Shown one piece after another: positions 1 to 64,000 of a stretch of DNA of 64,000 nucleotides. Each line of letters begins with the position of its first letter. Positions within the stretch are counted from its first letter, which is position 1. The position numbers were made by a program, and so were the translations under genes. The notes below the pieces were generated by a model. The model was not told the DNA's origin. It saw only the letters and a program-made list of their open reading frames with translations, and ran no database searches. The stretch is from Salinarchaeum sp. IM2453 (GTDB lineage Archaea; Halobacteriota; Halobacteria; Halobacteriales; Salinarchaeaceae), in the NCBI RefSeq assembly GCF_019693215.1, contig NZ_CP081183.1, positions 561,226-625,225 on the forward strand, given 5' to 3'.

Positions 1-105
1 TTGTTTTCCTGCTGACGTTCGATAAACGAGAATACGTTATCAACAGCATCGCCGCTTACGAGGCTTTGAGAAGTTTGGTATCAAGAGTACCAGAGGAGAT
101 TTTGC

Positions 106-1080
106 TTAGCAAATAGTTAAGTTCCCGAGTAGGGAGATATTCAGCCTATGTCTACTTACGCGACCATGGAAGGAGTCCCCTTTAGGATCATACGCGGGGA
201 AGCCGCCTGTGCCTAACGTTTCGTTTAGTCCCTGCGCCCGAGAGTCTTCAGCAAGTACAACAGACGGTCGTCGCCAGCGGAGATGTGCTAAGTGACCGTG
301 TTTTCGGTATCCGACGTGTAGATCAGATTCACGGTACAGCTCTAAATTATCTGTGTCATGACTGGCGTAGTGGGGTTGCCAGTTATATTCTCGAGCAAAG
401 GAGATTAATTCACGATCAAGATCTTTAGGTGCGGATTGTAGCACAATGTATCTATCAGAAGATTCGAATTTTTTTGCAAGCCGTGCAAGTAGTGCTTTTG
501 CCTGTTCAGCATAAATATTGTCGTGTGGAGTAGTAAACACGAGTTGATCAATACTATCTGGTTTGTGGAATGAAGTGCCAATCATTTCGGGGTCGTACCA
601 TGCTGGATCACCAGTCATTATTGTATCATACCCGTTCTGGTTAAGGACTCGACTAACCCAATCGGTACGAGTTGGGATGTTCTGATCCGGGCAGTGCTCT
701 TTTACAAAGTTGAGAAACTCAGTTGTCGTTGAATCAAACACACGTCTCTGTAATTCCTTCTTGTCTCCCGGAAAGAACTTATGAATACCTGAGATAGGGA
801 TAACAGGAGTGTTCAAATCATCTAGGTACTCCACAATTCGGTAATATCGGGGACAAATATTTGACGTTACAACCAGAAGTCAAAACAGGACAACTGTATC
901 AGCATTGTTAAGATGCTCTATTCGGGAAGTGAAATCACCTCATCAAGGGTTTCACGTGAATCTCGGGAATACCTGTAGTCAGTCGATCCCAATGTTTCTG
1001 AAAGCGTGATACGGACATGTCGTTAGCTCCGTGAGCACGCTGGTGAGACATAGTCATAGTCAGCAAAAACAATGTTGATG
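106..1080 (-). pseudogene. Decayed polysaccharide pyruvyl transferase-like gene
   Basis: The readable part covers 106-834 on the minus strand and could start at a GTG at 834. It ends with a segment typical of the polysaccharide pyruvyl transferase family: an ESDLHVGYRKHGHLA stretch followed by a PSVVLAEDSRAQGL stretch. Upstream of 834 the same frame continues with coherent protein sequence (NNADTVVLF, then LLVVTSNICPRYYR) but is cut by a TGA near 882. Further upstream the coherent reading jumps frame again around 920-960. I therefore read it as a gene with a broken 5' half rather than a short intact gene. If whole, it would add ketal pyruvate to, or otherwise modify, a surface glycan, which fits the neighbouring nonulosonic acid genes. 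The family call rests on the C-terminal pattern only. Confidence 0.5.
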
Positions 1081-1137
1081 GATAATAGGCGAAGGCAAAA
1101 CCATTCATTAGCATGGATACAGTAACTCGATTATAGA

Positions 1138-2262
1138 ATGGCAAACATCCCACTTTTTGAGATTGACTGGGAGGAGAGTGACCTCAAACATGTAACGAAC
1201 TCAATTCAGCGCGGAAGCTACTGGACAAAGGGCCCCTATGTGGACAAGCTGGAAGAGACGTTAGAAGAGTATCTTGGAGTGAGCCACGCACTGACGGTAA
1301 ACTCAGGGACAACAGCCCTTGTTGCAGCACTGAAAGCAATGGGGGTATCAAACGGCGATGAGGTAATCGTCCCATCATTCACATTTATTGCAACAGCAAA
1401 CGCAGTAAAGTTAGCTGGTGGGACACCTGTTTTCGCAGACATCGAAGAAGAAACGTATGGCTTAGATCCAGTGTCGGTGAAAGCAAAGATCACAGACAGG
1501 ACAAAAGCAATCCTACCGGTACACGTATACGGAGCAGCGTCGCAAATTGAAGCAATTTGCCAGATTGCCGAGGAACATAAGATTGCAGTACTTGAGGATA
1601 ATGCCGAAGCACTGGGTGCAGAATACAACGGACAGAAACTGGGGTCATTCGGGAAAGCAGCAACACTGAGCTTCTGTCAGAACAAAATTGTTGCAACAGG
1701 CGATGGTGGGGCAGTTGTGACTGACGACGATGAACTTGCACGGCAGATCAAACTGTACCGATCGCATGGACGGGCAACGAAAAATTACTTTGATCGCGCA
1801 GAGTCGGGATCGTATGTTGATGTAGGAACAAATATCCGGATGTCGGATATTACAGCCGCACTCGGATACTCGCAGATGAATCGGGTTGATACATTGATTG
1901 ATAAGCGACAATCAGTAGCAGAAAAATATACTAAACAATTCGAGGAGATACAGGGAGTTAAACCACATGCACCTTCACAGGGGGCCACACATGTCTACCA
2001 GCTGTATACAATTGAACTCGATTCAACTATAGAGCGGAATAAGGTCATTACCGCACTCTCTGAACAAGATATTGCATCAAAAGTGTACTGGGATCCACCA
2101 GTTCATCAAACTGAGTACTATCGTGAGTCACTTGAGGAAATTCCAGATCTACCAGTTACAGAAGACATTGCAAGTCGGGTATTATCGCTTCCAATGCACC
2201 CAAATCTTAGCGAAGAAGAAATCGCACAAGTTGTTGGGACAATTGAAGATGTTGTTAGCTGA
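1138..2262 (+). CDS. legC: DegT/DnrJ/EryC1/StrS PLP aminotransferase, LegC-like
   Basis: A sugar aminotransferase that would convert a 4-keto-6-deoxy amino sugar nucleotide to the 4-amino sugar, the second step of legionaminic-type nonulosonic acid synthesis. The 374-residue length is normal for the family. The PLP-binding Asp is seen at about D154 (VLEDNAEALGA) and the Schiff-base Lys at K183 within NKIVATGDGG; the substrate/PLP loop NSGTTAL lies near 55-61. It is the first gene of a plus-strand run of sugar genes and sits 144 bp before the dehydratase that would make its substrate. The specific LegC role is inferred from the neighbours. By sequence alone it could act on a related 4-keto sugar (PglE or PseC type). 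Confidence 0.85.
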   Translation: MANIPLFEIDWEESDLKHVTNSIQRGSYWTKGPYVDKLEETLEEYLGVSHALTVNSGTTALVAALKAMGVSNGDEVIVPSFTFIATANAVKLAGGTPVFADIEEETYGLDPVSVKAKITDRTKAILPVHVYGAASQIEAICQIAEEHKIAVLEDNAEALGAEYNGQKLGSFGKAATLSFCQNKIVATGDGGAVVTDDDELARQIKLYRSHGRATKNYFDRAESGSYVDVGTNIRMSDITAALGYSQMNRVDTLIDKRQSVAEKYTKQFEEIQGVKPHAPSQGATHVYQLYTIELDSTIERNKVITALSEQDIASKVYWDPPVHQTEYYRESLEEIPDLPVTEDIASRVLSLPMHPNLSEEEIAQVVGTIEDVVS

Positions 2263-2406
2263 TATTCATACCAGTTCGAACATGAGCAGTACGATAAAAA
2301 TGAACAAGTGCATTTCGATCTGATACATTGATTGAGCAGCCGACAGACAATGTAGTCAAATTACTGAACCGTAATGTGTATCAAATTATAGGATGAGTAT
2401 ACAGGT

Positions 2407-3408
2407 ATGTCGTCGCTCTCGGGAAAGAACATTCTGATAACGGGTGGCTGCGGATCGATAGGATCTCATTTAGTAGAGAAAGTGTTAGAACACGACCCTA
2501 ATGTCGTGCGTGTCTTTGACAATAGTGAGAGTGGACTGTTCCAGCTTCAGCGTGAATTTGAGGATGATCAACAGCTTCGGTTTCTGTTAGGGGATGTTCG
2601 AGACCAAGATCGGCTCAAGCTTGCTGTTGAAGATATTGATGTTGTATTCCATGCTGCTGCGTTAAAACACGTGACAATTAATGAGTACAATCCATTTGAA
2701 ACTGTACAGACAAACGTACAGGGGACACAGAATCTGATTCGAGCGGCATTAGAAGAGGAAGTGGAATCGTTCGTTGGTATCAGCACCGATAAAGCGTCAA
2801 ATCCGACATCGGTAATGGGCGCAACAAAACTGCTCTCTGAGCGGCTCATTATTGCAGCAAACACGTATAAAGGAAGTCGAGAGACACGGTTCGGTTGTGT
2901 ACGGTTTGGAAACGTACTTGGGTCAAGTGGCTCGGTTGTTCCGCTCTTTTTTGATCAAATACAATCAGGGGGACCAGTAACAGTTACAGATCCAGAGATG
3001 ACCCGATTTATTATGCCTACTGAAGAAGCAGTTGAGCTGGTAATTACCGCGCAAGAGCGGATGCAAGGGGGGGAAGTGTTCGTATTAAAGATGCCAGCCT
3101 TCCAAGTAGGGACCTTAGCAAAAGCAATGATTAAAGAATACAGCGATGATTCAGATAGCGTAGATGTGAAAATTATCGGTAGTCGTCCCGGAGAACGAAA
3201 ACATGAAAAGCTGATCTCCAGAGAGGAAGCTCATCACGCCAAAGAGTTAGACGAAATGTTTGTCATCCTTCCTCAGATTGAATTTGAGGGATATGAGGTT
3301 GACACAAATCAGTTAACATCTATTTCTTCAGAGTACACCTCGGCTGATACGCAACTACTTTCGGAGAAACAATTAATTGAGACTATTGATTCGTTGGACG
3401 TAGTATGA
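2407..3408 (+). CDS. legB: Nucleotide-sugar 4,6-dehydratase, LegB/PseB/CapD type
   Basis: An extended SDR that would dehydrate a nucleotide-activated GlcNAc to the 4-keto-6-deoxy sugar, the entry step of the pathway. It has the Rossmann motif TGGCGSIG at residues 12-19, STDKA at 126-130 and MGATK at 137-141, where Met replaces the usual catalytic Tyr. That Met is a hallmark of the PseB/FlaA1/CapD group (Polysacc_synt_2). At 333 residues it matches the family. Its stop overlaps the next start by four bases (ATGA), so it is translationally coupled to the oxidoreductase that follows. Whether the donor is UDP- or GDP-GlcNAc cannot be read from the sequence. Confidence 0.85.
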   Translation: MSSLSGKNILITGGCGSIGSHLVEKVLEHDPNVVRVFDNSESGLFQLQREFEDDQQLRFLLGDVRDQDRLKLAVEDIDVVFHAAALKHVTINEYNPFETVQTNVQGTQNLIRAALEEEVESFVGISTDKASNPTSVMGATKLLSERLIIAANTYKGSRETRFGCVRFGNVLGSSGSVVPLFFDQIQSGGPVTVTDPEMTRFIMPTEEAVELVITAQERMQGGEVFVLKMPAFQVGTLAKAMIKEYSDDSDSVDVKIIGSRPGERKHEKLISREEAHHAKELDEMFVILPQIEFEGYEVDTNQLTSISSEYTSADTQLLSEKQLIETIDSLDVV

Positions 3409-4346
3409 AAGTACTCGTCGTCGGACTAGGGTCTATCGGGCACCGGCATGCAAGGTTGCTTAAAAATATAGACAAACATATTGATGTAATTGCTCTCAGG
3501 CAGGAGTGTACTGGTAATAGTCTGGGCATCCAAGAGTATAGCAGTTTTAAAAAGGCATTTAAAAAGGATATAGACGCTGCAGTGATAGCAAATCCAACAC
3601 ACAAACATGTAAAGACTGCAATTAAATGTGCGAAGAACGATTGTCACTTGCTCATTGAAAAACCATTATCACACTCACTTGAAGGGGTTGATACATTGAT
3701 CAATATAGTGTCTGATAGAGAACTTATTACCCTGATGGGATGTCAGCTACGATATGATCCAATTTTAGAGAAAATTAGAGAAATGATCAAAGAAACCGCT
3801 TTAGGCGAGATAGTGTCATATCGGGCTGAAACGGGGTCATATTTACCTGACTGGCGGCCGGATCAAGATTATCGAAGCTCATACAGCGCAGATCCACAAA
3901 TGGGTGGCGGAGTCGTGCTTGATTTAATCCATGAGCTGGATTATACATATTGGTTGCTAAAAGAACTCAAGATCACTGCGTCAGAGATATCATATGTAGA
4001 TATGTTGGATATCAATTCAGAGGCGGTTGCTGAAATGATTTTTCGTAGTCATAACGGACCTATCGGGAGTATACATTTGGATTATTGTAGGCGGAAACCA
4101 AAGCGTGAGATTGAAGTTATCTGTGAGCAAGGAACAATAATCGGAGATTTGAAGAACAAAGAACTAACTGTGGAACGTCACAACTCAGTAGAAAGAGAGT
4201 CATTCGATTATGGACGTGATGTCCGATTTAGGAATCAACTTGATTACTTTTGGGATTGTATTCAGGAAGGGAAACAGACACACAATGATGTACAGGAGGG
4301 AAAAAGAATTTTAGAGTTAGCACTGCAAGCTAGGAGGAAGAACTAA
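3405..4346 (+). CDS. Gfo/Idh/MocA-family oxidoreductase
   Basis: An NAD(P)-dependent sugar dehydrogenase-like protein of 313 residues. The N-terminus VLVVGLGSIGHRHARLL is a Rossmann nucleotide-binding site. The motif EKPL near residue 86, as in the family (EKP, with the catalytic Lys), and a later GGGVVLDLIHELDYTYWLL stretch carrying the family's conserved Asp and His are present. It overlaps the gene before (ATGA) and the CMP-sugar synthetase after (TAATG), so it belongs to the nonulosonic acid operon. Similar oxidoreductases lie next to neuA/ptmB genes in bacterial sialic-acid-like clusters. Its exact substrate is unknown to me. Confidence 0.8.
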   Translation: MKVLVVGLGSIGHRHARLLKNIDKHIDVIALRQECTGNSLGIQEYSSFKKAFKKDIDAAVIANPTHKHVKTAIKCAKNDCHLLIEKPLSHSLEGVDTLINIVSDRELITLMGCQLRYDPILEKIREMIKETALGEIVSYRAETGSYLPDWRPDQDYRSSYSADPQMGGGVVLDLIHELDYTYWLLKELKITASEISYVDMLDINSEAVAEMIFRSHNGPIGSIHLDYCRRKPKREIEVICEQGTIIGDLKNKELTVERHNSVERESFDYGRDVRFRNQLDYFWDCIQEGKQTHNDVQEGKRILELALQARRKN

Positions 4347-5047
4347 TGTCTGATATTCTTTGTACAGTTTGTGCTAGAGGAGGTTCAAAGGGCGTAAAAA
4401 AGAAGAATATACAAAATGTGGTCGGCAAACCACTACTTGCACACGCGATAGCGGACATTCGACAGTGGAAGCGAGACACTGATTTAGTAATCTCTACAGA
4501 TGACGATGAAATTGCTTCAGTTGCTGAACAACATGGAGAGGAAGTACCGTTCATGAGACCCCAAGAACTGGCTGAGGATGAAAGTCCAAAGCGCCCTGTG
4601 ATTCAGCACGCCGTCAAGAAGATGGAAGAAATTACAGGTAAGGATTACGAGTTTATTGTCGATATTGGAGTTACCACACCGCTTAGGGAACCTCAGGATA
4701 TAGAAGACTGCTTTCAAGTCGTCGTAAATAACGAGGAAGTTACGAATTCGTATACCGTATGTGAAGCTGAAAGGAATCCATACTTCAACATGGTTGAACG
4801 CACTGAAGATGGGTATGCCAGATTGAGTAAAGACTCGGGTGGGGAAGTGACTCGGCGGCAGGATGCTCCAAAGGTATATGAGATGAACGCATCGGTGTAC
4901 ACGTACGAAAAAGAGTTTCTTATGAACACAGATTCAGTTCACGATGGGAAGGCAAAAGTATCAGTCATGCCACGGGAAAGATCAATAGATATTGACTCTA
5001 AATTGGACTTAAAAATCGCCCGTTGTTTGGCAGAGCAGAGGGATTAA
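4346..5047 (+). CDS. legF: CMP-nonulosonate cytidylyltransferase (NeuA/LegF-like)
   Basis: It would activate the finished nonulosonic acid with CTP to give the CMP-sugar donor. The N-terminal signature CARGGSKGVKKKN (about residues 9-21) is the CTP-binding loop of acylneuraminate cytidylyltransferases. A second conserved region, FIVDIGVTTPLREPQDIEDC (about residues 106-125), matches the family's substrate region. The 233-residue length is normal for single-domain NeuA/PtmB proteins. The start overlaps the preceding stop (TAATG) and the next gene begins three bases after its stop, which indicates one transcript. LegF is preferred over NeuA because legB- and legC-type genes are in the same operon. 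Confidence 0.87.
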   Translation: MSDILCTVCARGGSKGVKKKNIQNVVGKPLLAHAIADIRQWKRDTDLVISTDDDEIASVAEQHGEEVPFMRPQELAEDESPKRPVIQHAVKKMEEITGKDYEFIVDIGVTTPLREPQDIEDCFQVVVNNEEVTNSYTVCEAERNPYFNMVERTEDGYARLSKDSGGEVTRRQDAPKVYEMNASVYTYEKEFLMNTDSVHDGKAKVSVMPRERSIDIDSKLDLKIARCLAEQRD

Positions 5048-5049
5048 AC

Positions 5050-5811
5050 ATGCGGAATATGTTCTCCTTATCTGGTAAAACAATTTTAGTTACGGGGAGT
5101 TGTGGTCTAGTAGGAAAAGAGATATGTAAAGCGTTACCAGAATTTGGCGCAAACGTAATCGCTACCGATGTCGATGATGCAAAAGGGAAAGAACTAGAAG
5201 AAACCGTGAAAGGGGTAAGGTACAGCCACTTAGATATTACAGCTCCAGAACAAGTCAAAAGCGCAATGAGTTCGATGGATCAAATAGACGGGGTTGTCAA
5301 CACGGCTTATCCACGAAACAAGAACTACGGAAATAACTTCGAGCAGGTTGCATACAAAGACTGGGTAGAGAACGTGACCATGCATCTTGGAGGATATTAT
5401 CTTGTCTGTCGAGAGGCAATTCTAAATATGCTGGATGCGAATACGATAGGATCTGTAGTTAATTTTGGGTCAATATATGGAATACAGGCACCTGACTTTC
5501 GCGTATACGAGGGGTTAGATATGACAAGCCCTATTGAGTATTCCGCTATTAAGGCAGGTGTTATCAATTTTACTCGATATATTGCTTCATACTTTGGGGG
5601 TGATGGGATACGAGCTAACGTCATAAGTCCGGGTGGCATATATAATGGACAGCCGTCTTCGTTTGTTGAGGAGTACGAAAGTCGGGTGCCGCTGGATCGC
5701 ATGGCAGAGACAGAAGACATCATTGGGACCGTCGTGTATTTATTGAGCGAAGCAAGTTCATACGTTACAGGCGAAAATATTGTCGTGGATGGAGGATGGA
5801 CAATTAAGTGA
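5050..5811 (+). CDS. Short-chain dehydrogenase/reductase, PtmA-like
   Basis: A classical SDR of about 253 residues. The ATG at 5050 is chosen because it lies three bases after the preceding stop and gives a normal SDR N-terminus (SLSGKTILVTGSCGLVGKEI with the TGxxxxxG nucleotide-binding motif); an upstream TTG would overlap the previous gene. The catalytic tetrad is visible as NFGSIYG (Ser) and YSAIKAG (YxxxK), followed by RANVISPGG. The C-terminus VTGENIVVDGGWT is typical of classical SDRs. In Campylobacter the legionaminic cluster carries an SDR (PtmA) beside PtmB/LegF, and the position here is the same. The substrate is not established. Confidence 0.82.
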   Translation: MRNMFSLSGKTILVTGSCGLVGKEICKALPEFGANVIATDVDDAKGKELEETVKGVRYSHLDITAPEQVKSAMSSMDQIDGVVNTAYPRNKNYGNNFEQVAYKDWVENVTMHLGGYYLVCREAILNMLDANTIGSVVNFGSIYGIQAPDFRVYEGLDMTSPIEYSAIKAGVINFTRYIASYFGGDGIRANVISPGGIYNGQPSSFVEEYESRVPLDRMAETEDIIGTVVYLLSEASSYVTGENIVVDGGWTIK

Positions 5812-5835
5812 TATATAGCTCTTAAAAGACCAATC

Positions 5836-6996
5836 ATGCAGAATATTACAGTATTGACTGGTACACGAGCGGAGTATGGATTACTAAAGTCATCAATGGA
5901 AGCGATCCAAGCACACGATAGGTTAGAGCTGTCCATCGTTGCAACTGGAATGCATCTGTCTCCAAAACATGGGATGACTGTCGAGGAAATAGAAAAAGAT
6001 GGCTTTGGCGTTGATCGAAAGGTCGAAATGCAGTTGGATGGCGATAGAGGAGTGACGATGGCAAAGTCACTGGGAATCGGAACAATGGGGATTGCAGATG
6101 TATTTGATAGTCTCGATCCAGATGTCGTCTTGGTACTTGGAGACCGCGATGAAGCATTGGCTGGAACACTTGCAGCTGCACATATGAATATACCAGTTGC
6201 ACATATTCACGGTGGAGATGCAATGCACGGGGCCGTAATTGATGACAGTATTCGACACGCGATTACGAAATTCGCTCATATACATTTTCCAGCTTCAGAA
6301 AAAAGCGCAGAGCGGATCAGGCGTCTTGGAGAAGAAGACTGGCGGATCACTATCGCAGGAGCACCGGGGCTTGATGATATATTGAGAGGGAAGTATTCTT
6401 CCTCCGAAGAGATACGTTCAAAATACGATATAGACCCATCAAAGCCGCTTATGTTGATAGTTCAGCATCCAGTAACAACCCAACCAAAAAAGGCTGGTGA
6501 GCAAATGAAAACGACATTAGACGCGGTGGATGAGTTTGACGCACAGAAGGTTATCATTTATCCGAATTCAGATGCTGGTGGGGATCAGATGATCGAGGAG
6601 ATTCAGAGACGATCATTTGACGGTGATACACAAACATTTCAAAGTATTCCACGAGCAGACTATTTAGGATTAATGAATATTGCAGATGTATTGGTTGGCA
6701 ATTCGTCCAGTGGAATTATCGAAGCACCATCATTAGACTTACCGGTTGTTGATATAGGACCTCGTCAAGAGGGGAGAGAGAGAGCAGAGTACGTGATTTC
6801 TGCTGATCACTCCCGTCAGGACATTCAGGCTAAAATCAATAAGTGCATACACGATGACACTATCAAGCAGACAGCAACAAAGGAGAGTAATCCATATGAA
6901 CACGGAGGGGCAGCAAAGCGGATTTGTGATCGGTTAATCTCTATTGAAGGGAACAAACAGACCCTATTAAGAAAGAAGTTAACGTATGATATATAG
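5836..6996 (+). CDS. legG: Hydrolysing UDP-GlcNAc 2-epimerase family (NeuC/LegG)
   Basis: It would remove the nucleotide and epimerise C2 of the diacetamido sugar, producing the free mannose-configured sugar for the NeuB step. Seen are GTRAEYG (residues 9-15), GDRDE (102-106), HIHGGD (123-128) and DDSIRHAITK (136-145), all hallmarks of NeuC-type hydrolysing epimerases. Near the C-terminus the GNSSSGIIEAPSL segment is the nucleotide-binding loop of the fold. At 386 residues it is the usual length. It lies 24 bp after the SDR in the same operon. LegG rather than NeuC is inferred from the context. Confidence 0.87.
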   Translation: MQNITVLTGTRAEYGLLKSSMEAIQAHDRLELSIVATGMHLSPKHGMTVEEIEKDGFGVDRKVEMQLDGDRGVTMAKSLGIGTMGIADVFDSLDPDVVLVLGDRDEALAGTLAAAHMNIPVAHIHGGDAMHGAVIDDSIRHAITKFAHIHFPASEKSAERIRRLGEEDWRITIAGAPGLDDILRGKYSSSEEIRSKYDIDPSKPLMLIVQHPVTTQPKKAGEQMKTTLDAVDEFDAQKVIIYPNSDAGGDQMIEEIQRRSFDGDTQTFQSIPRADYLGLMNIADVLVGNSSSGIIEAPSLDLPVVDIGPRQEGRERAEYVISADHSRQDIQAKINKCIHDDTIKQTATKESNPYEHGGAAKRICDRLISIEGNKQTLLRKKLTYDI

Positions 6997-7020
6997 CGTT
7001 ATAGTTTATTGATACAACCA

Positions 7021-7425
7021 ATGGACAGTGATCCCAGAGAACGTTTTGAAAATTGGAGAAACCCAGACATAGAGGACGGAGAGCTAACAAAATATAATTG
7101 GGTCGTGAATTCGCCAGAAAATCTTGAGTTGGCAGAGTACGTTGATATTGGGGCCTTTACAGTAATCAATGCACACGCTGGTGTGGTTATTGAAGAAGGA
7201 GTTCAGATTGGCTCTCACTGTGCAGTCCATAGCCGATCAACAATTGATCAAAAGCAAGGAAAAGTACGGATAGAAGAAGGAGCGAAGGTGGGATCGCATA
7301 CAGTTATTTTGCCAGGAGTTAGAATTGGGAAAAATGCTGTAATTGGTGCACAGAGTCTGGTCAATGACGATGTTAGCGAAGGAGAGGTGGTAGCCGGGGT
7401 TCCAGCTGAAGAGTTGAACAGTTAG
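7021..7425 (+). CDS. Left-handed beta-helix (hexapeptide) acyltransferase
   Basis: A small O- or N-acetyltransferase-like protein built almost entirely of hexapeptide repeats, for example GVQIGSHCAVHS and EGAKVGSHTVILPGVRIGKN. It ends with the GVPAE motif typical of WbbJ/LacA-type enzymes. The ATG at 7021 is preferred; a TTG at 7009 is also possible. It is the last plus-strand gene of the cluster, and its stop overlaps the convergent neuB stop by four bases. It could be the acetyltransferase of the pathway (LegH role) or an O-acetylase of the product. The NeuD/PglD-type gene at 9702 is the competing candidate. Confidence 0.78.
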   Translation: MDSDPRERFENWRNPDIEDGELTKYNWVVNSPENLELAEYVDIGAFTVINAHAGVVIEEGVQIGSHCAVHSRSTIDQKQGKVRIEEGAKVGSHTVILPGVRIGKNAVIGAQSLVNDDVSEGEVVAGVPAEELNS

Positions 7426-8465
7426 TTATCAAGTGTTTCGTAGGTTATTGGTTGGTCCTGATCAACATCAACTACAAGCTTTTGATCAATTACATCATCT
7501 AGCGCATACGGCGGAATTCCGTGGTTTGGTCGGGTTATTGTAACACTGTCTTGTGTTAGCGTAGTTCCAGCGGAGAGGTCTTTAGCTGCATGGATGCTTT
7601 TCCGTGATTTTGTTTGACTTTCAAGCTCAGAGTCTACTGGTCGCTTCTCTGGGTGACCTAAAATTTTGTGCGCATCTCTGGTTAGTTCCACGGCCGCATT
7701 TAGCTCATCAGGCTCCAAGGAGGCGGCGTGGTCAGGGCCGGGAAGTGAAGAGCTCAGAGTAAAGTGCTTTTCAATGATCTGTGCTCCCGCAATTGTGGCA
7801 AATGCAGGAGTTTCAATAAGAGTCGTATGGTCTGAGTACCCAATAGGAGTCGGTAATTCCTCTTTCATCGTTTTCATGGCACGAAGGTTGACATCATTAA
7901 GTTCACAGGGATAAGAGGACGTACAGTGTAAAAAGATAATATCGGGATCAGGATCAACCGACTGAATTGCATCATATGCTTCCTTAATTTCATCCATCGT
8001 ACTCATTCCAGTGCTCACAATAAGTGGAACATCATACGTTGCAACATGTTTTAGCAACGGATGATTCGTAAGATCTCCTGATCCGATCTTAATCGCCGGG
8101 ACACCCAACTCACGAAGCATGTCAGCACTGTCTTTGTCGAACGGAGTTGATAGAAATGTGATGTTATGTGAGTTTGCGTACTCAATTAGCTCATAATGTT
8201 CTGATTTATCTAATTCATACTGCTCGAGCATTGCTTTCTGGGATTCAAATCCAGCCTGCTCTTGTTGATACTCTGCGGCTTCGGCTTGGTCACTAACTAA
8301 TCGATCTGCACTGAATGTCTGAAACTTCACGGCATCAGCACCAGCGTCAGCAGCAACCTCAATTAGTTTCTTCGCAAGTTCAACGTCACCGTTGTGGTTT
8401 ACACCCGCCTCAGCGATAAAATATGGCGACTGGCCAGAACCGATATGCGTTCCATCGATTTCCAT
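7422..8465 (-). CDS. legI: N-acetylneuraminate/legionaminate synthase (NeuB/LegI)
   Basis: It would condense the free C6 sugar with phosphoenolpyruvate to give the C9 nonulosonic acid. The N-terminal TIM barrel begins with the NeuB signature FIAEAGVNHNGD (about 16-27) and KFQTF (47-51). HCTSSYPC and GYSDHT are further conserved segments. The C-terminal 60 residues (SRKSIHAAKDLSAGTTL, then RPNHGIPP) form the SAF antifreeze-like domain that completes the active site. The 347-residue length is typical. It is the only pathway gene on the opposite strand, convergent with the acyltransferase, so it needs its own promoter from the 8.5 kb side. Confidence 0.9.
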   Translation of the reverse strand: MEIDGTHIGSGQSPYFIAEAGVNHNGDVELAKKLIEVAADAGADAVKFQTFSADRLVSDQAEAAEYQQEQAGFESQKAMLEQYELDKSEHYELIEYANSHNITFLSTPFDKDSADMLRELGVPAIKIGSGDLTNHPLLKHVATYDVPLIVSTGMSTMDEIKEAYDAIQSVDPDPDIIFLHCTSSYPCELNDVNLRAMKTMKEELPTPIGYSDHTTLIETPAFATIAGAQIIEKHFTLSSSLPGPDHAASLEPDELNAAVELTRDAHKILGHPEKRPVDSELESQTKSRKSIHAAKDLSAGTTLTQDSVTITRPNHGIPPYALDDVIDQKLVVDVDQDQPITYETLDN

Positions 8466-8956
8466 TGGGAGTATTTATATATATAAGATTGTCCAAAATA
8501 TCAGTTTCGCAGTATACTCTATCTCGGTCATTACATTATAACAGCAACTGGAGTATAGCTTATTATATAATAGTAGTTGCTACCCATGGGGTAAAAGTAT
8601 CCACGTCGATTACCACCAAGGCCCACACTCCTTTTTCCCTTAATTCTGAGGTTGTTCTTAACGACCGCGACCCGTGGCGGCGAGGCCGTCGACGAGTTCA
8701 CTCTGTTGGTCGGACAGCGCTTTTTTAATTCCATATTATCTAGTGATGGTGATCGATACTAGGCTCGACTTCACACAACGACAACGCTATCGAGTAAGGT
8801 TGAACCGTAAAGCAGCGGACGAGTGTCGGTGTGTACTTGTACTCATTCTCTTAAGTGTCTTAACTGTCTACGTTTAAGTTATTCGTGACAAGTCCGTGAA
8901 TGGTATAGGAACCCTCAGTATAAATTGTTTTCCTCTCAAATTTTTTGATCTAACCA
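8466..8956. other. Intergenic stretch upstream of neuB
   Basis: About 490 bases between the neuB start and the IS6-like element. I see no convincing gene on either strand: the short open frames have no family pattern. It must hold the neuB promoter; AT-rich runs such as TATATATAA lie just upstream of the start around 8471-8490. Confidence 0.5.
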
Positions 8957-9666
8957 GTTCCGGAAGGGGTGTTAACGTTGGAGCATGGCATTGTGGAGAG
9001 TTGCGAAAGCTCTGAGCCAACTTCTGGTTGATTCTCGTGTACTGTACTGGGGAAAACGGTGTCTGAACAGCATGGTTCGGAATTTCAGCACCCCGAACCA
9101 TGCTTCGATAAGTGAGCGGTCTCCCCACGTTTCTCGCTTAGGTTCGCAGTTGAGAAAATCCAGCGGCCAGTCGTACCACTCGCCGCGGTCAGCCAGCACT
9201 ACCGGCCGACCGCGGCGATACTTCAGTGTTTCTTTCAGAAACAACAACGCATCAAGGCTCGATCGACCGGGCGAGACATCAACATGCAGCACTTCAAACG
9301 TGTCTACGTCAACAGCTGCCCAGACGTATACCTCTTCGTCTTTAATCTCCAGTTTGGTCTCATCGACCGCGACCGCCTGTCGCCGGTCGCGGTCAGGCTC
9401 AAAGAGATGTTCGAGCCGATGATACTAGTCGTGGACGGCGACGTGACATACGTCTACGAACGGTTCGATCCGCCGGAACGACAACCCGGTGTGATACAGA
9501 AAACTAGCGAGGACACGCTGCTCGGTCGGCGTGTCCTCGCGGGAAAATATTTCTTGCTCGCGCGCCTTCTTTAGCACATGGTCGAGTATTTCTGATCACC
9601 AAACCAGAATTCAGCTCGACCACACTTTTTACAATCTCGCTAAAGTTGACACCTCTTTCCGGACAC
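8957..9666 (-). mobile_element. IS6-family-like insertion sequence, decayed
   Basis: About 710 bp bounded by imperfect inverted repeats: 8957-8979 (GTTCCGGAAGGGGTGTTAAC) and 9642-9666, whose complement begins GTGTCCGGAAAGAGGTGTCA. It carries one transposase gene on the minus strand that is broken by a nonsense codon. No target duplication is obvious. The size and the single short DDE transposase fit haloarchaeal IS6 elements. Confidence 0.7.
8972..9577 (-). pseudogene. IS6/IS240-type DDE transposase with in-frame stop
   Basis: Read on the minus strand from a GTG at 9577, the protein has the DDE core: AVAVDETKLEIKDEE (first Asp), VVLADRGEWYDW (second Asp) and SLIEAWFGVLKFRTMLF (Glu). A TAG at 9425-9427 interrupts the frame in VHD-stop-YHRLEHLFEPD, where the family has Trp (TGG to TAG, one base). 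The frame is otherwise continuous, so the element is recently inactivated or needs trans-complementation. It separates the neuB gene from the NeuD-like gene. Confidence 0.8.
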
Positions 9667-9701
9667 GAGAAATATTGAAGTAATTTAAATATAAAGATAA
9701 C

Positions 9702-10397
9702 ATGATGTCACCGACAAAGCTTGCTATCTTAGGGGCAGGAGGACCTGGAAAAGACACGCTTGGTATCATAGACGATATAAACAAGCGAAGTGAGAATAAG
9801 CGAGAGTTCAATTGTATTGGGTTTTTGGATAACGATAAATCGAAGTGGGGTAAAAGCATTCATGGAGTGGAAGTACTGGGGCCAGTTGAAAAAGCGAGTG
9901 ATCTTGACTCAGATGTTCAGTTTGTAAATACAATAGGCGGACCATCTTATTTTTGGAAGATACCTGACATTATATCAGAAGCAGGCATTGCTGACGAACG
10001 GTTTGTTTCTGTAATACATCCAGACGCGTACATAGCTGAAAGCGCAGATCTTGGTAGAGGTGTTATTGTATATTCAGACTCTTGCATATATGAGAATGCT
10101 ATTATAGGAAATCACGTGATGGTCAAAGATGCTCGAATAAGTCACGATGATAAGGTCAGCGATTATACTCGGATCGAAGGTGGTACTTGTATTGCAGGAG
10201 AGTCTACTATCGGAGAGGCATGCTATCTTGGGATGAATTGTACGATCAGAGGTGCAACAACTGTAGAGGATCAGGCATTAGTCGGGATGGGTGCAGTTGT
10301 GGTAGACGATGTTCCGGCAAAGACGGTTGTAGCAGGTGTACCGGCACGAGAAATGAGAAAATCCACAGAATCAGATGACAAATATTCCGATATTTAG
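9702..10397 (+). CDS. NeuD/PglD-family sugar O/N-acyltransferase
   Basis: A two-domain acyltransferase of about 231 residues. The N-terminus LAILGAGGPGKDTLGIID is the Rossmann-like sugar-nucleotide domain, and from about residue 100 it runs into hexapeptide repeats (NAIIGNHVMVKDARISHDDK, GEACYLGMNCTIRGATT) ending in VAGVPAREMRK. The likely catalytic His is in the ISHD segment near 146. Family members include the N-acetyltransferase PglD, the sialic acid O-acetyltransferase NeuD and LegH-type enzymes. Lying beside a nonulosonic acid cluster, it could supply the 4-N-acetyl step or acetylate the final sugar. It is separated from the main operon by an IS. Confidence 0.82.
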   Translation: MMSPTKLAILGAGGPGKDTLGIIDDINKRSENKREFNCIGFLDNDKSKWGKSIHGVEVLGPVEKASDLDSDVQFVNTIGGPSYFWKIPDIISEAGIADERFVSVIHPDAYIAESADLGRGVIVYSDSCIYENAIIGNHVMVKDARISHDDKVSDYTRIEGGTCIAGESTIGEACYLGMNCTIRGATTVEDQALVGMGAVVVDDVPAKTVVAGVPAREMRKSTESDDKYSDI

Positions 10398-10405
10398 ACA
10401 ACTTT

Positions 10406-11341
10406 CTAAGCCTGAGGCAGATCATTAGTATCAAGCCGGGGTAATTCGAGGGGGCTGTCAGTTTCAGTATCAGCCCTTCGAGGGGATGTTGTAAACCCAA
10501 GATTGCAGTCGTATTCTTCAAGTAATTCAAGTGTCGTATCATCATACCCGCCGTATGGGTAGCACATCGTCCAGTCGTCGGTTGTGCCGTTTATGTCTTC
10601 GAGAAATGAAAGCGACTGCTCAATTTCATGGACCGCGTCCTGTAAAGACAGTGTATCCAGCCAATAGTGATTCGCAGTGTGGCTTCCAATATGCATGCCG
10701 TTGTTCGCCATGACTCGAAGTTGATTTTTGGTCATGTACCACTCTTGTGAGAGGGTCTGTTCGTCAACATCGACATACTGGTCAAAAAGATCATCAACGA
10801 CGAGTTCTCGTGGTTTTTCTGGAAGCACATGTTGGAGTAATCGCTTTACAAAGACAATTTCTTTGGGATCCCATCTTCCTTCTTCGGCTAATTCTGTGTA
10901 GTACTGTTCTGGAGTGTCTAAATCAAACTGGGGCTGGTAATGTTCAAGACAATCAAAAACATCATCAACCAACTGCTTGTCAGTTTCCCGTTGGGCAAGG
11001 ATCGTATGGATTTTATGGACATCAAGAACGATATCATTCTCAATTGGTTCTGCAGACGGGAAGAAGGCGCCTTGGATACCTCTCTGTTTAAGGATTGGAT
11101 ACACAGTATGGTAGTGATCAATGAATCCATCGTCAAAAGTTAGCAATACGGGATTGTTCGGTAGATCTGTTCCATGGTACAGAGCTGACTGAAGTTCATC
11201 AACCGTAATAAAGGAATACTCAGCTGCAAGGTGGTCAAGCTGATATTTGAACTCATCAATCGTAAGCGCATTAATCTCCGGATACCTGCTTCTGCTGAGA
11301 TCCCGGACGTAGTGATACATTACTATTGTGCACTCAGGCAT
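10406..11341 (-). CDS. Polysaccharide deacetylase (NodB-fold, CE4)
   Basis: A 311-residue protein with NodB-homology motifs: LLTFDDGFIDH (catalytic and metal Asp), HIGSHTANHYW (metal-binding His pair) and CYPYGGYDD. The N-terminus TIVMYHYVRD is common in cell-surface glycan deacetylases of this type. No signal peptide is seen, so it probably acts on a cytoplasmic or lipid-linked glycan, or on a non-sugar amide. It is convergent with the NeuD-like gene (8 bp apart) and belongs to the same glycan island. The substrate is unknown. Confidence 0.85.
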   Translation of the reverse strand: MPECTIVMYHYVRDLSRSRYPEINALTIDEFKYQLDHLAAEYSFITVDELQSALYHGTDLPNNPVLLTFDDGFIDHYHTVYPILKQRGIQGAFFPSAEPIENDIVLDVHKIHTILAQRETDKQLVDDVFDCLEHYQPQFDLDTPEQYYTELAEEGRWDPKEIVFVKRLLQHVLPEKPRELVVDDLFDQYVDVDEQTLSQEWYMTKNQLRVMANNGMHIGSHTANHYWLDTLSLQDAVHEIEQSLSFLEDINGTTDDWTMCYPYGGYDDTTLELLEEYDCNLGFTTSPRRADTETDSPLELPRLDTNDLPQA

Positions 11342-11631
11342 TAAATATACATCTTGGGAGAGTACACATCAAAATACGGATTTCTTAAATGATAACATAG
11401 TCTGAGCGGCACTACTAGATTGACTATCGATATTTGAGTAGTTCAACTGGCGACTGATTATCAAGTGTTTGGTGGCTTCAATGGTGTTATAACAAGTGGT
11501 GTGCACAGGTAGGCTGGTTTGCACATCCGCTCATTATCCAAAAGGTCTGTATCCGAAGAGCTCATTCTGTTTGCTTGGAGCTCTTCGAAGATCATCTCAT
11601 TTTGACCGAAGAACTCTGCTCGGTCCCACCT

Positions 11632-13000
11632 CAGTACAGTAGTTGCCGAATCAGACTTTCGTCGAGGCAGCTACGACGGAGTTGGCCCCGGGATCGCAGC
11701 AAGTGTGACTTTTCTCCCAGTGCTGGATGATCGAAGGATACGAGGGAACGCCGTCAGGCGGCGTTCCCGAGCAATACCTCTCAAGAAATCACTCACTAAC
11801 CGGGGTCCCGGTCAAAACAAGAGGCTATACTAACCGTAGTCAGTCACGACAAGTCGTCGAAAGATTCGCGTCGAAATCGGCGGTCTCTTCGGCTGGTACT
11901 CACCACCGACGAGGACGTTTACCAGAACCCACAGATTGTACAGGCCAACCGCGAACAGAACGTAAAATAATCGAACCGAGAACGTCGGCGAAGACGTTCT
12001 CGGCAAAAAGTCACCAATCTGCCGATATGAGGTTTCGATGCCCCAGCGGCGGCGGAATGCCGCCGCGTACGCTTTCGCTGTTGAAGAATCTACACCCAAG
12101 CTCGTGACAAACCACACGTGTGCGTCATCGCTTGAACGGTGTGGAACCGCGAAAACCGTCACATCAGCCGTCGCTGTCGGCGGACGCTTTCGCTGCATCG
12201 TGTACTCATCAGCAACCGTCTCAGCGCCGGCGCTGAGACGGCCTTTCATTCCACTACTCAGGCGTGCACGGATGATGTAATCCACACCTAACTGTTCTAA
12301 TTCCGCAACGACGTGGACCTGGTAGAATCCACGGTTAAGATAGACGTGCCGAATTGAGAGTACTCACGTGCGGTTTCTATGAGGGAACGAACGGCTTCGC
12401 GCTTGGCGCGAAAGCCGGTCGAATCCATTGGGAGAACAGCAAGCGTAAATCGCGTACGAGGAGCAACGATACAGAGCGTTGCAAAGCAAAACGCTTTGTT
12501 CGTTCCCAGATCGGGATACGTCGTTATGACGTGGTCAGTCTCGGCTGAGCCGTAGAACCGCCACTGATGAAGATCGATGGCGACATCGACGAATGCGGGG
12601 AGTCGCCGCTGTGAACGAAGGACTTCGAACAATCGATCCCGGACGCCATCAAACTGGTCGTTGACGGCGTCCATCGAGAGGTTCCGCAAGTGGTACAGTA
12701 GGGATTTAGCAAGCGGATTTCGAGCAGTGGACGTAATGTCAACCTGTTTTTCCCGGTCCAATTGGAGTGTCTTGCCCCCCGTGTTTGCAAACTCCTAATC
12801 GAAGGCGATCCGAGAGAGGATTCTTTTGAAATCCTCTCTCGTGTACTTACCGCACTGTTTGACTCCGAAATCCAGTTGCGGGTACAGCACCGTTGAAGCA
12901 GCGCGACAGACCTGTTTTGCCTCAGTTGTCTCTACCATACTCAAACTCAAGGCCGAAGCAAAATGAAGCTAAGTTAGGTTCGGCAATTACTGCAGTATAG
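11632..13000 (-). mobile_element. ISH3/IS4-like insertion sequence, decayed
   Basis: About 1.37 kb bounded by imperfect inverted repeats: 11632-11653 (CAGTACAGTAGTTGCCGAATC) and 12975-13000, whose complement begins CTATACTGCAGTAATTGCCG. It contains one broken transposase on the minus strand. The size and single DDE gene fit haloarchaeal IS4/ISH3 elements; the exact family is my inference. The 300 bases on either side (11342-11631 and 13001-13303) hold no recognisable gene. Confidence 0.65.
11830..12938 (-). pseudogene. DDE transposase broken by a stop and a frameshift
   Basis: Starting at an ATG at 12938 (MVETTEAKQVCRAAS), the frame runs to a TAG at about 12796, continues in the same frame through KSLLYHLRNLSMDAVNDQF and VDVAIDLHQWRFYGS, and then shifts frame near 12345-12355. 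The rest reads VYLNRGFYQVHVVAELEQL, then RRRWGIETSYRQIGDFLPRT, the C-terminal catalytic Glu region of IS4/ISH3-type transposases. Two lesions make it non-functional. Confidence 0.75.
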
Positions 13001-13694
13001 CGGGGCCGTGTCGAAGGTTTGGCGTCTCAAGAAGAAACGCTCTGAGCTCAGAAATACAGGACATCAACTTACTGTTGTCATTGTAGTACCGATTCTATTA
13101 ATTGTTTCCACAATATTTCGCAAAATCCAGGTTCGATATTAGATAGCCCGTTGCATGTGCAAAATTAGCTGATAGTTAGTGCCCGTGTATGGGCATTATT
13201 AGCCAACTCTGTTTAAAGGAACCTGCAACATTATCTGGTTTTTGGCCCTAGTTTCGAAAGCGTGCAACGTGCTATTAGAGTATTAATAGTATAATGAGCC
13301 TGTTCAACGTACCATAGATTCAATAAGTTCTGCAACTCTATCAGATGATTGATTGTCTCTGTGCTTATGGATTACTTCACACCTCTCTTGACGCTTATCT
13401 TCATACGGATCATTTTTGATTGCTGACTCGACCTCGTTTAAAAAATCTTTTTGTGAATCAACAGCAGGTCCGGGTATAGTATCGAAGTAATCATACAGAA
13501 GTCCTTTCTCTGTTTTATACTCGTCATAATCATACGGGATAAAAATCATTGGACGGTCAACTAACATAAAATCCTTATATATTGACGAGTAGTCCGTTAC
13601 CAAGATATCTGTTATTGCTAATAATTCATTGACATCTTCATACTTATCCGCAGAGGCTATCTTTATATTATTAGATTTGTTCTCTAAGCTGTTA

Positions 13695-14763
13695 GGCGGT
13701 GGTGCAGAATGGTTCTCATAGCATGATGTTGGGGCTGGCGACATCGTTTCCTCGATGGTGATTAGCGAGCGCAACGGCCAACCGAAGACACAGAACCAGA
13801 AAAACGTGTGCTTTGACCCTCACTCGGCCTCGGACCCGCGAGGTCCCGAGGCCGAGATCCTTGCAGACACCAATCGCTGTTTCCACCCGTGAGCGTTGAT
13901 CATACGTCTTATCGAGCTGTTTCTGCCAGAGACGAACTGTGTCGCTGTGCCGTTTGATCTGGTCTTCGACGCGATACTCAATCTCTAGCGGGTCGTCCGT
14001 ATTGCGTGGATTGTACGGTGCAACCGGTACGACCGCCTGCGCCAGCAGGTAGTCGTGCCACTCCAGCATATCGAACTCTGAATCACCGACCATCCATCGA
14101 GGGATTTCGACGGCGAGCGCGTCACGCGTGACGCGCATCGCCGTCTCCTGATCGACTTTCTTTGCTGGAGTGAACGCTGCTGCGACCGGAATGTTGTTTG
14201 CCGCGGTCACGACACAACAGCCGTAACCGTAGTAGTACTCGTCTTCGCTGTGGTCATAGTTCCAGCTAGCGTCATCATCACGCTGATCGACGGGAATGTC
14301 GGTACCATCGATGCGGAAGAGCTTGCCGAACGGGACCTGCTCGGCAAGCTCATGCACCAATTTGATGAAGATGTCTTCTGCGACGAGAGCGAAATCAGTG
14401 ATAAACCGTGAGAGCGTCCACCGGGACGGTGGGCGCTCGAATCCACATTGCCGCCACACATCTTCATTCCGGAGTTCTCGCGCCATTGGTCGGAGCCCGT
14501 AGATGTCGTTGTAGAAGCAGTGAAGGACACCTTTCAGCAACTCTGGGGGCTCGTGGACCCGTGTTCGCCCCCTCGAATCAGGGGCGAACACGGGAAGGTC
14601 CTTGAGAAAGGAGAGATCAAGGTGTTCGAACAGCGCTGTCGTCTCCGTCTCCAGTGCTTTGAAAACCTGTTCGACCGTATCGTTACTCGGTAGGACGGAC
14701 TTGCTGCTGGACACATCAATTTCGTCCTACCGCTTTCCTTGTGAAGACTTCTGCACCACCGCC
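13695..14763 (-). mobile_element. IS5-type element copy 1, inserted in the TagF-like gene
   Basis: About 1.07 kb with terminal inverted repeats GGCGGTGGTGCAGAA at 13695 and its complement ending at 14763. The flanks repeat TAAGCTGTTA (13685-13694 and 14764-14773), the target duplication. It carries an apparently intact transposase. Confidence 0.88.
13716..14714 (-). CDS. IS5-family DDE transposase (intact copy)
   Basis: A 332-residue transposase with no visible lesion. The DDE elements are FRIDGTDIPVDQRDDD (first Asp), RWMVGDSEFDMLEW (second Asp) and QRSRVETAIGVCKDLGLG (Glu). The N-terminal region GLRPMARELRNEDVWRQCGF and RWTLSRFITDF is the HTH-like part of IS5/ISH1-type enzymes. A decayed copy lies at 15683-16633 and a fragment at 28645-28757, so this may be the source of transposition for all three. 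Confidence 0.88.
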   Translation of the reverse strand: MSSSKSVLPSNDTVEQVFKALETETTALFEHLDLSFLKDLPVFAPDSRGRTRVHEPPELLKGVLHCFYNDIYGLRPMARELRNEDVWRQCGFERPPSRWTLSRFITDFALVAEDIFIKLVHELAEQVPFGKLFRIDGTDIPVDQRDDDASWNYDHSEDEYYYGYGCCVVTAANNIPVAAAFTPAKKVDQETAMRVTRDALAVEIPRWMVGDSEFDMLEWHDYLLAQAVVPVAPYNPRNTDDPLEIEYRVEDQIKRHSDTVRLWQKQLDKTYDQRSRVETAIGVCKDLGLGTSRVRGRVRVKAHVFLVLCLRLAVALANHHRGNDVASPNIML

Positions 14764-15661
14764 TAAGCTGTTAAGGAAATGTCTCAATGATTCATATTCA
14801 TCACCGACATGTGTACCCCTCGTAACATCCGGGTGAGGGCGTATAAGAAGTAAAATATCGTGTTCTTCTAGTTTTTGAAAAAGCTTCTGTGGGTTGAAAT
14901 CCTCAAATGGAAAGAACTTCATCTCTAAACTTTCTGTTTTTCTATGAGTTGGAGCATACATAACAATATGAGAGTAATTATTGGCGAAATCTATCTCAGG
15001 GTTTGAAAATATTTTGTCATTTCTCGGGTAGCCGGTTATAGCAAAATCATCCTCTGATAAAGGTCGGGTTTTCAATCTTTGGTTGATTTGGAATTCTGAA
15101 GTTGTTAGAACATATTCAACCTGCTCATTCCGCTTTTTCTTGTGTGTTCTTTTATCTGGGTTCGCTTCGGGGTCCCCTTTTATTGGATTCCCGTGCTGAC
15201 AGTAGATTAGATTAAGCGACGACGGTATTCCCATCCTCCCTGTGGGAGAAAGATCACTTGTTTGGTGAGTAAATAAACCTATATTTGCTCGAAAAAGAGT
15301 TTGTAAGCTGCGGATCGAGTTCATGTGAACCACTGGTTTGTTTTCGTTCTTCAGTCTATCATAAACCTGCGAGCTTCTGGTTATCCAAATAGGAGTTAAT
15401 TCATAATCGTTATCCAATATATGTTCATAGACTGCTTGAGGATTACCGCGATAACTTTCTCCCCTGTGCGCTCCAAAAATAACTAAGTCGGGGCGATTTG
15501 GAACTACCCCACCGACATAACGTATTATATATCTGTTAACTTTTTGGGCCAAATACTTCAAACTTTTTTGTGCAAATACTAGTAATCCCTCTTTGCGAAT
15601 AATTTCCTTTGACCTTTTGAGCATATCCATTGCCATGTTGCGCATTGCTTTGTTTATACGT

Positions 15662-16681
15662 GGCGGTGGTGCAGAACTGTTCTCATAGCGTGATGGTTGG
15701 ACTGGCAACATCGTTTCCCCGATGGTGATTGGCGAGTGCGACGGCCAATCGGAGGCAGAGAGCGATGAAGACGTGTACTTTTACGCGTACTCGGCCTCGG
15801 ACCCGCCGGGTCCCGAGGCCGAGATCCTTACAGACACCAATCGCTGTTTCAACCCGTGAGCGTTCTGCATACGTCTCATCGAGTTGGTGCTGCCAGAGAC
15901 GAACGGTGTCGCTGTGTTCTTTGATTCGCTCTTCGACGCGGTATTCTATGTCTGGTGGATCGTCCGTATTCCGTGGGTTGTACGGCGATATCGGCACGAC
16001 TGACTGCTCCAGCAGCCAGTCGTGCCACCCCAGCATATCGAACTCTGAGTCACCGAGGAACCAGCGTGGGGTATCGACCTTCTTAGCTGGAGTGAACGCT
16101 GCTGCGACCGGTATATTGTGTGCTGCGGTGACGACACAGCAGCCGTAGCCGTAGTAGTCGTCTTCTGCGTGATCGTAGTTCCAGTCAGCGTCCTCGTCAC
16201 GCTGATCAACCGGAAGATTTGTCCCATCGATGCGAAAGAGCTTGCCGAGCGGCACCTGCTCGACAAGTTCGTGAACTAACTCGATGAATACGTCTTCAGC
16301 GACGAGTGCGAAGTCAGTGATGAACCGTGAGAGTGTCCGCCGGGACGGCGGACTCTCAAAGCCACACTGTCGCCAGACATCCTCGTTGCGGAGTTCCCGC
16401 GCCATTGGACGAGGACCGTAGATATCATGTTAAAAGCAGTGGAGGACACCTTTCAGGAGTTCTGGTGGCTCGTGAACCCGTGTTCGCCCCCGATCCAAGG
16501 GGGCGAACACGGGATAGTCGGTGAGGAACGACAAATCGAGGTGTTCGAACAGCGCAGTTGTCTCAGTCTCCAGTGTTTTGAAGACCTGTTCGACCGTATC
16601 GTTATCCGGTAGGACGGACTTGGTGCTGGACACATCAAATTCGTCCTACCGCTTCCTTGTGAGGACTTCTGCCCCACCGCC
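15662..16681 (-). mobile_element. IS5-type element copy 2, decayed
   Basis: About 1.02 kb bounded by the same GGCGGTGGTGCAGAA-type inverted repeats as copy 1 and by an 8-bp direct repeat TTATACGT (15654-15661 and 16682-16689). It sits immediately upstream of the TagF-like gene start. Confidence 0.85.
15683..16633 (-). pseudogene. IS5-family transposase, nonsense and deletion
   Basis: It aligns along its length with the intact copy at 13716-14714 but has two lesions. A TAA replaces a Tyr codon after GVLHCF (about 16427-16429), and roughly 15 codons are missing in frame between AAFTPAKKVD and PRWFLGDSEF. The DDE residues remain readable. The divergence from copy 1 shows it is the older insertion. 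Confidence 0.85.
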
Positions 16682-16905
16682 TTATACGTTTTAATAAATT
16701 TCTGCTCCGAGAATTTTGAGTTCTCTCGTTCAAATAATAACAACATTTTGTTAAGAGTGCGTCCACAGCAGCAAATTGCTAGCCATTTTCTAACGATATA
16801 TTAGTAACGCTTCTGAGTTTTTTGCTACACAGGGAAGCCATAAGTTTACAAACTAGCTGCACGTAACCAAGACGAATTTATTTGTGAACTTATTTGTAAG
16901 CAATT

Positions 16906-17688
16906 TCATACCGCGTCGAGCCACGAAAGATGAGAAATTATACTCTGGCCTATATTCTCATTGTAATATTCTAGATCTGTTATTGTGTCAACCTCAATCC
17001 AACCACCAGAAACTGGGACGGCTTGTATATCCCAACCGTGATCAATAAGATGCTGAAGAAAGTGTGTCATCTCAACAGCCGTCGATCCACCATCTGAAAG
17101 CTCTTCATACACATCGGTGAACGCGCTGATCCGATCACTGCGGATTTTGATCAGCCCGATATATTGACCCTCAATATCCGACCGATCGGTTGGCTCGGCT
17201 CCAATTGACTCAATCTGACCAGTTGCATCACACTGTAACGTCTCAGCATCGCTAAGCGGATCATCAAACCGCGCCTCCCAAAGCTCCTCCCAAGCCTCAT
17301 CAACGACAACACAAACCGACGCATCACAGTCAAGAAGGGACTCAACAACTGACTCATCATAGACAATGTCTCCATATGAAATGACTAAATCACGGTCATC
17401 CGGAAACTGATCAGCCGCACAAAAAAGACTGTATACCATCTCAGTCGAATCGTACACATCGTTATGGACAGTCTCATACCCAAGCGCATCAATTTCCTCT
17501 GCCATGTACCCAGTCACAATCACATGATCATCAATCCCCACAGCTTCTAGTGTGTCTAAATTTCGCTCTAACAGCGACTTACCAGCTAACTCAACTAACG
17601 GTTTTGGACGATCATCTGTCAATGGGCGAAGTCGTGTTCCCTGTCCGGCTGCTAAATGCACAACCCGAGGCGATGAATGTGATGACAT
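16906..17688 (-). CDS. Cytidylyltransferase, CTP:phosphoglutamine type (Cj1416-like)
   Basis: A 260-residue nucleotidyltransferase with the pyrophosphorylase signature AAGQGTRLRPLT (13-24), KPLVEL (29-34) and an acidic metal site ISYGDIVYDES. It ends with GGWIEVDTITDLEYYNENIG, as in LicC-like CTP:phosphocholine cytidylyltransferases. Its ATG directly follows the stop of the amidotransferase gene, so the three genes form one transcript. In Campylobacter jejuni the equivalent gene (Cj1416) transfers CMP to phosphoglutamine, and I infer the same here from the operon. On its own it would only be called a sugar- or choline-phosphate nucleotidyltransferase. Confidence 0.8.
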   Translation of the reverse strand: MSSHSSPRVVHLAAGQGTRLRPLTDDRPKPLVELAGKSLLERNLDTLEAVGIDDHVIVTGYMAEEIDALGYETVHNDVYDSTEMVYSLFCAADQFPDDRDLVISYGDIVYDESVVESLLDCDASVCVVVDEAWEELWEARFDDPLSDAETLQCDATGQIESIGAEPTDRSDIEGQYIGLIKIRSDRISAFTDVYEELSDGGSTAVEMTHFLQHLIDHGWDIQAVPVSGGWIEVDTITDLEYYNENIGQSIISHLSWLDAV

Positions 17689-18351
17689 CTACTCATCACT
17701 CTCGAATACATACCTGAGAATCTGTTGGTCTACCCTTGCTGATGGAGAATGACGTTCCGGATGCCACATGATCCCCCAGATCGGAAGCGACGGGTGGAAC
17801 AAACATTCAACAGTCTCATCAGGCGCGATCCCGCCAACGGTCAACTCAGCGGCGACATCGTCCTGGTTGATCCCCCAGTTATGATAACTGTTCACCGTGA
17901 TTGTCTCGGGGATAGATAGGCCATTGGTCTCAGCAAACGATATCTCATGGGAAACATCGACATGATCAGAAACAGCCGACAGATCACCACCAAAATACAC
18001 ATTGAGCAATTCAAGCCCTCGACACACCCCAACAACAGAAAGTCCAGTCTCAACGGCAACATCAAGCACTGCCTGCTCAAACGCGTCGCGAGCCGGAGCT
18101 GGTGTCTCTGGGTCTGTATGTCCCACAATGTCATTCCCACCCGTGAGAATCACACCGTCAATTGATAGACGAGTCAGATATGAACGAACGTTCTCTGGCG
18201 CAATCCGATTCGGTAATGGAACTGGAGTATACCCTAACTCTTGGAGTAACGAAATCCATGCCTGATCCAGACAGTCACGACGCTCCCCATACTCTTCGAT
18301 AACACTCACACGCTGGGTCACACCAATACGAAGTGGCTCATCTGTCATCAC
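17689..18351 (-). CDS. Class I glutamine amidotransferase-like hydrolase (peptidase C26, Cj1417-like)
   Basis: A 220-residue peptidase C26 family protein. The nucleophile is C110 in VGVCRGLELLN and the rest of the triad is H197/E199 in IMWHPERHSP; an oxyanion-type segment ILTGGNDI lies at 69-76. In the Campylobacter phosphoramidate pathway a C26 enzyme (Cj1417) hydrolyses gamma-glutamyl-CDP-amidate to glutamate and cytidine diphosphoramidate. It overlaps the upstream kinase gene by four bases (ATGA) and abuts the cytidylyltransferase, the same order as Cj1418-Cj1417-Cj1416. Without this context it would be called a gamma-glutamyl hydrolase. Confidence 0.85.
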   Translation of the reverse strand: MMTDEPLRIGVTQRVSVIEEYGERRDCLDQAWISLLQELGYTPVPLPNRIAPENVRSYLTRLSIDGVILTGGNDIVGHTDPETPAPARDAFEQAVLDVAVETGLSVVGVCRGLELLNVYFGGDLSAVSDHVDVSHEISFAETNGLSIPETITVNSYHNWGINQDDVAAELTVGGIAPDETVECLFHPSLPIWGIMWHPERHSPSARVDQQILRYVFESDE

Positions 18352-21300
18352 TTGACCTCACGAATATCTTTTGCACCACAATGCAGTTCAAGCACATCAA
18401 ACCGACGGAGCTGATCATACCGTTGTTCGCCGACGCCAATCGCCGCCGGTAGCGAAAACTCCGCCGCACGAACGGCCATATGCGAGTTTGATCCACCATA
18501 CATCGTAATCAAGCCGGCAATATCATGTCCAAACAGCCAGTCATATCCCGGATCAGCCTGCGGAATCAACACAATTTTGCCGTCAAGATCAATCTCAGTG
18601 ACAGCCTGTTCATCTTCAATCTCAATGACATCTGCAGTAACTGACTTGCCAGTCACAAAATTTGGTTCTCGAGCGGGACGCTCAAAGACCGTAAAGTCAG
18701 ACGTATCAAAGAGCAACGGTGGTAACTCAACGCTCTGAGTGATCGTGTGTTGTTTGCGGCCCTCACGAATCTGCTCGTCAAGCCACTGTGAGAGGTCTGC
18801 AGGTGGCCGGTTAACACTCAACTGGAAAAATGACTCAATCGGGATATGCGAAAGCTCTTCACGTGAGACATCATGCTGCTCGCCAAACATCGCGATTTGT
18901 TCAAGTGCCTCGCTTAGATTTTGGGAGAACATAAACTTTGATTGCTCACGACCTTCGATGGCTGCCACGAGAAAGTCAATAAACGCGTCAATATCAGCTG
19001 GCAAGCCAACGCGTGCAAGTTCAGATTGTACAGCCGTTTTCGTATCCTTATCCCAGACATGATGCGGATCAGGAAGATCATCCGGGGCAGTTGCTTTCTC
19101 AACCATCGGCCGAAGATACGTCTCTGGCTCAACATCATATCGTGGCGATGTGATCTCATAGGTACCCGGACGAAGATGACCATACTGGGAAACAAAGTTG
19201 TCCCATGAAAGCTTATCGACCGCAACCCGATATGCGTCACGTTCGAACTGTCGAGCAACGGTATTGAGCGAGTTCAAAAAGGCACTATGCTCCTCAGCAG
19301 ACAGGAGACCAACCCGTTCAAGCGAGCGGAGAAGCGTTGTCGCCACAAACGCAGTCCGGGCCAAATGGGCAAATGGAAGGGTTCCAAGCCGACGACAGTC
19401 AGCAAGCAGTTGCCGGGCTGTTCGTAACGGAGGCAGATCCGCTGCCATAATGTCCTCATACCGCTGTTCAAGCGTCTCAACAGCCTGCATATCAGTCCGT
19501 GTCTCAATCCGCTCAAAGGCATGCTGATTAATCTCGTTGAGCCCTGATCGCAACGGCGCAAGCTCTGACTGCTCAAAGCCAGCATCTAACAATGGCTGAA
19601 TCTGCTGATCATAATCAAACGGCAAGCAGGTAAGGACAATATCAAACTCGACTTTGTCATGGTACGCTGGATTCTCCGCTAACCGCTGGAGATAATATTC
19701 AACAAGCTCTTCTGCCAGCTCATCCGGCACTGAGGCTGGAATAAACGACGTAAAATCAGCCCGCACATCAACAAACGGCTGACCAGCAAATTGGCGCATC
19801 AACGGATGTGGACGAACATCACGGTAGCCGTATTCAGCACGCTGTTGGGCCCAGATATCATCCATCACAAGATATCGATATAATGATGAGGCAAGCCGTC
19901 GAGGACGGCGACCAATGATTTCAGCCGGATTCCAGTCTGGCATGACACCATAAATTGTTGAGTCACCCAAGACACTTGGGGGCGCGTCCTGAGTTCGCTC
20001 AAACTCACGCGTGGCAGTATCAATTGCCGTATAGACTGCCCCGTCATCGGCGGTTGATTCGGCCGGATCGATTGTCATTGGACGAGTCTGGAGAATATAG
20101 ACCGTCTCGTCTGCATCAATCGCAAACTCAATATCAAGACTATCATGCCCGATGACATCCTCAAGCTCACGGATGGCCGCCAGTAAGGGCTCAAGCGCAA
20201 GATCAGTTGGATACTGCGTAGATAGCGAAGCGTCCGTCTCGTTCATATCATGTCCAAGGTCGGACCGCTGGTCAGTCTTGAACAGATCTTTTCTGATAAT
20301 AGCAGTCTGAAGGTGTTCGCCTGTCCCATCAGTAACGGTCTCTGTGCTGCTGGTTGTGGCATCATAATTAACGACATAATACGGACTGCCAGTATCGAGA
20401 GTGCGAGTCATCACAACACCACTCTGTTCTGGCTCATCAATCATCGGTTGGACCAGTACCTGATTCTCCGGATTCTCATCGGGATATGAATCGATAACAG
20501 TTTGCACCGCGTTTGACAGTGTCGCCGGATCATCAGCGCGTACATCAAGAATGCTTTCAAACCGGCCTGCATTTGATTCATCCCATGAGTCCTCGGCGAG
20601 GGCACTCGACCGAACAATCACCGGATCACCGCCAAACATATCAGCAATGTCAGTACAGATCTGGTCTGCTTGCTGGTCCCAATCTGCTACGGTGAACGTA
20701 TATTGATCGAGAATCGTGCTTTCAGAGACAACAGATTGGAGCCGTCGTAAGGTGTTTGCCTTCGTATCGAGGATAAATCGAGACAGATCAGCCTCAGTTT
20801 CTAACTCAGCCCATGCATCTTCGATATCAACAACAGCAATATCAGCGCCAGCAGCTGCTGTCGTTGTGAGTAATTCCGGCAAGTCAGCATCATCAGTTAG
20901 AACATTACGATTCCACAGCGAATGGATCCGATCAAGATCCGCTGGATCAATCCGAACAAGTCCGGTAAACTCAGCATCCGCCTCAGTCACAGCGAGGTCC
21001 GTACCTGCTTTAACAAAGTGATTGTCTTCTGTAACGATCTTCTCAGCACGCTGGAGACTATCATCTGCTCGGTCATGATATCTGGTCTGCCAGCTACTGT
21101 CAGCTGCAACCGTCGTTTGTCCGTCCAATCGTGTGACGGCTGTTTGCTCGAAGACTGTGTCAGCATAGCAGACATACACAGGCCGATCAGTCGGAATTGG
21201 TGCGGTAAAAAGCGATCCAACAGTACCGGTCTCATCCCACTGATCGTTACGGGAGAAATGAATGTCAGGATACTCATCGATAATTTCGTCAATCCGGTAA

Positions 21301-21461
21301 CCACCAACAAAGTGAATCTCTGGGCGTTCAAGCGCCTGTGTAAAGGCATCAATTAGCCAGTCAAGAACACGCTGATTACCAGACGGTCGTGTAAGAGCCG
21401 AAGGTTCGGTTCCAGTAAATGGCTTCCCAGCACCAAGAATGACAACAACTGAACGAGTCAC
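18348..21461 (-). CDS. L-glutamine kinase-like protein (Cj1418-like) with fused N-terminal nucleotidyltransferase-like domain
   Basis: A 1037-residue protein. Residues 1-230 look like a divergent nucleotidyltransferase (VVVILGAGKPF in place of the GTR loop, VYVCYADTVF near 95-104, TGLVRID). From about 235 an ATP-grasp domain of the PEP synthase/PPDK type follows: VIVRSSALAEDSW (281-293), QSGVVMTRT and VYILQTRPM. A long middle region has no pattern I recognise. The C-terminus (about 950-1037) is the swivelling phosphohistidine domain with GGSNSHMAVRAAEFSLPAAI, catalytic His near 994. C. jejuni Cj1418 has the ATP-grasp plus His-domain layout and phosphorylates the amide nitrogen of L-glutamine. 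The fused N-domain is the unusual part; lacking GTRL, it may bind rather than transfer nucleotide. Confidence 0.82.
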   Translation of the reverse strand: MTRSVVVILGAGKPFTGTEPSALTRPSGNQRVLDWLIDAFTQALERPEIHFVGGYRIDEIIDEYPDIHFSRNDQWDETGTVGSLFTAPIPTDRPVYVCYADTVFEQTAVTRLDGQTTVAADSSWQTRYHDRADDSLQRAEKIVTEDNHFVKAGTDLAVTEADAEFTGLVRIDPADLDRIHSLWNRNVLTDDADLPELLTTTAAAGADIAVVDIEDAWAELETEADLSRFILDTKANTLRRLQSVVSESTILDQYTFTVADWDQQADQICTDIADMFGGDPVIVRSSALAEDSWDESNAGRFESILDVRADDPATLSNAVQTVIDSYPDENPENQVLVQPMIDEPEQSGVVMTRTLDTGSPYYVVNYDATTSSTETVTDGTGEHLQTAIIRKDLFKTDQRSDLGHDMNETDASLSTQYPTDLALEPLLAAIRELEDVIGHDSLDIEFAIDADETVYILQTRPMTIDPAESTADDGAVYTAIDTATREFERTQDAPPSVLGDSTIYGVMPDWNPAEIIGRRPRRLASSLYRYLVMDDIWAQQRAEYGYRDVRPHPLMRQFAGQPFVDVRADFTSFIPASVPDELAEELVEYYLQRLAENPAYHDKVEFDIVLTCLPFDYDQQIQPLLDAGFEQSELAPLRSGLNEINQHAFERIETRTDMQAVETLEQRYEDIMAADLPPLRTARQLLADCRRLGTLPFAHLARTAFVATTLLRSLERVGLLSAEEHSAFLNSLNTVARQFERDAYRVAVDKLSWDNFVSQYGHLRPGTYEITSPRYDVEPETYLRPMVEKATAPDDLPDPHHVWDKDTKTAVQSELARVGLPADIDAFIDFLVAAIEGREQSKFMFSQNLSEALEQIAMFGEQHDVSREELSHIPIESFFQLSVNRPPADLSQWLDEQIREGRKQHTITQSVELPPLLFDTSDFTVFERPAREPNFVTGKSVTADVIEIEDEQAVTEIDLDGKIVLIPQADPGYDWLFGHDIAGLITMYGGSNSHMAVRAAEFSLPAAIGVGEQRYDQLRRFDVLELHCGAKDIREVK

Positions 21462-22288
21462 GTATGTAATGAATAAGTGAGTTACTAAAAACGATTACTA
21501 TTCAACTGAAAAGAACCGAGCTCATCGGCGTTATAGTCGGTGCAGTTTGACGCTGAGATCAGTCGTCTCTGAATCTACAGACAGGCAATACTGCTCCAGA
21601 TTGCAGTAACAGACAAGAGTCCACGTAGATTCACCAACTAACAGACATAGTGTGATGACAAGAGACTCATCCTAAGGTAATGTTTCGCGTTTATTACAGT
21701 ATAGAAGCTCAAGCAGTCAGTTGTACCACGAACCGCAGTCTGGCTCTAGCAGTAAAGAACCAGAATACCGTTCGAGAGTAGTATTCAAAACAGGAATGCG
21801 TTGAGGTCAAATCAGCTAAGAAAAACTGGATAGCAAGGAAGGTGAGTATCCCGAGTTGCATGCTGACTACGAATATCTGTTTGGCTGTCCAACAACGAGA
21901 TCAGTAAAAGAGCCCGATTGTGAGTGCCAATAGGCATTTGAGTGTAAGCGAAGAGATACCGTCTGGTATTCTTAATGTATAGTCCCAAACAGCTCCTACA
22001 AGCATGTCAATCTAATACACACCGTATCACAGAAGCATTAATCAGAAATGTAGTACTGTCAATCGGTGTTACAATCCTCAAAGGGCACGATAGAGATAGA
22101 ATCAACCTGCAAGTCTCCAGTTCTGTGAGTTTAATTACAACAGCATATCATCAATTAAAACATCCAAAACCTACCGATCAACAACTCAGATGGCTGCCGT
22201 CCTGAGTTTAACTAAACCCGCCACTGGATACAACAAACGACAGCCGTCACCGAACAACGCTCATTATTATAGCACAACCCAGCACCAA
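21462..22288. other. Gene-free region upstream of the glutamine-kinase operon
   Basis: About 830 AT-rich bases between the kinase operon start and the small zinc-motif gene. No open frame shows a family pattern on either strand. It presumably contains the operon promoter; AT-rich sequence such as ATGAATAAGTGAGTTACTAA lies directly upstream of the start around 21468-21488. Confidence 0.45.
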
Positions 22289-22708
22289 TCAGTCATCACC
22301 ACGCCGTGAACAATACAGACTACGCTCAGGCAATGACACTGCCTGCACACGCGGGTCAAGCAGACAGTATGCATGAGACTGTGTATGCACGGCGGATTGG
22401 GTTCCAACCCGACCAGTAACCTGTAGTTCCATCACCCCAAGCGTGGGTGTCTCGATTGTTTCTGGCGCACACCGCTGACAGTAACAACGACCAAGCTGCC
22501 AGCGGGCCTGTTCAGCCGGCCGGTAAGCAGCCACTACAATCGATCGACCAGCAGTCATCGCACAGCCACAGGCTACACACTGTGGTGGCTCCCCCAGCCC
22601 AGCCAGTGACAACCCAGCAAACAACTGTGCAACTGTCCCAACAAGGACAGGCCCGGATGCACCCGGATCAACAACCGCATGGCCACCATCCACACTTACC
22701 GGACGCAT
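22289..22708 (-). CDS. Small hypothetical protein with paired CxxC zinc motifs
   Basis: A 139-residue protein not assigned to a function. Two cysteine pairs, CVACGCAM near 44-51 and CYCQRC near 75-80, are spaced as a zinc-binding knuckle, followed by a beta-rich C-terminus (GVMELQVTGRVGTQSA). I believe short haloarchaeal proteins with this layout are common, usually unassigned. It is isolated, with about 0.8 kb of gene-free DNA upstream of the kinase operon on one side and about 0.4 kb on the other. A regulatory or nucleic-acid-binding role is possible but only inferred. Confidence 0.6.
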   Translation of the reverse strand: MRPVSVDGGHAVVDPGASGPVLVGTVAQLFAGLSLAGLGEPPQCVACGCAMTAGRSIVVAAYRPAEQARWQLGRCYCQRCAPETIETPTLGVMELQVTGRVGTQSAVHTQSHAYCLLDPRVQAVSLPERSLYCSRRGDD

Positions 22709-23129
22709 GGATTGACACCCCCACAGACAGGACCAGTCAGTGACCGAAGAGCCATCCCAGTTACTGGCTGGAGATCAGTAGCATCTGTGTATGCACGATC
22801 CTGCAAGCGGAGGGTCGATTGATGTCCACAGCAGGACTGAGCTGGCCGGCAGCGTGACTGTCCAGAGCGGGTCGGGTGTTCTCGAAACAATACCATCAAA
22901 TACGACGATGTGATTATTCGTCGAGACATTGCAGGTGCTCTGCAAGACACAAACAAAGCAAGAACAAGCCGAATATGAGGATATGTAATATGGCCAGTCA
23001 ACACAGAAGGCATGTGCTTGACACAGAGGAGTGCAGATCACGCAAAGAAGGATAGAAACACGACAGAGTAAACCACATACGTTCCACCTAATAATCGCTG
23101 TAGATGCTAATACACTACCAAATACTGGT
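22709..23129. other. Gene-free stretch
   Basis: About 420 bases with no supported gene. Overlapping short open frames exist on the minus strand but have no recognisable protein pattern, and some run on into the palindrome-ended element that follows. Confidence 0.4.
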
Positions 23130-23757
23130 GTTTGACCTCCTCCCACCCGTGAGCGGGGTGGGATTCCCACGGCACCGCACCGCTTGGTTGGGAGTTTCAG
23201 GTTTGCAGTCTGGTCAGCATGACCGGACTCCTGGCAGGGCCAAGCCGCCGTTACTCCTAGCCTGGCATGGGATTCAGAGTTACCGTGTTGTACGGAATCC
23301 ACAGCCAGCGGCCTGAAGGGGATTCCTTCAGACCTGTCTTTTACCCATAAGTTCACCGAGACTTAAACAGACGTTTCAGACGCTGTCGACCCCATCTGTA
23401 CTCGAGAGATCAAGATAAGCAGCGATTGAGGGCAGTAATATCGGCGGCAGGGGATGACTGAATGCGGATAAAGAAGATCGGCAAAATCGTTCTATGAGGG
23501 TGTTACATCCATAGATATCGGTATTTTCAACCGAATGCATCGATCTCGACAGCGACTTCATTTGTGGGTAAGAGACAGTCCTTCAGACGTGGTGTGGCCC
23601 GAATCCCGATATTATCCGTTTAATAGGGCGGCGAAACCGCCTCGGCGTGGTCATGTATACGTTCTGATTGCTGATAAAACTCCGGGATAGCTCAGTCCCG
23701 TGGATAGATGCCCAGTTGTCGGCTTCATCCACACCCGTAAACGGGTGGGCTTTCGCC
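23130..23757 (-). mobile_element. Palindrome-ended non-autonomous element (PATE-like, IS200/IS605/IS1341 derivative)
   Basis: The left side holds a right-end-type hairpin, CCCACCCGTGAGCGGGGTGGG (23150-23170), followed by what looks like a tnpB 3'-end remnant including the GAAGGGGATTCCTTC hairpin near 23315. The right side holds a left-end-type hairpin, CATCCACACCCGTAAACGGG (from about 23727) ending TTTCGCC. The same end types bound the tnpB elements at 28.8-30.2 and 43.8-45.2 kb in the same orientation. The distance of about 630 bp with no tnpB body fits the PATE elements described in Haloquadratum. It abuts a gene remnant, suggesting insertion into a gene. Confidence 0.6.
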
Positions 23758-23803
23758 TTGCTAACGCTGTAAATTTCAGCAGTCGCCGCTCGGATACGGC
23801 GCA

Positions 23804-23986
23804 TTGTCGAGGCTTCAGAGCCACACTGACGAGCTTCGATGGACCCCACAGGACGGAAGCGACCGGGTTGTCGAATATGCTCTCTTCTCTCGCAGTGGGT
23901 TCGAGCCGTCAGTCGAAGAAGCGGCTACTCAACGAGACGACCTCCGCTTGTTCACCGTTGCTGACGTGGTCGACAGGCTGACCTGA
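23804..23986 (+). pseudogene. C-terminal remnant of an archaeal ATPase (DUF234-type)
   Basis: About 60 residues with the pattern VVEYALFSRSGFEPSVEEAA then DDLRLFTVADVVDRL. This matches the nuclease-like C-terminal tail of archaeal AAA ATPases with a DUF234 domain. The rest of the gene is missing upstream, where the palindrome-ended element lies. Family assignment is from recall of the SRSGF...A..D..L pattern and is moderate. Confidence 0.5.
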
Positions 23987-24115
23987 TTGCCGTGACTCTT
24001 GGTGCGTTCGCCGAAGAGGTCAGCTACCAACGGCTGTAGTACCTCAAAAAGATTTTGAGCAATAGGTCTCTGATACTGCCGGAAGCAACTACTCTATGAC
24101 CCGCTTTTGGAGCGT

Positions 24116-24535
24116 TTACGCAGATCCGCTTCGGAACCGCTCTATCGGTACGTCGGTGATCTCGTCGTAGTCGTCATCGCCGCCAATCAAGAGTGCCGCT
24201 TCGACATGCTCAGCGGTCGCCAGCGCGAACGAATCACCGAGCGCCGGGTTGTACATGAGGACGTACTCTGAAGCTGCCATCCAAGCCTCGTCAGCATCCA
24301 CGCGTTCGATCCCAAGGTCGGTGAGCCAGTCGAGATACTCGTCGGCGGTGGCCCGGTCGTACTTTCGGGCGATGGTGTACCGGATCTCAGCGAGGTTCAC
24401 GCAGCTGGCGTAACCGGTCGCGTCTCCAACAGCGACTGCGTCTAGGTACTCCTCGACTACATCGCTGCCGGGTTCGTCGTCTGCGTGAGCGATCAGTGGC
24501 TCGGCGTCGAAGACAATGCGGTCAGGACCCGCCAT
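24116..24535 (-). CDS. vapC: PIN-domain ribonuclease toxin, VapC-like
   Basis: A 139-residue PIN domain. The acidic residues expected for metal binding are seen: D10 in IVFDAEPLI, Glu in NLAEIRYTIA, Asp in LGDSFALATAE and Asp in GGDDDYDEIT. VapC toxins cleave RNA and are held inactive by the partner antitoxin. The ATG overlaps the antitoxin stop (TAATG), the usual coupled arrangement with the antitoxin first. The GC content is clearly higher than in the glycan genes around it, suggesting transfer from another haloarchaeon. Confidence 0.88.
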   Translation of the reverse strand: MAGPDRIVFDAEPLIAHADDEPGSDVVEEYLDAVAVGDATGYASCVNLAEIRYTIARKYDRATADEYLDWLTDLGIERVDADEAWMAASEYVLMYNPALGDSFALATAEHVEAALLIGGDDDYDEITDVPIERFRSGSA

Positions 24536-24837
24536 TATTTCTCCGACACGAACTGCGCATCACGCGCTTCGCGGTCCTGCTCGCGCTTCTCGCGGAGAAT
24601 CTCGGATGCAGGCTTGTCAGTTGATGCCTCGCTGCGGGCGGCAAAACCGCGCATCTCGCTCGGGGAGCGAATCTGCTCGACGAGTATCTCACCGTCCTCA
24701 GTCTCCCGAAACAGTACCTTACCGGGAGCCTCGATCCCAAGCTTCTCGCGGAACCGCTTCGGGATGGTTGCCTGCCCGTGCTTGGTAACAGCAACAATTT
24801 CTTTCTCAGACCCATTCGATTGTTCTGTCTTGCTCAT
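24535..24837 (-). CDS. vapB: AbrB/MazE-type antitoxin, VapB-like
   Basis: A 100-residue protein with a swapped-hairpin AbrB domain: VAVTKHGQATIPKRFREKLG (about 16-35) followed by VLFRETEDGEILVEQI. The C-terminal half is charged and probably unfolded until it wraps the toxin. It is first in the operon and would autorepress from the upstream region (24838-25133), which otherwise holds no gene. Confidence 0.87.
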   Translation of the reverse strand: MSKTEQSNGSEKEIVAVTKHGQATIPKRFREKLGIEAPGKVLFRETEDGEILVEQIRSPSEMRGFAARSEASTDKPASEILREKREQDREARDAQFVSEK

Positions 24838-25133
24838 TATTCATAACATAATTTGCGTTCATAGGTAAGTCTTTCCTACCTCATTAAACGGTCAGTCCTT
24901 GCTTCAGCAGAGAAGTCAGTAAGATCACTACCTATTCGCTTGCCGTCTATCGCTGAAAATCTACAACGCGGAATTAAGCTTAAGAATAAAGTTAAGTGAA
25001 TCAGACGCCGGAACCTCAGACCGGGACATCAACTCTCTCTCAGTCATCGTTGTGAGTTCATTCGTTCGCTTTCTTCGCATAGGGCCGACAACCTCGGCGC
25101 GGTAGATTCGACTGCGACGGTACTGACGATAGT

Positions 25134-25652
25134 TCAGGCTGGTGCAGCATCATCAGCTGGACGCGTCGAAATTTCGAGACTGACTTCAATGGTGTCGTAG
25201 GGGACGAACGGGCGCTTCGCCCGGCCAGCCTGTTCGAAGTGGACGATGTCGTAGTCAGCGAGGACCTGAAGGTCGTCGTGAATGCTCTTGACATCGCGGT
25301 CTAGGCGTTCGGCCAGTTGGCGGATACTGTCCGGGCGCTCGGTCATGATACTCCGAAGGAGTTCGACGCGACGGTCAGTGAGCAATGCTCTGAGATCACT
25401 CGGGTTCTGGAAGTTGATGACGTGCGGGATCTCCTCGCCCGCCTGCCAGCGGTCGAGTCGGTCGAGAGCGTCCTGGCGGTGCGCCTGTTCAGAGTCGGAC
25501 GTGATCCGAAGCATCGAGGGATAGTCCTCAGGATCGCGGTCTTCGAGAAAGCCCGCCTCGGCTTCGATGTCGTCCACCACGATCTCCTCGGTCTCAGAGT
25601 CGGTGCTGTTGGCATCATCGATGTCGTCAGGTGTGTTAGGTTGGTCGTGCAT
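25134..25652 (-). CDS. Winged-HTH antitoxin/regulator, HVO_A0114 type
   Basis: A DNA-binding protein of about 172 residues from the ATG at 25652. This start is preferred over 25742 because GAGAGGTGACC, a good Shine-Dalgarno match, lies just before it. The N-terminal 60 residues are very acidic. The wHTH is in VELLRSIMTERPDSIRQLAE, then RDVKSIHDDLQVLADYDIVH, followed by the basic segment AGRAKRPFVPYDTIEVSLEI. HVO_A0114-like proteins often pair with TumE/DUF6516 toxins, as here: the start overlaps the end of the upstream gene by 17 bases. Confidence 0.75.
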   Translation of the reverse strand: MHDQPNTPDDIDDANSTDSETEEIVVDDIEAEAGFLEDRDPEDYPSMLRITSDSEQAHRQDALDRLDRWQAGEEIPHVINFQNPSDLRALLTDRRVELLRSIMTERPDSIRQLAERLDRDVKSIHDDLQVLADYDIVHFEQAGRAKRPFVPYDTIEVSLEISTRPADDAAPA

Positions 25653-25956
25653 GTTGGTCACCTCTCGCGGCGGTCGTCCATCTCGTTGTGAACTGCCGGA
25701 CATGGGCTTTGAGGCCAGTGTACTCAATGTCGTCGTAGACACCGGTGGGGGTATGGTAGTGGTGACGGTCTACCCCGGGATGGTTTGGGTAGTTGTCGAA
25801 CCGAAGTAGCGTGCGACCGTCTTCGGCCATGTACTGGAATCGGTACTTGACTCCTTCGGGGTAGTCGTCACTTTTTGGGATGGCGGTGGCGATCATCTCG
25901 TACCGGGTGCCGTCGTCGAACGTGTCTTGGTCTTCGTAGATGACCGTCGATCCCAT
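25636..25956 (-). CDS. TumE/DUF6516-like toxin
   Basis: A 106-residue protein with the pattern YRFQYMAEDGRTLLRFDNYP, then HPGVDRHHYHTPTGVYDDIEY. The Asp-Asn followed by a His-rich turn is characteristic of the TumE (DUF6516) family of toxin components. It is the first gene of a two-gene unit with the HVO_A0114-type wHTH protein. Here the toxin precedes the antitoxin, as is common for this family. Toxicity is known for family members and only inferred here. Confidence 0.65.
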   Translation of the reverse strand: MGSTVIYEDQDTFDDGTRYEMIATAIPKSDDYPEGVKYRFQYMAEDGRTLLRFDNYPNHPGVDRHHYHTPTGVYDDIEYTGLKAHVRQFTTRWTTAARGDQHARPT

Positions 25957-26308
25957 CTATGCTACCTATGTTGGTACAACGTGCCAGCATACAATAAGAC
26001 TTTTCGTTGGTGTCAAGGGCCAACATAGGATCTCACATCTCGATTTCGGAGACTCCGCACCTCTAACGACGGGAAGTCGGCAGGCCGGGCCTTCGCTTTA
26101 ACCAACAGTCAAACGCGCAACTTCCGCTGATGTTGGTTAATATCATACGAGGCTACCGCCACCACCCTTTGACCAACTTTTAAGATTAATCTTAAGGTCA
26201 ACTACTTGGCGAAACGCGCCCAACCAGGAGTTGAAACTGGTCGTCTCAATGCGTATGGCATTCTGGCGCAGTTCATAAATAGTATGAAGACGTAGTCGGG
26301 ATAGAACG
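25957..26308. promoter_or_regulatory. Operator-like inverted repeats between two toxin-antitoxin operons
   Basis: A divergent intergenic region. A perfect 10-bp inverted repeat, CCTATGTTGG (25965-25974) and CCAACATAGG (26020-26029), lies directly upstream of the TumE-like gene, and further TTGGT/ACCAA copies occur near 26098, 26148 and 26170. The arrangement suggests autoregulation by one of the flanking HTH or UPF0175 proteins. No gene is seen inside. Confidence 0.5.
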
Positions 26309-26677
26309 ATGGCACGAATTACCGGTTCCTACCCAGATGACCTCGACCTCCTCATCGAGGGCGCCGTCGAGGCTGGTGTGTTCGGGGGAAAGAGCGACGC
26401 GTTGCGCGAGTTCGTACGTGAATACTTCGAGGATCACGAGAACGAACGTATTGCAGCTGCGGTCGCCCTCTACGAACGCGAGCGGATCACACTCGGTGAT
26501 GCTGCGAGGCTCGCTGATGTCGACCGCTGGACGATGCGTGACATCCTCCGTGAGCACGGTGTTGAACTTCGCCTGGGGCTCGTTGACGAAGACGACGCAG
26601 CCTACGAGGTAGAGGCAGCACGCGAACTCGAATTCGATGATGAAGACTCGTCTGATGAGGAGTCACGTGCTAAATGA
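26309..26677 (+). CDS. UPF0175-family antitoxin
   Basis: A 122-residue protein. The N-terminus GSYPDDLDLLIEGAVEAGVF then SDALREFVREYFE resembles a ribbon-helix-helix/UPF0175 fold. It is followed by an HTH-like segment ERITLGDAARLADVDRWTMR then DILREHGVELRLG. The acidic tail (EFDDEDSSDEES) is typical for haloarchaea. It overlaps the PIN-domain gene by four bases (ATGA), the standard antitoxin-toxin arrangement for UPF0175/DUF3368 pairs. It would neutralise the toxin and repress the operon. Confidence 0.8.
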   Translation: MARITGSYPDDLDLLIEGAVEAGVFGGKSDALREFVREYFEDHENERIAAAVALYERERITLGDAARLADVDRWTMRDILREHGVELRLGLVDEDDAAYEVEAARELEFDDEDSSDEESRAK

Positions 26678-27180
26678 CAGGTGACGATCTCCCAGCGAAC
26701 CCGAGCGTCTTGAACACGACTGTCCTCTCGAATTTTGCGTACATCGATCAGCTGTGGGTAGTTGCTGGCCTCTCTGGAATCTGTACGGTACCAGTCGTTC
26801 GTGAGGAGCTTGAACACGGCGGTGATAACCACCCATATCTCCAGAAAGCACTCGATACGCTTGATGACGAAATCCCAGTCGCGACGATTTCGGATACTGT
26901 CGCAAACAGGGAAGCCGTTGTCGGGGGGCATCTCGACCCGGGGGAAGCACAGGCGTTCGCCCTCGCTGACGCACACGACGGTCGACTGCTGACAGACGAC
27001 GGAGATGCCCGGTCGTTTGCGAAAGACCAGGGTGTGACCGTTGTCGGGTCAGTTGGCGTTCTGTTGGCTGCAATCGATACTGGGAAGATCGATGAATCAA
27101 CCGCTGACGAGTGGCTGTCGACGTGGATCGACGAGATCGGCTACTACGTCCCGTATCGAACGATCTCCGAGTATCGATGA
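26674..27180 (+). CDS. PIN-like (DUF3368-type) toxin
   Basis: A 168-residue PIN-like nuclease. Visible elements are VLNTTVLSNFAYIDQL (12-27), VPVVREELEHG (conserved Glu), HLDPGEAQAFALADAHDG (acidic pair) and LLTDDGDARSFAKDQGV (Asp cluster). The first active-site position, usually Asp, is Asn here (LNTTVLSNF). Haloarchaeal DUF3368-like members may share this, so it need not mean loss of function. It is paired with the UPF0175 antitoxin. The 150 bases after it hold a short open frame I could not identify. Confidence 0.78.
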   Translation: MTGDDLPANPSVLNTTVLSNFAYIDQLWVVAGLSGICTVPVVREELEHGGDNHPYLQKALDTLDDEIPVATISDTVANREAVVGGHLDPGEAQAFALADAHDGRLLTDDGDARSFAKDQGVTVVGSVGVLLAAIDTGKIDESTADEWLSTWIDEIGYYVPYRTISEYR

Positions 27181-27338
27181 CGGGGTTCCAGGGAGCAGGA
27201 GATGAAAAGAAGCGTTACGCTAAACGAGTGGCAATGTTCCGGGCACCTGAGCTGCTCGATGAAAATGATCTCAAAACGACATCGACTGGAGCCCGTGGGG
27301 AGAATTTGTTATGATCTGATGAGCTAAGCTCTATCGAG

Positions 27339-28478
27339 CTACGGTGTTTCGACGATCGCGAGAATCTCTGGCGCTCGGTACACCCTCCGGCGTTCTTTCC
27401 CAGTAATTTCATCGATGATCCCGTCGTCGGAGAGCATGTCGATCGCGTTGTAGACGGCCTTTTTGGACCGACCAGTCGCTTCCTGCGCGCGGCTCGCCTG
27501 TAGATACGGTTCCTCAAAGAGGTGGGTGACGACGTCGCAAACAGCTGGGTAGTCCTCGTACTGTTCAAGATATGTGCCTCGAAGGTCTAAGAGCTCTTGG
27601 CCACACTCGTAGGCGTCGTGGGCTTGGTCGCAGATCGCAGTCAACGCGAACCGCACCCACTCGTCCCATGCCCCGTCTCTGCTGACGCGCAACAGTTTGT
27701 CGAAGTACTCGCTCCGGTTTCGGTTGAAATACGCAGACAAGTATAGGTACGGCTCATCAAGCAAGCCAGCGTCGTACAACTGGAGCATGATAAGGAGCCG
27801 TCCGAGTCGGCCGTTCCCGTCGCGGAACGGGTGGATCGTCTCGAACTGGTAATGAGAGAGGACGATATCGATGAGCGGCGGGTAGTTATCCATCCGGTTG
27901 TACGCGATGAGCTGATCGAGTAGCATCGACACGTGGGCCGGGTGGGCCGGGATGAACTGCGCGTCCTCGGAGTTCTGGTTCGGACCGATGATGACAGGGG
28001 TATCTCGGATGGTGCCAGGACGCTTGTCTTCACCACGAACATCGAGTAGGAGCGATTCATGGAGTTCACAGAGGAGGGTGCGGTCGATACTCTCGCCCTG
28101 TTCGAGCCGATCGAACCCCATCTGGATAGCCTCGACGTAGTTGTACGCCTCTCTGATGTCTCGTTCGGATGCTGCTGCCCGTTTAGGGTCGTCGTCTGGC
28201 TCGTGGAGGATGATGTCTGAGACGGTGACTGCGGTGCCTTCGATCTGGGAGCTCATTGCCGCTTCTCGGACCACGAACGGGGCGAGCAGGAGGTTCTCGT
28301 TTTCGATGTGGTCGTGAAGGGTCGAAAGCTGGCCGAGCGCGTAGAGAGCGTCGCCGTAGGCGTCGAGAATCTCCGAAGTGAGTTCAAGCTTTGGAGGGAG
28401 GCTTGCCGGATTGTAGCAGGGGAGTCCGTTGTGTGGCTCGATCCGACCAGGCCCATCTTCGAACTCAGCGGGGTTCAT
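27339..28478 (-). CDS. Fic-family adenylyltransferase (class II inhibitory helix)
   Basis: A 379-residue Fic protein. The ATG at 28478 is chosen because the longer open frame upstream runs into an IS fragment. The catalytic motif HPFRDGNGRLGR starts at H216, the flap-like FIPAHPAHV lies near 175-183, and the inhibitory motif SSQIEGT at 76-82 (S/TxxxE-G) is N-terminal as in class II Fic enzymes. The last 80 residues form a winged-helix segment (ASRAQEATGRSKKAVYNAID). Fic proteins AMPylate target proteins; the target here is unknown. It closes a toxin-rich island. Confidence 0.88.
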   Translation of the reverse strand: MNPAEFEDGPGRIEPHNGLPCYNPASLPPKLELTSEILDAYGDALYALGQLSTLHDHIENENLLLAPFVVREAAMSSQIEGTAVTVSDIILHEPDDDPKRAAASERDIREAYNYVEAIQMGFDRLEQGESIDRTLLCELHESLLLDVRGEDKRPGTIRDTPVIIGPNQNSEDAQFIPAHPAHVSMLLDQLIAYNRMDNYPPLIDIVLSHYQFETIHPFRDGNGRLGRLLIMLQLYDAGLLDEPYLYLSAYFNRNRSEYFDKLLRVSRDGAWDEWVRFALTAICDQAHDAYECGQELLDLRGTYLEQYEDYPAVCDVVTHLFEEPYLQASRAQEATGRSKKAVYNAIDMLSDDGIIDEITGKERRRVYRAPEILAIVETP

Positions 28479-28504
28479 TACAATACAGATGGTTCTCAAC
28501 CCGC

Positions 28505-28601
28505 ATAAGTGTACTGAATCCCGATCAAATACACTTAAAGAAGATTCAAACCAGAATAAGTGTACTGAATCCCGATCAAATACACTTACAGAAGATTCAA
28601 A
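28505..28601. repeat. Two tandem 46-bp repeats in the Fic promoter region
   Basis: Two nearly identical units (28505-28550 and 28556-28601, period 51) differ by one base. Each contains the inverted arms AAGTGTA and TACACTT with a 16-base centre, followed by GAAGATTCAAA. They lie 27 bases upstream of the fic start and look like a duplicated operator. Confidence 0.75.
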
Positions 28602-28644
28602 AAAGAAACCAAAGCGGATTCCCCGCCCCACCGTGGGCGGAGTT

Positions 28645-28757
28645 CCGAGGCCGAGATCCTTGCAGACACCAATCGCTGTTTCCACCCGTGAGCGTTGATC
28701 ATACGTCTTATCGAGTTGTTTCTGCCAGAGACGAACTATGTCGCTGTGCTGTTTGAT
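28645..28757 (-). mobile_element. Fragment of the IS5-type transposase
   Basis: About 113 bases nearly identical to 13842-13953 of the intact IS5 transposase (coding KQLDKTYDQRSRVETAIGVC). It has no inverted repeats and is trapped between the Fic promoter repeats and the TnpB element. Confidence 0.8.
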
Positions 28758-28799
28758 GCTGTCGCGTTTCGAGTATACAAAAGCTGGTGCTGCGAAAGA

Positions 28800-30180
28800 A
28801 TAGCAGCATCTGGATAAAGCAGTGAACCGCCTCGGGGTCAAGCCCCGAGGCTTCCCGTTTCAATGACGCGACTTGCAGGAACCGATGAAGACCGGCCTCC
28901 ATCGGTTTCCACAGCGGTCGCAGTCTCCACGGGCGTGACTTTGGCGTGTCCCTTACCTAGTTGTTCAAGACCGCGAGAAAGAACATTGTACGACGCATTC
29001 GCATCTCTGTCCACCTTGAACCCACAACTCGGGCAACTGTGTTCTCGTACCCACAACGGTTTCTCCGTTTTAACGCCACACTCAGCGCACTCTTTGGTTG
29101 TTCCTGCAGGGTCTACTTGCACGACGTGCGTGCCGTACAAGTCGCCCTTGTACTCCAGCATCTCGATGAACCCACGCCACGCAGCGTCCTGCTTGTTCCG
29201 CGCATTCCCGCGCTGTTGAAGCATTCCCGAGGCGTCCAGATCTTCAACGAACACGGCGTCGTACGTCCTGACGAGCCACATGGAGAGCTTGTGCTGGAAG
29301 TCTTCGACCTTTCGCTTGATTCGACGCTTACCTTTGGCGACCTCCCGGCGTTGGTTCGCCCAGTTGTTGCTCCCGTGTTCCTTGCGAGAGAGACTGCGCT
29401 GTTCTCGGCGCAAGCGGTCGTACTCGTCGGAGAGGTCGAGCCAGTCCACGCTGTCTCCATCGCTCGTATATATGTAGTTCTGGATTCCAAGGTCAACGCC
29501 AACGCAATCTTCCACGTCTAGGTCATCTACGTCGGGTTTCTCGGGGAGAGCGGTGTCTTCAACTTCGAGGCCGAACGTGACGTACCACTCACCCGTTGTC
29601 TCTTTTTTCAGCGTCACCTCTTTGATGTCTGCGTTGTCGGGAAGGGATCGGTGGTAGCGGATTGGGATGTCACCGATTTTCGAGAGCCAGAGCGTGGCAG
29701 TCTGGCCACTCGTGTTTTTGAGTTCGAAACCGGACTGCGAGTATGTCATGCTCTGGTACTCTCGCGGTGATTTCCACTGAAGTTCACCGACCTTGTATCC
29801 CTGCTCTTTTTTGTCTGAGAGGCTGCTGAGGTTGTTGTAGAAGCGTTCGACGGTTTTCTGCAACGCCTTCGAGTGGACTTCTTTAAAGACGGGCCATTCG
29901 TCTTTCCACTCGGTGAGACGTTTTTGGTGTTGGTACGCGGAACCGATGTTGTCTTCGTCGGTGTCGAGGGTGTTGTATTCGTAGCGGGTGTGGTTGTAGG
30001 CTTGGCGGTGAATGTCGATGTGGCGTTCCGCTTCCGCAGTTATACCTGTTCGGTTAGGATAGGCGCGGAAACGGTAATCGTACCACATCGTTGTACCGTG
30101 ATTATTGGTATGTTTCGACTTAATCGTTTGGTTCACGAGCTGTCGGCTTCATCCACAGGGTCAAGCCCCATGACATTCGC
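28800..30180 (-). mobile_element. IS1341-type (TnpB-only) element
   Basis: It carries tnpB but no tnpA. The right end is the hairpin CCTCGGGGTCAAGCCCCGAGG (28831-28851), which overlaps the tnpB stop. The left end is the CATCCACAGGGTCAAGCCCC hairpin near 30150-30170 followed by TTCGCC. The overlap of gene 3' end and right end is where the guide-like omegaRNA of TnpB elements is encoded. Exact ends are approximate. Confidence 0.7.
28838..30088 (-). CDS. tnpB: RNA-guided nuclease TnpB
   Basis: About 416 residues from the ATG at 30088 (WYDYRFRAYPNRTG, the usual TnpB N-terminus); an earlier start at 30136 is possible. The RuvC-like residues are in VGVDLGIQNYIY (Asp), AVFVEDLDASGML (Glu) and DRDANASYNVLSRG (Asp). 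The zinc ribbon is KECAECGVKTEK, then HSCPSCGFKVDRD. TnpB cleaves DNA guided by an RNA from the element's right end and promotes element retention. The reading frame looks intact. Confidence 0.9.
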   Translation of the reverse strand: MWYDYRFRAYPNRTGITAEAERHIDIHRQAYNHTRYEYNTLDTDEDNIGSAYQHQKRLTEWKDEWPVFKEVHSKALQKTVERFYNNLSSLSDKKEQGYKVGELQWKSPREYQSMTYSQSGFELKNTSGQTATLWLSKIGDIPIRYHRSLPDNADIKEVTLKKETTGEWYVTFGLEVEDTALPEKPDVDDLDVEDCVGVDLGIQNYIYTSDGDSVDWLDLSDEYDRLRREQRSLSRKEHGSNNWANQRREVAKGKRRIKRKVEDFQHKLSMWLVRTYDAVFVEDLDASGMLQQRGNARNKQDAAWRGFIEMLEYKGDLYGTHVVQVDPAGTTKECAECGVKTEKPLWVREHSCPSCGFKVDRDANASYNVLSRGLEQLGKGHAKVTPVETATAVETDGGRSSSVPASRVIETGSLGA

Positions 30181-30201
30181 CTCGACAGCCTGTAAAATTA
30201 C

Positions 30202-30218
30202 GTTGCAGCAGCTGCAAC
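30202..30218. promoter_or_regulatory. Perfect palindrome upstream of the RHH gene
   Basis: GTTGCAGCAGCTGCAAC is a 17-base perfect palindrome 22 bases before the RHH start. A near copy, GTTGCAGCGGCTGCAAT, lies at 30455-30471 inside the 3' end of the same gene. Both are probable operator sites for the RHH protein. Confidence 0.6.
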
Positions 30219-30240
30219 TGGTTTTTAGGGAGTTTTACAG

Positions 30241-30480
30241 ATGTCAAACACGGAATTTGGCGTGTCCATTGCGGATGAACTCCTCGAAGAATTGGATGAA
30301 CTGACCGAGGAGTGTGTGGATCTGCAAGCAAGCCGTTCAGAGGTTGTTGAGGCGATTCTGACAGCGTACTTCCAGAGTGATGTTGACCACAAGGCACGAG
30401 TCCGCAAGCTCATCATCCCCGCCGAAAAGAGACTCTTTGAAGAGTTTTCTTTCCGTTGCAGCGGCTGCAATCGATTCTAA
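30241..30480 (+). CDS. Ribbon-helix-helix (CopG-like) regulator with C-terminal CxxC
   Basis: A 79-residue protein: FGVSIADELLEELDELTEEC forms the strand and first helix, and SRSEVVEAILTAYFQ forms the second helix of an RHH fold. It ends with RCSGCNRF, a lone CxxC. The palindromes before the start and at the 3' end suggest autoregulation. It is transcribed away from the TnpB element and convergent with the ABC exporter. Confidence 0.7.
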   Translation: MSNTEFGVSIADELLEELDELTEECVDLQASRSEVVEAILTAYFQSDVDHKARVRKLIIPAEKRLFEEFSFRCSGCNRF

Positions 30481-30547
30481 GCCAGTATCTTCACAAAGAG
30501 TGAGAGACTGCACCACTAGCCTTTAGATACTCGAAACGCGACAGCAG

Positions 30548-32347
30548 TCACTGAGATTGTATAGTGTACAAGCTCGCATACTGTCCATCATTGTCAAGCA
30601 ATTCGTGATGTGTCCCTTCCTCAACGATTTCACCATCTTCCATCGTGTAAATCCGATCTGCATTCTCAACCGTTGAGAGCCGGTGAGCAATTGCGATCAT
30701 CGCATAATCACGGTCCATCTGCTCGATAGCACGCTGAACCTCACGTTCGAGATGGGAATCAAGATCACTGGTTGCTTCATCTAAAATGAGCAGATCAGCA
30801 TCGGTCAACAGCGCACGAGCCAAGGCAACCCGCTGTTTCTGTCCACCGGAAAGACGGACCCCGTCATCACCAAGTTGGGTATCATATCCGTCTGGCAGAT
30901 CATCAATAAACTGATCAACTTTGGCAATCCGACAGACACGATCAATCTCGGCTTCGGTTGCATTACGATTACCAATCGTGAGGTTATACCGGAGCGTATC
31001 ATTGAAAATAAACGGATCCTGGCGGACAACCGCAATCCGATCTCGCCAGCTATCAACATCCATGTCTGTAATCCGATGGCCATTTGCCCGAATTGCACCA
31101 CGATCAGGATCATACAGCCGTGCCAATAGGGACACAATCGTCGATTTACCGGCTCCGGACTGGCCAACAAAGGCAACAAACTCGCCTTTCTTTACGTCGA
31201 AGTCAACGCCGTTGAGGACTTTCTCATCTTCTTCATAGGCGAAGTGGACATCATCGAATTCGACATCTCGCACCTCATTTGGTGCTGGCTCACCGGATTC
31301 ACGCTGTTCAGCGCGCTCATCAAGATCATCAATAAACTGCTGGGTCCGAACTAAGTGTGGCAGATGGTTTTCGATCTTGTAGTAGTATTTATTCAATTTA
31401 CTTACTTTCGGTCCCATCTGATACATAGCAAACAAGAAGACACCAAGGGCACCGATTGAAAGATCCGCAACGGTAAGCGCCAAGTAGATTAGCACGAAGA
31501 CCGCCCCAGCAACACCAAGATTATAGAAGTTATCCAGAATTGCTTGGTTCCGGCTCTGTCGGATTTTATACTCTGTGTATGTATCAACAGCGCCTTTGAA
31601 GTCTTGATACAGTTCCTCGGCAAGATTAAAGAGTCGGACATCCCGAATACCCTGTGTACCAGCCTGTGCGGTTTCCTGACGACGTTCATTTGCCTGTGCA
31701 ACAATTTGTCCAAGATCATAGCCGGGCTCAATAATTCGGCGTAAGAACACGGTCAGAAAGCCGAGCACACCAACTGCAAACAGTGTAAGCCATGGTGATA
31801 TAACGACTGCAACGGTCAAGTACACGAAGACCAAGAACAGTTTCTCGAAGAATCTGACGACGTATCGAATCACCTTTGCGCTGTATCGTGTTTCAGTAAT
31901 AATGGCGTTAAGAATATCATCGGATCCTTCTTCATCGAAGTACTCAACTTCTGCCTCAATTGCATTATCAAAGGCACGCGTCTGCAGATCACGGATATAG
32001 TAATTCTGCAGCGCTGCCTGAAACCACGCAACAAGAAAGCTCGTTGTATACCGGACGGTCATGACCACAATGACACCAAGGATGACATAGCCAAGTGTAA
32101 ATGGAATCCCAAGCGTCTGATAGGCAGTCACGAAGTATGCCATGAGTCCGTCTGCTTCTGCAACCGGATCATCAAGCTGTACAATCTCGATGACCGGCAT
32201 AATGAAGCTCAGTCCAATGCCCTCAAGTGCAGCTGCAAGTAGTCCCAGCCCGATAATCAGAACAGTAAATTTGGGATCGAACTTGGCAACATCAAGTAAC
32301 GCATTGATTTTCTCCTCACGTGAGACGGACTCAGTATCGTCAGACAT
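30548..32347 (-). CDS. ABC exporter (fused TM and ATPase), flippase candidate
   Basis: A 599-residue half-transporter. The N-terminal about 330 residues hold six hydrophobic helices (for example FTVLIIGLGLLAAALEGIGL and LTLFAVGVLGFLTVFLR). The ATPase follows, with Walker A GQSGAGKSTIVSLL, signature LSGGQKQRVALARAL, Walker B LLILDEATSDLDSH and the switch His in IAIAHRLS. The type resembles MsbA/PglK exporters. Given the surrounding glycan genes it could flip a lipid-linked glycan, as PglK does in Campylobacter; that role is inferred. It is divergent from the nucleotidyltransferase at 32572. Confidence 0.87.
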   Translation of the reverse strand: MSDDTESVSREEKINALLDVAKFDPKFTVLIIGLGLLAAALEGIGLSFIMPVIEIVQLDDPVAEADGLMAYFVTAYQTLGIPFTLGYVILGVIVVMTVRYTTSFLVAWFQAALQNYYIRDLQTRAFDNAIEAEVEYFDEEGSDDILNAIITETRYSAKVIRYVVRFFEKLFLVFVYLTVAVVISPWLTLFAVGVLGFLTVFLRRIIEPGYDLGQIVAQANERRQETAQAGTQGIRDVRLFNLAEELYQDFKGAVDTYTEYKIRQSRNQAILDNFYNLGVAGAVFVLIYLALTVADLSIGALGVFLFAMYQMGPKVSKLNKYYYKIENHLPHLVRTQQFIDDLDERAEQRESGEPAPNEVRDVEFDDVHFAYEEDEKVLNGVDFDVKKGEFVAFVGQSGAGKSTIVSLLARLYDPDRGAIRANGHRITDMDVDSWRDRIAVVRQDPFIFNDTLRYNLTIGNRNATEAEIDRVCRIAKVDQFIDDLPDGYDTQLGDDGVRLSGGQKQRVALARALLTDADLLILDEATSDLDSHLEREVQRAIEQMDRDYAMIAIAHRLSTVENADRIYTMEDGEIVEEGTHHELLDNDGQYASLYTIQSQ

Positions 32348-32571
32348 ACAGCAATTGTTAGGAGTTGAACGGTCAACGAAAATAATACCACCGGAATGAT
32401 GCCACGAAATTCAATTCCGTCCGGGAAGCATCTGGGCAACACCACTCTGCCAGAAAGATATGCACACAACGACACGCAACAAACAGATATATGCTGTAAA
32501 ACAGTATTTTCAACAGCGTGACCGCCGGAATGTGCATTCAGTGTCAATCAATAAGAATTTGAGGGACAGGT

Positions 32572-33555
32572 ATGAAGGTAGAAAGTATGGATGCAGTGGT
32601 GCTTGCTGGTGGATATGCAACACGGTTGTGGCCAATCACCCGACATCGGCCGAAGATGGTACTCCCAATCGGAGAAACAACAGTCATTGATCGTGTACTC
32701 AGTGATCTTGAAACAGATGATCGCATCTCGTCTGTGTATCTCTCGACCAATGCACGATTCAAAGACACATTCGAGGCGTTACTGGCAGACCGTCCATACA
32801 CAAAGCCGGTCCTCTCAATTGAACAGACAACTGCAGAAACAGAAAAACTGGGTGTCATCGGAGCACTGGCACAGCTCATCGAGCGGGAATCAATCACAGA
32901 TGATCTACTCGTGATCGCCGGGGATAATTACATTAGCTTCAGTGTCTCTGCGTTTCTTGATCAGTTCAACCAGACAGGGCAACCGACAATTGCTGCATAC
33001 GATGTTGGCTCAACACAGCAGGCACAGCAATATGGCGTAATCGAAACTAAAGATGGACAGCTCACAAACTTCGAAGAAAAGCCGGAAAGTCCGGATAGTT
33101 CATTGGTCTCAATTGCGTGCTACGGATTTCCGAGCGATGTTGTCTCGCTGTTTGACACATATCTCACAGACGGGAATAATCCAGACGAGCCGGGATGGTT
33201 TATCCAGTGGCTCTACCAGCGACAGCAAGTAGCCGTGTTCACATTCGATGAGGCGTGGTTTGATATTGGAACGCCACAAGCCTATCTTGAGACTGTTGCT
33301 CATCATCTAAACGGCGATGTGCATGTTGCCCCATCTGCAACTGTTAAAGATAGTGACCTCAACGAAAATGTCCATGTCATGCCAGGGGCAACAGTGACTG
33401 ATAGTTCGCTCGAGCAGTGCGTGGTCTTTCCAGAAACTGAAATCCATGACTGTGATTTAGAGCAAACGATTGTCGATGAGCAAGCACGACTGCAGAATCT
33501 CACATTGACCGGATCAACCATTGGAGCACACTCGGAGGTATATGGGGAGCGGTAA
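32572..33555 (+). CDS. Sugar-1-phosphate nucleotidyltransferase (AglF/RmlA-like) with beta-helix tail
   Basis: A 327-residue enzyme. The activation loop is VVLAGGYATRLWPITRHRPK with KMVLPIGETT after it; the metal site is LLVIAGDNYI and FEEKPESPDS is the conserved Lys region. The last 70 residues are a short left-handed beta-helix (VHVAPSATVKDSDLNENVHV). Haloferax AglF, a glucose-1-phosphate uridylyltransferase of protein N-glycosylation, belongs to the same group. The likely product is a UDP- or dTDP-hexose for the glycan made here. ATGs at 32572 and 32587 are both possible starts. Confidence 0.85.
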   Translation: MKVESMDAVVLAGGYATRLWPITRHRPKMVLPIGETTVIDRVLSDLETDDRISSVYLSTNARFKDTFEALLADRPYTKPVLSIEQTTAETEKLGVIGALAQLIERESITDDLLVIAGDNYISFSVSAFLDQFNQTGQPTIAAYDVGSTQQAQQYGVIETKDGQLTNFEEKPESPDSSLVSIACYGFPSDVVSLFDTYLTDGNNPDEPGWFIQWLYQRQQVAVFTFDEAWFDIGTPQAYLETVAHHLNGDVHVAPSATVKDSDLNENVHVMPGATVTDSSLEQCVVFPETEIHDCDLEQTIVDEQARLQNLTLTGSTIGAHSEVYGER

Positions 33556-33688
33556 AGAAACGTTGGCCTGAGAAGCGTCCAATAGCGTACCTAACTTGGC
33601 TGGAGGTGCACAAGTCTGAGTTCTTTTCACCGTTGAGGCCATGGTCGTTTGTCTCGCTACCGTTGTACTTTTTCTCGCCCTTCCTGAT

Positions 33689-33931
33689 TCAGAAATCCAT
33701 CATCCCGGCCGGTCTTCCGCTCAGCAAGCGCATCTTGAATTCCTCAGCAGAGACGCCTACAAGTTCGGCTGCTCGATTGAGGCTTATGGCTTCTGAGCGG
33801 TATTATTCGACGGCGACAAACAAGGGAAGCCTCGGACGCTGCCGGAGCAATTCACGAACCGTATCTGAGACCACAGCATCCTCATCTTCATATCCGCCAA
33901 GTGCCGCAATTGTTTCGATGTTCATATTCAT
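33689..33931 (-). pseudogene. UPF0175 antitoxin-like gene with in-frame stop
   Basis: Reads NIETIAALGGYEDEDAVVSD, then VRELLRQRPRL, stop, then YRSEAISLNRAAELVGVSAE. A single TAA (about 33803-33805) interrupts an otherwise continuous UPF0175 pattern of 80 codons. The open frame extends upstream to 34069 with a segment (RYHWLISLDRQRLFYHYRGT) I do not recognise, perhaps the end of a lost partner gene. Confidence 0.6.
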
Positions 33932-34069
33932 CGCGTCTAATTCCGATGGATATTGTGGTAAGTTGTGCTCGTCTGCCAGTATCTTAATCATGTTTGTCCC
34001 ACGGTAATGATAGAACAGTCGCTGTCGGTCCAGTGAAATAAGCCAATGGTATCGTGTCTTTGGATTCAA

Positions 34070-34906
34070 GACGACAGCGAGTTAGTTTATTTACACGAGT
34101 AAACCATTGATATTAGTCATGCGGAACCCCCGTTCTTTTGTTTCTGCTGTTTCCGCTGATGATAACTATTTATAAGTTCCCCCCACCCGTCATTTCCGCT
34201 GTTCTCGGAGATAAACAGAAGTAGGGTTAAATTTAGAAATGGGTGTAAGCATGTTCTTGACCTGCTCCCCCGACTGGCGGGGGTTTTCGCCTGTACCACC
34301 TGTAGTCAAGCGATGTTTTCTTGATTATCATCAGAGTTGCTAAGTTCATGAGATATCTCTTCTGAGGAGCGCACTAAGGACCGTTTTCTGCTCTGATTCG
34401 AACGTCGCTCTGGCTACTTGAGTAATAATAAGATCATACTTTGAAGTACGATTATCAAAAGCCGGTTATTCACCCAATAGCATAGCTCAAATGCCAGATT
34501 TTATAACAGGATCTCCTTTCTGTAGATCCTGATACTGAGACAAGAAATGCAATCTCTATGATTCATTTGGTTGCCACTCAGGAATCTCACCGTCATAGAA
34601 ATCTGACTGTGTAGGCAAGGCACCTTCTAACGAGACGACGGCGAACAGGGTGTCAACAATCTTCTGCAGGAAATTGACCACCAGTTTGTTCACTCAACAG
34701 CCGAAGCAAACGTGCGAAGCAGAGTCCTTTAGCAACGATGGCCAGCAGTCGGACACTTGTGAATGAGTTAGCGTACAGTGGATCAGTATTCTTGTCGTAT
34801 AATAAATCTCGCTACATGACTAGATAATCACATGTAACTCGCTTTATAAACGCGTGACATAAGTAAATTTAAACTCTGTTTGGTTCCCTGTTTTCTTTCA
34901 AGCAGA
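34070..34906. other. Gene-free region with an IS1341-type left-end hairpin
   Basis: About 840 bases without a supported gene. Around 34260-34290 the sequence CTCCCCCGACTGGCGGGGGT followed by TTTCGCC resembles the left-end hairpins of the TnpB elements in this window, so an old element probably lies here. The rest is AT-rich and unassigned. Confidence 0.4.
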
Positions 34907-35642
34907 ATGCCAACCGGGAAGCTAAGAAGGTTCTCAAAAAACATGAATAAATATGATACACGCACAGTATTTCATTCTGCCTTCAATTCTATCGTATCAT
35001 GGGCAAGTGATCGGTGGAGCCGGACTAAAAACCAAATTAAGTATAGGAAATCTTACCCAAGTCCGTATAAATTGATCCGCATTGATCCAAATAACGTAGA
35101 TTGGTTGATTGTCCCTCGTTACATTAAGCCCGATAAGTATAAAACCTATATTCATGCAGGTGACTGGGATCAAGCATATTCCGACGAAGTAGTTCATTAT
35201 ATGGGAACTTCAGAAGGATACGATGATCGTTCATCTCCAAAACTCATTAACTTTGAAAATTTTACATTCTGTACTTCTCTTGAGAGACATTTCAAGGGAT
35301 AATGTACCGTGGGAAGAAACAGAGATTTACAATAAGTTGATGTCCAGAGATATCTCAAGCAGATATGATAGTGATGATAACATAAAAGCTAGATTAGGCG
35401 AAGTGGATGTACTTCATAATCAAGTTGATGAGAACGGATACATGTCTCAGCGACAACTGCAATATAAAGATGATACTGCTTTTTCGCCAACAGAGAAAAG
35501 TCCACCTGAAAAAGAAGAAGTTCTTGTAAACATTGGGCGAGACGGTGAAATTATATTCTGTACTGGGCGGCATCGCTTCTGTGTTGCCCGTGTGTTAGAT
35601 ATTGATCAGATCCCAGTGAGGGTTCACGTCAGGCACCAGTAG
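34907..35642 (+). pseudogene. ParB/Srx-like protein gene with a frameshift
   Basis: The N-terminal half has the family's PYKLIRIDPNNVDW and ends LERHFKG-stop at 35302. The C-terminal half continues in the next frame as DNVPWEETEIYNKLM and then EVLVNIGRDGEIIFCTGRHR, the ParB-like catalytic or binding loop. Dropping one G from the GGG near 35294-35298 joins HFK to DNVPWEETE, so a single-base insertion is the only lesion in the body. Compared with its relatives the C-terminal tail after VHVRHQ is missing. It is one of four paralogues in the window (see 41136, 43499-45663 and 45822). Confidence 0.7.
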
Positions 35643-35848
35643 TTGAAAGTACACCCCAAATACGGAACGTATTCTGGCCCACTTGATGCAGTTTACTGTC
35701 CCAAAACGAAGCTGGCAGCGAAGACTCTTCTCAAATGTGAGTTTTATCTGATAGCTCGGGGTGAAATTAGCGACGAAACGCGAGAACAGCCGACCGTTGA
35801 CGAGTGCTGCGGCTCACCGTTTTGCTACCACGAGAAGCGGTTCAGACG

Positions 35849-38020
35849 CTACCCGTAGTCCACGTCCGGGAACTCCAGGTCCAGACTGAGGCCGCTGAGC
35901 ACGCGCCGGTCCAGCTCGTCCAGGTAGGTGTTCTGCTTGACCACAATCTCGTCATCATCGCGGTCGGGGCTCTGGTCGGCAACGGCTGTGTTCAGCATCA
36001 CCCAGCCGTTGTACAGCAGGTTCTGCATCATCCAGAGGAACCGCCGGTAGCCGAGGTCTCGGGACCGCGTCTTGGCGGCAAACTGGCTCTTCTTGTCCCG
36101 GAACGCAGTCTCGACGCCCCAACGGTCCCGGTACAGGCGACCGATTCCCCAGGCCGACCCCTCAGGATCGTGGGCGATGGGATTCTCGTCCGGGTCAATA
36201 CCGGCGCGATCGACGTTCTTGCTGGTGATGATGCAGAAGTAATCGATCTTCTCGCTGTCCTTGTGGGACTCTTCGACCATCTGGTCCAGCGTCATCTGCG
36301 CGTCATCCAAATCGTCATCTCCATCATCGAAATCATCGAGCGTCGTGTCCGGCTCATCGTCCCCGTCACTGTCCTTCTTCTTGTGGTCGGGGACGCTCTT
36401 GAAGTCCTTCTCCAGGCCGACGAGCGTCGTGTCGTGTGTCTTCCGCCGTCCGTCGCTGATCACGGTCCAGTCGTTGTCCCAGTCAGCGCGACCTTCGAAG
36501 TCCTTGACCCGATCCTTCACCGACTCCGTTGCGCCCTTCCGAAAGCTGTAGTGACAGCCGCAGTGCCGGATGTACCGCAGGATCTTCGTGTCTACGAACT
36601 CGGCGTCTGCCAGTACTGTGTCGATGTTCACGAGCTCCCGAGCGCGGTCGAGGATGTACTTCACGCTTCGGAACTGGTCGTTCACGGGCAGATAGGACAG
36701 CGTAGCGATGATGAACGCCCGACCGTTGATCTTGATGGTCCCCTGGAGTTCCTTCCAGGCGTAGCCAGTGTCGAGATGTGACTGCTTGTGAAGGCCGATC
36801 GGCGGCGCGCTGTCAACCGAGGAGTGACGGCTGTGATCGTGTGTGGTGTAGTCGATCCGCAAATTGAACGTCTCGTCTTCCTCGATCACGTCCTCTTCTT
36901 TCAGCCAGTCGATCTGCCGCTCGATTGCTTCCTCGGTGCGCAGGTGCCACGTGGCCGTTTCCCCTTCGGAATTGAGTGGGTCGATCGCCCAGGCCTCTTC
37001 GTAGGCTTCGCGGAGATCTCCCTGAACGAGATTCTCGTCTACCAGCTCGTGCGCAGGGAGCCACTTCGCCCCGTATTTGTCCTCGTTGTCCCAGTCGTAA
37101 TCGGGGATCTTCTTGCGCTCGACGTTGCGAGCGGTTCTTCGGAACGTCTGCTGCTTGAAGAGATCCCACTCCTCACTGCCGTCCTCTTTCTCCTCGATCA
37201 GGCCGTAGTCCTTCCCCATCCGCTTGATGCCCTGCTGTGCGTACTCGTTGCGCCGACACATGTGGGCTGCAGCATCGGTGATCAACCTGTCGTCCCACTC
37301 CTCGGAGTCATCGCGGTCATAGGAACACACGTCGCGGATGATGTCCGCCTGAATCGTGTAGGCATCGTCCTTGATCTCCTGCTCCAGCTCCCCAATCGGG
37401 TCGCTCTCCCCATCACCCTCAAGCTGGAAGTCCTGTACCAAGTTCTCTCGGACGTTCTCGGCAGTATCCACGTCGTACTCTTCGCACTTCACGGCGATCT
37501 CGGCGGCGCGGTACCGGATCAGATCGCGGAAGTTCGGCCCGACACGATCCCACCAGTTCTCCCGAAGGGTTCGCTCGCTCGGTGTTTTGTCCGGCGCAAA
37601 CCGCAGTTGCTCGGCAATCTTTGGATCTTCCAGTCTCTCTTCGAGCTGCTCCCAACTCATCACGGAGTAGCCGTTTGACGGCGCGACCAGCCGGTAGACC
37701 CAGGCGTTGGACATCGAGCGAATATCGTACGGAGAATTCGAGTAGCGATCGTCTCGGTCCGGGACTACGTCCAAAAAAGTGGTCCCAAGCACGTCGGCAA
37801 CAGAGTCATGCCGTTCTGATAACAGATCACGGACTTTAGCGGTCTTCTCCGTAAGTTCCTCAAACTCCTCGGGGAGCTCGTTGTTTTCGGGATCGAACGG
37901 CTCGCGGACTTCCCACAGACTCTGGCATTCCTTTGTCTCGATAATCTTCTGCGATCCCGAACCGTCCCCGGTTAGACAGCTATCGCCGCCGCGAGCGCCC
38001 GAACCGGGGCCGTTCTGCAT
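35849..38020 (-). CDS. Large DDE-type transposase (about 720 residues)
   Basis: A long haloarchaeal transposase. The catalytic core is recognisable as NLRIDYTTHDHSRHSS (first Asp), DTVLADAEFVDTKILRYIRH (second Asp) and LYRDRWGVETAFRDKKSQFA (the Y-R-E-K-type Glu region of IS4-like enzymes). A long acidic insert (DGDDEPDTTLDDFDDGDDD) lies between the last two. The reading frame is intact. It is markedly GC-richer than the AT-rich genes around it and has long GC-driven open frames on the opposite strand, so it is a recent arrival. I could not find clear terminal repeats. Confidence 0.8.
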   Translation of the reverse strand: MQNGPGSGARGGDSCLTGDGSGSQKIIETKECQSLWEVREPFDPENNELPEEFEELTEKTAKVRDLLSERHDSVADVLGTTFLDVVPDRDDRYSNSPYDIRSMSNAWVYRLVAPSNGYSVMSWEQLEERLEDPKIAEQLRFAPDKTPSERTLRENWWDRVGPNFRDLIRYRAAEIAVKCEEYDVDTAENVRENLVQDFQLEGDGESDPIGELEQEIKDDAYTIQADIIRDVCSYDRDDSEEWDDRLITDAAAHMCRRNEYAQQGIKRMGKDYGLIEEKEDGSEEWDLFKQQTFRRTARNVERKKIPDYDWDNEDKYGAKWLPAHELVDENLVQGDLREAYEEAWAIDPLNSEGETATWHLRTEEAIERQIDWLKEEDVIEEDETFNLRIDYTTHDHSRHSSVDSAPPIGLHKQSHLDTGYAWKELQGTIKINGRAFIIATLSYLPVNDQFRSVKYILDRARELVNIDTVLADAEFVDTKILRYIRHCGCHYSFRKGATESVKDRVKDFEGRADWDNDWTVISDGRRKTHDTTLVGLEKDFKSVPDHKKKDSDGDDEPDTTLDDFDDGDDDLDDAQMTLDQMVEESHKDSEKIDYFCIITSKNVDRAGIDPDENPIAHDPEGSAWGIGRLYRDRWGVETAFRDKKSQFAAKTRSRDLGYRRFLWMMQNLLYNGWVMLNTAVADQSPDRDDDEIVVKQNTYLDELDRRVLSGLSLDLEFPDVDYG

Positions 38021-38077
38021 ACACGGCAGAACGTCCTCGTGGCTTATAAGTCTGCTCCGCGTGGAGCGCGGGCGACG

Positions 38078-38311
38078 TTACTTCGGAATCCAGTAAGAGA
38101 CGCGATTCTCGCCGTGCTTCTTCTTGCTGATCTTGCCGTCCTCAACGAGCGTGTTGAGACGGCGCTGCACGGTCCAGCGGCTGGTATCCTCGAAGGTGTC
38201 AACGATGTTAGAGACACTGTAGGGCTCGCAGGGATTCATTTCAGCGTACACCTGCTCGGGCGGCGGTTCTCCCGGCTGCCTGGGCACACTATTGGCTTGC
38301 GAGTCGGCCAT
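38078..38311 (-). CDS. Small winged-HTH protein accompanying the transposase
   Basis: A 77-residue protein from the ATG at 38311; an in-frame ATG at 38344-38346 is also possible. The body NPCEPYSVSNIVDTFEDTSR, then WTVQRRLNTLVEDGKISKKK is a winged helix-turn-helix. It precedes the large transposase by 57 bases on the same strand and has the same high GC, so the two probably move together. It may regulate transposition or bind the ends. Confidence 0.65.
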   Translation of the reverse strand: MADSQANSVPRQPGEPPPEQVYAEMNPCEPYSVSNIVDTFEDTSRWTVQRRLNTLVEDGKISKKKHGENRVSYWIPK

Positions 38312-38552
38312 GATTATACTTGCCCCATGTGGGGTAACGTACTTCATTCTTCCCCGCACAGTGCATAATAGGGTGCTGCCTCGTTCTGCACCACGTGGAT
38401 CAACCTGGAAGTATCTATACCACATAGGAGATAATGTGGGCGCAAAAGGTGCTCAAGACCATTATGTGAAGGATACAGAAGTCCTGTAGAAGCACAAAAA
38501 CGGCTCAGTAATGTTAATAAGTTTGATTTGAGATGAGATACACGACATAGAT

Positions 38553-39497
38553 ATGACTCACCGTGTTTTGATTACAGGCGGAGCCGGTTTCCTCGGCAGT
38601 CACCTGTGTGAACGGCTCTTATCTGAGGGGCACGAAGTGATTTGTCTCGACAATTTCGGCAGTGGCCAGCGAGATAACATCACAGAGTTCGAAGATCATC
38701 CTGCGTTCACAGTCGCTGACCGAGATGTTCGCATTCCGGGCTCGCTTCCGTCTGTGGATCGAATCTACCATCTCGCATCACGAGCGTCGCCAGCTGACTT
38801 CACGGATTTTCCGGTCAATATCGCGCTAGCGAACACACAGGGGACGCGGCGATTACTGGACCACGCGCGGGCGTGCGATGCACGAATGGTTTTTGCCAGC
38901 ACAAGCGAAGTGTACGGTGATCCTGAGGTCCACCCGCAGCCTGAAACCTATACAGGCAACGTGAATATCCGCGGGGTTCGAGGCTGTTACGATGAATCCA
39001 AACGATTCGGAGAAACGCTGACTGTCGCGTATCAACGGAAGTACGATGTCGATGCCCGCACAGTCCGTATCTTCAATACATACGGTCCGCGAATGCGTCC
39101 TGATGACGGACGGGTCGTCCCGACGTTCGTCACTCAAGCGCTTCGTGGTGAGGATCTCACAATCTACGGTGACGGTGAGCAGACCCGCAGTTTCTGCTAC
39201 GTAGACGATCTCATCGAGGGCCTTGTCTCACTCATGCGGGTTGATAATCCTGAACACGATGTCTACAACATCGGGAAGGAGAATGAGCGGACAATCAAGG
39301 AACTAGCGCACGAAGTGCTGGATCTGACTGATACTGAGTCCGACATCGTCTACGAACCGTTACCTGAAGATGATCCGAGTCAACGCAGACCCGATATTAC
39401 CCGTGCCAAGACAGAATTGAACTGGGAGCCTGAAATACCGCTTAGAGAGGGACTAGCCAGCACGATTGCCTATTTCAAACGCCACACACAAATATGA
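38553..39497 (+). CDS. UDP-glucuronate decarboxylase-like SDR (UDP-xylose synthase type)
   Basis: A 314-residue extended [22 protein letters not shown] is the NAD site and [17 protein letters not shown] carries the catalytic Ser/Thr. [14 protein letters not shown] is the YxxxK motif in the form typical of UDP-xylose synthases (YDESKR), followed by [10 protein letters not shown]. It would make UDP-xylose or a similar pentose donor for the downstream glycosyltransferases. It overlaps the next gene by four bases (ATGA). Specificity is inferred from the motif form. Confidence 0.83.
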
Positions 39498-40675
39498 AAG
39501 AATTATTCTATAAAGGGTTGAAAAATCCGCATAAGGTACCCCCCTTTTTGATCCGTAAGTCACTAAACTATTATACCAGGAATAAATATTCAAACTTAGT
39601 ACACGATTCCGCTGAATTGAAGTCTGTCGCTAATAACTACTGGGAACTACCTGATAATACTGATGGGCTGAATGCTTCACTAGCCGAAAGGATTGCTCCA
39701 GGCGGAGATAGCGTTCGTATTAAAAAGACGCCAAATTTTGTTTTCACAAACCCGTTTGTTTGTGAAGTAAATGATGTAATCTTATCGGGGCCATATGCAG
39801 CAGGAAAAACCCCACAGGGAAAATACATCGAAGATATGATTGGAAGACCAATAAGTCATGGAAATCGTTATTCGCAAGTCAGTAGAACAATCACATCCGA
39901 ATGGAATCTGTATAAAAAGACCACCCAACCACAGTCTGTCACACAACTTGCTACCGCCGCAGTGATTCATCGAGCGAGTGGTTCTCAAAATTTCTACCAC
40001 TGGATGATTGACCACATACTCAAACTACGGGCGATTGAATTCTATGAAAGAAAGACAGGTGATGATGTGAAATTAATTGTATCAGAACATATTCCCGGTT
40101 TTGCGAGAGAAGCTATTGATTTGCTCGGGTTCGGAAACCATTCAATAATCGAATGGAAAGAAAACAAAATGAGTGTCGATAAGCTCATTGTACCTTCATG
40201 GCCTGACCCAACTCCCGGTAATCTGCATTGGATCGAATCAAAAATCAGATGTGAGACAAATGAGTTTGGTGATAAGGAGTGGGTGTACATCTCTCGCCAG
40301 AATGCTTCCCGAGGAAGAAAAGTTGCCAATTTCGATGAGCTGACACCGATACTGAATGACTTCGGTGTTGAGGTGATCTATTGCGAAGAATATTCACTAG
40401 AAGAGCAGATTGAATTGTTCCGATCAGTGGACGGAGTTATTAGTCCACATGGTGCTGGACTGACCGGTATGATTTGGACGGATTCGTTGTCAATAATAGA
40501 GTTATTCAACGGTATAGTTAAAATGCCATTCTACGTCTTAGCAGATATTCTTGAGCATGAATATTCCTATTTAATCGGTGAAGCAGTAACTGATCAAAAC
40601 CATAGAGGGGTTAGGGACCGTGATTTGGTTATTGATCCTGACAACTTTGAGAACATTTTGGAAAAACAATTATAG
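39494..40675 (+). CDS. Glycosyltransferase family 61 (DUF563)
   Basis: A 393-residue protein with the GT61 core: [20 protein letters not shown] (NYYHW-type motif), [20 protein letters not shown], then [18 protein letters not shown] and IIELF. GT61 enzymes transfer pentoses (xylose, arabinose) or GlcNAc. Coupling by a four-base overlap to a UDP-xylose-synthase-like gene makes a xylosyl or other pentosyl transfer plausible. No membrane segment is evident. Confidence 0.82.
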
Positions 40676-40769
40676 ACGTGTATGCCGAAGGCCACATACC
40701 TTCGGCCAAGTGAAATGTTCGACTTTTGTATGTAGAAGCGAACGTTTTAGCCACTCGCTCCCGCCCTTG

Positions 40770-40997
40770 TTCATAAGCTGACTACGACAACCAGCGCCGA
40801 TACAATAAACTCGAACATTTCGTGGTTGAAGCCGGATCAGTCGAAGCGATGCGTGATGCCGCTCACAATGGATGGCACGGACTCCACGAGCACTCGTAAC
40901 AGTACTGTACGATACCGGGCTTCGCCGTGCTGAGCTAGCAGCCCTGGATCGTGACATGGTTAACCTCACCGAAAGAGAGTTCCGAATCCCAGCCTGA
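40770..40997 (+). pseudogene. Gene fragments including a tyrosine recombinase piece
   Basis: The frame ending at 40997 reads ALVTVLYDTGLRRAELAALD then RDMVNLTEREFRIPA, the box around the first catalytic Arg of XerD-like integrases; nothing of the rest remains. Just before it (about 40774-40899) another frame reads DYDNQRRYNKLEHFVVEAGS, an unidentified but protein-like fragment. Together they mark a former integrated element. The region 40676-41135 holds nothing else. Confidence 0.55.
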
Positions 40998-41135
40998 ATT
41001 CAGAAAAATCATTCAACTAGAATATATTTCTCCGGACTGCTACACCGAGCCAGAGAGCGATCGGGCGAGGCAACTGCACCACTCGGGGTGAATTTTAGGT
41101 AAATCACCACGTGGTTCAGAATAGCATTAAAGAAT

Positions 41136-41351
41136 TTGAGAAAAGGGATTCGTATATACGAAAACAAAACCGAAACAAAATGGCGAGAAATGATTACCAA
41201 TCGACAAAGCTGGGTTCCGGATTTGGCCCGTTTTCAACTACTGAGGCACAAACAATGGCAACAACTCCGAAATAAAGTCTACAATAACGGAATATCTGAG
41301 GAGTACGAAACATTGCGAAGCCATCCGGATTTACAGGATATAATTAATTGA
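41136..41351 (+). pseudogene. C-terminal remnant of a ParB-like paralogue
   Basis: The end HKQWQQLRNKVYNNGISEEY, then ETLRSHPDLQDIIN matches the tail of the paralogue at 43499 (EEWQHLRDSFFQNQ, then DLRAHPDMQDVINSF). The part with the conserved Gly-Arg-His/Tyr-Arg loop is missing, so only the tail survives. Confidence 0.6.
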
Positions 41352-41464
41352 AATCGACGAAGTGTCGAACATATACCCCATTTTGAAAAAACAATAATAG
41401 CATAGCAGTTCAGTTCTATAACAATCCAAAAAGGCTTAATCTTCAGAGTATCACATCTGGATAG

Positions 41465-42622
41465 ATGAATGTCTCATATGTGTATCACACAGACTGGGAC
41501 CCCGCACGCCCGCACGGAAAGCAAATTATACATACTATCAATGGTTTAGCAAATCAGGAAAACAAGATTTCGCTTTTTACACCAGCAGCTCCAAACCAAT
41601 TTCTGGATGAAAATCAAGTTGATTTGAACGCGAACATTCAGACGCTACCAACAGCGCGAGTAAATGCATATGCCGGTCGGTTTGATAACTATTCTAGGAA
41701 GTATATCGATCAGTTTACTTACTATATGTTCGCAACGTTTGCATCGGTTCGACAGGATCTTATTTTTACACGTGATTTTAGGTACCTCAAATTTCTTCAG
41801 TATCTCCCGTCATCACTTTATCCGCCGGTTCTGTATGAAGCACATCAGTGTTACTCAGGTTACGATGAATTTTCAAAGAAAGAAGAATACACGCGATTAC
41901 AGGAGGCAGACCGGATTATTACTCAAAGTCCAGGAGTTGCAAAAGACATCAGAGCACTTGGGATTGAGGTTGCCGAAGTAATTCCAAACGCTGCCCCCCA
42001 GTCGTTTGTTCCAGAGGAACCACAGGCCGAGCTTCGGGATCAGTATGGTTTCAATCAAGAGTCAACTGTGATTATATACGCAGGGAGTTTCTCACAGTGG
42101 AAAAATGATCTTGAGTTGGTTGTTGATGCAGTAAGCAAGCTTGTGACCGACGATACTAACGACGCTACTAATATTGAACTTGCATTTGTGGGAGGAACAG
42201 ACGAAGAGGTCAAAGAACTCGCTGAATACTGTAACACAATCTTACCTGACAGCATTCGATGTCATCTATTTGGCCGTGTTCCGCATCGATCCGTATTTAG
42301 ATATCTCAAGGCCGCTGATATTGGCGTAATTCCACTCCGAAAAACAAGTCAGGAGGCAACAGAATACACGTGTCCAATCAAGCTTTTTGAATATCTAGTG
42401 AGCGGGTTACCGGTCGTCTCGTCAAATGTTCCTTCAATTAATCTGTTATGTGACTCAGAAGATCCGGTAAGTACATACACCCCTGGCGATTCGACAGCCT
42501 TCGCACAGGCAGTCCGTGACGCAATGAAAGAAACTTCGTCGTCCGTTGAGACAAGTAAATATACTTATGAAAATCGGGCCAAGCGACTCAATGAACATCT
42601 ACAGGCCACTACAAGCAAGTGA
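41465..42622 (+). CDS. Glycosyltransferase family 4-like (GT-B)
   Basis: A 385-residue GT-B enzyme. The N-terminal acceptor domain is followed by the linker segment IIYAGSFSQWKNDLELVVDA and then HLFGRVPHRSVFRYLKAADI, then CPIKLFEYLVSGLPVVSSNV, the nucleotide-sugar binding region of GT4 (the E-x7-E analogue is KLFEYLVSG). It would extend the lipid-linked or surface glycan in the cytoplasm. It is followed 51 bases later by the P-loop kinase on the same strand. Donor and acceptor cannot be told. Confidence 0.85.
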   Translation: MNVSYVYHTDWDPARPHGKQIIHTINGLANQENKISLFTPAAPNQFLDENQVDLNANIQTLPTARVNAYAGRFDNYSRKYIDQFTYYMFATFASVRQDLIFTRDFRYLKFLQYLPSSLYPPVLYEAHQCYSGYDEFSKKEEYTRLQEADRIITQSPGVAKDIRALGIEVAEVIPNAAPQSFVPEEPQAELRDQYGFNQESTVIIYAGSFSQWKNDLELVVDAVSKLVTDDTNDATNIELAFVGGTDEEVKELAEYCNTILPDSIRCHLFGRVPHRSVFRYLKAADIGVIPLRKTSQEATEYTCPIKLFEYLVSGLPVVSSNVPSINLLCDSEDPVSTYTPGDSTAFAQAVRDAMKETSSSVETSKYTYENRAKRLNEHLQATTSK

Positions 42623-42673
42623 CTGAGAAGAGTTAGGTGAGACAAGCATCAGAATAGCGTATAGGTATTATAT

Positions 42674-43408
42674 ATGAATCAGATAGAATTCATTGGACCT
42701 CCGGGAGCAGGAAAATCCACCTTACATGCAGATCTAATCGAGCAGAATAACTTATTCGGCGGTGTTGATGATGGGGCGATTGATCGACTAATACAGGAAG
42801 ATCACCGACTCTATCAGTTGTTCTATCGGATGGCCTTCGGGCGGATACAATCTACCTTAAAATGGGAGTTGTTTTATCATCGTTATCACCGAGACGCATT
42901 CAGACGATACATAAGCGAAAATGTGGCCGCTCTCGATATTGTACCTGAAATCTCACGTTGCGCGACACGAGCACCAGAAGAAGCAGTCCTTTTTTACAAG
43001 AAAACAATCGAAAACTATCAGTTGGCAATAGACTCAAAAATGCCACAAGAAATATTCTGCTGGGACGAAGGATTTGCAATGGCAGCAGTTGCAATCCTTT
43101 GGCGAGCAGAGAGCAATAACTTTCCGTTAAAAAAGTATTTTCAGGGAATACCAACACCGACAGCATTGGTATATGTCGATGCACCAAGAGAGGTATGTCT
43201 GGAACGCGCTAACAGCAGGGAACAACAAACGTTGAGCAAGGGGTGGATTAACGACCAGCAACGTGCATATGATCGACATCAAACAGCGTGCGAGCATGTA
43301 GTTGAGACACTATCCGATGAAGTCAAGATAATACACGTCAAGAATACTGGATCAATCAAAAAAACGTCTGAAGAGGTTTCTACAAAGTTAGATGACATGC
43401 TTGAGTAG
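42674..43408 (+). CDS. P-loop kinase-like protein
   Basis: A 244-residue P-loop NTPase. IEFIGPPGAGKSTLHADLIE is Walker A at the extreme N-terminus; FCWDEGFAMAAVAILW may be the Walker B/acceptor region; LVYVDAPREVCLERANSREQ is the lid-type Arg segment of small-molecule kinases such as thymidylate or APS kinase relatives. The substrate is unknown. Because the phosphoramidate-type operon at 16.9-21.5 kb lacks a kinase equivalent to Cj1415, this is a possible but unproven candidate. Confidence 0.7.
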   Translation: MNQIEFIGPPGAGKSTLHADLIEQNNLFGGVDDGAIDRLIQEDHRLYQLFYRMAFGRIQSTLKWELFYHRYHRDAFRRYISENVAALDIVPEISRCATRAPEEAVLFYKKTIENYQLAIDSKMPQEIFCWDEGFAMAAVAILWRAESNNFPLKKYFQGIPTPTALVYVDAPREVCLERANSREQQTLSKGWINDQQRAYDRHQTACEHVVETLSDEVKIIHVKNTGSIKKTSEEVSTKLDDMLE

Positions 43409-43835
43409 TAGTAACGGCTGCAAAACCGATGTGGGTTGATTCACAGGACAAAAGTAGAATACCGGTGCGCTCACAAGATCATGTTAATCTGAGGTTAATT
43501 AAAAAGAGTTGATGACATCCTGCATATCAGGGTGTGCACGAAGATCTGAGAAGGAGCCGAGAGAGGAGGTGTTCGACTGGTTCTGAAAAAAGGAATCACG
43601 AAGGTGTTGCCACTCTTCATGCCGACAAACAACATGGACGGGAACAACATCTAAGTCAAGAAGTTGAGCGATTGCAAGCCGATAACGACCGTCCCAGAGG
43701 TAAATTTCTCCGTCCTGATTAATGACTGTCAAAATGCTCAATTTCTGCTTATACCCGATCGATCCACGATATGTAGGGCCAGTGTGATTAGCCTGATACC
43801 CTTGATCTCGAATTGTCTCATACAGTTGGTCTTGA

Positions 43836-45215
<1,380 letters not shown>

Positions 45216-45821
45216 TTTCTATAAAACAGACATCGTTGTTTGAGTGTTTGCTGATCAGTGGAGCCACGTAGTTCCTGATAGTATATCGTATCCGACCAAT
45301 CATATCCTTTCGTAAAGCGTTGTACAAATCCGCGCTTGACATAATTTTCAGAGAAAGAGGAGCGGAAATGAGAAGAAGAGTTCCAAACAGCAATTTGCCC
45401 AAGGCCTCCGTTCCATGTATGGAGTTTATCGATTACCGGAGTCTCTCTACTAAAGTCCCATTCAATAGTATGTGGATCGACATGGATGAGGCGGTATGGG
45501 TGAGCAGGTGCAGTATAGTTCATTCGGTTAGTAAGCCAATTCCGTCGCGTAGCCGTTCGAAATTTTATTTCTCGATACAATTCGCTGGCAAGAAACTCAT
45601 TGTATAATCCCCGGGGCCTTGGCTACGAAGAATGTCGAATGCCTGCCTGGCATAATATTTCATTATCCAAGTTCTTTCTGCTCCCATTTCAAGTTACTTG
45701 CGACAAAAAGTGCCAATACAATTGTATAAATATTGAAACGCTATAGATAGCAGACAGTTTGGGTTTAGTACATCGGAGCCTGGAGTTCTTCGGATCCTAC
45801 TGATGAGAACAACACGTATGC

Positions 45822-46535
45822 CTACAATTGAATAGGAATAATTCCTCGACTATCGTACCCACCATCCCAGTCTGCATGTTCAATTTGAACAATTCCCGGC
45901 ACCGTATCAATACCGAGTAACTTGGCAACTGCCATCCGGTGACGACCAGATGCACAGTAGATTGGATTGCCATTGCGATCAATGGCAACACGCATTTCAT
46001 CAGGGACAGAAACACCTCGAACAGTACGGGTCCACTCCTGATCAACATGTGACCGATACCCGTTTTCCTTCATGTCGGTATACAAATCATCGATACTACG
46101 ACAGTGGTCCTGCAAGTCAGCAAGCGTTTTACAATTATTGTCTGCTCGCTTGCCGTTCTCGATTTTGGTCTCTGCCTGCTGGTATAGTGGCGTTGCCTCC
46201 CACGGTTTGTTCTGCTGATAGCGTAGTTTGAGTGACTGATACACCGGTTGTTCAGTGAAATCCTTCGTCATCAAATCCCAGTTACCGCGTAACTCCCCAA
46301 AAACGGCATCATCACCACGAACACTAAATGGGAACCACTGGATTTTGTCAAATGCATCAACATCGAGTTCAATGATTTGCATGTCATATGACTGCTCAGG
46401 CGTGAAATTCCAGTGCTTTCTCAGTGCTTGTTGATGCGTCTGTTTGCGATCAAGCACGTAGAGTAACGTTACAAAGGCAGTATCAACGGCAGCGTTACGC
46501 AGCACATCAACAGCGGATTGCAGTTTCCAGTTCAT
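45822..46535 (-). CDS. ParB/Srx-like protein, intact paralogue
   Basis: A 237-residue protein, the only undamaged member of a four-copy family in this window. The N-terminal region holds MQIIELDVDAFDKIQWFPFS (the IDP-type segment of the family). The centre is helical. The C-terminus has VAIDRNGNPIYCASGRHRMA followed by AKLLGIDTVPGIVQI, the ParB N-terminal-domain-like loop (GRHR with a following hydrophobic helix). ParB/Srx folds include nucleotide-dependent kinases and CTPases. The presence of several copies among glycan genes suggests a role there, but no function is known to me. Confidence 0.7.
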   Translation of the reverse strand: MNWKLQSAVDVLRNAAVDTAFVTLLYVLDRKQTHQQALRKHWNFTPEQSYDMQIIELDVDAFDKIQWFPFSVRGDDAVFGELRGNWDLMTKDFTEQPVYQSLKLRYQQNKPWEATPLYQQAETKIENGKRADNNCKTLADLQDHCRSIDDLYTDMKENGYRSHVDQEWTRTVRGVSVPDEMRVAIDRNGNPIYCASGRHRMAVAKLLGIDTVPGIVQIEHADWDGGYDSRGIIPIQL

Positions 46536-46634
46536 CGATCACGTGTACGAAGTTAAAATGAAAATAGCAAGTGGGCATACATATAACCCGTCGTTCAGCT
46601 CCCAATAGTAACTCTATCAGAACACAATGATCAA

Positions 46635-47621
46635 TCAGGAGTTCCGGACAAGCGGATCATACCAGTCTTCGTTAGCACGATACCACTCGATAAACTGCTC
46701 AACACCCTCCCGAATGCTGACTGTCGGCTCATAATCAAGCAGTTCACCAGCCTTTGTGACATCAGCATGGGTGTGTTCGGCGTCACCGGTGCGTGGGTCA
46801 TCATACACGAGTTCAAGTGACGGGTCAATCGCATCACGGACAACCTCCGCAAGCGTCTGAATATCGATGTTATCTGAGGATCCAATATTGAGAATCTCGC
46901 CATCAGCACGATCATCCGTCAGCAGCTGCTTGTTGACACGTCGGACATCATCAACATACGTGAAATCACGGGTCTGCTCACCATCACCGTAGATTACTGG
47001 CGGTTCACCATGCAGGCACCGTGAAACAAAGTTCGTCATCGCCATGTTTGGCCGCATCCGTGGGCCATAGACCGTAAAGTATCGCAGCGAAACAGTCGGT
47101 AGCCCGTAGACTTCATTGTACACACGAGCGTACTGCTCGGTTGCCAGCTTTGAGACACCGTATGGTGAGACTGGCTCGGTTGGATGGTCCTCATCATATG
47201 GCAGATACTGTGGCTTACCATACACAGACGAGGAAGACGCAACAACAACCCGGTCAACATCATGCCTTCGGGATGCTTCAAGGACATTCACCGTTCCGGT
47301 GACATTGAATTCATTTACTTTGGCTGGTTCTTCGACACTTTTTCGCACCCCGGCCTGTGCAGCCTGATGATAGACAACATCTGCATCAGCGATCTGTGCA
47401 TCAACCATCTGCTCGTCTGTGATTGACTCTTTAATCAAGGTATACGAGCCATCACTCTCGGCAGCGGCAGCACGTGCAGCCTCGACGTTGTGTTCTTTGA
47501 TACCCAGATCATAATACGGGACAAACGTATCGATCACGGTCACATCATGGCCCTCAGCTGCAAGCTCTTCGGCGATATGGCCGCCAATAAATCCTGCACC
47601 ACCAGTGACTGTTACCTTCAT
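46635..47621 (-). CDS. NAD-dependent nucleotide-sugar epimerase (GalE/WbpP-like)
   Basis: An extended SDR of about 328 residues from the ATG at 47621. VTVTGGAGFIGGHIAEELAA is the NAD site, VVASSSSVYGKPQYLPYDED supplies the catalytic Ser, VSPYGVSKLATEQYARVY is the YxxxK motif, and SLRYFTVYGPRMRPNMAM follows. The pattern fits UDP-Glc/GlcNAc 4-epimerases or UDP-glucuronate 4-epimerases. It would interconvert UDP-hexoses for the glycan. It stands alone on the minus strand upstream of the ParB-like gene. Confidence 0.85.
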   Translation of the reverse strand: MKVTVTGGAGFIGGHIAEELAAEGHDVTVIDTFVPYYDLGIKEHNVEAARAAAAESDGSYTLIKESITDEQMVDAQIADADVVYHQAAQAGVRKSVEEPAKVNEFNVTGTVNVLEASRRHDVDRVVVASSSSVYGKPQYLPYDEDHPTEPVSPYGVSKLATEQYARVYNEVYGLPTVSLRYFTVYGPRMRPNMAMTNFVSRCLHGEPPVIYGDGEQTRDFTYVDDVRRVNKQLLTDDRADGEILNIGSSDNIDIQTLAEVVRDAIDPSLELVYDDPRTGDAEHTHADVTKAGELLDYEPTVSIREGVEQFIEWYRANEDWYDPLVRNS

Positions 47622-47982
47622 TGTCACATGATTCTAGAGAGAATTGCTAAATCTTTCTGGTTTAGACAGGTGTGACTATTCCAATTGTTATATCAATTAG
47701 CCCAACCGTCGATCAGTCACAGGCTGTCTTTCGGGTTTGTCGCTGACCTGAATTCTACTGAGGGATATACTGGATTCTGCAGCAGGTATACAATCCGACT
47801 CGCCAGATCATTCGTCGTTTTTCATCGGTCCAAAGAGACGTTTACCAGCGTCAGCCGAGGTCGTGCTCTCCCATGAATCACGGTCAGTTGTTGCCGTCTG
47901 TATCTTCGAGTTCGGTTTGGGATTAACTGCTAATATGAGATTACCAATAACACTGATAATTATGTAGGCTCTCAGATATGAT

Positions 47983-49218
47983 ATGGTCGCAAATAAGCGT
48001 CCCGGGAACATACTCTGGAAATCAAGCAAACGACGCTGGGAGGACTCTTCGCCGACAGTGATTGGCAATACCGTTATTGCTGGCAGTAAAAGCGGCATAT
48101 ACGCGTTTAATGTTGCTGACGGAACACGACGATGGCAACTACAAACAGATGGAGCCGCGACAACCGCACCAATGGTTGTCGATGGAACTGTCTACATGGC
48201 AGATACAAGCGGATCAATCTACGCTGTCGATTTGACAGATGGGACAAAACAGTGGCAACTGGATATGGATGTTGCAATGCATGGGTCACCAACAGTCGTT
48301 GATGACCAGCTGTATATCGGTGACATGGATGGCGTGCTTCACAAGGTCGATATTGGAACACGAGAATCACAGTGGGAGTGTGAAGCCGAAGGCGCAATCA
48401 ACAGCTCACCCGTTGTTGTTGATGAAACGGTCTATGTCTGTGCCAAAGACAGCACATTGTACGCCATCTCGACGGACCATGGTACAGTTGAATGGACCGC
48501 ATCAGCAGCCCGATCAATGAATGCATCACCGACATTCTACGATGATATGGTCTATGTCGGCAGCATGGATAACGAAGTACACGCGTTTGATGCCGAGACT
48601 GGTGAAGAACAGTGGGCAACTGGCGTCCGGGGAACAATTCAATCAACGCCAACCGTTACTGATGAGGCAGTCTATGCAACAAGCGTTCGTGAACTGTATG
48701 CACTTGACCGAGACACTGGTGAAAAGCAATGGACCTACTCACTGAAGGGCAGTGTTTCAGGATCACCAACCGTTGCTGGTGGCAACGTGTACATTGGCAG
48801 TGAGAATACCGTGTTTGCGATTGACGCAGAGTCTGGAGAAAAGGCATGGGTCAACAGGATCGGTGGTCGACTGACATCAACTGGAAAGATCAAGTCATCG
48901 CCCACGGTGGCTGACGGGGTTGTCTATGTCACCAGTGATCGGTCACGAATGTACGCACTCAAGGCCGGGGATGGTGAATTTGACAGCAACTGTTCACGTG
49001 TGCTGCTTGGCACGCTTGGCCACCACGAGCGACTGGTTTCAACGGATCCAGCAGACATAACGATTCCTGACAACTCAAGCGAAGAGTCTGACGGAGGAAA
49101 CCCAGCAGCAAGTGAAAATAGTGATGAGACAATGGAGTTCTGTCCGGAGTGTGGTACAGATATCTCCGCGTATGATAATCCAACGTACTGTCACAGCTGT
49201 GGGACAAAATTAGCGTGA
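47983..49218 (+). CDS. PQQ-type beta-propeller protein with C-terminal zinc ribbon
   Basis: A 411-residue protein with about seven to eight blades, each with the PQQ/BamB pattern YAxDxxTGxxxW (for example IYAVDLTDGTKQWQ, VHAFDAETGEEQWA, LYALDRDTGEKQWT). After an acidic linker it ends with FCPECGTDISAYDNPTYCHS then CGTKL, a double-CxxC zinc ribbon. No signal peptide is seen, so it is likely cytoplasmic or membrane-associated. A propeller joined to a zinc ribbon suggests a scaffold or sensor. Nothing in the neighbourhood fixes the role. Confidence 0.8.
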   Translation: MVANKRPGNILWKSSKRRWEDSSPTVIGNTVIAGSKSGIYAFNVADGTRRWQLQTDGAATTAPMVVDGTVYMADTSGSIYAVDLTDGTKQWQLDMDVAMHGSPTVVDDQLYIGDMDGVLHKVDIGTRESQWECEAEGAINSSPVVVDETVYVCAKDSTLYAISTDHGTVEWTASAARSMNASPTFYDDMVYVGSMDNEVHAFDAETGEEQWATGVRGTIQSTPTVTDEAVYATSVRELYALDRDTGEKQWTYSLKGSVSGSPTVAGGNVYIGSENTVFAIDAESGEKAWVNRIGGRLTSTGKIKSSPTVADGVVYVTSDRSRMYALKAGDGEFDSNCSRVLLGTLGHHERLVSTDPADITIPDNSSEESDGGNPAASENSDETMEFCPECGTDISAYDNPTYCHSCGTKLA

Positions 49219-49376
49219 GATAGAGGATAAACCGGACACCGGTAAATATCTATCTTAAAGCCATTCATAAGTAGAACAGAACAACAGGCACGTCATTTTT
49301 ATCTACAAGCCAGACTCTTAATCAAGGTCCAGCATATTATCACACAAAAAGAAAAGTTGGGAAAATTAATTCGTCG

Positions 49377-50312
49377 TTACGTCAGGTCAACGATGTCCTG
49401 ACCGTCATCACCATCGATAAGCTGTGGTACCTCAAGAGTAGCAAAGGTGTCACCACCACCGGCAGCTTGGAACGTTAGCTCTGCGTCATCTCCCTCAAAC
49501 AGAGCGTACAGTTCTTCACCAATGGCGTCTTCACCATTGTTAGCATCGAGAGTGATTGAAATCTCAGCGGTATCACCACGATCAACTAAAACATTGTTGT
49601 CACCGACACCAACGACGCCCTCAACTGCAAAGGTTGGGGAATCATCAGCGTCAGCTGCTTCTTCTGAAACAATAGTTTCGGAGACGCCGCCTGCCTCATC
49701 AAGATAGTCAATGGTCATTTCATCAAGGTCAATTGGTCCGGCACCGGCCTGTGGGTTAACGGTGGCCGTGAGATTAACTACGCCGGTCTCTGGTGCTTCG
49801 CCAAAGAAGTCATAATCAATTTCATCAATTTCATCTTCGCTCTCGATGTCAATGTCACCCTCAGTACCATCGTATTCGAGGTCTCCGTCTGTCGCCTCAA
49901 AATTATCTTCATCCAAGTCTCCTAAATTACCAGAGTCATCAAATTCGAGTTCGGTTAGCTCCGTCACAAACCGATCAGTGAATGCAGCATCTTCATCATC
50001 AACAACACTGCTTAGATTGTCATCAACTCCCAGTGTTGCAGTGTCGCCAAGGTCAATGCCATCTTCAGTATCTGTGTCTTCTTCTGTTGGGATATCATCA
50101 AGTGAGCCAACGATACTAGAGACATCAACACGATCAGTTACTTCACTTTGCGACTCGTCGCCGGTATCTTCTGCAGTTTCTTGCAGGAACCCGGCGGTAT
50201 TAATCAGAACACCCGCGGCAATAGCAGCCACTAGGACCATTGCAATGAATACGATCAGTGTCCCAATGCCCACCTGACCACGGTCGTTTTCGAATGACAA
50301 GTCAAGACTCAT
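49377..50312 (-). CDS. Archaellin-like (FlaB-type) protein
   Basis: About 311 residues from the ATG at 50312 ([19 protein letters not shown]). The N-terminus is a class III signal: a short charged leader, RGQ cleavage region, then [20 protein letters not shown] and [10 protein letters not shown], the polymerisation helix of archaellins. The rest is very acidic and beta-rich (many D/E). It would be processed by the prepilin peptidase and assembled into a surface filament. No other archaellum genes lie nearby, so an adhesion filament or a heavily glycosylated surface fibre is as likely as motility. An upstream start at 50348 is less likely. Confidence 0.85.
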
Positions 50313-50645
50313 AGTTAGGTCATATCCCCCTGTGTTTCGGGGATACATGTGAGTGTGCGGTCAAAATTTTCAGCACTGATAACCGCGGGTCACAGACCGT
50401 AACATACTAACTTGATAAACAATCTCTCAGCGTAAAACACCGCATCGAACAGCGGATATCCGACCCAAAGAACTCAATCAGAACCCAACAGAGAGTACAA
50501 CGAACCAGAATTCTCATAAGTCGATATCAAACAGTCGCGCGGGACAAATCCAGCCAACTAATTGATCGGGGCAACCTGTTTACACCAGACTGACCAACAC
50601 AGTGCTGGATCGAACAATACAGAGACACAAAAACTGCAGAGAAAG

Positions 50646-52448
50646 CTACTCGACAGTGACGCTCTTTGCGAGATTGCGTGGCTTGTCGATTGATCGATCC
50701 TTGAGGTCAGCAACATAGTACGCGAACAGTTGCCAGTAGACATTTGCAACAAGCGGGGAGAAGACACCCACATCAGGGACACTAAAGGTTTCATCGAGAT
50801 ATCGATTATAGTCACTGGTTGTTGCACCAATGACCGGCGCTTCACGGGCCTGTACTTCCTTGACGTTGTTCTGTGTTTCCTGTGGGCGTGCACCCTCGGT
50901 CAACACAGCCAGTACCGGCGTGTGACCAGTCACAAGCGCAAGCGGGCCGTGCTTAAGCTCACCAGCAGCAAAGCCTTCGGCGTGATCATACGAGATTTCT
51001 TTGAGTTTGAGTGCCCCCTCAAGGGCGACCGGATAGCCAAGATGTCGACCAATGAAGAAAAACGAATCTGAATCAGCATAGGCTTCTGCAACAGCCCCAA
51101 TCTGTTGATCCCGATCAAGCACCTGCTGGATTGCACCGGGGATCGAACGGAGATTTTCAAGGACCGTTGCAGCACGGTCACGGGACAACTCACCTCGCTT
51201 CCGACCAAATGCAACTGCCAACATGCCAAGCGTTGCAACCTGTGACGCGAAGGTTTTGGTTGCAGCCACCCCGATTTCAGGGCCAGCGCGAATAAACACA
51301 CTCTCGTTTGTTTCACGAGTGACTGAGCTGCCAAGTGTATTTGTCACAGCCATTGTTTTCATCCCAGCATCGCTGGCCGTTCGGATTGCCGATAGCGTAT
51401 CGGCCGTTTCACCACTCTGGGTGACAGCAAGGCCGAGTGTTCGCCATGGGTCTCGACTGTCATTGACCGCATACTCACTGGCAATGGTCACGGTCGTCCG
51501 AACGTTCGCCAGTTCTTCAAATAACCGAGCAGCATACTCGCCGGCATAATACGAGGTTCCACAGGCAACAATCTGGATTTCATCCAGTGACTGCAGATAC
51601 TCATCCGGAATCGCAAGTTCAAGATCAGCCTCCCCAGCATCGACATCAAGCCGTCCTGAAATTGTCTGGCGAAGTGCTGATGGCTGCTCGTGAATCTCTT
51701 TGAGCATGTAGTGGCTGTAACCACCTTTTTCAGCTGCGTCTGCTTCCCAGTCCAGCGTTTCAATCTCGGGGTCAACCATCTCGCCGTGTCGATACAGATT
51801 CAATCCAGTAGCTGATAGCACAGCCAGATCGCCATCCTGCATGTAGGTCACGCGTTGTGTTTCCTCAAGAAACGCAGTCACGTCACTGGCGAGAAACATA
51901 CCATCGTCACCATGTCCAATCACAAGTGGGCTCTCGTTCCGTGCCGCATAGATCCGATCATCACCTGCAACCATCACAACAATCGCGTAACTACCAGAGA
52001 GACGGTTGACCGTTTCTCTGACAGCATCTGCTGGCGTGAGTCCGTCATCTAAATACTCACTGATGAGATGTGGGATGACTTCGGTGTCGGTGTCACTCTC
52101 AAAGGTGTGATCTGCGAGTTCGTCTTTGATCGTATCGTAGTTCTCAACAATTCCATTGTGGACGACAGCAACGGATCCATCGCAGTTGGTGTGTGGATGG
52201 GCGTTTGTATCCGTTGGTGGGCCATGGGTTGACCAGCGTGTATGCCCGATTGCCCGTCGAGCGTCTGCTGATTCTGGTGCAGCCGAGAGCAGTTCTTTGA
52301 CCTTGCCAGAGCGTTTGTAAATTGAAAGTTCGCCGGTATCGGCTGCGATCCCCGCAGAGTCATAGCCGCGATATTCGAGATTCTGTAGCCCTGTCCGAAC
52401 AAGTGGTAATGCGTCTTGATCGCCAATATAGCCAGTAATGCCACACAT
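50646..52448 (-). CDS. glmS: Glutamine-fructose-6-phosphate aminotransferase
   Basis: A 600-residue GlmS. Cys2 (MCGITGYIGD) is the glutaminase nucleophile, and AIGHTRWSTHGPPTDTNAHP and NGIVENYDTIK are glutaminase motifs. Two SIS domains follow (CGTSYYAGEYAARLFEELA, then VTQSGETADTL and FFIGRHLGYPVALEGALKLK). The C-terminus DKPRNLAKSVTVE is the conserved tail (here IDKPRNLAKSVTVE). It makes glucosamine-6-phosphate, the source of UDP-GlcNAc for the nonulosonic acid pathway. It lies two bases after the GlmU stop in one operon. Confidence 0.95.
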   Translation of the reverse strand: MCGITGYIGDQDALPLVRTGLQNLEYRGYDSAGIAADTGELSIYKRSGKVKELLSAAPESADARRAIGHTRWSTHGPPTDTNAHPHTNCDGSVAVVHNGIVENYDTIKDELADHTFESDTDTEVIPHLISEYLDDGLTPADAVRETVNRLSGSYAIVVMVAGDDRIYAARNESPLVIGHGDDGMFLASDVTAFLEETQRVTYMQDGDLAVLSATGLNLYRHGEMVDPEIETLDWEADAAEKGGYSHYMLKEIHEQPSALRQTISGRLDVDAGEADLELAIPDEYLQSLDEIQIVACGTSYYAGEYAARLFEELANVRTTVTIASEYAVNDSRDPWRTLGLAVTQSGETADTLSAIRTASDAGMKTMAVTNTLGSSVTRETNESVFIRAGPEIGVAATKTFASQVATLGMLAVAFGRKRGELSRDRAATVLENLRSIPGAIQQVLDRDQQIGAVAEAYADSDSFFFIGRHLGYPVALEGALKLKEISYDHAEGFAAGELKHGPLALVTGHTPVLAVLTEGARPQETQNNVKEVQAREAPVIGATTSDYNRYLDETFSVPDVGVFSPLVANVYWQLFAYYVADLKDRSIDKPRNLAKSVTVE

Positions 52449-52450
52449 AG

Positions 52451-53602
52451 TTAGCCCCGTGTAACGCGTGTTTCTGATCCAATCTGTCCAGCAAGCGATA
52501 CGCCATGATCGACTGATGTATCATCACCAAGCAATGTCCCGGGTTCAAGCAGGACATTCCCACCAATCGAGGCATTGTCACCAACAACGCCGCCACAGGT
52601 CACAGCATCATGGACAACACCATCGATGGGCATTGCCGTCTCGCCGCCAGGAGCGGTTGTGTTTGGACCGACGGTGACGTTTGCAGCAATGACACAGTCC
52701 CGGAGGACAGCACCATCCTCGATTGTTGTATCCTGCATGATGACGCTGTTGCCAACGACGGCATTTGCACCAATCGAGACGTTTGGGCCAATCGTGGTAT
52801 CGGATCGGATGACCGCGTTCGGGCCGATATACGCATCCGGATGGATATGTACTTGATCGGCAACCACTGCCGTCTCATGAATTATGCCCGCAGTTGATCC
52901 ACCGTGTTGATCTAGCACCTGTCCGTTGACACGGGGAAGATCCCAGACCTGTGAAACGTCTGCCCACATGCCATCGTATCGGACAATCTCGACCTCGTTG
53001 TCATCAGCAAATGTGCTAAGCGCCCGTGAAAGCTGGATTTCACTGTCTGGTCCGGGCCCAGTTTGCTGAATGGCATTGAAGATATCACGTGGTAGTCGAT
53101 AGATGCCGGCATTAATGATTTCTGAGGCCGGACGACCGACAGGTTTCTCCTCAATCGTTGCAAGTTGTGTGCCGGTTCGCTTGAGCACACCGTATTCGCG
53201 TGGTGTTTCAACACGGGTTGCAGCAACGGCGGCATCGCCGCCTGCGTTCATAACCTCAGTTACAATCTCGGGAGAGATAATGCGATCTCCGTTAAGTACA
53301 AGGAAGTCACCGTTCAGTTCTGTACGGGCTTGCTGAAGGGCATGCCCTGTACCGAGCTGGTCTTCTTGGAACACATAGGAGATATCGACATCCCAGTCAT
53401 CGCCATCGCCAAAGTGGGTCTGGATCCGATTACGCTTGTGTCCGACCACAAGCACAATGTCAGTAACCCCTGCATCGGCGACGGCCTCAATCACATATTC
53501 AAGGATCGGGCGATTTGCGACCGGCAGCATCGGCTTTGGACGACGTGTTGTCAGCGGCCACAGACGCTGTCCCTCACCGGCGGCAAGGATAACGGCCTTC
53601 AT
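52451..53602 (-). CDS. glmU: Bifunctional sugar-1-phosphate nucleotidylyltransferase/acetyltransferase, GlmU-like
   Basis: A 383-residue enzyme. The N-terminal half is the nucleotidyltransferase: VILAAGEGQRLWPLTTRRPK, FLVLNGDRIISPEI and ATIEEKPVGRPASE. The C-terminal half is a left-handed beta-helix (VHIHPDAYIGPNAVIRSD, GPNVSIGANAVVGNSV). This layout is the archaeal GlmU type, which acetylates glucosamine-1-phosphate and adds UMP to give UDP-GlcNAc. The tight link to glmS supports it. The upstream side is the long gene-free repeat region, which must contain the promoter. Confidence 0.9.
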   Translation of the reverse strand: MKAVILAAGEGQRLWPLTTRRPKPMLPVANRPILEYVIEAVADAGVTDIVLVVGHKRNRIQTHFGDGDDWDVDISYVFQEDQLGTGHALQQARTELNGDFLVLNGDRIISPEIVTEVMNAGGDAAVAATRVETPREYGVLKRTGTQLATIEEKPVGRPASEIINAGIYRLPRDIFNAIQQTGPGPDSEIQLSRALSTFADDNEVEIVRYDGMWADVSQVWDLPRVNGQVLDQHGGSTAGIIHETAVVADQVHIHPDAYIGPNAVIRSDTTIGPNVSIGANAVVGNSVIMQDTTIEDGAVLRDCVIAANVTVGPNTTAPGGETAMPIDGVVHDAVTCGGVVGDNASIGGNVLLEPGTLLGDDTSVDHGVSLAGQIGSETRVTRG

Positions 53603-53797
53603 TGGTTGGATACTCGCCTCACAATGTATACGGTATAATACACGTCAGCAAAAACGTTTGTTCTTCGTGCAAGTACACTGTAATCCGTCAGCGTTTGTTT
53701 GCCATCACGGTAGTGTTGTCTGAGACCAACGGTGGGGAAGCCCATCAACACTCACGCACGCCGACGCTTTGGAGCATTTGAAATAAACTTGAGAAAG

Positions 53798-55082
53798 ACC
53801 CCACCATGTCGAGTGTTTTCTCTATTTTAACTCTTACAGGCTACATCCCCGTCCTCAAAGAGCGATCAACGGGAGCGAGTAGGGCGGGGTAAGTTCACCT
53901 GCGATAGATGGTCCTGTCGCACACCCCCCACCATGTCGAATGTTCATAGTACAGAACCAGTGAGTATACGTTGGACTTTTCCCACCCCACTGTGTCGAAT
54001 GTTTATGCTGAATTTGGATGGTTTTGGTAGTAGCTTCTATGCCGGTTGTTGGTAATACAATTTTGTTATTCAGCCGCACCGCTGTATTTTTCTCGCCCGA
54101 TTCATCCTCATTTTAGTGTTCTGTTGGTGGCCAGTTAGTCGTTACTTCTCTGATTCCTGATACTGCTCGCCGAGGGGCTTCAGCCGCGGGTTTCCGAAGC
54201 CGTATCGGGAGTGAGACCCAATTCGTTGGAGGCTATTCTCGACCGGACGGTCGCCGAGGGACTTCACAACCTGCAAAGACGGCGGGTATGCGACGGCGAG
54301 CGAGCTGATCTGAAGGCCAACTTGACTGTCTTCTTATGTGTGTACGGACGACGATATTCCTCTTGCTCTGAGCCCTTCTGATACTGACCAAGGCTTGGAA
54401 GCACTACTGAATAGAATAAGCGTTTTTTCGACTACTGATACAGGTATCATAGTATATTATAAGGACCCCCCACCATGTCGAGTGTTCTTGTGACTGCACA
54501 GACTTCTCGTCCTCACACCCCCCACCGTGTCGAATGTTCTGGCTCTACAGAGAATTAGGCAGAGTGCCTCGGGGCCGTTTGGAAATCAGAGATTTCCATG
54601 ATGACGAGACGCTTTGCGTCTCGAACCACTTGCCCCCGAGGGTGAATGCCGTCGAAATATTATACAAATTTAAGGTGTTCGATCTATAATACACTGACAA
54701 CGGCCAGAAAACGACCTCTCAAAGTATGGAGTTGAAGACCTCAATTCCTTCGCTGGCCGTTGGATTGGAAATGCGACTCCTCTCAAAACCGTCCATTGGG
54801 CGTGAGACGGGAGTTGTCGGGTGGTGGTGGAGCCGCCGACTCCCACGGACACATCGGTGTGTTCGGGTGTGAATTCCAGCCGACTCCTCACGGAGAAGGT
54901 CGGGAGGAATTGAATTCACCTGCGGGTGCAGTGTGGTCCCAAGACGGTGAAGCCTCGGGGCTTGACCCCGAGGTACTTCACTAAATACACAAAGGAACAT
55001 TCGACACAGTGGGGTGAGGGAAGGTGGGATGATAATTCTGGTCTCTGCCAGATACACAAAAGAACACTCGACACGGTGGGGT
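53798..55082. repeat. Array of seven CCCACC-TGTCGA-TGTTC motifs in a 2-kb gene-free region
   Basis: The consensus CCCACCATGTCGAGTGTTCT (positions 7 and 13 of it vary A/G) occurs forward at 53798, 53923, 53984, 54466 and 54518 and reversed at 54994 and 55060, with only one to three changes per copy. The last two forward and the two reversed copies flank a palindrome-ended element symmetrically. The spacing is irregular and no CRISPR is formed. The whole stretch 53603-55606 has no supported gene. A 50-codon open remnant on the minus strand near 54155-54295 (VKSLGDRPVENSLQRIGSHS) is protein-like but unidentified. Confidence 0.8.
54549..54985 (+). mobile_element. Palindrome-ended element (PATE-like), copy A
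   Basis: About 440 bases. One end holds the hairpin GCCTCGGGGCTTGACCCCGA (from 54954), identical in type to the right end of the TnpB element at 28.8 kb. The interior has the hairpins GGAAATCAGAGATTTCC (about 54580) and GAGACGCTTTGCGTCTC (about 54605). The whole is an inverted homologue of 57600-58045. No intact tnpB is inside. Confidence 0.6.
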
Positions 55083-55676
55083 GGGGCATCAGCAATTAAC
55101 CTCCTCCACACAATTGAAGTCAGAGGGTTCCTCCGTGAGTAATCCAACCAGATCGATTCCCCCGACTATGAACTTGTGGGTTTGCTGATGTACCTTCGGC
55201 CCTCGAATGAGGGTGTAGCATGTCAAATTCATGTATTCGCTCGGTGTTGCCTTCCCTCTCGGGAGTGGCACTCACGGGCGTCCAGCATCGTGAGCAGCAG
55301 CCCGGGCCATCGGACTCACCCACATTGCAGCTGCCACAGGGAGTGATAAAGAGACATGCAAACCGCTGGTGGTTTGACTGCGAAAGTGTGTGAGTGTTGT
55401 GAGTTGTAGTGGTGAGACGCACTCGTGTCCGTGTTAAGCGGGAGCACGTTCCCCGCAGCAGCATGTCGCACGTCTACCGAGATATACCATTTCGGATAAC
55501 ATGAACAATGGGCCTACAGACAGATGAATCACATTGGTTGTTATCCAATTATAATAGGAAATTTTTCAATCAACGAATTCCATATCACAATAACTCCCAC
55601 ATATAAATGATCTTCACCGTCGCCACACTGCTGTTCTTTGTTGCGTTGCTTTTCTTCATAATGGTTGACAGAGGTG

Positions 55677-57103
55677 CATTCGTTCTAGTTTAGGCAGCGA
55701 ACCAGCAGACGTGGCTACGGAAATCGCTGAAGCTACATGAGTAAGGAACCCGGTAGGAGATATGACCTACTCTCCACCGGATTCGGTAGTAGTTGAGCGA
55801 ATCAAAAGAGCGTTTCCCTCCGATGAATTGCGCGACCGCGGTCGCGCAATGACAGAACGTGACCGGAAATTCGACTTCGTCGCACTGTTCTACACACTCT
55901 CGTTTGGATTTGCTGCTGGGTCAGATCGGTCTCTTCAGGCGTTTCTTGAACGCTACGTGGAGATGGCTGACTGTGATTCTCTCTCATATCCCTCCTTCTA
56001 CGAGTGGTTCTCACCAGCGTTCGTTGCACTCCTTCGAGAGATCCTCGATGACGCTATCGAGGATCTCGACCCCGGCAGAAACGACTTGAGAGGGCGTCTC
56101 GAACACTTTCGAGACGTTCTCATCGTTGACGCAACATTCATCTCACTCTACCAAGACGCTAAAGATGTCTACAGAGCAACTGGTGATGACCAAGCTGGGC
56201 TGAAGTTACACTTGACCGAGTCGCTTTCGACCGGCCTTCCAACCCGGTTTCGAACCACCGATGGAGCGACCCATGAACGGAGTCAGCTACCCACCGGCGA
56301 GTGGGTAGCTGACGCCCTCATCCTGTTCGATCTCGGGTTCTACGATTTCTGGCTGTTCGACCGTATAGACGCCAATGACGGGTGGTTTGTCTCCCGCGTC
56401 AAGTCCAATGCTAACCCGAAGGTCGTCGAAGAGTTACGAACATGGCGGGGCAACAGTATCACGCTGGAAGGGAAGTCGCTGAAGGGCGTCCTCGACGACC
56501 TTCAGCGACAGGAGATCGACGTTCTCGTGGAATTGGAGTTCGACCGCAAACGTGGTTCTTCAGCCACTGCAACACGTCAGTTCAGATTGGTTGGGCTGCT
56601 CAACGAAGACGAAGACGAGTACCATCTCTACTTCACGAATCTACCGCGTAACGAGTACTCCGCGCCCGATATCGCGCAACTCTATCGGGCGCGGTGGGAA
56701 GTAGAGCTACTGTTCAAAGAGCTGAAATCGCGGTTTGGACTCGATGAGATCAACACGACTAAACCTTACATCATCGAGGCATTGGTGATCATGGCGGCGA
56801 TTTCGCTGATGATCAGCCGCGAGATTGTCGATGAACTCCACAAGCTGGACGCGAAACGACGTGAGGCCGCGGACGCCGACGAGTCGGCGTCGCGGCTTCC
56901 TCCTCGTCGTGGTTCACTGGCGGTTGAGCGACATTCCCATCTGATTCAGTTGTACTTGATGCTTGAGCTGGGCTACGAACTGCCAGATCTGGACGAATTA
57001 TTGTTGTGGGCGTCGCAGAATCCAAATCCACACAGGGAACGGTTACGCAGAGAGGTTGAATCGGGTGAGTTCGCCTTTGACCGCGACTAAACTAGAACGA
57101 ATG
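55677..57103 (+). mobile_element. ISH8-type (IS4 family) insertion sequence, complete
   Basis: 1427 bp with perfect 16-bp terminal inverted repeats, CATTCGTTCTAGTTTA at 55677-55692 and its complement at 57088-57103. It is flanked by a perfect 10-bp target duplication GACAGAGGTG (55667-55676 and 57104-57113). The single transposase gene is intact, so the element may still be active. Confidence 0.95.
55762..57090 (+). CDS. IS4-family (ISH8-type) transposase
   Basis: A 442-residue DDE transposase with no lesion. DVLIVDATFISLYQD holds the first Asp, ALILFDLGFYDFWLFDRI the second, and QLYRARWEVELLFKELKSRF is the Y-(2)-R-(3)-E-(6)-K signature of IS4. The stop codon lies within the right inverted repeat. 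Length and motif order match ISH8-group enzymes of haloarchaea. Confidence 0.95.
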   Translation: MTYSPPDSVVVERIKRAFPSDELRDRGRAMTERDRKFDFVALFYTLSFGFAAGSDRSLQAFLERYVEMADCDSLSYPSFYEWFSPAFVALLREILDDAIEDLDPGRNDLRGRLEHFRDVLIVDATFISLYQDAKDVYRATGDDQAGLKLHLTESLSTGLPTRFRTTDGATHERSQLPTGEWVADALILFDLGFYDFWLFDRIDANDGWFVSRVKSNANPKVVEELRTWRGNSITLEGKSLKGVLDDLQRQEIDVLVELEFDRKRGSSATATRQFRLVGLLNEDEDEYHLYFTNLPRNEYSAPDIAQLYRARWEVELLFKELKSRFGLDEINTTKPYIIEALVIMAAISLMISREIVDELHKLDAKRREAADADESASRLPPRRGSLAVERHSHLIQLYLMLELGYELPDLDELLLWASQNPNPHRERLRREVESGEFAFDRD

Positions 57104-57401
57104 GACAGAGGTGGACATTTTTTCTGGACAGTTGGCGTGATCGCGCTCAGTCTGGGAACGATTGCAGCAATACTGAATTGGATGTTACAGTTCTCTATCC
57201 CGTTCAGGTCAACACTCGTATACACCGAGCCAATCATTCAACGGCTGTTCACACAGCCATATGGATTACAAACTTGGCAACATGCAGTGGCAGCAGGGCT
57301 GCTCCTGATCATTTCGACAGTATTCAGTGACCTTGACGATCACATTGACAGAGACACAGAGAGCTAAAAGAACGAAACGACAGATGGAAGATCAGACCAG
57401 A

Positions 57402-57557
57402 TCACGAGTCGTCGCCAATTGCTTCCGTCGCCTGGAGCGCCTGTCGAATGTAAAAATCTTTTTCATCACCATCATCTGCGTGCAACGCCTCTTCAAGCTG
57501 CTGGCAAACAGCGTCGCGTGGATCAAACGAGAGGTGATCGTTGTTCTGTGAATTCAT
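57402..57557 (-). CDS. Small acidic hypothetical protein (51 residues)
   Basis: From the ATG at 57557 the frame reads NSQNNDHLSFDPRDAVCQQL, then EEALHADDGDEKDFYIRQAL and ends TEAIGDDS. The acidic composition, helix-friendly pattern and the DFYIRQALQ segment look like a genuine short haloarchaeal protein. It is convergent with the split membrane-protein gene (34 bases apart). The function is unknown. Its small size is the main reason for doubt. Confidence 0.55.
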   Translation of the reverse strand: MNSQNNDHLSFDPRDAVCQQLEEALHADDGDEKDFYIRQALQATEAIGDDS

Positions 57558-57599
57558 TTACTATCTATGTGGTCACCTCATCGATAAAAAATATTGTGG

Positions 57600-58045
57600 T
57601 TAAGCAGTCAACTGTCTCGGGGGTCAAGTCCCGAGGCTTCCCCGTTTTGGGTCTGCACCACACCCGCAGGCGAATTTGATTCCCCTCGACCTTCCCGAAA
57701 TAGGTCGGCTGGAAGTCACACCCGAACACGCCGATGTGTCCGTGAGGGTCTGGGCCTCCACCAGCCCACGACAACTCCAGTCTCACCGCAAGTAGCAGGT
57801 TTTGAGAGGAGTCGCAGTTCCAAACCTATCCAACGACCAGCAAAGAACGAGAGATCTTCTCATTCATACTTTGAGAGGTCGTTTTCTGGCCGTTGTGTAT
57901 GCATTGCACCTCAAACCAGTTAAATTTATGGTAGATTATAACGGCCTTCGCCCTCGGGTGGCAAGTCGTTCGAGAATCGGAGATTCTCATGATCACAAAA
58001 ACCGAAGGATTTCCGACGACTCCGAGGCACACTGCCTATTTCTCT
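57600..58045 (-). mobile_element. Palindrome-ended element (PATE-like), copy B
   Basis: An inverted homologue of copy A. It begins with the hairpin CTCGGGGGTCAAGTCCCGAG (57616-57635) and contains the hairpin GAGAATCGGAGATTCTC (about 57972) where copy A has GGAAATCAGAGATTTCC. The two copies face each other across the ISH8-type element and the split gene. Confidence 0.6.
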
Positions 58046-58110
58046 GTAGGTCGGCGTATGTTGACATATGGGAAATGTTTAAGTAAATGACAAATATATG
58101 TAAATAATAC

Positions 58111-59172
58111 ATGGATGAGGATTCTTTTCGGTCAAATGACACCTATCAAGAGCGATATAATAAGTTAGTTGAAAACCTTCATGATCCGATCATGGAGGCT
58201 AATATTACTGACCGAGGTTTTACAATTCACCGTGTGAACGATGCGTTCGTTGATGTCTTTGGTTATGCAGATATCTCTGGCAATTCAGTAATTGAGCAAA
58301 TTGTGCCAGCTTGGAAACGAGAACAGGCAAAGGAGATCAGGGATCGACTGTCAGCAGGAGAGACCGTCAGCAAACAGCTAACATTGGAGACAAGCGATGG
58401 GCTCAAAGAATTTTTGTTCAGAGGCGTTCCGCTTGAGGATGAGCAATACGATGTTGATGTCGTTAGTGTCTATACTGATATTTCAGAGACGATCGAAAAC
58501 CGTCGACAACTGCGAGTGATGAATCGAGTTCTACGTCACAATTTGCGAAATAAGTCAAATATTATCAGTGGACATGTGGCACAACTACTCGCTGAACTCC
58601 CAGAGCAAGATCAGCAGCACACGGAGGTAGGGGCAAAGATTGAGCGATCCGCGAATAGTCTTATGGACTTATCAGAGGAAGCACATCGAATTCGAAAAAT
58701 CATTTCCTCAGAGTCAGTGACCCAGTCAGTTGACTGTGTGCCACATGTACAGCGAGTCGTTCAAGATATGCAACAGCAGTATCCGTCCGCTGAGATTCAA
58801 CTCGATTTGCCTGATGTGCTTCGTGTCAGCGCTGATCAGACACTCTGGATGGTGTTTGAGAGTGCAGTTGAAAATGCAATCGAGCACAACATAGCTACAG
58901 AACCGCAGGTGATAATTGAATGTGAGCAAGTGACTGCCGATGGTTGGGTTGAAATTCAGATTAATGACAATGGCCCCAAAATTCCAGACGAAGAGCGGAA
59001 GATCCTCAACAGCAATAAAGCTATTACACAAACACAACACGGAACCGGTCTTGGTCTGTGGTTGATTAACTGGGCGGTGCGATCCTATGGAGGACGAGTG
59101 ACTGTGGAACGAAGTGACATCGGCGGGAACAGTGTGCAAATACGATTACTACAAGCACCAGCACAGGACTGA
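58111..59172 (+). CDS. PAS-domain sensor histidine kinase
   Basis: A 353-residue cytoplasmic histidine kinase without membrane segments. The PAS domain spans about 12-130 (NITDRGFTIHRVNDAFVDVF, GYADISGNSVIEQI). The H-box is VLRHNLRNKSNIISG with H143, the haloarchaeal RHNLRN type. The ATPase has the N-box VENAIEHN, the G1 box INDNGPKIP and the G2 box HGTGLGLWLINWAVRSYGG. The partner regulator is not in the window. The signal sensed by the PAS domain is unknown. Confidence 0.9.
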   Translation: MDEDSFRSNDTYQERYNKLVENLHDPIMEANITDRGFTIHRVNDAFVDVFGYADISGNSVIEQIVPAWKREQAKEIRDRLSAGETVSKQLTLETSDGLKEFLFRGVPLEDEQYDVDVVSVYTDISETIENRRQLRVMNRVLRHNLRNKSNIISGHVAQLLAELPEQDQQHTEVGAKIERSANSLMDLSEEAHRIRKIISSESVTQSVDCVPHVQRVVQDMQQQYPSAEIQLDLPDVLRVSADQTLWMVFESAVENAIEHNIATEPQVIIECEQVTADGWVEIQINDNGPKIPDEERKILNSNKAITQTQHGTGLGLWLINWAVRSYGGRVTVERSDIGGNSVQIRLLQAPAQD

Positions 59173-59401
59173 CATTGACTTCCTCCACACAACTGAAATC
59201 GGAGGGCTCTCACATTGAGATAGCTAGTTTGCGACCGACGAGTACCAGCTAAGTTAGGCAGCTGTTGTTCTTACTCGTTAGTAGGAATGAAAATACAACG
59301 ATACTGTCCACAATTCAATGCGTTATTGCAAATGGAACGGGTTTGTTGCACGTTCTGAACCGAATAACGAAATCATATTACCAACAACGGTAATCACGAC
59401 T

Positions 59402-59614
59402 CCGGTGACAGGTGTCGTCACCGGAAAGGACCTCTAGCCCCGTCCCCCTCTTTCGTCGTTTGTCGTCGTTTGCTAGAACATACATACAACTAACCGTACA
59501 ACACTAACATAACCAAACTAACATGATCTAGTTAGTTGCCTGAGAGATGAACCCTTCTCAGGGGTGAAATTTGCCCCGGGGACATGTTCATCCGGTGACG
59601 ACACTTGTCCCCGG
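59402..59614. repeat. 23-bp inverted repeat pair and other palindromes at the 3' end of the coiled-coil gene
   Basis: 59402-59424 (CCGGTGACAGGTGTCGTCAC...) and 59592-59614 (CCGGTGACGACACTTGTCCC...) are inverted copies matching at about 21 of 23 bases; the first is itself palindromic (CCGGTGAC/GTCACCGG). The second overlaps the last codons of the minus-strand gene. Between them lie AACTAAC/GTTAGTT arms. No gene is seen in 59173-59587. Confidence 0.6.
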
Positions 59615-60478
59615 ACTGGATTGATCACTATCCATTGAGTGTGACTCTCCGGGAATCTCTGCGTCATTCGGGATAATGATGCGTCGCTCTTTGTAGGTCA
59701 ACCCGTCTGTCCGTCGCGTCTTTTTCTTCACCTGAATTCGATTCCGCGTGAGCATATGCATCACGTCGATAATCCGTGAGACTAACTTCTTCGCGTATTC
59801 TTGGCTCACGTCTGAGCGTTCTCGAATAATCCACATCTTGAGATCAGATGCAGACACATACTCACGGACGTTTTTACACCCACGTTTCCATGGACTATGC
59901 CGATTACCTCGAGAAGCCCACAGTTCCGCTGCTAACTCCTCAGCATCCGAGTTTGTGGTTCGATTAAACGTCTCCTCGTCCATCCGGTTTAATTTCTGAA
60001 TCGGTAATAGGTCTTCATATGGAAGGGCATCAGGGCCATTTGCTTCGATATCATCTGGGAGATCTTTGGCTTTGTAGAAGACTTCACCGTCTCGATTGAT
60101 TGTCTTTAATTGGTCAGGCCCGTCCGGCAGCAGATCCGGCATAACGTGGTCTTTCCGGAGTTTACTGCCCTTTTGGAGTTCTTTACTGTGCAGTTCACAG
60201 AGCATGTCTCGGTATTGATCGATCCACTCGGTGACCCAACCTTCTTGCTTGGATTCAAGATCAATAATTGTCGAATTGAGCTCATCTAATTCTTCATTCG
60301 TTTCTTCAAGTTCTTCACGTAGTTCGTCGTTTTCTTCGCGTAATTCCTCGTTGGCTTCTTTCAACTCAGCAATCTCGTCTTTTAGCGAATCAATTTGAGC
60401 TTCCTTTGCTTCAAGTTGATCGGTGAGCTTGATTACCTGCGATTCAAGCGAATCAACACGAGAAACAAGATCACTCAT
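59588..60478 (-). CDS. Coiled-coil protein with C-terminal winged-helix-like domain
   Basis: About 296 residues from the ATG at 60478, preceded by AGAGGTGG, a fair Shine-Dalgarno. Residues 1-80 form a long parallel-type coiled coil rich in E/L heptads (KLTDQLEAKEAQIDSLKDEI). The remainder is globular, with a probable winged helix in VREYVSASDLKMWIIRERSD then QEYAKKLVSRIIDVMHML and a basic beta-wing (RIQVKKKTRRTDGLTYKERR). I think this layout recurs in haloarchaeal genomes and mobile elements, but I assign no function. DNA binding is an inference. Confidence 0.65.
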   Translation of the reverse strand: MSDLVSRVDSLESQVIKLTDQLEAKEAQIDSLKDEIAELKEANEELREENDELREELEETNEELDELNSTIIDLESKQEGWVTEWIDQYRDMLCELHSKELQKGSKLRKDHVMPDLLPDGPDQLKTINRDGEVFYKAKDLPDDIEANGPDALPYEDLLPIQKLNRMDEETFNRTTNSDAEELAAELWASRGNRHSPWKRGCKNVREYVSASDLKMWIIRERSDVSQEYAKKLVSRIIDVMHMLTRNRIQVKKKTRRTDGLTYKERRIIIPNDAEIPGESHSMDSDQSSPGTSVVTG

Positions 60479-60532
60479 CACAACCACCTCTGGTAGTAGC
60501 AAAAGCAGCCTGCTGTGCTGGGTTGGTGGCAA

Positions 60533-60872
60533 TGGTATATGCTAGCGATACACCTGTTCGTGCGAGACATTGATAGTCTCGTAGCGAATTGCTTTGCATG
60601 GCTTCCGTACCTCGGATACGGGAGCCGTCGCAGGCTGGTGTCACCGCACCGGCCTGCAACTTCTCACTAATTCTGACCCGCTGTCAGAAACAAGTGTCTC
60701 CCGATAATTCCATATCACTTAGCCGAGACTATAAAACCTCAGGAAAGCGCCTTGGTAGGGCCCGCTGATTAGATGGTCAATGAGATTAGTAAGACTGTAC
60801 GAGAGGAACAGACCGGCTGAAGTACATCGACTGATAGAGTCAATCCTTATTTATCCTCATCTCAAAGTTACA
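60533..60872. other. Gene-free region before the surface-protein gene
   Basis: About 340 bases with short palindromes (for example CGTACCTCGGATACGG near 60606 and CAGGCTGGTGTCACCGCACC near 60632) and no gene. It must carry promoters for both flanking divergent genes. No further site is resolved. Confidence 0.45.
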
Positions 60873-63800
60873 ATGACTACGATCGTGCAGATGCACCGCT
60901 TATCGACAGAGACGAACACTGAGTCGTCATCTGGCCGGAGTCTACGAGAGGACACAAGAGCGGTGACGCCACTAATTGGATTTATTTTATTATTTGGAAT
61001 TGCAGTTGTTGCGTTTGCCGGGTACCAAGCAACAACAGTACCGGAGCAAAATCTGCAGACGGAGTTTCAGCATCACCAAGATGTACAAGACGACATGATT
61101 GATGTTCGGTCGGGGATACTATCAGCAGCAGAAGGATCCGACACGTTTCGTTCGATTAAGCTCGGGACAACGTATCGAGATCGGATCTTTGCAGTTAATC
61201 CATCAAATCCTGCTGGAACAATAGAGACATCAGATCCGTATCCAGTGTTAGTCACCGATGGCGACTCACTTGCTCCGATCGGTGCGCCGATTAGTGACAG
61301 GTTTGATACAGAGAAAGATCCGATCACTCGATTATTGACTTATGAAAATCAGTACAGAGAGTTCGAGGCAGGACCAATTACATACGACAATTCACTGGTG
61401 TATCAGGATGACAGAGATCGGGGTGGAAATATTGTAGAACGTGCTGAGCCTCGGATTGTCAGAGACGAAGAGGTTCAGATTGGAACATTACAAAACGAGT
61501 TTTCAAGATCAGGGATTGATCGAGCCAACATTGATCTGATCGGTGAATCTGCTGAGTTCCAAGATGACGGTAACACTGACAGTGCTAATGTCTGGCTTCC
61601 AACCAAGATTGATACAGAGAATGCCGAGCTCTGGGAAGACGAGTTTACAGACAGTGACCTAGTTCAGTTCAATGGGATTACTGAAGATTACTTTGATCCG
61701 GGGGTCCATCGACTGGAGGTTATCGTACAGGATGTAGACGCACTTAACCTTGGAACAGTCGGTGTCAACGGTGCTCCAGACGATAGTGTCGACGAACTTG
61801 ATCCAGAACCGCGGTTGGCAAATCTTGACATCGATAATCAGGGGCCAACAGCTGTTATCGATTCGGGCATAGAGAATATTGATGTTGATGTAGATGTGCT
61901 AAGTCTTGGATCACAAGCAGAAGATCCACATGTAGTCACCCTACAGATTGGTGAGGACGAAGGAATCGAGGAGACAGTGGAGGCAAACAGCCCTGAATTT
62001 GGCCAATTTGAGCCAGTGAGTTTCAGCGATGTTGACGTGGGGGATCTCGATGGGGATGAGACATATAATGTCACAGTATCCATTGACGATGAAACGGATG
62101 CTATTACAGGAGAACTCGGAATACTACCAGAAGAGGAATCGCCGGTGGACATCAAAATAGGTGACCTAAACAATAATCAAGACGGACAAACACAGATCTT
62201 CACGTTCAGTAATCTTAACGAAGCTCTAGAGGAAGGTGATGATAACGAAGCTCTAGAGGAAGGTGATGAAATCGTCGTCGATCTCAGTGGTATTCCACAA
62301 AGCGAGATTGACTATAGTATACCACCAGGGCAGGGCCCAGATAATGCAGAATTAGTGCGCGATGGACAAAGTGCAGGTGCACAAGTGACCAGCATCATAT
62401 ACACGATTGACGAAGAAGAAGGAGATGAGGTTACCATTGAGCTCGACCAAGTAGACGTCACAGACGCAGAAGATGGATACACTGTTCCAGTTGACATTGC
62501 TGGAACACTTACAGAAGGAAGCTTCAATGTAATTCAGTTATTCAATGCTGAACTCGATGACAAAGGTTTTGCAAAAGAGGGGATCTATGATGGGGAGAAC
62601 CATGTCAGCGATGATTTGTCTGAGTTAGATGGGTCAAGCGACACTGGTGAGCAACTAAATGCCCTATCGACCGAATCAGAGATTGAGGAAGTTGATATTG
62701 ACGATGAGTATGCAGGATTTAATCTTGAGGGAACTGGAGAATTAGTAATTGAAGACCGGCTACGAGTGAATGATGTCACCGGAGATGTCCAACTCTATGC
62801 TGGGGACAATATTAATATCGAAGATGGGGATATTGAGATAACCGACAAAGTAGAGGGTGACGTCAGGATATATACTGGCGGCGACTTAGATCTCAACGAG
62901 AATGACATCGACGTTGAAGATATTGACGAGGATGTTGAAATACGTGCAGAGGGAGATGTTGACGCTGACAATATCGATATCTCAGATGTCGGCGGTTCCG
63001 TTCAGATTACTGCTGGAGAAAATATAGATGTCGATAATAACATCGACATTGAAGATATTGACGAGGATGTTGAAATACGTGCAGAGGGAGATGTTGACGC
63101 TGACAATATCGATATCTCAGATGTCGGCGGTTCCGTTCAGATTACTGCTGGAGAAAATATAGATGTCGATAATAACATCGACATTGAAGATATTGATGGG
63201 GATGTTGAGATAGAAGCTGAAGGTAATATAGATGCTGAGAATATTGATATCTCAACAGGAGACAGTGACGAGATAAGTGGGGATATTCATGTCGGAGCCG
63301 GGAACAATATACATGCTGAAGATATTGATATTTCACCAGGAGACAGTGGTGAGATAGGCGGAGACGTTGAAATACATGCAGAGGGAGATATTAACGCTGA
63401 CAATATCGATATCTCAGATGTAGACGGGTCGGTTCAGATTACTGTTGGTGATATGATAGATACAGATGGTGACATGACGATAGATAATATCGAAGAGAAT
63501 GTTGACATACGAGCTGGGAGCTCCATAGAAGTTGGCGAAGATGGCGGCAGGGGAGACGTTACACTCGGAAGCAACGATCCAATTGACGGAGATATCTCAG
63601 TAACAGCAGGTAAGGACATTCGTGCTGGGGTCGACGTAGGCGAGTTTACTGGAGACCTCGCAATTGGTGCTGATAGTGAAATAGCAACCGGAGATCAGGG
63701 GATCTCAGTTACTCCGGATGAGAAAGATACCGGGACAATCTCAATAGAGGCTGCAGAGATTGGTGGAGAGAAAATAGAAGTTGATGTCGATGAGGATGTG

Positions 63801-64000
63801 ACAACAGATGAAGTACTCATAGAGAGTACTGGAGACATCATACCTGAGGAGATTACCGTCAGTGACATCAACGATGATCTCCAAATTCAGGCCAGCGGAG
63901 ACATTGATAGTGATATTGAGATCGAAGGTAATGCGCCAGTTAGAGGTGACGTTTCAATAATAGCAGAAGAGAAAATTACGAATACTGATGGAGACATAAC
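60873..64000 (+). CDS. Giant acidic surface protein with pilin-like N-terminus and repeat domain (3' end outside window)
   Basis: The frame opens at ATG 60873 and stays open to the window end (at least 1042 codons). After a charged leader comes RAVTPLIGFILLFGIAVVAF then AGYQATTVPEQN, a haloarchaeal pilin-like/secretion anchor. The next 500 residues are mixed and acidic. From about residue 610 short repeated strands appear (ADNIDISDVGGSVQITAGEN, EDIDEDVEIRAEGDVD), typical of a beta-solenoid adhesin. The acidity is extreme (D/E in almost every turn), fitting a salt-in surface. The 135-bp tandem duplication lies inside. It may be an adhesin or cell-surface fibre; exact function unknown. Confidence 0.85.
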   Translation, partial: MTTIVQMHRLSTETNTESSSGRSLREDTRAVTPLIGFILLFGIAVVAFAGYQATTVPEQNLQTEFQHHQDVQDDMIDVRSGILSAAEGSDTFRSIKLGTTYRDRIFAVNPSNPAGTIETSDPYPVLVTDGDSLAPIGAPISDRFDTEKDPITRLLTYENQYREFEAGPITYDNSLVYQDDRDRGGNIVERAEPRIVRDEEVQIGTLQNEFSRSGIDRANIDLIGESAEFQDDGNTDSANVWLPTKIDTENAELWEDEFTDSDLVQFNGITEDYFDPGVHRLEVIVQDVDALNLGTVGVNGAPDDSVDELDPEPRLANLDIDNQGPTAVIDSGIENIDVDVDVLSLGSQAEDPHVVTLQIGEDEGIEETVEANSPEFGQFEPVSFSDVDVGDLDGDETYNVTVSIDDETDAITGELGILPEEESPVDIKIGDLNNNQDGQTQIFTFSNLNEALEEGDDNEALEEGDEIVVDLSGIPQSEIDYSIPPGQGPDNAELVRDGQSAGAQVTSIIYTIDEEEGDEVTIELDQVDVTDAEDGYTVPVDIAGTLTEGSFNVIQLFNAELDDKGFAKEGIYDGENHVSDDLSELDGSSDTGEQLNALSTESEIEEVDIDDEYAGFNLEGTGELVIEDRLRVNDVTGDVQLYAGDNINIEDGDIEITDKVEGDVRIYTGGDLDLNENDIDVEDIDEDVEIRAEGDVDADNIDISDVGGSVQITAGENIDVDNNIDIEDIDEDVEIRAEGDVDADNIDISDVGGSVQITAGENIDVDNNIDIEDIDGDVEIEAEGNIDAENIDISTGDSDEISGDIHVGAGNNIHAEDIDISPGDSGEIGGDVEIHAEGDINADNIDISDVDGSVQITVGDMIDTDGDMTIDNIEENVDIRAGSSIEVGEDGGRGDVTLGSNDPIDGDISVTAGKDIRAGVDVGEFTGDLAIGADSEIATGDQGISVTPDEKDTGTISIEAAEIGGEKIEVDVDEDVTTDEVLIESTGDIIPEEITVSDINDDLQIQASGDIDSDIEIEGNAPVRGDVSIIAEEKITNTDGDI
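62916..63185 (+). repeat. Two perfect 135-bp tandem repeats in the surface-protein gene
   Basis: 62916-63050 and 63051-63185 are identical over all 135 bases, equal to 45 codons, and start with GAAGATATTGACGAGGATGT. Diverged units continue on both sides with the same NIDIS and EVEIxAEG strands. A shorter duplication (GAAGCTCTAGAGGAAGGTGA) occurs at 62219 and 62246. Confidence 0.95.

Follow-up and report, generated by a model that had tools for sequence, protein, structure and literature searches.

A ParB/sulfiredoxin-like protein family among sugar-chain genes of archaea and bacteria, with a proposed role in phosphorylating surface glycans

The window analysed here is a stretch of 64,000 nucleotides from Salinarchaeum sp. 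IM2453, in which pieces of one protein family are interspersed with genes for sugar-chain synthesis. A first-pass annotation had placed the pieces at 34907-35642, 41136-41351, 43499-45663 and 45822-46535 in a single family, which is borne out, and had counted them as four copies, which is not: there are three genes in the window, and two of these are broken. Gene 1 starts on the plus strand with a left part at 34907-35636 (family match G000:C1:596517-596864) that carries the internal frameshift noticed earlier, now located between about 35190 and 35300, and that ends at a transposon of 5,607 bp (35637-41243). The transposon has a perfect 12-bp inverted repeat at its ends (35637-35648 and 41232-41243) and is flanked by a 6-bp direct repeat, its target duplication (35631-35636 and 41244-41249). 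The left half of the gene reads in one frame to ...VRH, and the right half (41244-41351, plus strand) begins in one frame with RHKQW... and continues into an HPDLQDIIN tail. Together, these repeats and reading frames identify the pieces at 34907 and 41136 as one interrupted gene, so that four independent copies can be rejected and the supposed tail-only copy at 41136 becomes the right half of gene 1. A search of the genome with the intact copy found six places, three of them in the window; the 41136 tail lies outside these six, and its assignment rests on its motifs and on a match to the family profile (E 1.5e-5).

The transposon encodes a DDE transposase (Pfam DDE_Tnp_1; 35849-38020, minus strand) and a small winged-helix protein (PF07106, E 2.4e-5; 38078-38425, minus strand), and the stretch 35630-38100 has itself as its sole match in the genome. 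Its cargo consists of an NAD-dependent epimerase/dehydratase (38553-39497, plus strand) and a GT61 glycosyltransferase (PF04577, E 1.1e-20; 39494-40675, plus strand). Beyond the right half of gene 1 lie a GT4 glycosyltransferase (41465-42622, plus strand) and a P-loop protein resembling small-molecule kinases (42674-43408, plus strand). On a Natrononativus plasmid, a relative of this P-loop protein adjoins a family gene. As a fixed partner the P-loop protein was rejected, its relatives standing near the family only in the window and at L102 among the loci examined; no glycosyltransferase is annotated in the surroundings of L102.

Gene 2, on the minus strand, was correctly described as split, and the cause is a tnpB element inside it. 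Its 5' part lies at 45164-45660, with an approximate inner end at the insertion, and shifts frame near the 5' end; its 3' part (LYETIRDQGYQ...DGRYR...HPDMQDVIN) lies at 43499-43834. Between them is the TnpB gene of an IS200/IS605-like element (43837-45093, minus strand; PF07282, with PF01385 below its cut-off), whose element ends are approximate. Gene 3 (45822-46535, minus strand) is intact, with 237 residues, and has a neighbour resembling NAD-dependent epimerases and GDP-mannose dehydratases (46635-47627, minus strand). The GRxR loop noted at the outset is seen as TGRHR, DGRYR and SGRHR. The HPDxQDxIN tail is present in the 41136 and 43499 pieces and absent from the 45822 copy, as had been remarked, and is not common to all copies; likewise the N-terminal RLIxxDPxxIxW segment, listed as shared, fits the 45822 copy poorly.

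The family is widespread and mostly unannotated in archaea and bacteria, and it lies among sugar-chain genes. Members occur in 99 of the 293 genomes of the order, with homologues also in bacteria, Lokiarchaeota and Nanohaloarchaea. Some relatives are on haloarchaeal plasmids, where members mostly carry the name 'hypothetical protein', and a search of the open-licence literature found no description of the family. Conservation was assessed in an alignment of 86 rows, 81 of them distinct (alignment A3 plus family open reading frames above 80 bits). R218, G208 and H238 are found in all 86 rows, and W103 and D104 in 82 each; the GxxR P motif (Box II), as defined in PMC12704722, is present through G215 (82/86) and R218. 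Position 216 is R in 61 rows, K in 6, H in 4 and another residue in 15, with a sulfiredoxin-type Cys in none of the 86. The catalytic Cys of sulfiredoxin sits in GGCHR.

The best structural matches are to the ParB/Srx fold, as the first-pass annotation had expected, with low scores. For a 261-residue AF2 model of another copy (L002; pLDDT 91.3), VIA gave proteins named Srx, ParB, Noc, KorB, PadC, SbnI or SerK in 30 of its top 32 rows and uncharacterised proteins in the other two. The top VIA score to these folds is low (Z 5.1 over 85 residues), VIA only re-ranks the list from Foldseek, and it treats a difference of up to 1 Z as a tie. Foldseek agrees on the fold, again with a low score (best E 8e-3), and a core-domain profile searched against PDB sequences reached a best E of 0.33. 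PF02195, the ParB N-domain, matched none of the members scanned, at E up to 1 or 0.1. The model starts with three N-terminal helices. Downstream of the fold it has no HTH or dimerisation domain, ending in one short helix and a tail about 20 residues past the last strand.

Within this fold, the free serine kinases SerK and SbnI are among the nearest known systems. The family resembles them in fold, in a DGxHR loop, in an equivalent of Asp58 in most members and in giving the best weak profile matches; it differs in falling far under their NCBIfam cut-offs, in a helical insert that carries the motifs GxWD and PWEET, and in its glycan context. Among 32 members, SbnI was matched in four and SerK in two (best E 2.5e-4 and 1.1e-3), and L002 missed the cut-offs with 18.2 bits against 380 for SerK and 15.1 against 350 for SbnI. 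D214 aligns with SbnI Asp58, which is reported to be needed for kinase activity (PMC9641203). Asp stands at this position in 12 of 12 rows fused to a methyltransferase (see below) and in 51 of the 74 others; it is absent from the intact copy of the window and from L003 and L004, and the 23 unfused rows with a different residue include two of the three other intact copies that the window's genome has outside the window. SbnI is said to need Glu20 too, and SerK Glu30, its catalytic Glu, has reportedly been studied through mutants, judging by PDB titles. No equivalent of SbnI Glu20 was found; of the columns between positions 60 and 101, the most acidic one carries D or E in 57 rows out of 86. If the family has a general base, another position may provide it, for instance D104 (82/86).

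Outside the haloarchaea and nanohaloarchaea, 13 of 17 loci encode the family domain and a methyltransferase as one fused protein, the remaining four being unfused; Pfam showed the methyltransferase in 7 of 10 scanned. Among relatives with a solved structure, WbdD ranks best for this methyltransferase, both in sequence profile and in fold. In a search of PDB sequences, a profile of the fused domain put WbdD at the top (E 2.4e-8), and a single fusion protein gave no match below 0.1 there. WbdD fills Foldseek rows 1-4, and VIA lays model residues 261-463 on WbdD 4-210 (Z 18.3, 191 residues, rmsd 2.6), a score tied under the VIA rule with that of the uncharacterised methyltransferase 1ve3 (Z 17.4, within 1 of WbdD). 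H132, H133, R203 and Y16 of WbdD are reported to be required for methylating the sugar phosphate, and the structures of its relatives NodS and RebM are described as not conserving R203 (PMC3482155). The fused methyltransferases retain His132-His133 in 10 of 10 cases, within an FHH that aligns with WbdD FHH 131-133. An Arg (GR, once QR) lies about seven residues from the C-terminus in 9/10 and maps to R203 if the last strand is ungapped (the superposed range ends at model residue 463 and WbdD 210); in 9/10 a Tyr precedes the H of HPD by five residues, against six in WbdD.

No adjacent homologue of the fused methyltransferase was detected at E 0.01 in the haloarchaeal loci examined, and a separate adjacent methyltransferase partner in haloarchaea was rejected on this basis. 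The window's genome has one weak match to the type (E 6e-6), and that of L059 encodes such a methyltransferase as a free-standing protein, without a ParB-like domain.

The association with glycosyltransferases suggested from the window holds in loci elsewhere. Two conserved peptide patterns picked 42 loci, and 41 were counted after L065, which has no family open reading frame, was dropped. A glycosyltransferase lies within 4 kb in 30 of the 41 and in none of 20 control regions, a comparison in which the controls are all haloarchaeal, the bacterial loci are without a matched control, the glycosyltransferase profiles were partly seeded with proteins from the loci themselves, and the loci are not independent of one another. 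Divided by origin, 17 of 25 haloarchaeal and nanohaloarchaeal loci and 13 of 16 others have such a gene; none was detected within this distance in eight and three, respectively. Pfam tallies, which give the 25 commonest families each, covered 83 of 86 bacterial neighbours (three had been dropped beforehand for length) and 93 haloarchaeal neighbours. In the control tally no glycosyltransferase is among the 25 commonest of 153 families, where a single-member glycosyltransferase family is possible. The neighbours of the family are mixed, including GT4, GT2, GT8 and GT61 glycosyltransferases, a sulfotransferase and a flippase, a list that partly rests on ten bacterial neighbours hand-picked from the 83. 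The flippase profile found its own seed only. ABC-transporter families are missing from the 25 commonest of the bacterial neighbours, and one matched 3 of 93 haloarchaeal neighbours. PAP2 phosphatases occur in two loci; L003 adjoins a pilin and a PAP2 phosphatase. On three Halobaculum plasmids a Gfo/Idh/MocA dehydrogenase is directly upstream of the family gene.

We consider it moderately probable that the family consists of NTP-dependent glycan kinases built on a ParB/sulfiredoxin fold. Adding phosphate to surface glycans is the most likely role because the family is usually fused, outside haloarchaea, to the type of methyltransferase that caps sugar phosphates. The core domain would bind ATP, or another NTP, through the DGxHR phosphate loop and pass phosphate to a sugar hydroxyl of a surface glycan that is still growing or already complete. 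In most of the bacterial and Lokiarchaeota members seen, the C-terminal WbdD-type methyltransferase would then methylate the new phosphate, and the resulting methyl-phosphate could plausibly cap the chain end and halt elongation. Haloarchaeal members, lacking the methyltransferase, would leave a free phosphate, and several paralogues per genome may serve different acceptors. Since haloarchaea, the main holders, gave no sign of such a methyltransferase in the loci examined, the argument from WbdD reaches them through the family only. The fuller proposal of a new glycan kinase class in archaea and bacteria, which with the methyltransferase makes a methyl-phosphate cap and in haloarchaea phosphorylates surface glycans, has in our judgement an even chance. 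The phospho- or nucleotide-dependent glycan enzyme guessed from the window is supported, and the fusion makes its predicted activity specific. If true, a function would be given to a large family, mostly called 'hypothetical protein' on plasmids, the ParB/Srx fold would gain a glycan kinase role, methyl-phosphate capping would have arisen with several unrelated kinase folds, and phosphate detectable by mass spectrometry would be predicted on archaeal surface glycans. The groups at chain ends determine how long a polymer becomes and influence how the cell is seen by viruses and by mating partners.

Two known systems provide the nearest comparison. WbdD, the O-antigen chain terminator of E. coli O9a and K. 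pneumoniae O3, belongs to an ABC-transporter pathway. Like the fusions, it combines a Class I methyltransferase with a second domain, putatively a phosphotransferase in the family, in glycan loci; unlike them, it has a eukaryotic-type protein kinase domain, accompanied by a coiled-coil, where they have a ParB/Srx-like domain. The domain order is also reversed, with the methyltransferase C-terminal in the family, an exporter link was not seen for the family, and haloarchaeal members have no methyltransferase. WbdD is reported to methylate a phosphate added to the O-antigen chain by the kinase domain of the same protein (PMC3482155). The K. pneumoniae O7 protein ORF6-N likewise joins a methyltransferase to a kinase of a fold other than that of WbdD, with the methyl-phosphate end proposed here for the family; its kinase resembles the amicoumacin kinase AmiN, not ParB/Srx (PMC11231755). 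Set against the published accounts, the kinase fold of the cap would therefore differ from both known methyl-phosphate systems. A survey of ParB-CTPase folds (PNAS 2025, PMC12704722) also describes fusions of a ParB fold with a SAM-methyltransferase, and one bacterial fusion, which is not known to belong to the present family, bound ATP. This survey used PF02195, which matched no member scanned here, and its main text has neither 'polysaccharide' nor 'glycan', and 'glycosyl' once.

Other readings of the domain were weighed against a kinase. It might be a nucleotide-binding switch or scaffold for glycosyltransferases, comparable to the ParB CTP clamp or PadC, with the methyltransferase acting on a sugar or on another enzyme's phosphate. 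Other ParB folds act in this way with CTP, GTP or ATP (PMC12704722), and the failure to find a Glu20 equivalent and the free-standing methyltransferase in the L059 genome also suit it. We regard it as unlikely, if still the strongest of the rivals: the model ends soon after the fold without an HTH or dimerisation domain, the loop shares the DGxHR of SbnI and has Asp in every fused row, the conserved W103-D104, R206 and R237-H238 resemble an active site, and both known methyl-phosphate terminators join the methyltransferase to the kinase that makes its substrate (PMC3482155, PMC11231755).

A kinase-like domain could also support glycan assembly by modifying a polyprenyl carrier, a nucleotide sugar or a small molecule, and we give this a rather small chance. 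SerK and SbnI act on free serine, and the two PAP2 loci and three Halobaculum dehydrogenase genes suggest sugar-precursor chemistry; yet WbdD, the nearest relative of the fused methyltransferase, is reported to have used phosphate on mannobiose and not the free sugar phosphates tried (PMC3482155), and the mixture of glycosyltransferases, sulfotransferase and flippase fits chain modification better than one precursor. Least probable by far is a degenerate plasmid or phage ParB that mobile elements brought to the glycan locus and that is unconnected with glycans. Such elements did interrupt both broken genes of the window, and some relatives are on plasmids, but the motifs are strongly conserved over 86 sequences and no parA-like family is among the 25 commonest of either neighbour tally. 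The absence of PF02195 and above all the glycan context across several phyla led us to reject a decayed ParB.

Gene 3 belongs to a short subclass, made up of itself and two relatives, all of which lack the HPD tail; in gene 3, D214 and R237 are also replaced. Having lost the loop aspartate and the tail, this type may be a regulatory or pseudo-enzyme partner. In all three cases seen, the short-subclass gene adjoins a longer paralogue or lies one gene away from it.

The window spans positions 561,226-625,225 of a single-contig genome of 2.66 Mb with haloarchaeal relatives, and its many glycan genes include those for a NeuB-type synthase, a UDP-GlcNAc 2-epimerase-like protein, epimerases, and GT61 and GT4 glycosyltransferases. 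The first-pass annotation proposed four copies of a ParB/sulfiredoxin (Srx)-like family among these genes. A search of the genome with the intact 237-residue protein (45822-46535) identified six places, three of which are intact genes outside the window, and the flagged pieces do belong to one family; the tail at 41136, absent from these six, is assigned by its motifs and the family profile. The copy number has to be revised to three genes, two of them broken: 34907 and 41136 mark the two parts of a single gene around an insertion, and 43499-45663 is one split gene. The 5,607-bp (5.6 kb) insertion in the first gene (window 35637-41243) is a transposon; its ends form a perfect 12-bp inverted repeat with longer, imperfect similarity, and they are flanked by a 6-bp direct repeat, the target duplication. 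Besides genes for a DDE transposase and a small winged-helix protein, it has two that appear to be cargo, encoding a sugar-nucleotide epimerase and a GT61 glycosyltransferase. No second copy of its transposase region was found in the genome. The element may be of nested or composite origin and is a possible vehicle for the exchange of glycan genes among haloarchaea. The gene at 43499-45663 is interrupted by a tnpB-bearing element and has a frame change near its start.

A P-loop small-molecule-kinase-like protein (42674-43408) adjoins the family genes, and a relative (28% identity over 245 positions) is similarly placed on a Natrononativus plasmid (L102, 6694-7497). A 1037-residue protein (18348-21461) has an unusual architecture of PPDK ATP-binding and PEP-utilizer domains; by eye, its first ∼250 residues are nucleotidyltransferase-like and the gene beside it is class I glutamine amidotransferase-like. 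Also by eye only, a glycan-polymerase-like gene within 13304-15711 (14716-15711 and 13304-13774) is apparently split around a transposase (13716-14714).

A search with an intact copy from elsewhere in the same genome (L002) gave matches at E ≤ 1e-5 in 99 of the 293 genomes of the order, spread over 49 of 87 genera. Up to nine family places were scored in a single genome; the two other listed members of the taxonomic family of Salinarchaeum had no match at E 1e-5. In the GTDB contig collection (84,980 species), 42 loci were identified, of which 23 are haloarchaeal, two nanohaloarchaeal, one from Lokiarchaeota and 16 bacterial, the latter including Pseudomonadota, Thermodesulfobacteriota, Verrucomicrobiota, WOR-3 and Nealsonbacteria. 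In an alignment of 86 rows (81 distinct; L002 numbering), G208, R218 and H238 are kept in all 86, followed by W129 (85), R206 (83), G101, W103, D104 and G215 (82 each), R237 (79), H256 (74) and D258 (72). The core domain of the members scanned matched no Pfam family at its cut-off. Plasmid relatives are annotated as ‘hypothetical protein’, or not at all in two records, and in Paenibacillus as ‘methyltransferase domain-containing protein’.

The association with glycan genes holds both in the haloarchaea and nanohaloarchaea and elsewhere. Among 93 near genes of the 25 (nano)haloarchaeal loci there were nine GT2, six GT4 and three GT61 genes and six polysaccharide flippases, and among 83 scanned at 16 other loci, 16 GT4 and five GT2 genes; no glycosyltransferase family was among the 25 commonest families in a set of 98 genes drawn from 20 unrelated regions of haloarchaea. 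Glycosyltransferase genes (GT2, GT4 or GT61) are present within 4 kb at 17 of the 25 (nano)haloarchaeal and 13 of the 16 other loci, compared with 0 of 20 control regions (Fisher p = 1e-6 and 2e-7), noting that the loci are not independent, that the profiles, made here, were partly seeded with proteins of the same loci, and that the controls are all haloarchaeal, with none matched to the bacterial loci. Ten hand-picked bacterial neighbours, scanned singly, gave a GT8, four other glycosyltransferases, a flippase, a sulfotransferase and a beta-helix protein, with two lacking a match. There are exceptions: L003, an intact copy in the genome of the window, adjoins a pilin and a PAP2 phosphatase, and no annotated glycosyltransferase surrounds the family gene of L102.

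The AlphaFold2 model of L002 (32-row alignment) has a pLDDT of 91.3. Foldseek of the core gave a best E of 8e-3, weak by E-value, with nearly all of the best rows being Srx, ParB, Noc, KorB, PadC or SbnI. In VIA-align the top Z was 5.1, and 30 of the first 32 rows carried these names or SerK, the other two being uncharacterized. We take these low scores to reflect a helical stretch of ∼95 residues (about 105-195), containing the WD, PWEET and GYxSQ motifs, that lies inside the matched range. Sequence profiles gave weak matches to SbnI and SerK, which are serine kinases. The phosphate loop is D-G-x-H-R, with H in 73 and N in 13 of the 86 rows. Its D214, an Asp in all 12 fused rows and 51 of the 74 others, aligns with Asp58 of SbnI, whose kinase activity is reported to depend on this residue and on Glu20 (PMC9641203). 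No equivalent of Glu20 stands out in the 86 rows.

Outside the (nano)haloarchaea, the family domain is followed in the same protein by a class I methyltransferase at 13 of 17 loci (METHYLTRANSFERASE), one of the 17 (L065) running off its contig and another (L062) being partly masked. Fused members occur, for example, in Catenovulum agarivorans, Neptunicella marina and Nitrosospira briensis. Pfam detects the methyltransferase in seven of ten proteins scanned, the others being L062, the unfused L075 and the haloarchaeal L061. A profile of ten fused methyltransferase domains found WbdD, the E. coli O9a methyltransferase-kinase, first among PDB sequences (E 2.4e-8). For the predicted fusion structure (pLDDT 89.8), WbdD took Foldseek rows 1-4 and the top three places in VIA (Z 18.3 over 191 residues at rmsd 2.6, with WbdD 4-210 covered). 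Since the next VIA entry, 1ve3 (Z 17.4), is a tie by the rule of the tool and VIA re-ranks the Foldseek list, the lead of WbdD depends mainly on the profile and Foldseek. An RNA methylphosphate capping enzyme was VIA row 13 (Z 15.8). WbdD adds a phosphate to the terminal mannose of the O9a chain and, in a second step, methylates that phosphate; its H132A, H133A, R203A and Y16F variants are reported to lose methylation and keep phosphorylation (PMC3482155). The HH pair is kept in all ten fused methyltransferases. Nine of them, all except L073, also have an Arg close to the C-terminus and a Tyr that precedes the H of the HPD motif by five residues (six in WbdD). This motif aligns with HPE of WbdD (22-24). 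Most haloarchaeal proteins keep it although they have no methyltransferase, so it should have a separate role. Separately, the genome that carries L059 also has a free-standing WbdD-like methyltransferase without a ParB-like domain (L105, 2862-3614), beside genes that by eye resemble an initiating sugar transferase and a flippase.

A WbdD-type methyltransferase depends on a phosphorylated glycan, which in both known systems is provided by the domain joined to it; the second characterized methyl-phosphate terminator, ORF6 of K. pneumoniae O7, has a kinase fold that differs again (PMC11231755). Along with the ParB/Srx-like fold, which already includes kinases, and the kept phosphate loop, this points towards the joined domain as a putative glycan kinase, which would bind NTP and then move phosphate onto the sugar. 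The earlier suggestion of a phospho- or nucleotide-dependent glycan enzyme holds up and can be made specific, as a ParB/Srx-like fold fused to a WbdD-type methyltransferase. A bacterial ParB-fold/SAM-methyltransferase fusion, not known to be a member of this family, was reported to bind ATP in a 2025 survey (PMC12704722); its query, PF02195, matches none of the family members scanned here, and ‘glycan’ and ‘polysaccharide’ are absent from its main text. ParB/Srx-fold kinases and methyl-phosphate capping are each already known; as far as our searches show, neither their combination nor the presence of the family in archaeal and bacterial glycan loci is described in the literature searched.

The tree of 85 domains unites the 11 fused rows with three unfused bacterial rows (support 99/94). 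Three changes between the fused and unfused states are needed, possibly a single gain and two losses. The intact protein of the window groups with one Verrucomicrobiota and one Haloarculaceae protein (100/97). The three, a short subclass, all lack the HPD tail and have A, G or E in place of Asp at position 214 and E, Q or K in place of Arg at 237; they keep WD, R206, GRHR and H238. In each case a longer paralogue adjoins, or is one gene away (L068), and from these three cases the short proteins may be regulatory or pseudo-enzyme partners of it. Clusters of three to five divergent paralogues occur at L055 (4979-11608), L048 (4764-8100) and L011 (390-3109). On three Halobaculum plasmids (L100, L101, L103), a Gfo/Idh/MocA-family dehydrogenase gene immediately precedes the family gene on its upstream side, and their overlap or spacing of at most ∼20 bases suggests an operon.

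Follow-up and report, generated by a model that had tools for sequence, protein, structure and literature searches.

An orphan array of predicted origin recognition boxes in the genome of Salinarchaeum sp. IM2453

We asked what role seven copies of one motif, CCCCACYRTGTCGARTGTT, might play in a gene-free gap at about 615 kb of the single-contig genome of Salinarchaeum sp. IM2453. The window, by which we mean the whole stretch of 64,000 nucleotides that was analysed, corresponds to positions 561226-625225 of that genome. A preliminary description of the window, made from its sequence, had proposed an iteron-like replication or partition site, a regulator array for glmU or the ends of a family of non-autonomous elements, and each of these proposals is taken up below at the evidence that bears on it.

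Arrangement of the motif copies and of the mobile elements among them

Exact matching placed the seven copies between 53799 and 55081, five of them forward (at 53799, 53926, 53985, 54468 and 54520) and two reverse (at about 54996 and 55063), as had been described (Table 1). Shuffled sequence (n = 100) gave a mean of 0.09 matches even when 3 mismatches were allowed, and 0 of 100 shuffles reached seven. Across the whole genome (2,656,678 bases), the window's seven were the only copies without a mismatch; the next-best sites were three in number, scattered, and at the level of background, with 3 mismatches each. Clustering thus held genome-wide, and the random scatter that the preliminary description had named as its refutation was not seen. 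The gap also proved to be gene-free, in that no ORF of at least 150 aa was found between 53639 and 55761.

Table 1. Features of the array and its surroundings (window coordinates)
Feature	Position	Strand	Sequence	Description
GlmU-like gene	52451..53602	-		Sugar nucleotidyltransferase; left neighbour of the array
ORB1	53799..53818	+	CCCCACCATGTCGAGTGTTT	Motif match
Element D	53825..53901	.		Mobile-element terminus of ~75 bp in the ORB1-ORB2 spacer; ~40 relatives in the genome
ORB2	53926..53945	+	CCCCACCATGTCGAATGTTC	Motif match
ORB3	53985..54004	+	CCCCACTGTGTCGAATGTTT	Motif match
Element A	54044..54441	.		Multi-copy repeat of ~398 bp in the ORB3-ORB4 spacer
ORB4	54468..54487	+	CCCCACCATGTCGAGTGTTC	Motif match
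ORB5	54520..54539	+	CCCCACCGTGTCGAATGTTC	Motif match
Element B	54543..54981	+		PATE-like, ~439 bp, TnpB/IS605-related; at least 14 copies in the genome
ORB6	about 54995..55014	-	CCCCACTGTGTCGAATGTTC	Motif match
ORB7	about 55062..55081	-	CCCCACCGTGTCGAGTGTTC	Motif match
Element C	55096..55518	.		Multi-copy repeat of ~423 bp directly right of the array
A+T-rich stretch	55532..55612	.		Most A+T-rich of the gap, up to 72% over 80 bp; outside the arms
Transposase gene	55762..57090	+		DDE transposase (PF01609) of an insertion sequence

The copies, hereafter boxes, form two inverted arms, one of five plus-strand and one of two minus-strand boxes, with their G-string (CCCC) ends pointing outward. The inner four lie, as the preliminary description had noted, in nested inverted pairs round a palindrome-bearing element, which is element B. 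Once elements A and B are taken out, the boxes span 446 bp and the arms are 16 bp apart; with element D removed as well, they make up one array of ~370 bp. The DNA between the boxes had been called unconserved, and it is, but it consists mostly of several different multi-copy mobile elements. Element B has the features of a PATE, being short, multi-copy and without a transposase, and having an end in common with an IS605/TnpB element: over its final 38 nt it shares 89% identity with the terminus of the TnpB element at 28822-30136. We likened it by description, not by sequence, to the PATEs of Haloquadratum walsbyi, which are likewise short and lack a transposase and which carry a near-terminal palindrome and an IS605/TnpB-type end (PMC3119063). 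On the right of the gap, the sequence starting at 55677 recurs without change at three other places in the genome.

A gap full of multi-copy mobile elements, with inner motif copies surrounding a palindrome-bearing one, would fit the proposal that the motif is itself the terminal repeat of a non-autonomous element family. Yet elements A to D are repeated many times in the genome and the motif occurs nowhere else in it; moreover, no element boundary falls within a motif copy, and the motif is missing from the flanks of the other element copies. The identity of the motif as an element end was rejected on the ground that other copies of the elements do not carry it, and we regard this proposal as having practically no chance of being correct. 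That the insertions avoid the boxes was considered as a hint of function, but by our own estimate three insertions would all do so by chance with a probability of ~0.24, and their number is too small for a conclusion. Elsewhere in the window, two reading frames at 13304-15711 resemble, on visual inspection, a single glycerophosphotransferase-like gene split in two, and a transposase-like ORF (13716-14714) separates them, which suggests that this gene was disrupted by an insertion sequence.

Relation of the motif to one Orc1/Cdc6 subfamily

An exact scan for the motif in 84,980 species, each represented by a single genome, gave 36 stretches. Haloarchaea accounted for 34 of these, among them Halorubrum, Haloarcula, Halobellus, Halovenus, Natronomonas, Halobacterium, Halonotius, Halopenitus and other genera, and the remaining 2 were single hits in bacterial bins. 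Most haloarchaeal stretches had an Orc1/Cdc6 reading frame that adjoined the copies or was flanked by them on both sides; in genome G024 (stretch L049), for instance, copies flanked a 407-aa Orc that passed the TIGR02928 cut-off. We named the Orc1/Cdc6 subfamily of this protein "X-type" and searched 394 genomes of the order for its members (E ≤ 1e-165 and at least 63% identity) and for the motif, allowing up to one mismatch and using the reversed pattern as a control. The motif was present in 53 of the 394 genomes, and the control had no match among the matches listed in this survey. X-type Orcs were found in 32 of the 394, all 32 of them motif-positive, and in 0 of the 341 genomes without the motif (Fisher's P value ~3e-33, which overstates independence because the genomes are related; 15 genera are involved). 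Boxes lay within 2.5 kb of the X-type orc on both sides in 30 of the 32 genomes and on one side in 1; in genome G075, the sole box was ~6 kb away. The CCCC end was directed away from orc in 146 of 155 nearby boxes, and the window array has the same orientation.

A maximum-likelihood tree grouped the motif-flanked Orcs in one cluster (89/98), from which the window genome's four full-length Orcs were separate. Sister Orcs (61-63% identity), encoded on pNG700 of Haloarcula marismortui and on a Halobaculum plasmid, had boxes with TGTCCGCTGTT in place of TGTCGAGTGTT. The flavour of the box tracks the Orc clade, and the main text of Wu et al. 2012 ties haloarchaeal ORBs in general to Orc clade (PMC3528665). 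The present flavour was not found written out there; the logos stand in the figures. With the genome's own oriC1 boxes, CCCCTTCGTTTCGACTGGAA, which adjoin the 1027-kb Orc, the motif had 12-13 of 20 positions in common in the same register (permutation P value ~0.0015, for the copy tested). The preliminary description had seen no match to the haloarchaeal ORB; it was right that the motif differs in detail from the oriC1 box, but this agreement in register had escaped it. The G-string is needed at oriC1 of Haloarcula hispanica (PMC3936714), and that of the motif appears to be of the same kind. These sequence comparisons identify the motif as a putative, divergent haloarchaeal origin recognition box (ORB) with a G-string, and the boxes would accordingly be of a known kind. 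The early guess of a replication or partition site was therefore right in kind as regards replication, with the motif predicted to be the ORB of one Orc1/Cdc6 subfamily. The correspondence of box and Orc in 32 of 32 genomes provides a searchable signature for one type of origin.

Two further loci carried the same box. In Halobellus salinus (L097 4630-4985), nine direct copies of the same box follow one another at ~42-bp spacing, in iteron-like fashion, ~600 bp away from an Orc that shares only 46% identity with the X-type. On plasmid pR1SE2 of Halorubrum lacusprofundi (L226 2531-4305), an X-type Orc has the same boxes on both sides, so that the X-type origin is also plasmid-borne.

The position of the copies upstream of the glmU-like gene had suggested that they are operator sites for a regulator of glmU-glmS, or else a partition site. 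The DNA upstream of glmU in two genomes of the same family has no copy, however, and the linkage conserved across genera is with orc genes, which the arrays elsewhere accompany. Nothing else came to the support of a glmU regulator array, and we consider the operator or partition reading very improbable. In the same two genomes, the surroundings of glmU held neither boxes nor an Orc, and neither an X-type Orc nor the motif was found in either genome; the lineage of the window genome therefore probably acquired the origin horizontally. A viral origin of the motif was rejected, as a viral contig collection yielded no exact match.

The missing initiator and the present state of the array

A tblastn search of the window found no significant Orc similarity inside or beside the array and no decayed remnant, and no X-type Orc was found in the whole assembly. 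The Orc genes of the genome lie at 534 (truncated), 835, 1027, 1103 and 1110 kb, and none is X-type; the closest is the oriC1 Orc, which is 40% identical over part of the length. Because an adjacent cognate orc/cdc6 gene, the defining feature of an orc/cdc6-adjacent origin, is lacking, the locus is classed as an orphan array of ORBs rather than a complete origin.

We consider it likely that the array represents the ORBs of an X-type origin that has been left without its initiator and is at present dormant or a relic. By analogy, the Orc1/Cdc6 encoded between the arms of a complete X-type origin would bind to the boxes in the two arms, melt DNA in their vicinity and bring in the MCM helicase. 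Relatives have orc between the inverted arms, where element B now sits, and judging from them, an orc gene would once have lain at the array and been lost later. No marked A+T-rich stretch was found between the arms; the one to the right of element C is a possible candidate for the unwinding region. The array would not be expected to fire by itself because its cognate Orc is missing and because the tested origins of the relatives H. hispanica and H. mediterranei require their own adjacent cdc6 (PMC3936714, PMC4595724).

The consensus is still matched by each of the seven boxes, possibly a sign that they remain in use. Dating by element B (terminal branch 0.021, at most 2.5 expected box changes, P value ~0.08) sets an age bound that cannot separate a recent loss of the Orc from continued selection on the boxes. 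Dating by element A gave a P value of ~0.001, which is not trustworthy, the upper bound on age coming from only three copies.

The intactness of seven out of seven boxes would also suit a working origin, or a site that titrates Orc, served in trans by one of the genome's other Orcs or by an X-type Orc on a plasmid. There are precedents for both roles: in Natrinema sp. J7, a group of 7 ORBs that has no cdc6 supports replication when placed on a plasmid (PMC5350488), and in H. hispanica an ORB-rich region that is not itself active as an origin holds back oriC2, probably through titration of Cdc6E (PMC3936714). Plasmids, possibly with an X-type Orc, may in addition be absent from a single-contig assembly. 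On the other side, no Orc of the genome is close to the X-type, the dependence of tested origins on their own cdc6 argues against service by another, and no cumulative GC-skew minimum was found at ~615 kb in the 390 kb examined, a test that is weak in haloarchaea. On balance we judge use in trans to be unlikely, if well short of negligible, and a dormant or relic origin remains our preferred reading.

Parallel arrays and known systems

Haloarchaeal origins are thought to travel and to be lost as origin-initiator pairs. The present locus and its parallels in other haloarchaea look like snapshots taken with the initiator gone and the boxes remaining. Halorubrum aidingense (L186) retains a 34-aa remnant of the Orc C terminus between the arms, and genome G183 (L184) has a TnpB gene and no Orc there, so that TnpB/IS605-type DNA lies between the arms in two lineages. 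Boxes without an Orc within the stretches examined were seen in Halopenitus persicus (L183) and archaeon SHRA6 (L185), and genome G079 (L188 5270-9663) has ~12 boxes in the same direction, several of them degenerate, with no Orc nearby. The orc gene is frameshifted in genome G331 (L190) and truncated in genome G135 (L189). For genomes G153, G183 and G188, the nearest Orcs are 54-57% identical and are encoded elsewhere in the genome. The search for orphan arrays required near-perfect boxes and so favours recent cases.

Several known systems resemble the array in part. The orc/cdc6-adjacent origins, as the main text of Wu et al. 2012 presents them, likewise have several ORBs, inverted arms, a G-string and clade-linked boxes, with ORBs on both sides of orc described for several origins; the window array differs from them in that orc is absent and the spacers hold mobile elements (PMC3528665). 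The predicted oriC3 and oriC10 of Natrinema sp. J7 are ORB clusters (7 ORBs in oriC10) without an adjacent cdc6, and plasmid replication was demonstrated for oriC10; the likeness to the window array is one of layout, not of ORB sequence (PMC5350488). The Haloarcula origins oriC3-cdc6D, oriC4-cdc6G and oriC5-cdc6H have been acquired, lost and disrupted in variable regions of the chromosome, in one instance by a transposase insertion, but the disrupted ones keep a cdc6 and are nonfunctional, whereas in the window the gene is gone and the boxes remain (PMC4441112). The H. hispanica oriC2D is also an ORB cluster that is not necessarily an origin; it lies downstream of and beside its cognate cdc6E, which it restrains, whereas the window array has no cognate Orc (PMC3936714).

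Orphan arrays amount to a natural experiment on the use in trans of boxes by themselves. We think it doubtful that they have been kept in several haloarchaeal lineages because they still function, be it as origins that non-cognate Orc proteins fire in trans or as regulatory sites bound by Orc; if they have, they would go against the rule whereby every haloarchaeal origin relies on the Cdc6 next to it. The locus is mostly explained, and it leaves a testable question, namely, the fate of an origin after loss of its initiator.

Two other sites in the genome (G000) are recorded here. A repeat array at about 1102311-1103154 (L056 3312-4155) is CRISPR-like, with ~74-bp spacing, at least 11 units and a repeat containing GTCCCAGCACAAAGTAAATTCAACAGAAATTGAAAC; it lies directly upstream of a divergent Orc1-like gene at 1103 kb, and a second such gene follows 6.5 kb on. 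At ~538.6 kb (L055 11579-11735), three ORB-like copies of another flavour (e.g., CCCCACTGTTTCAACTG) lie ~4 kb from the truncated Orc gene at about 534 kb (L055 6969-7796), and the two together are perhaps another decayed origin in the same genome.
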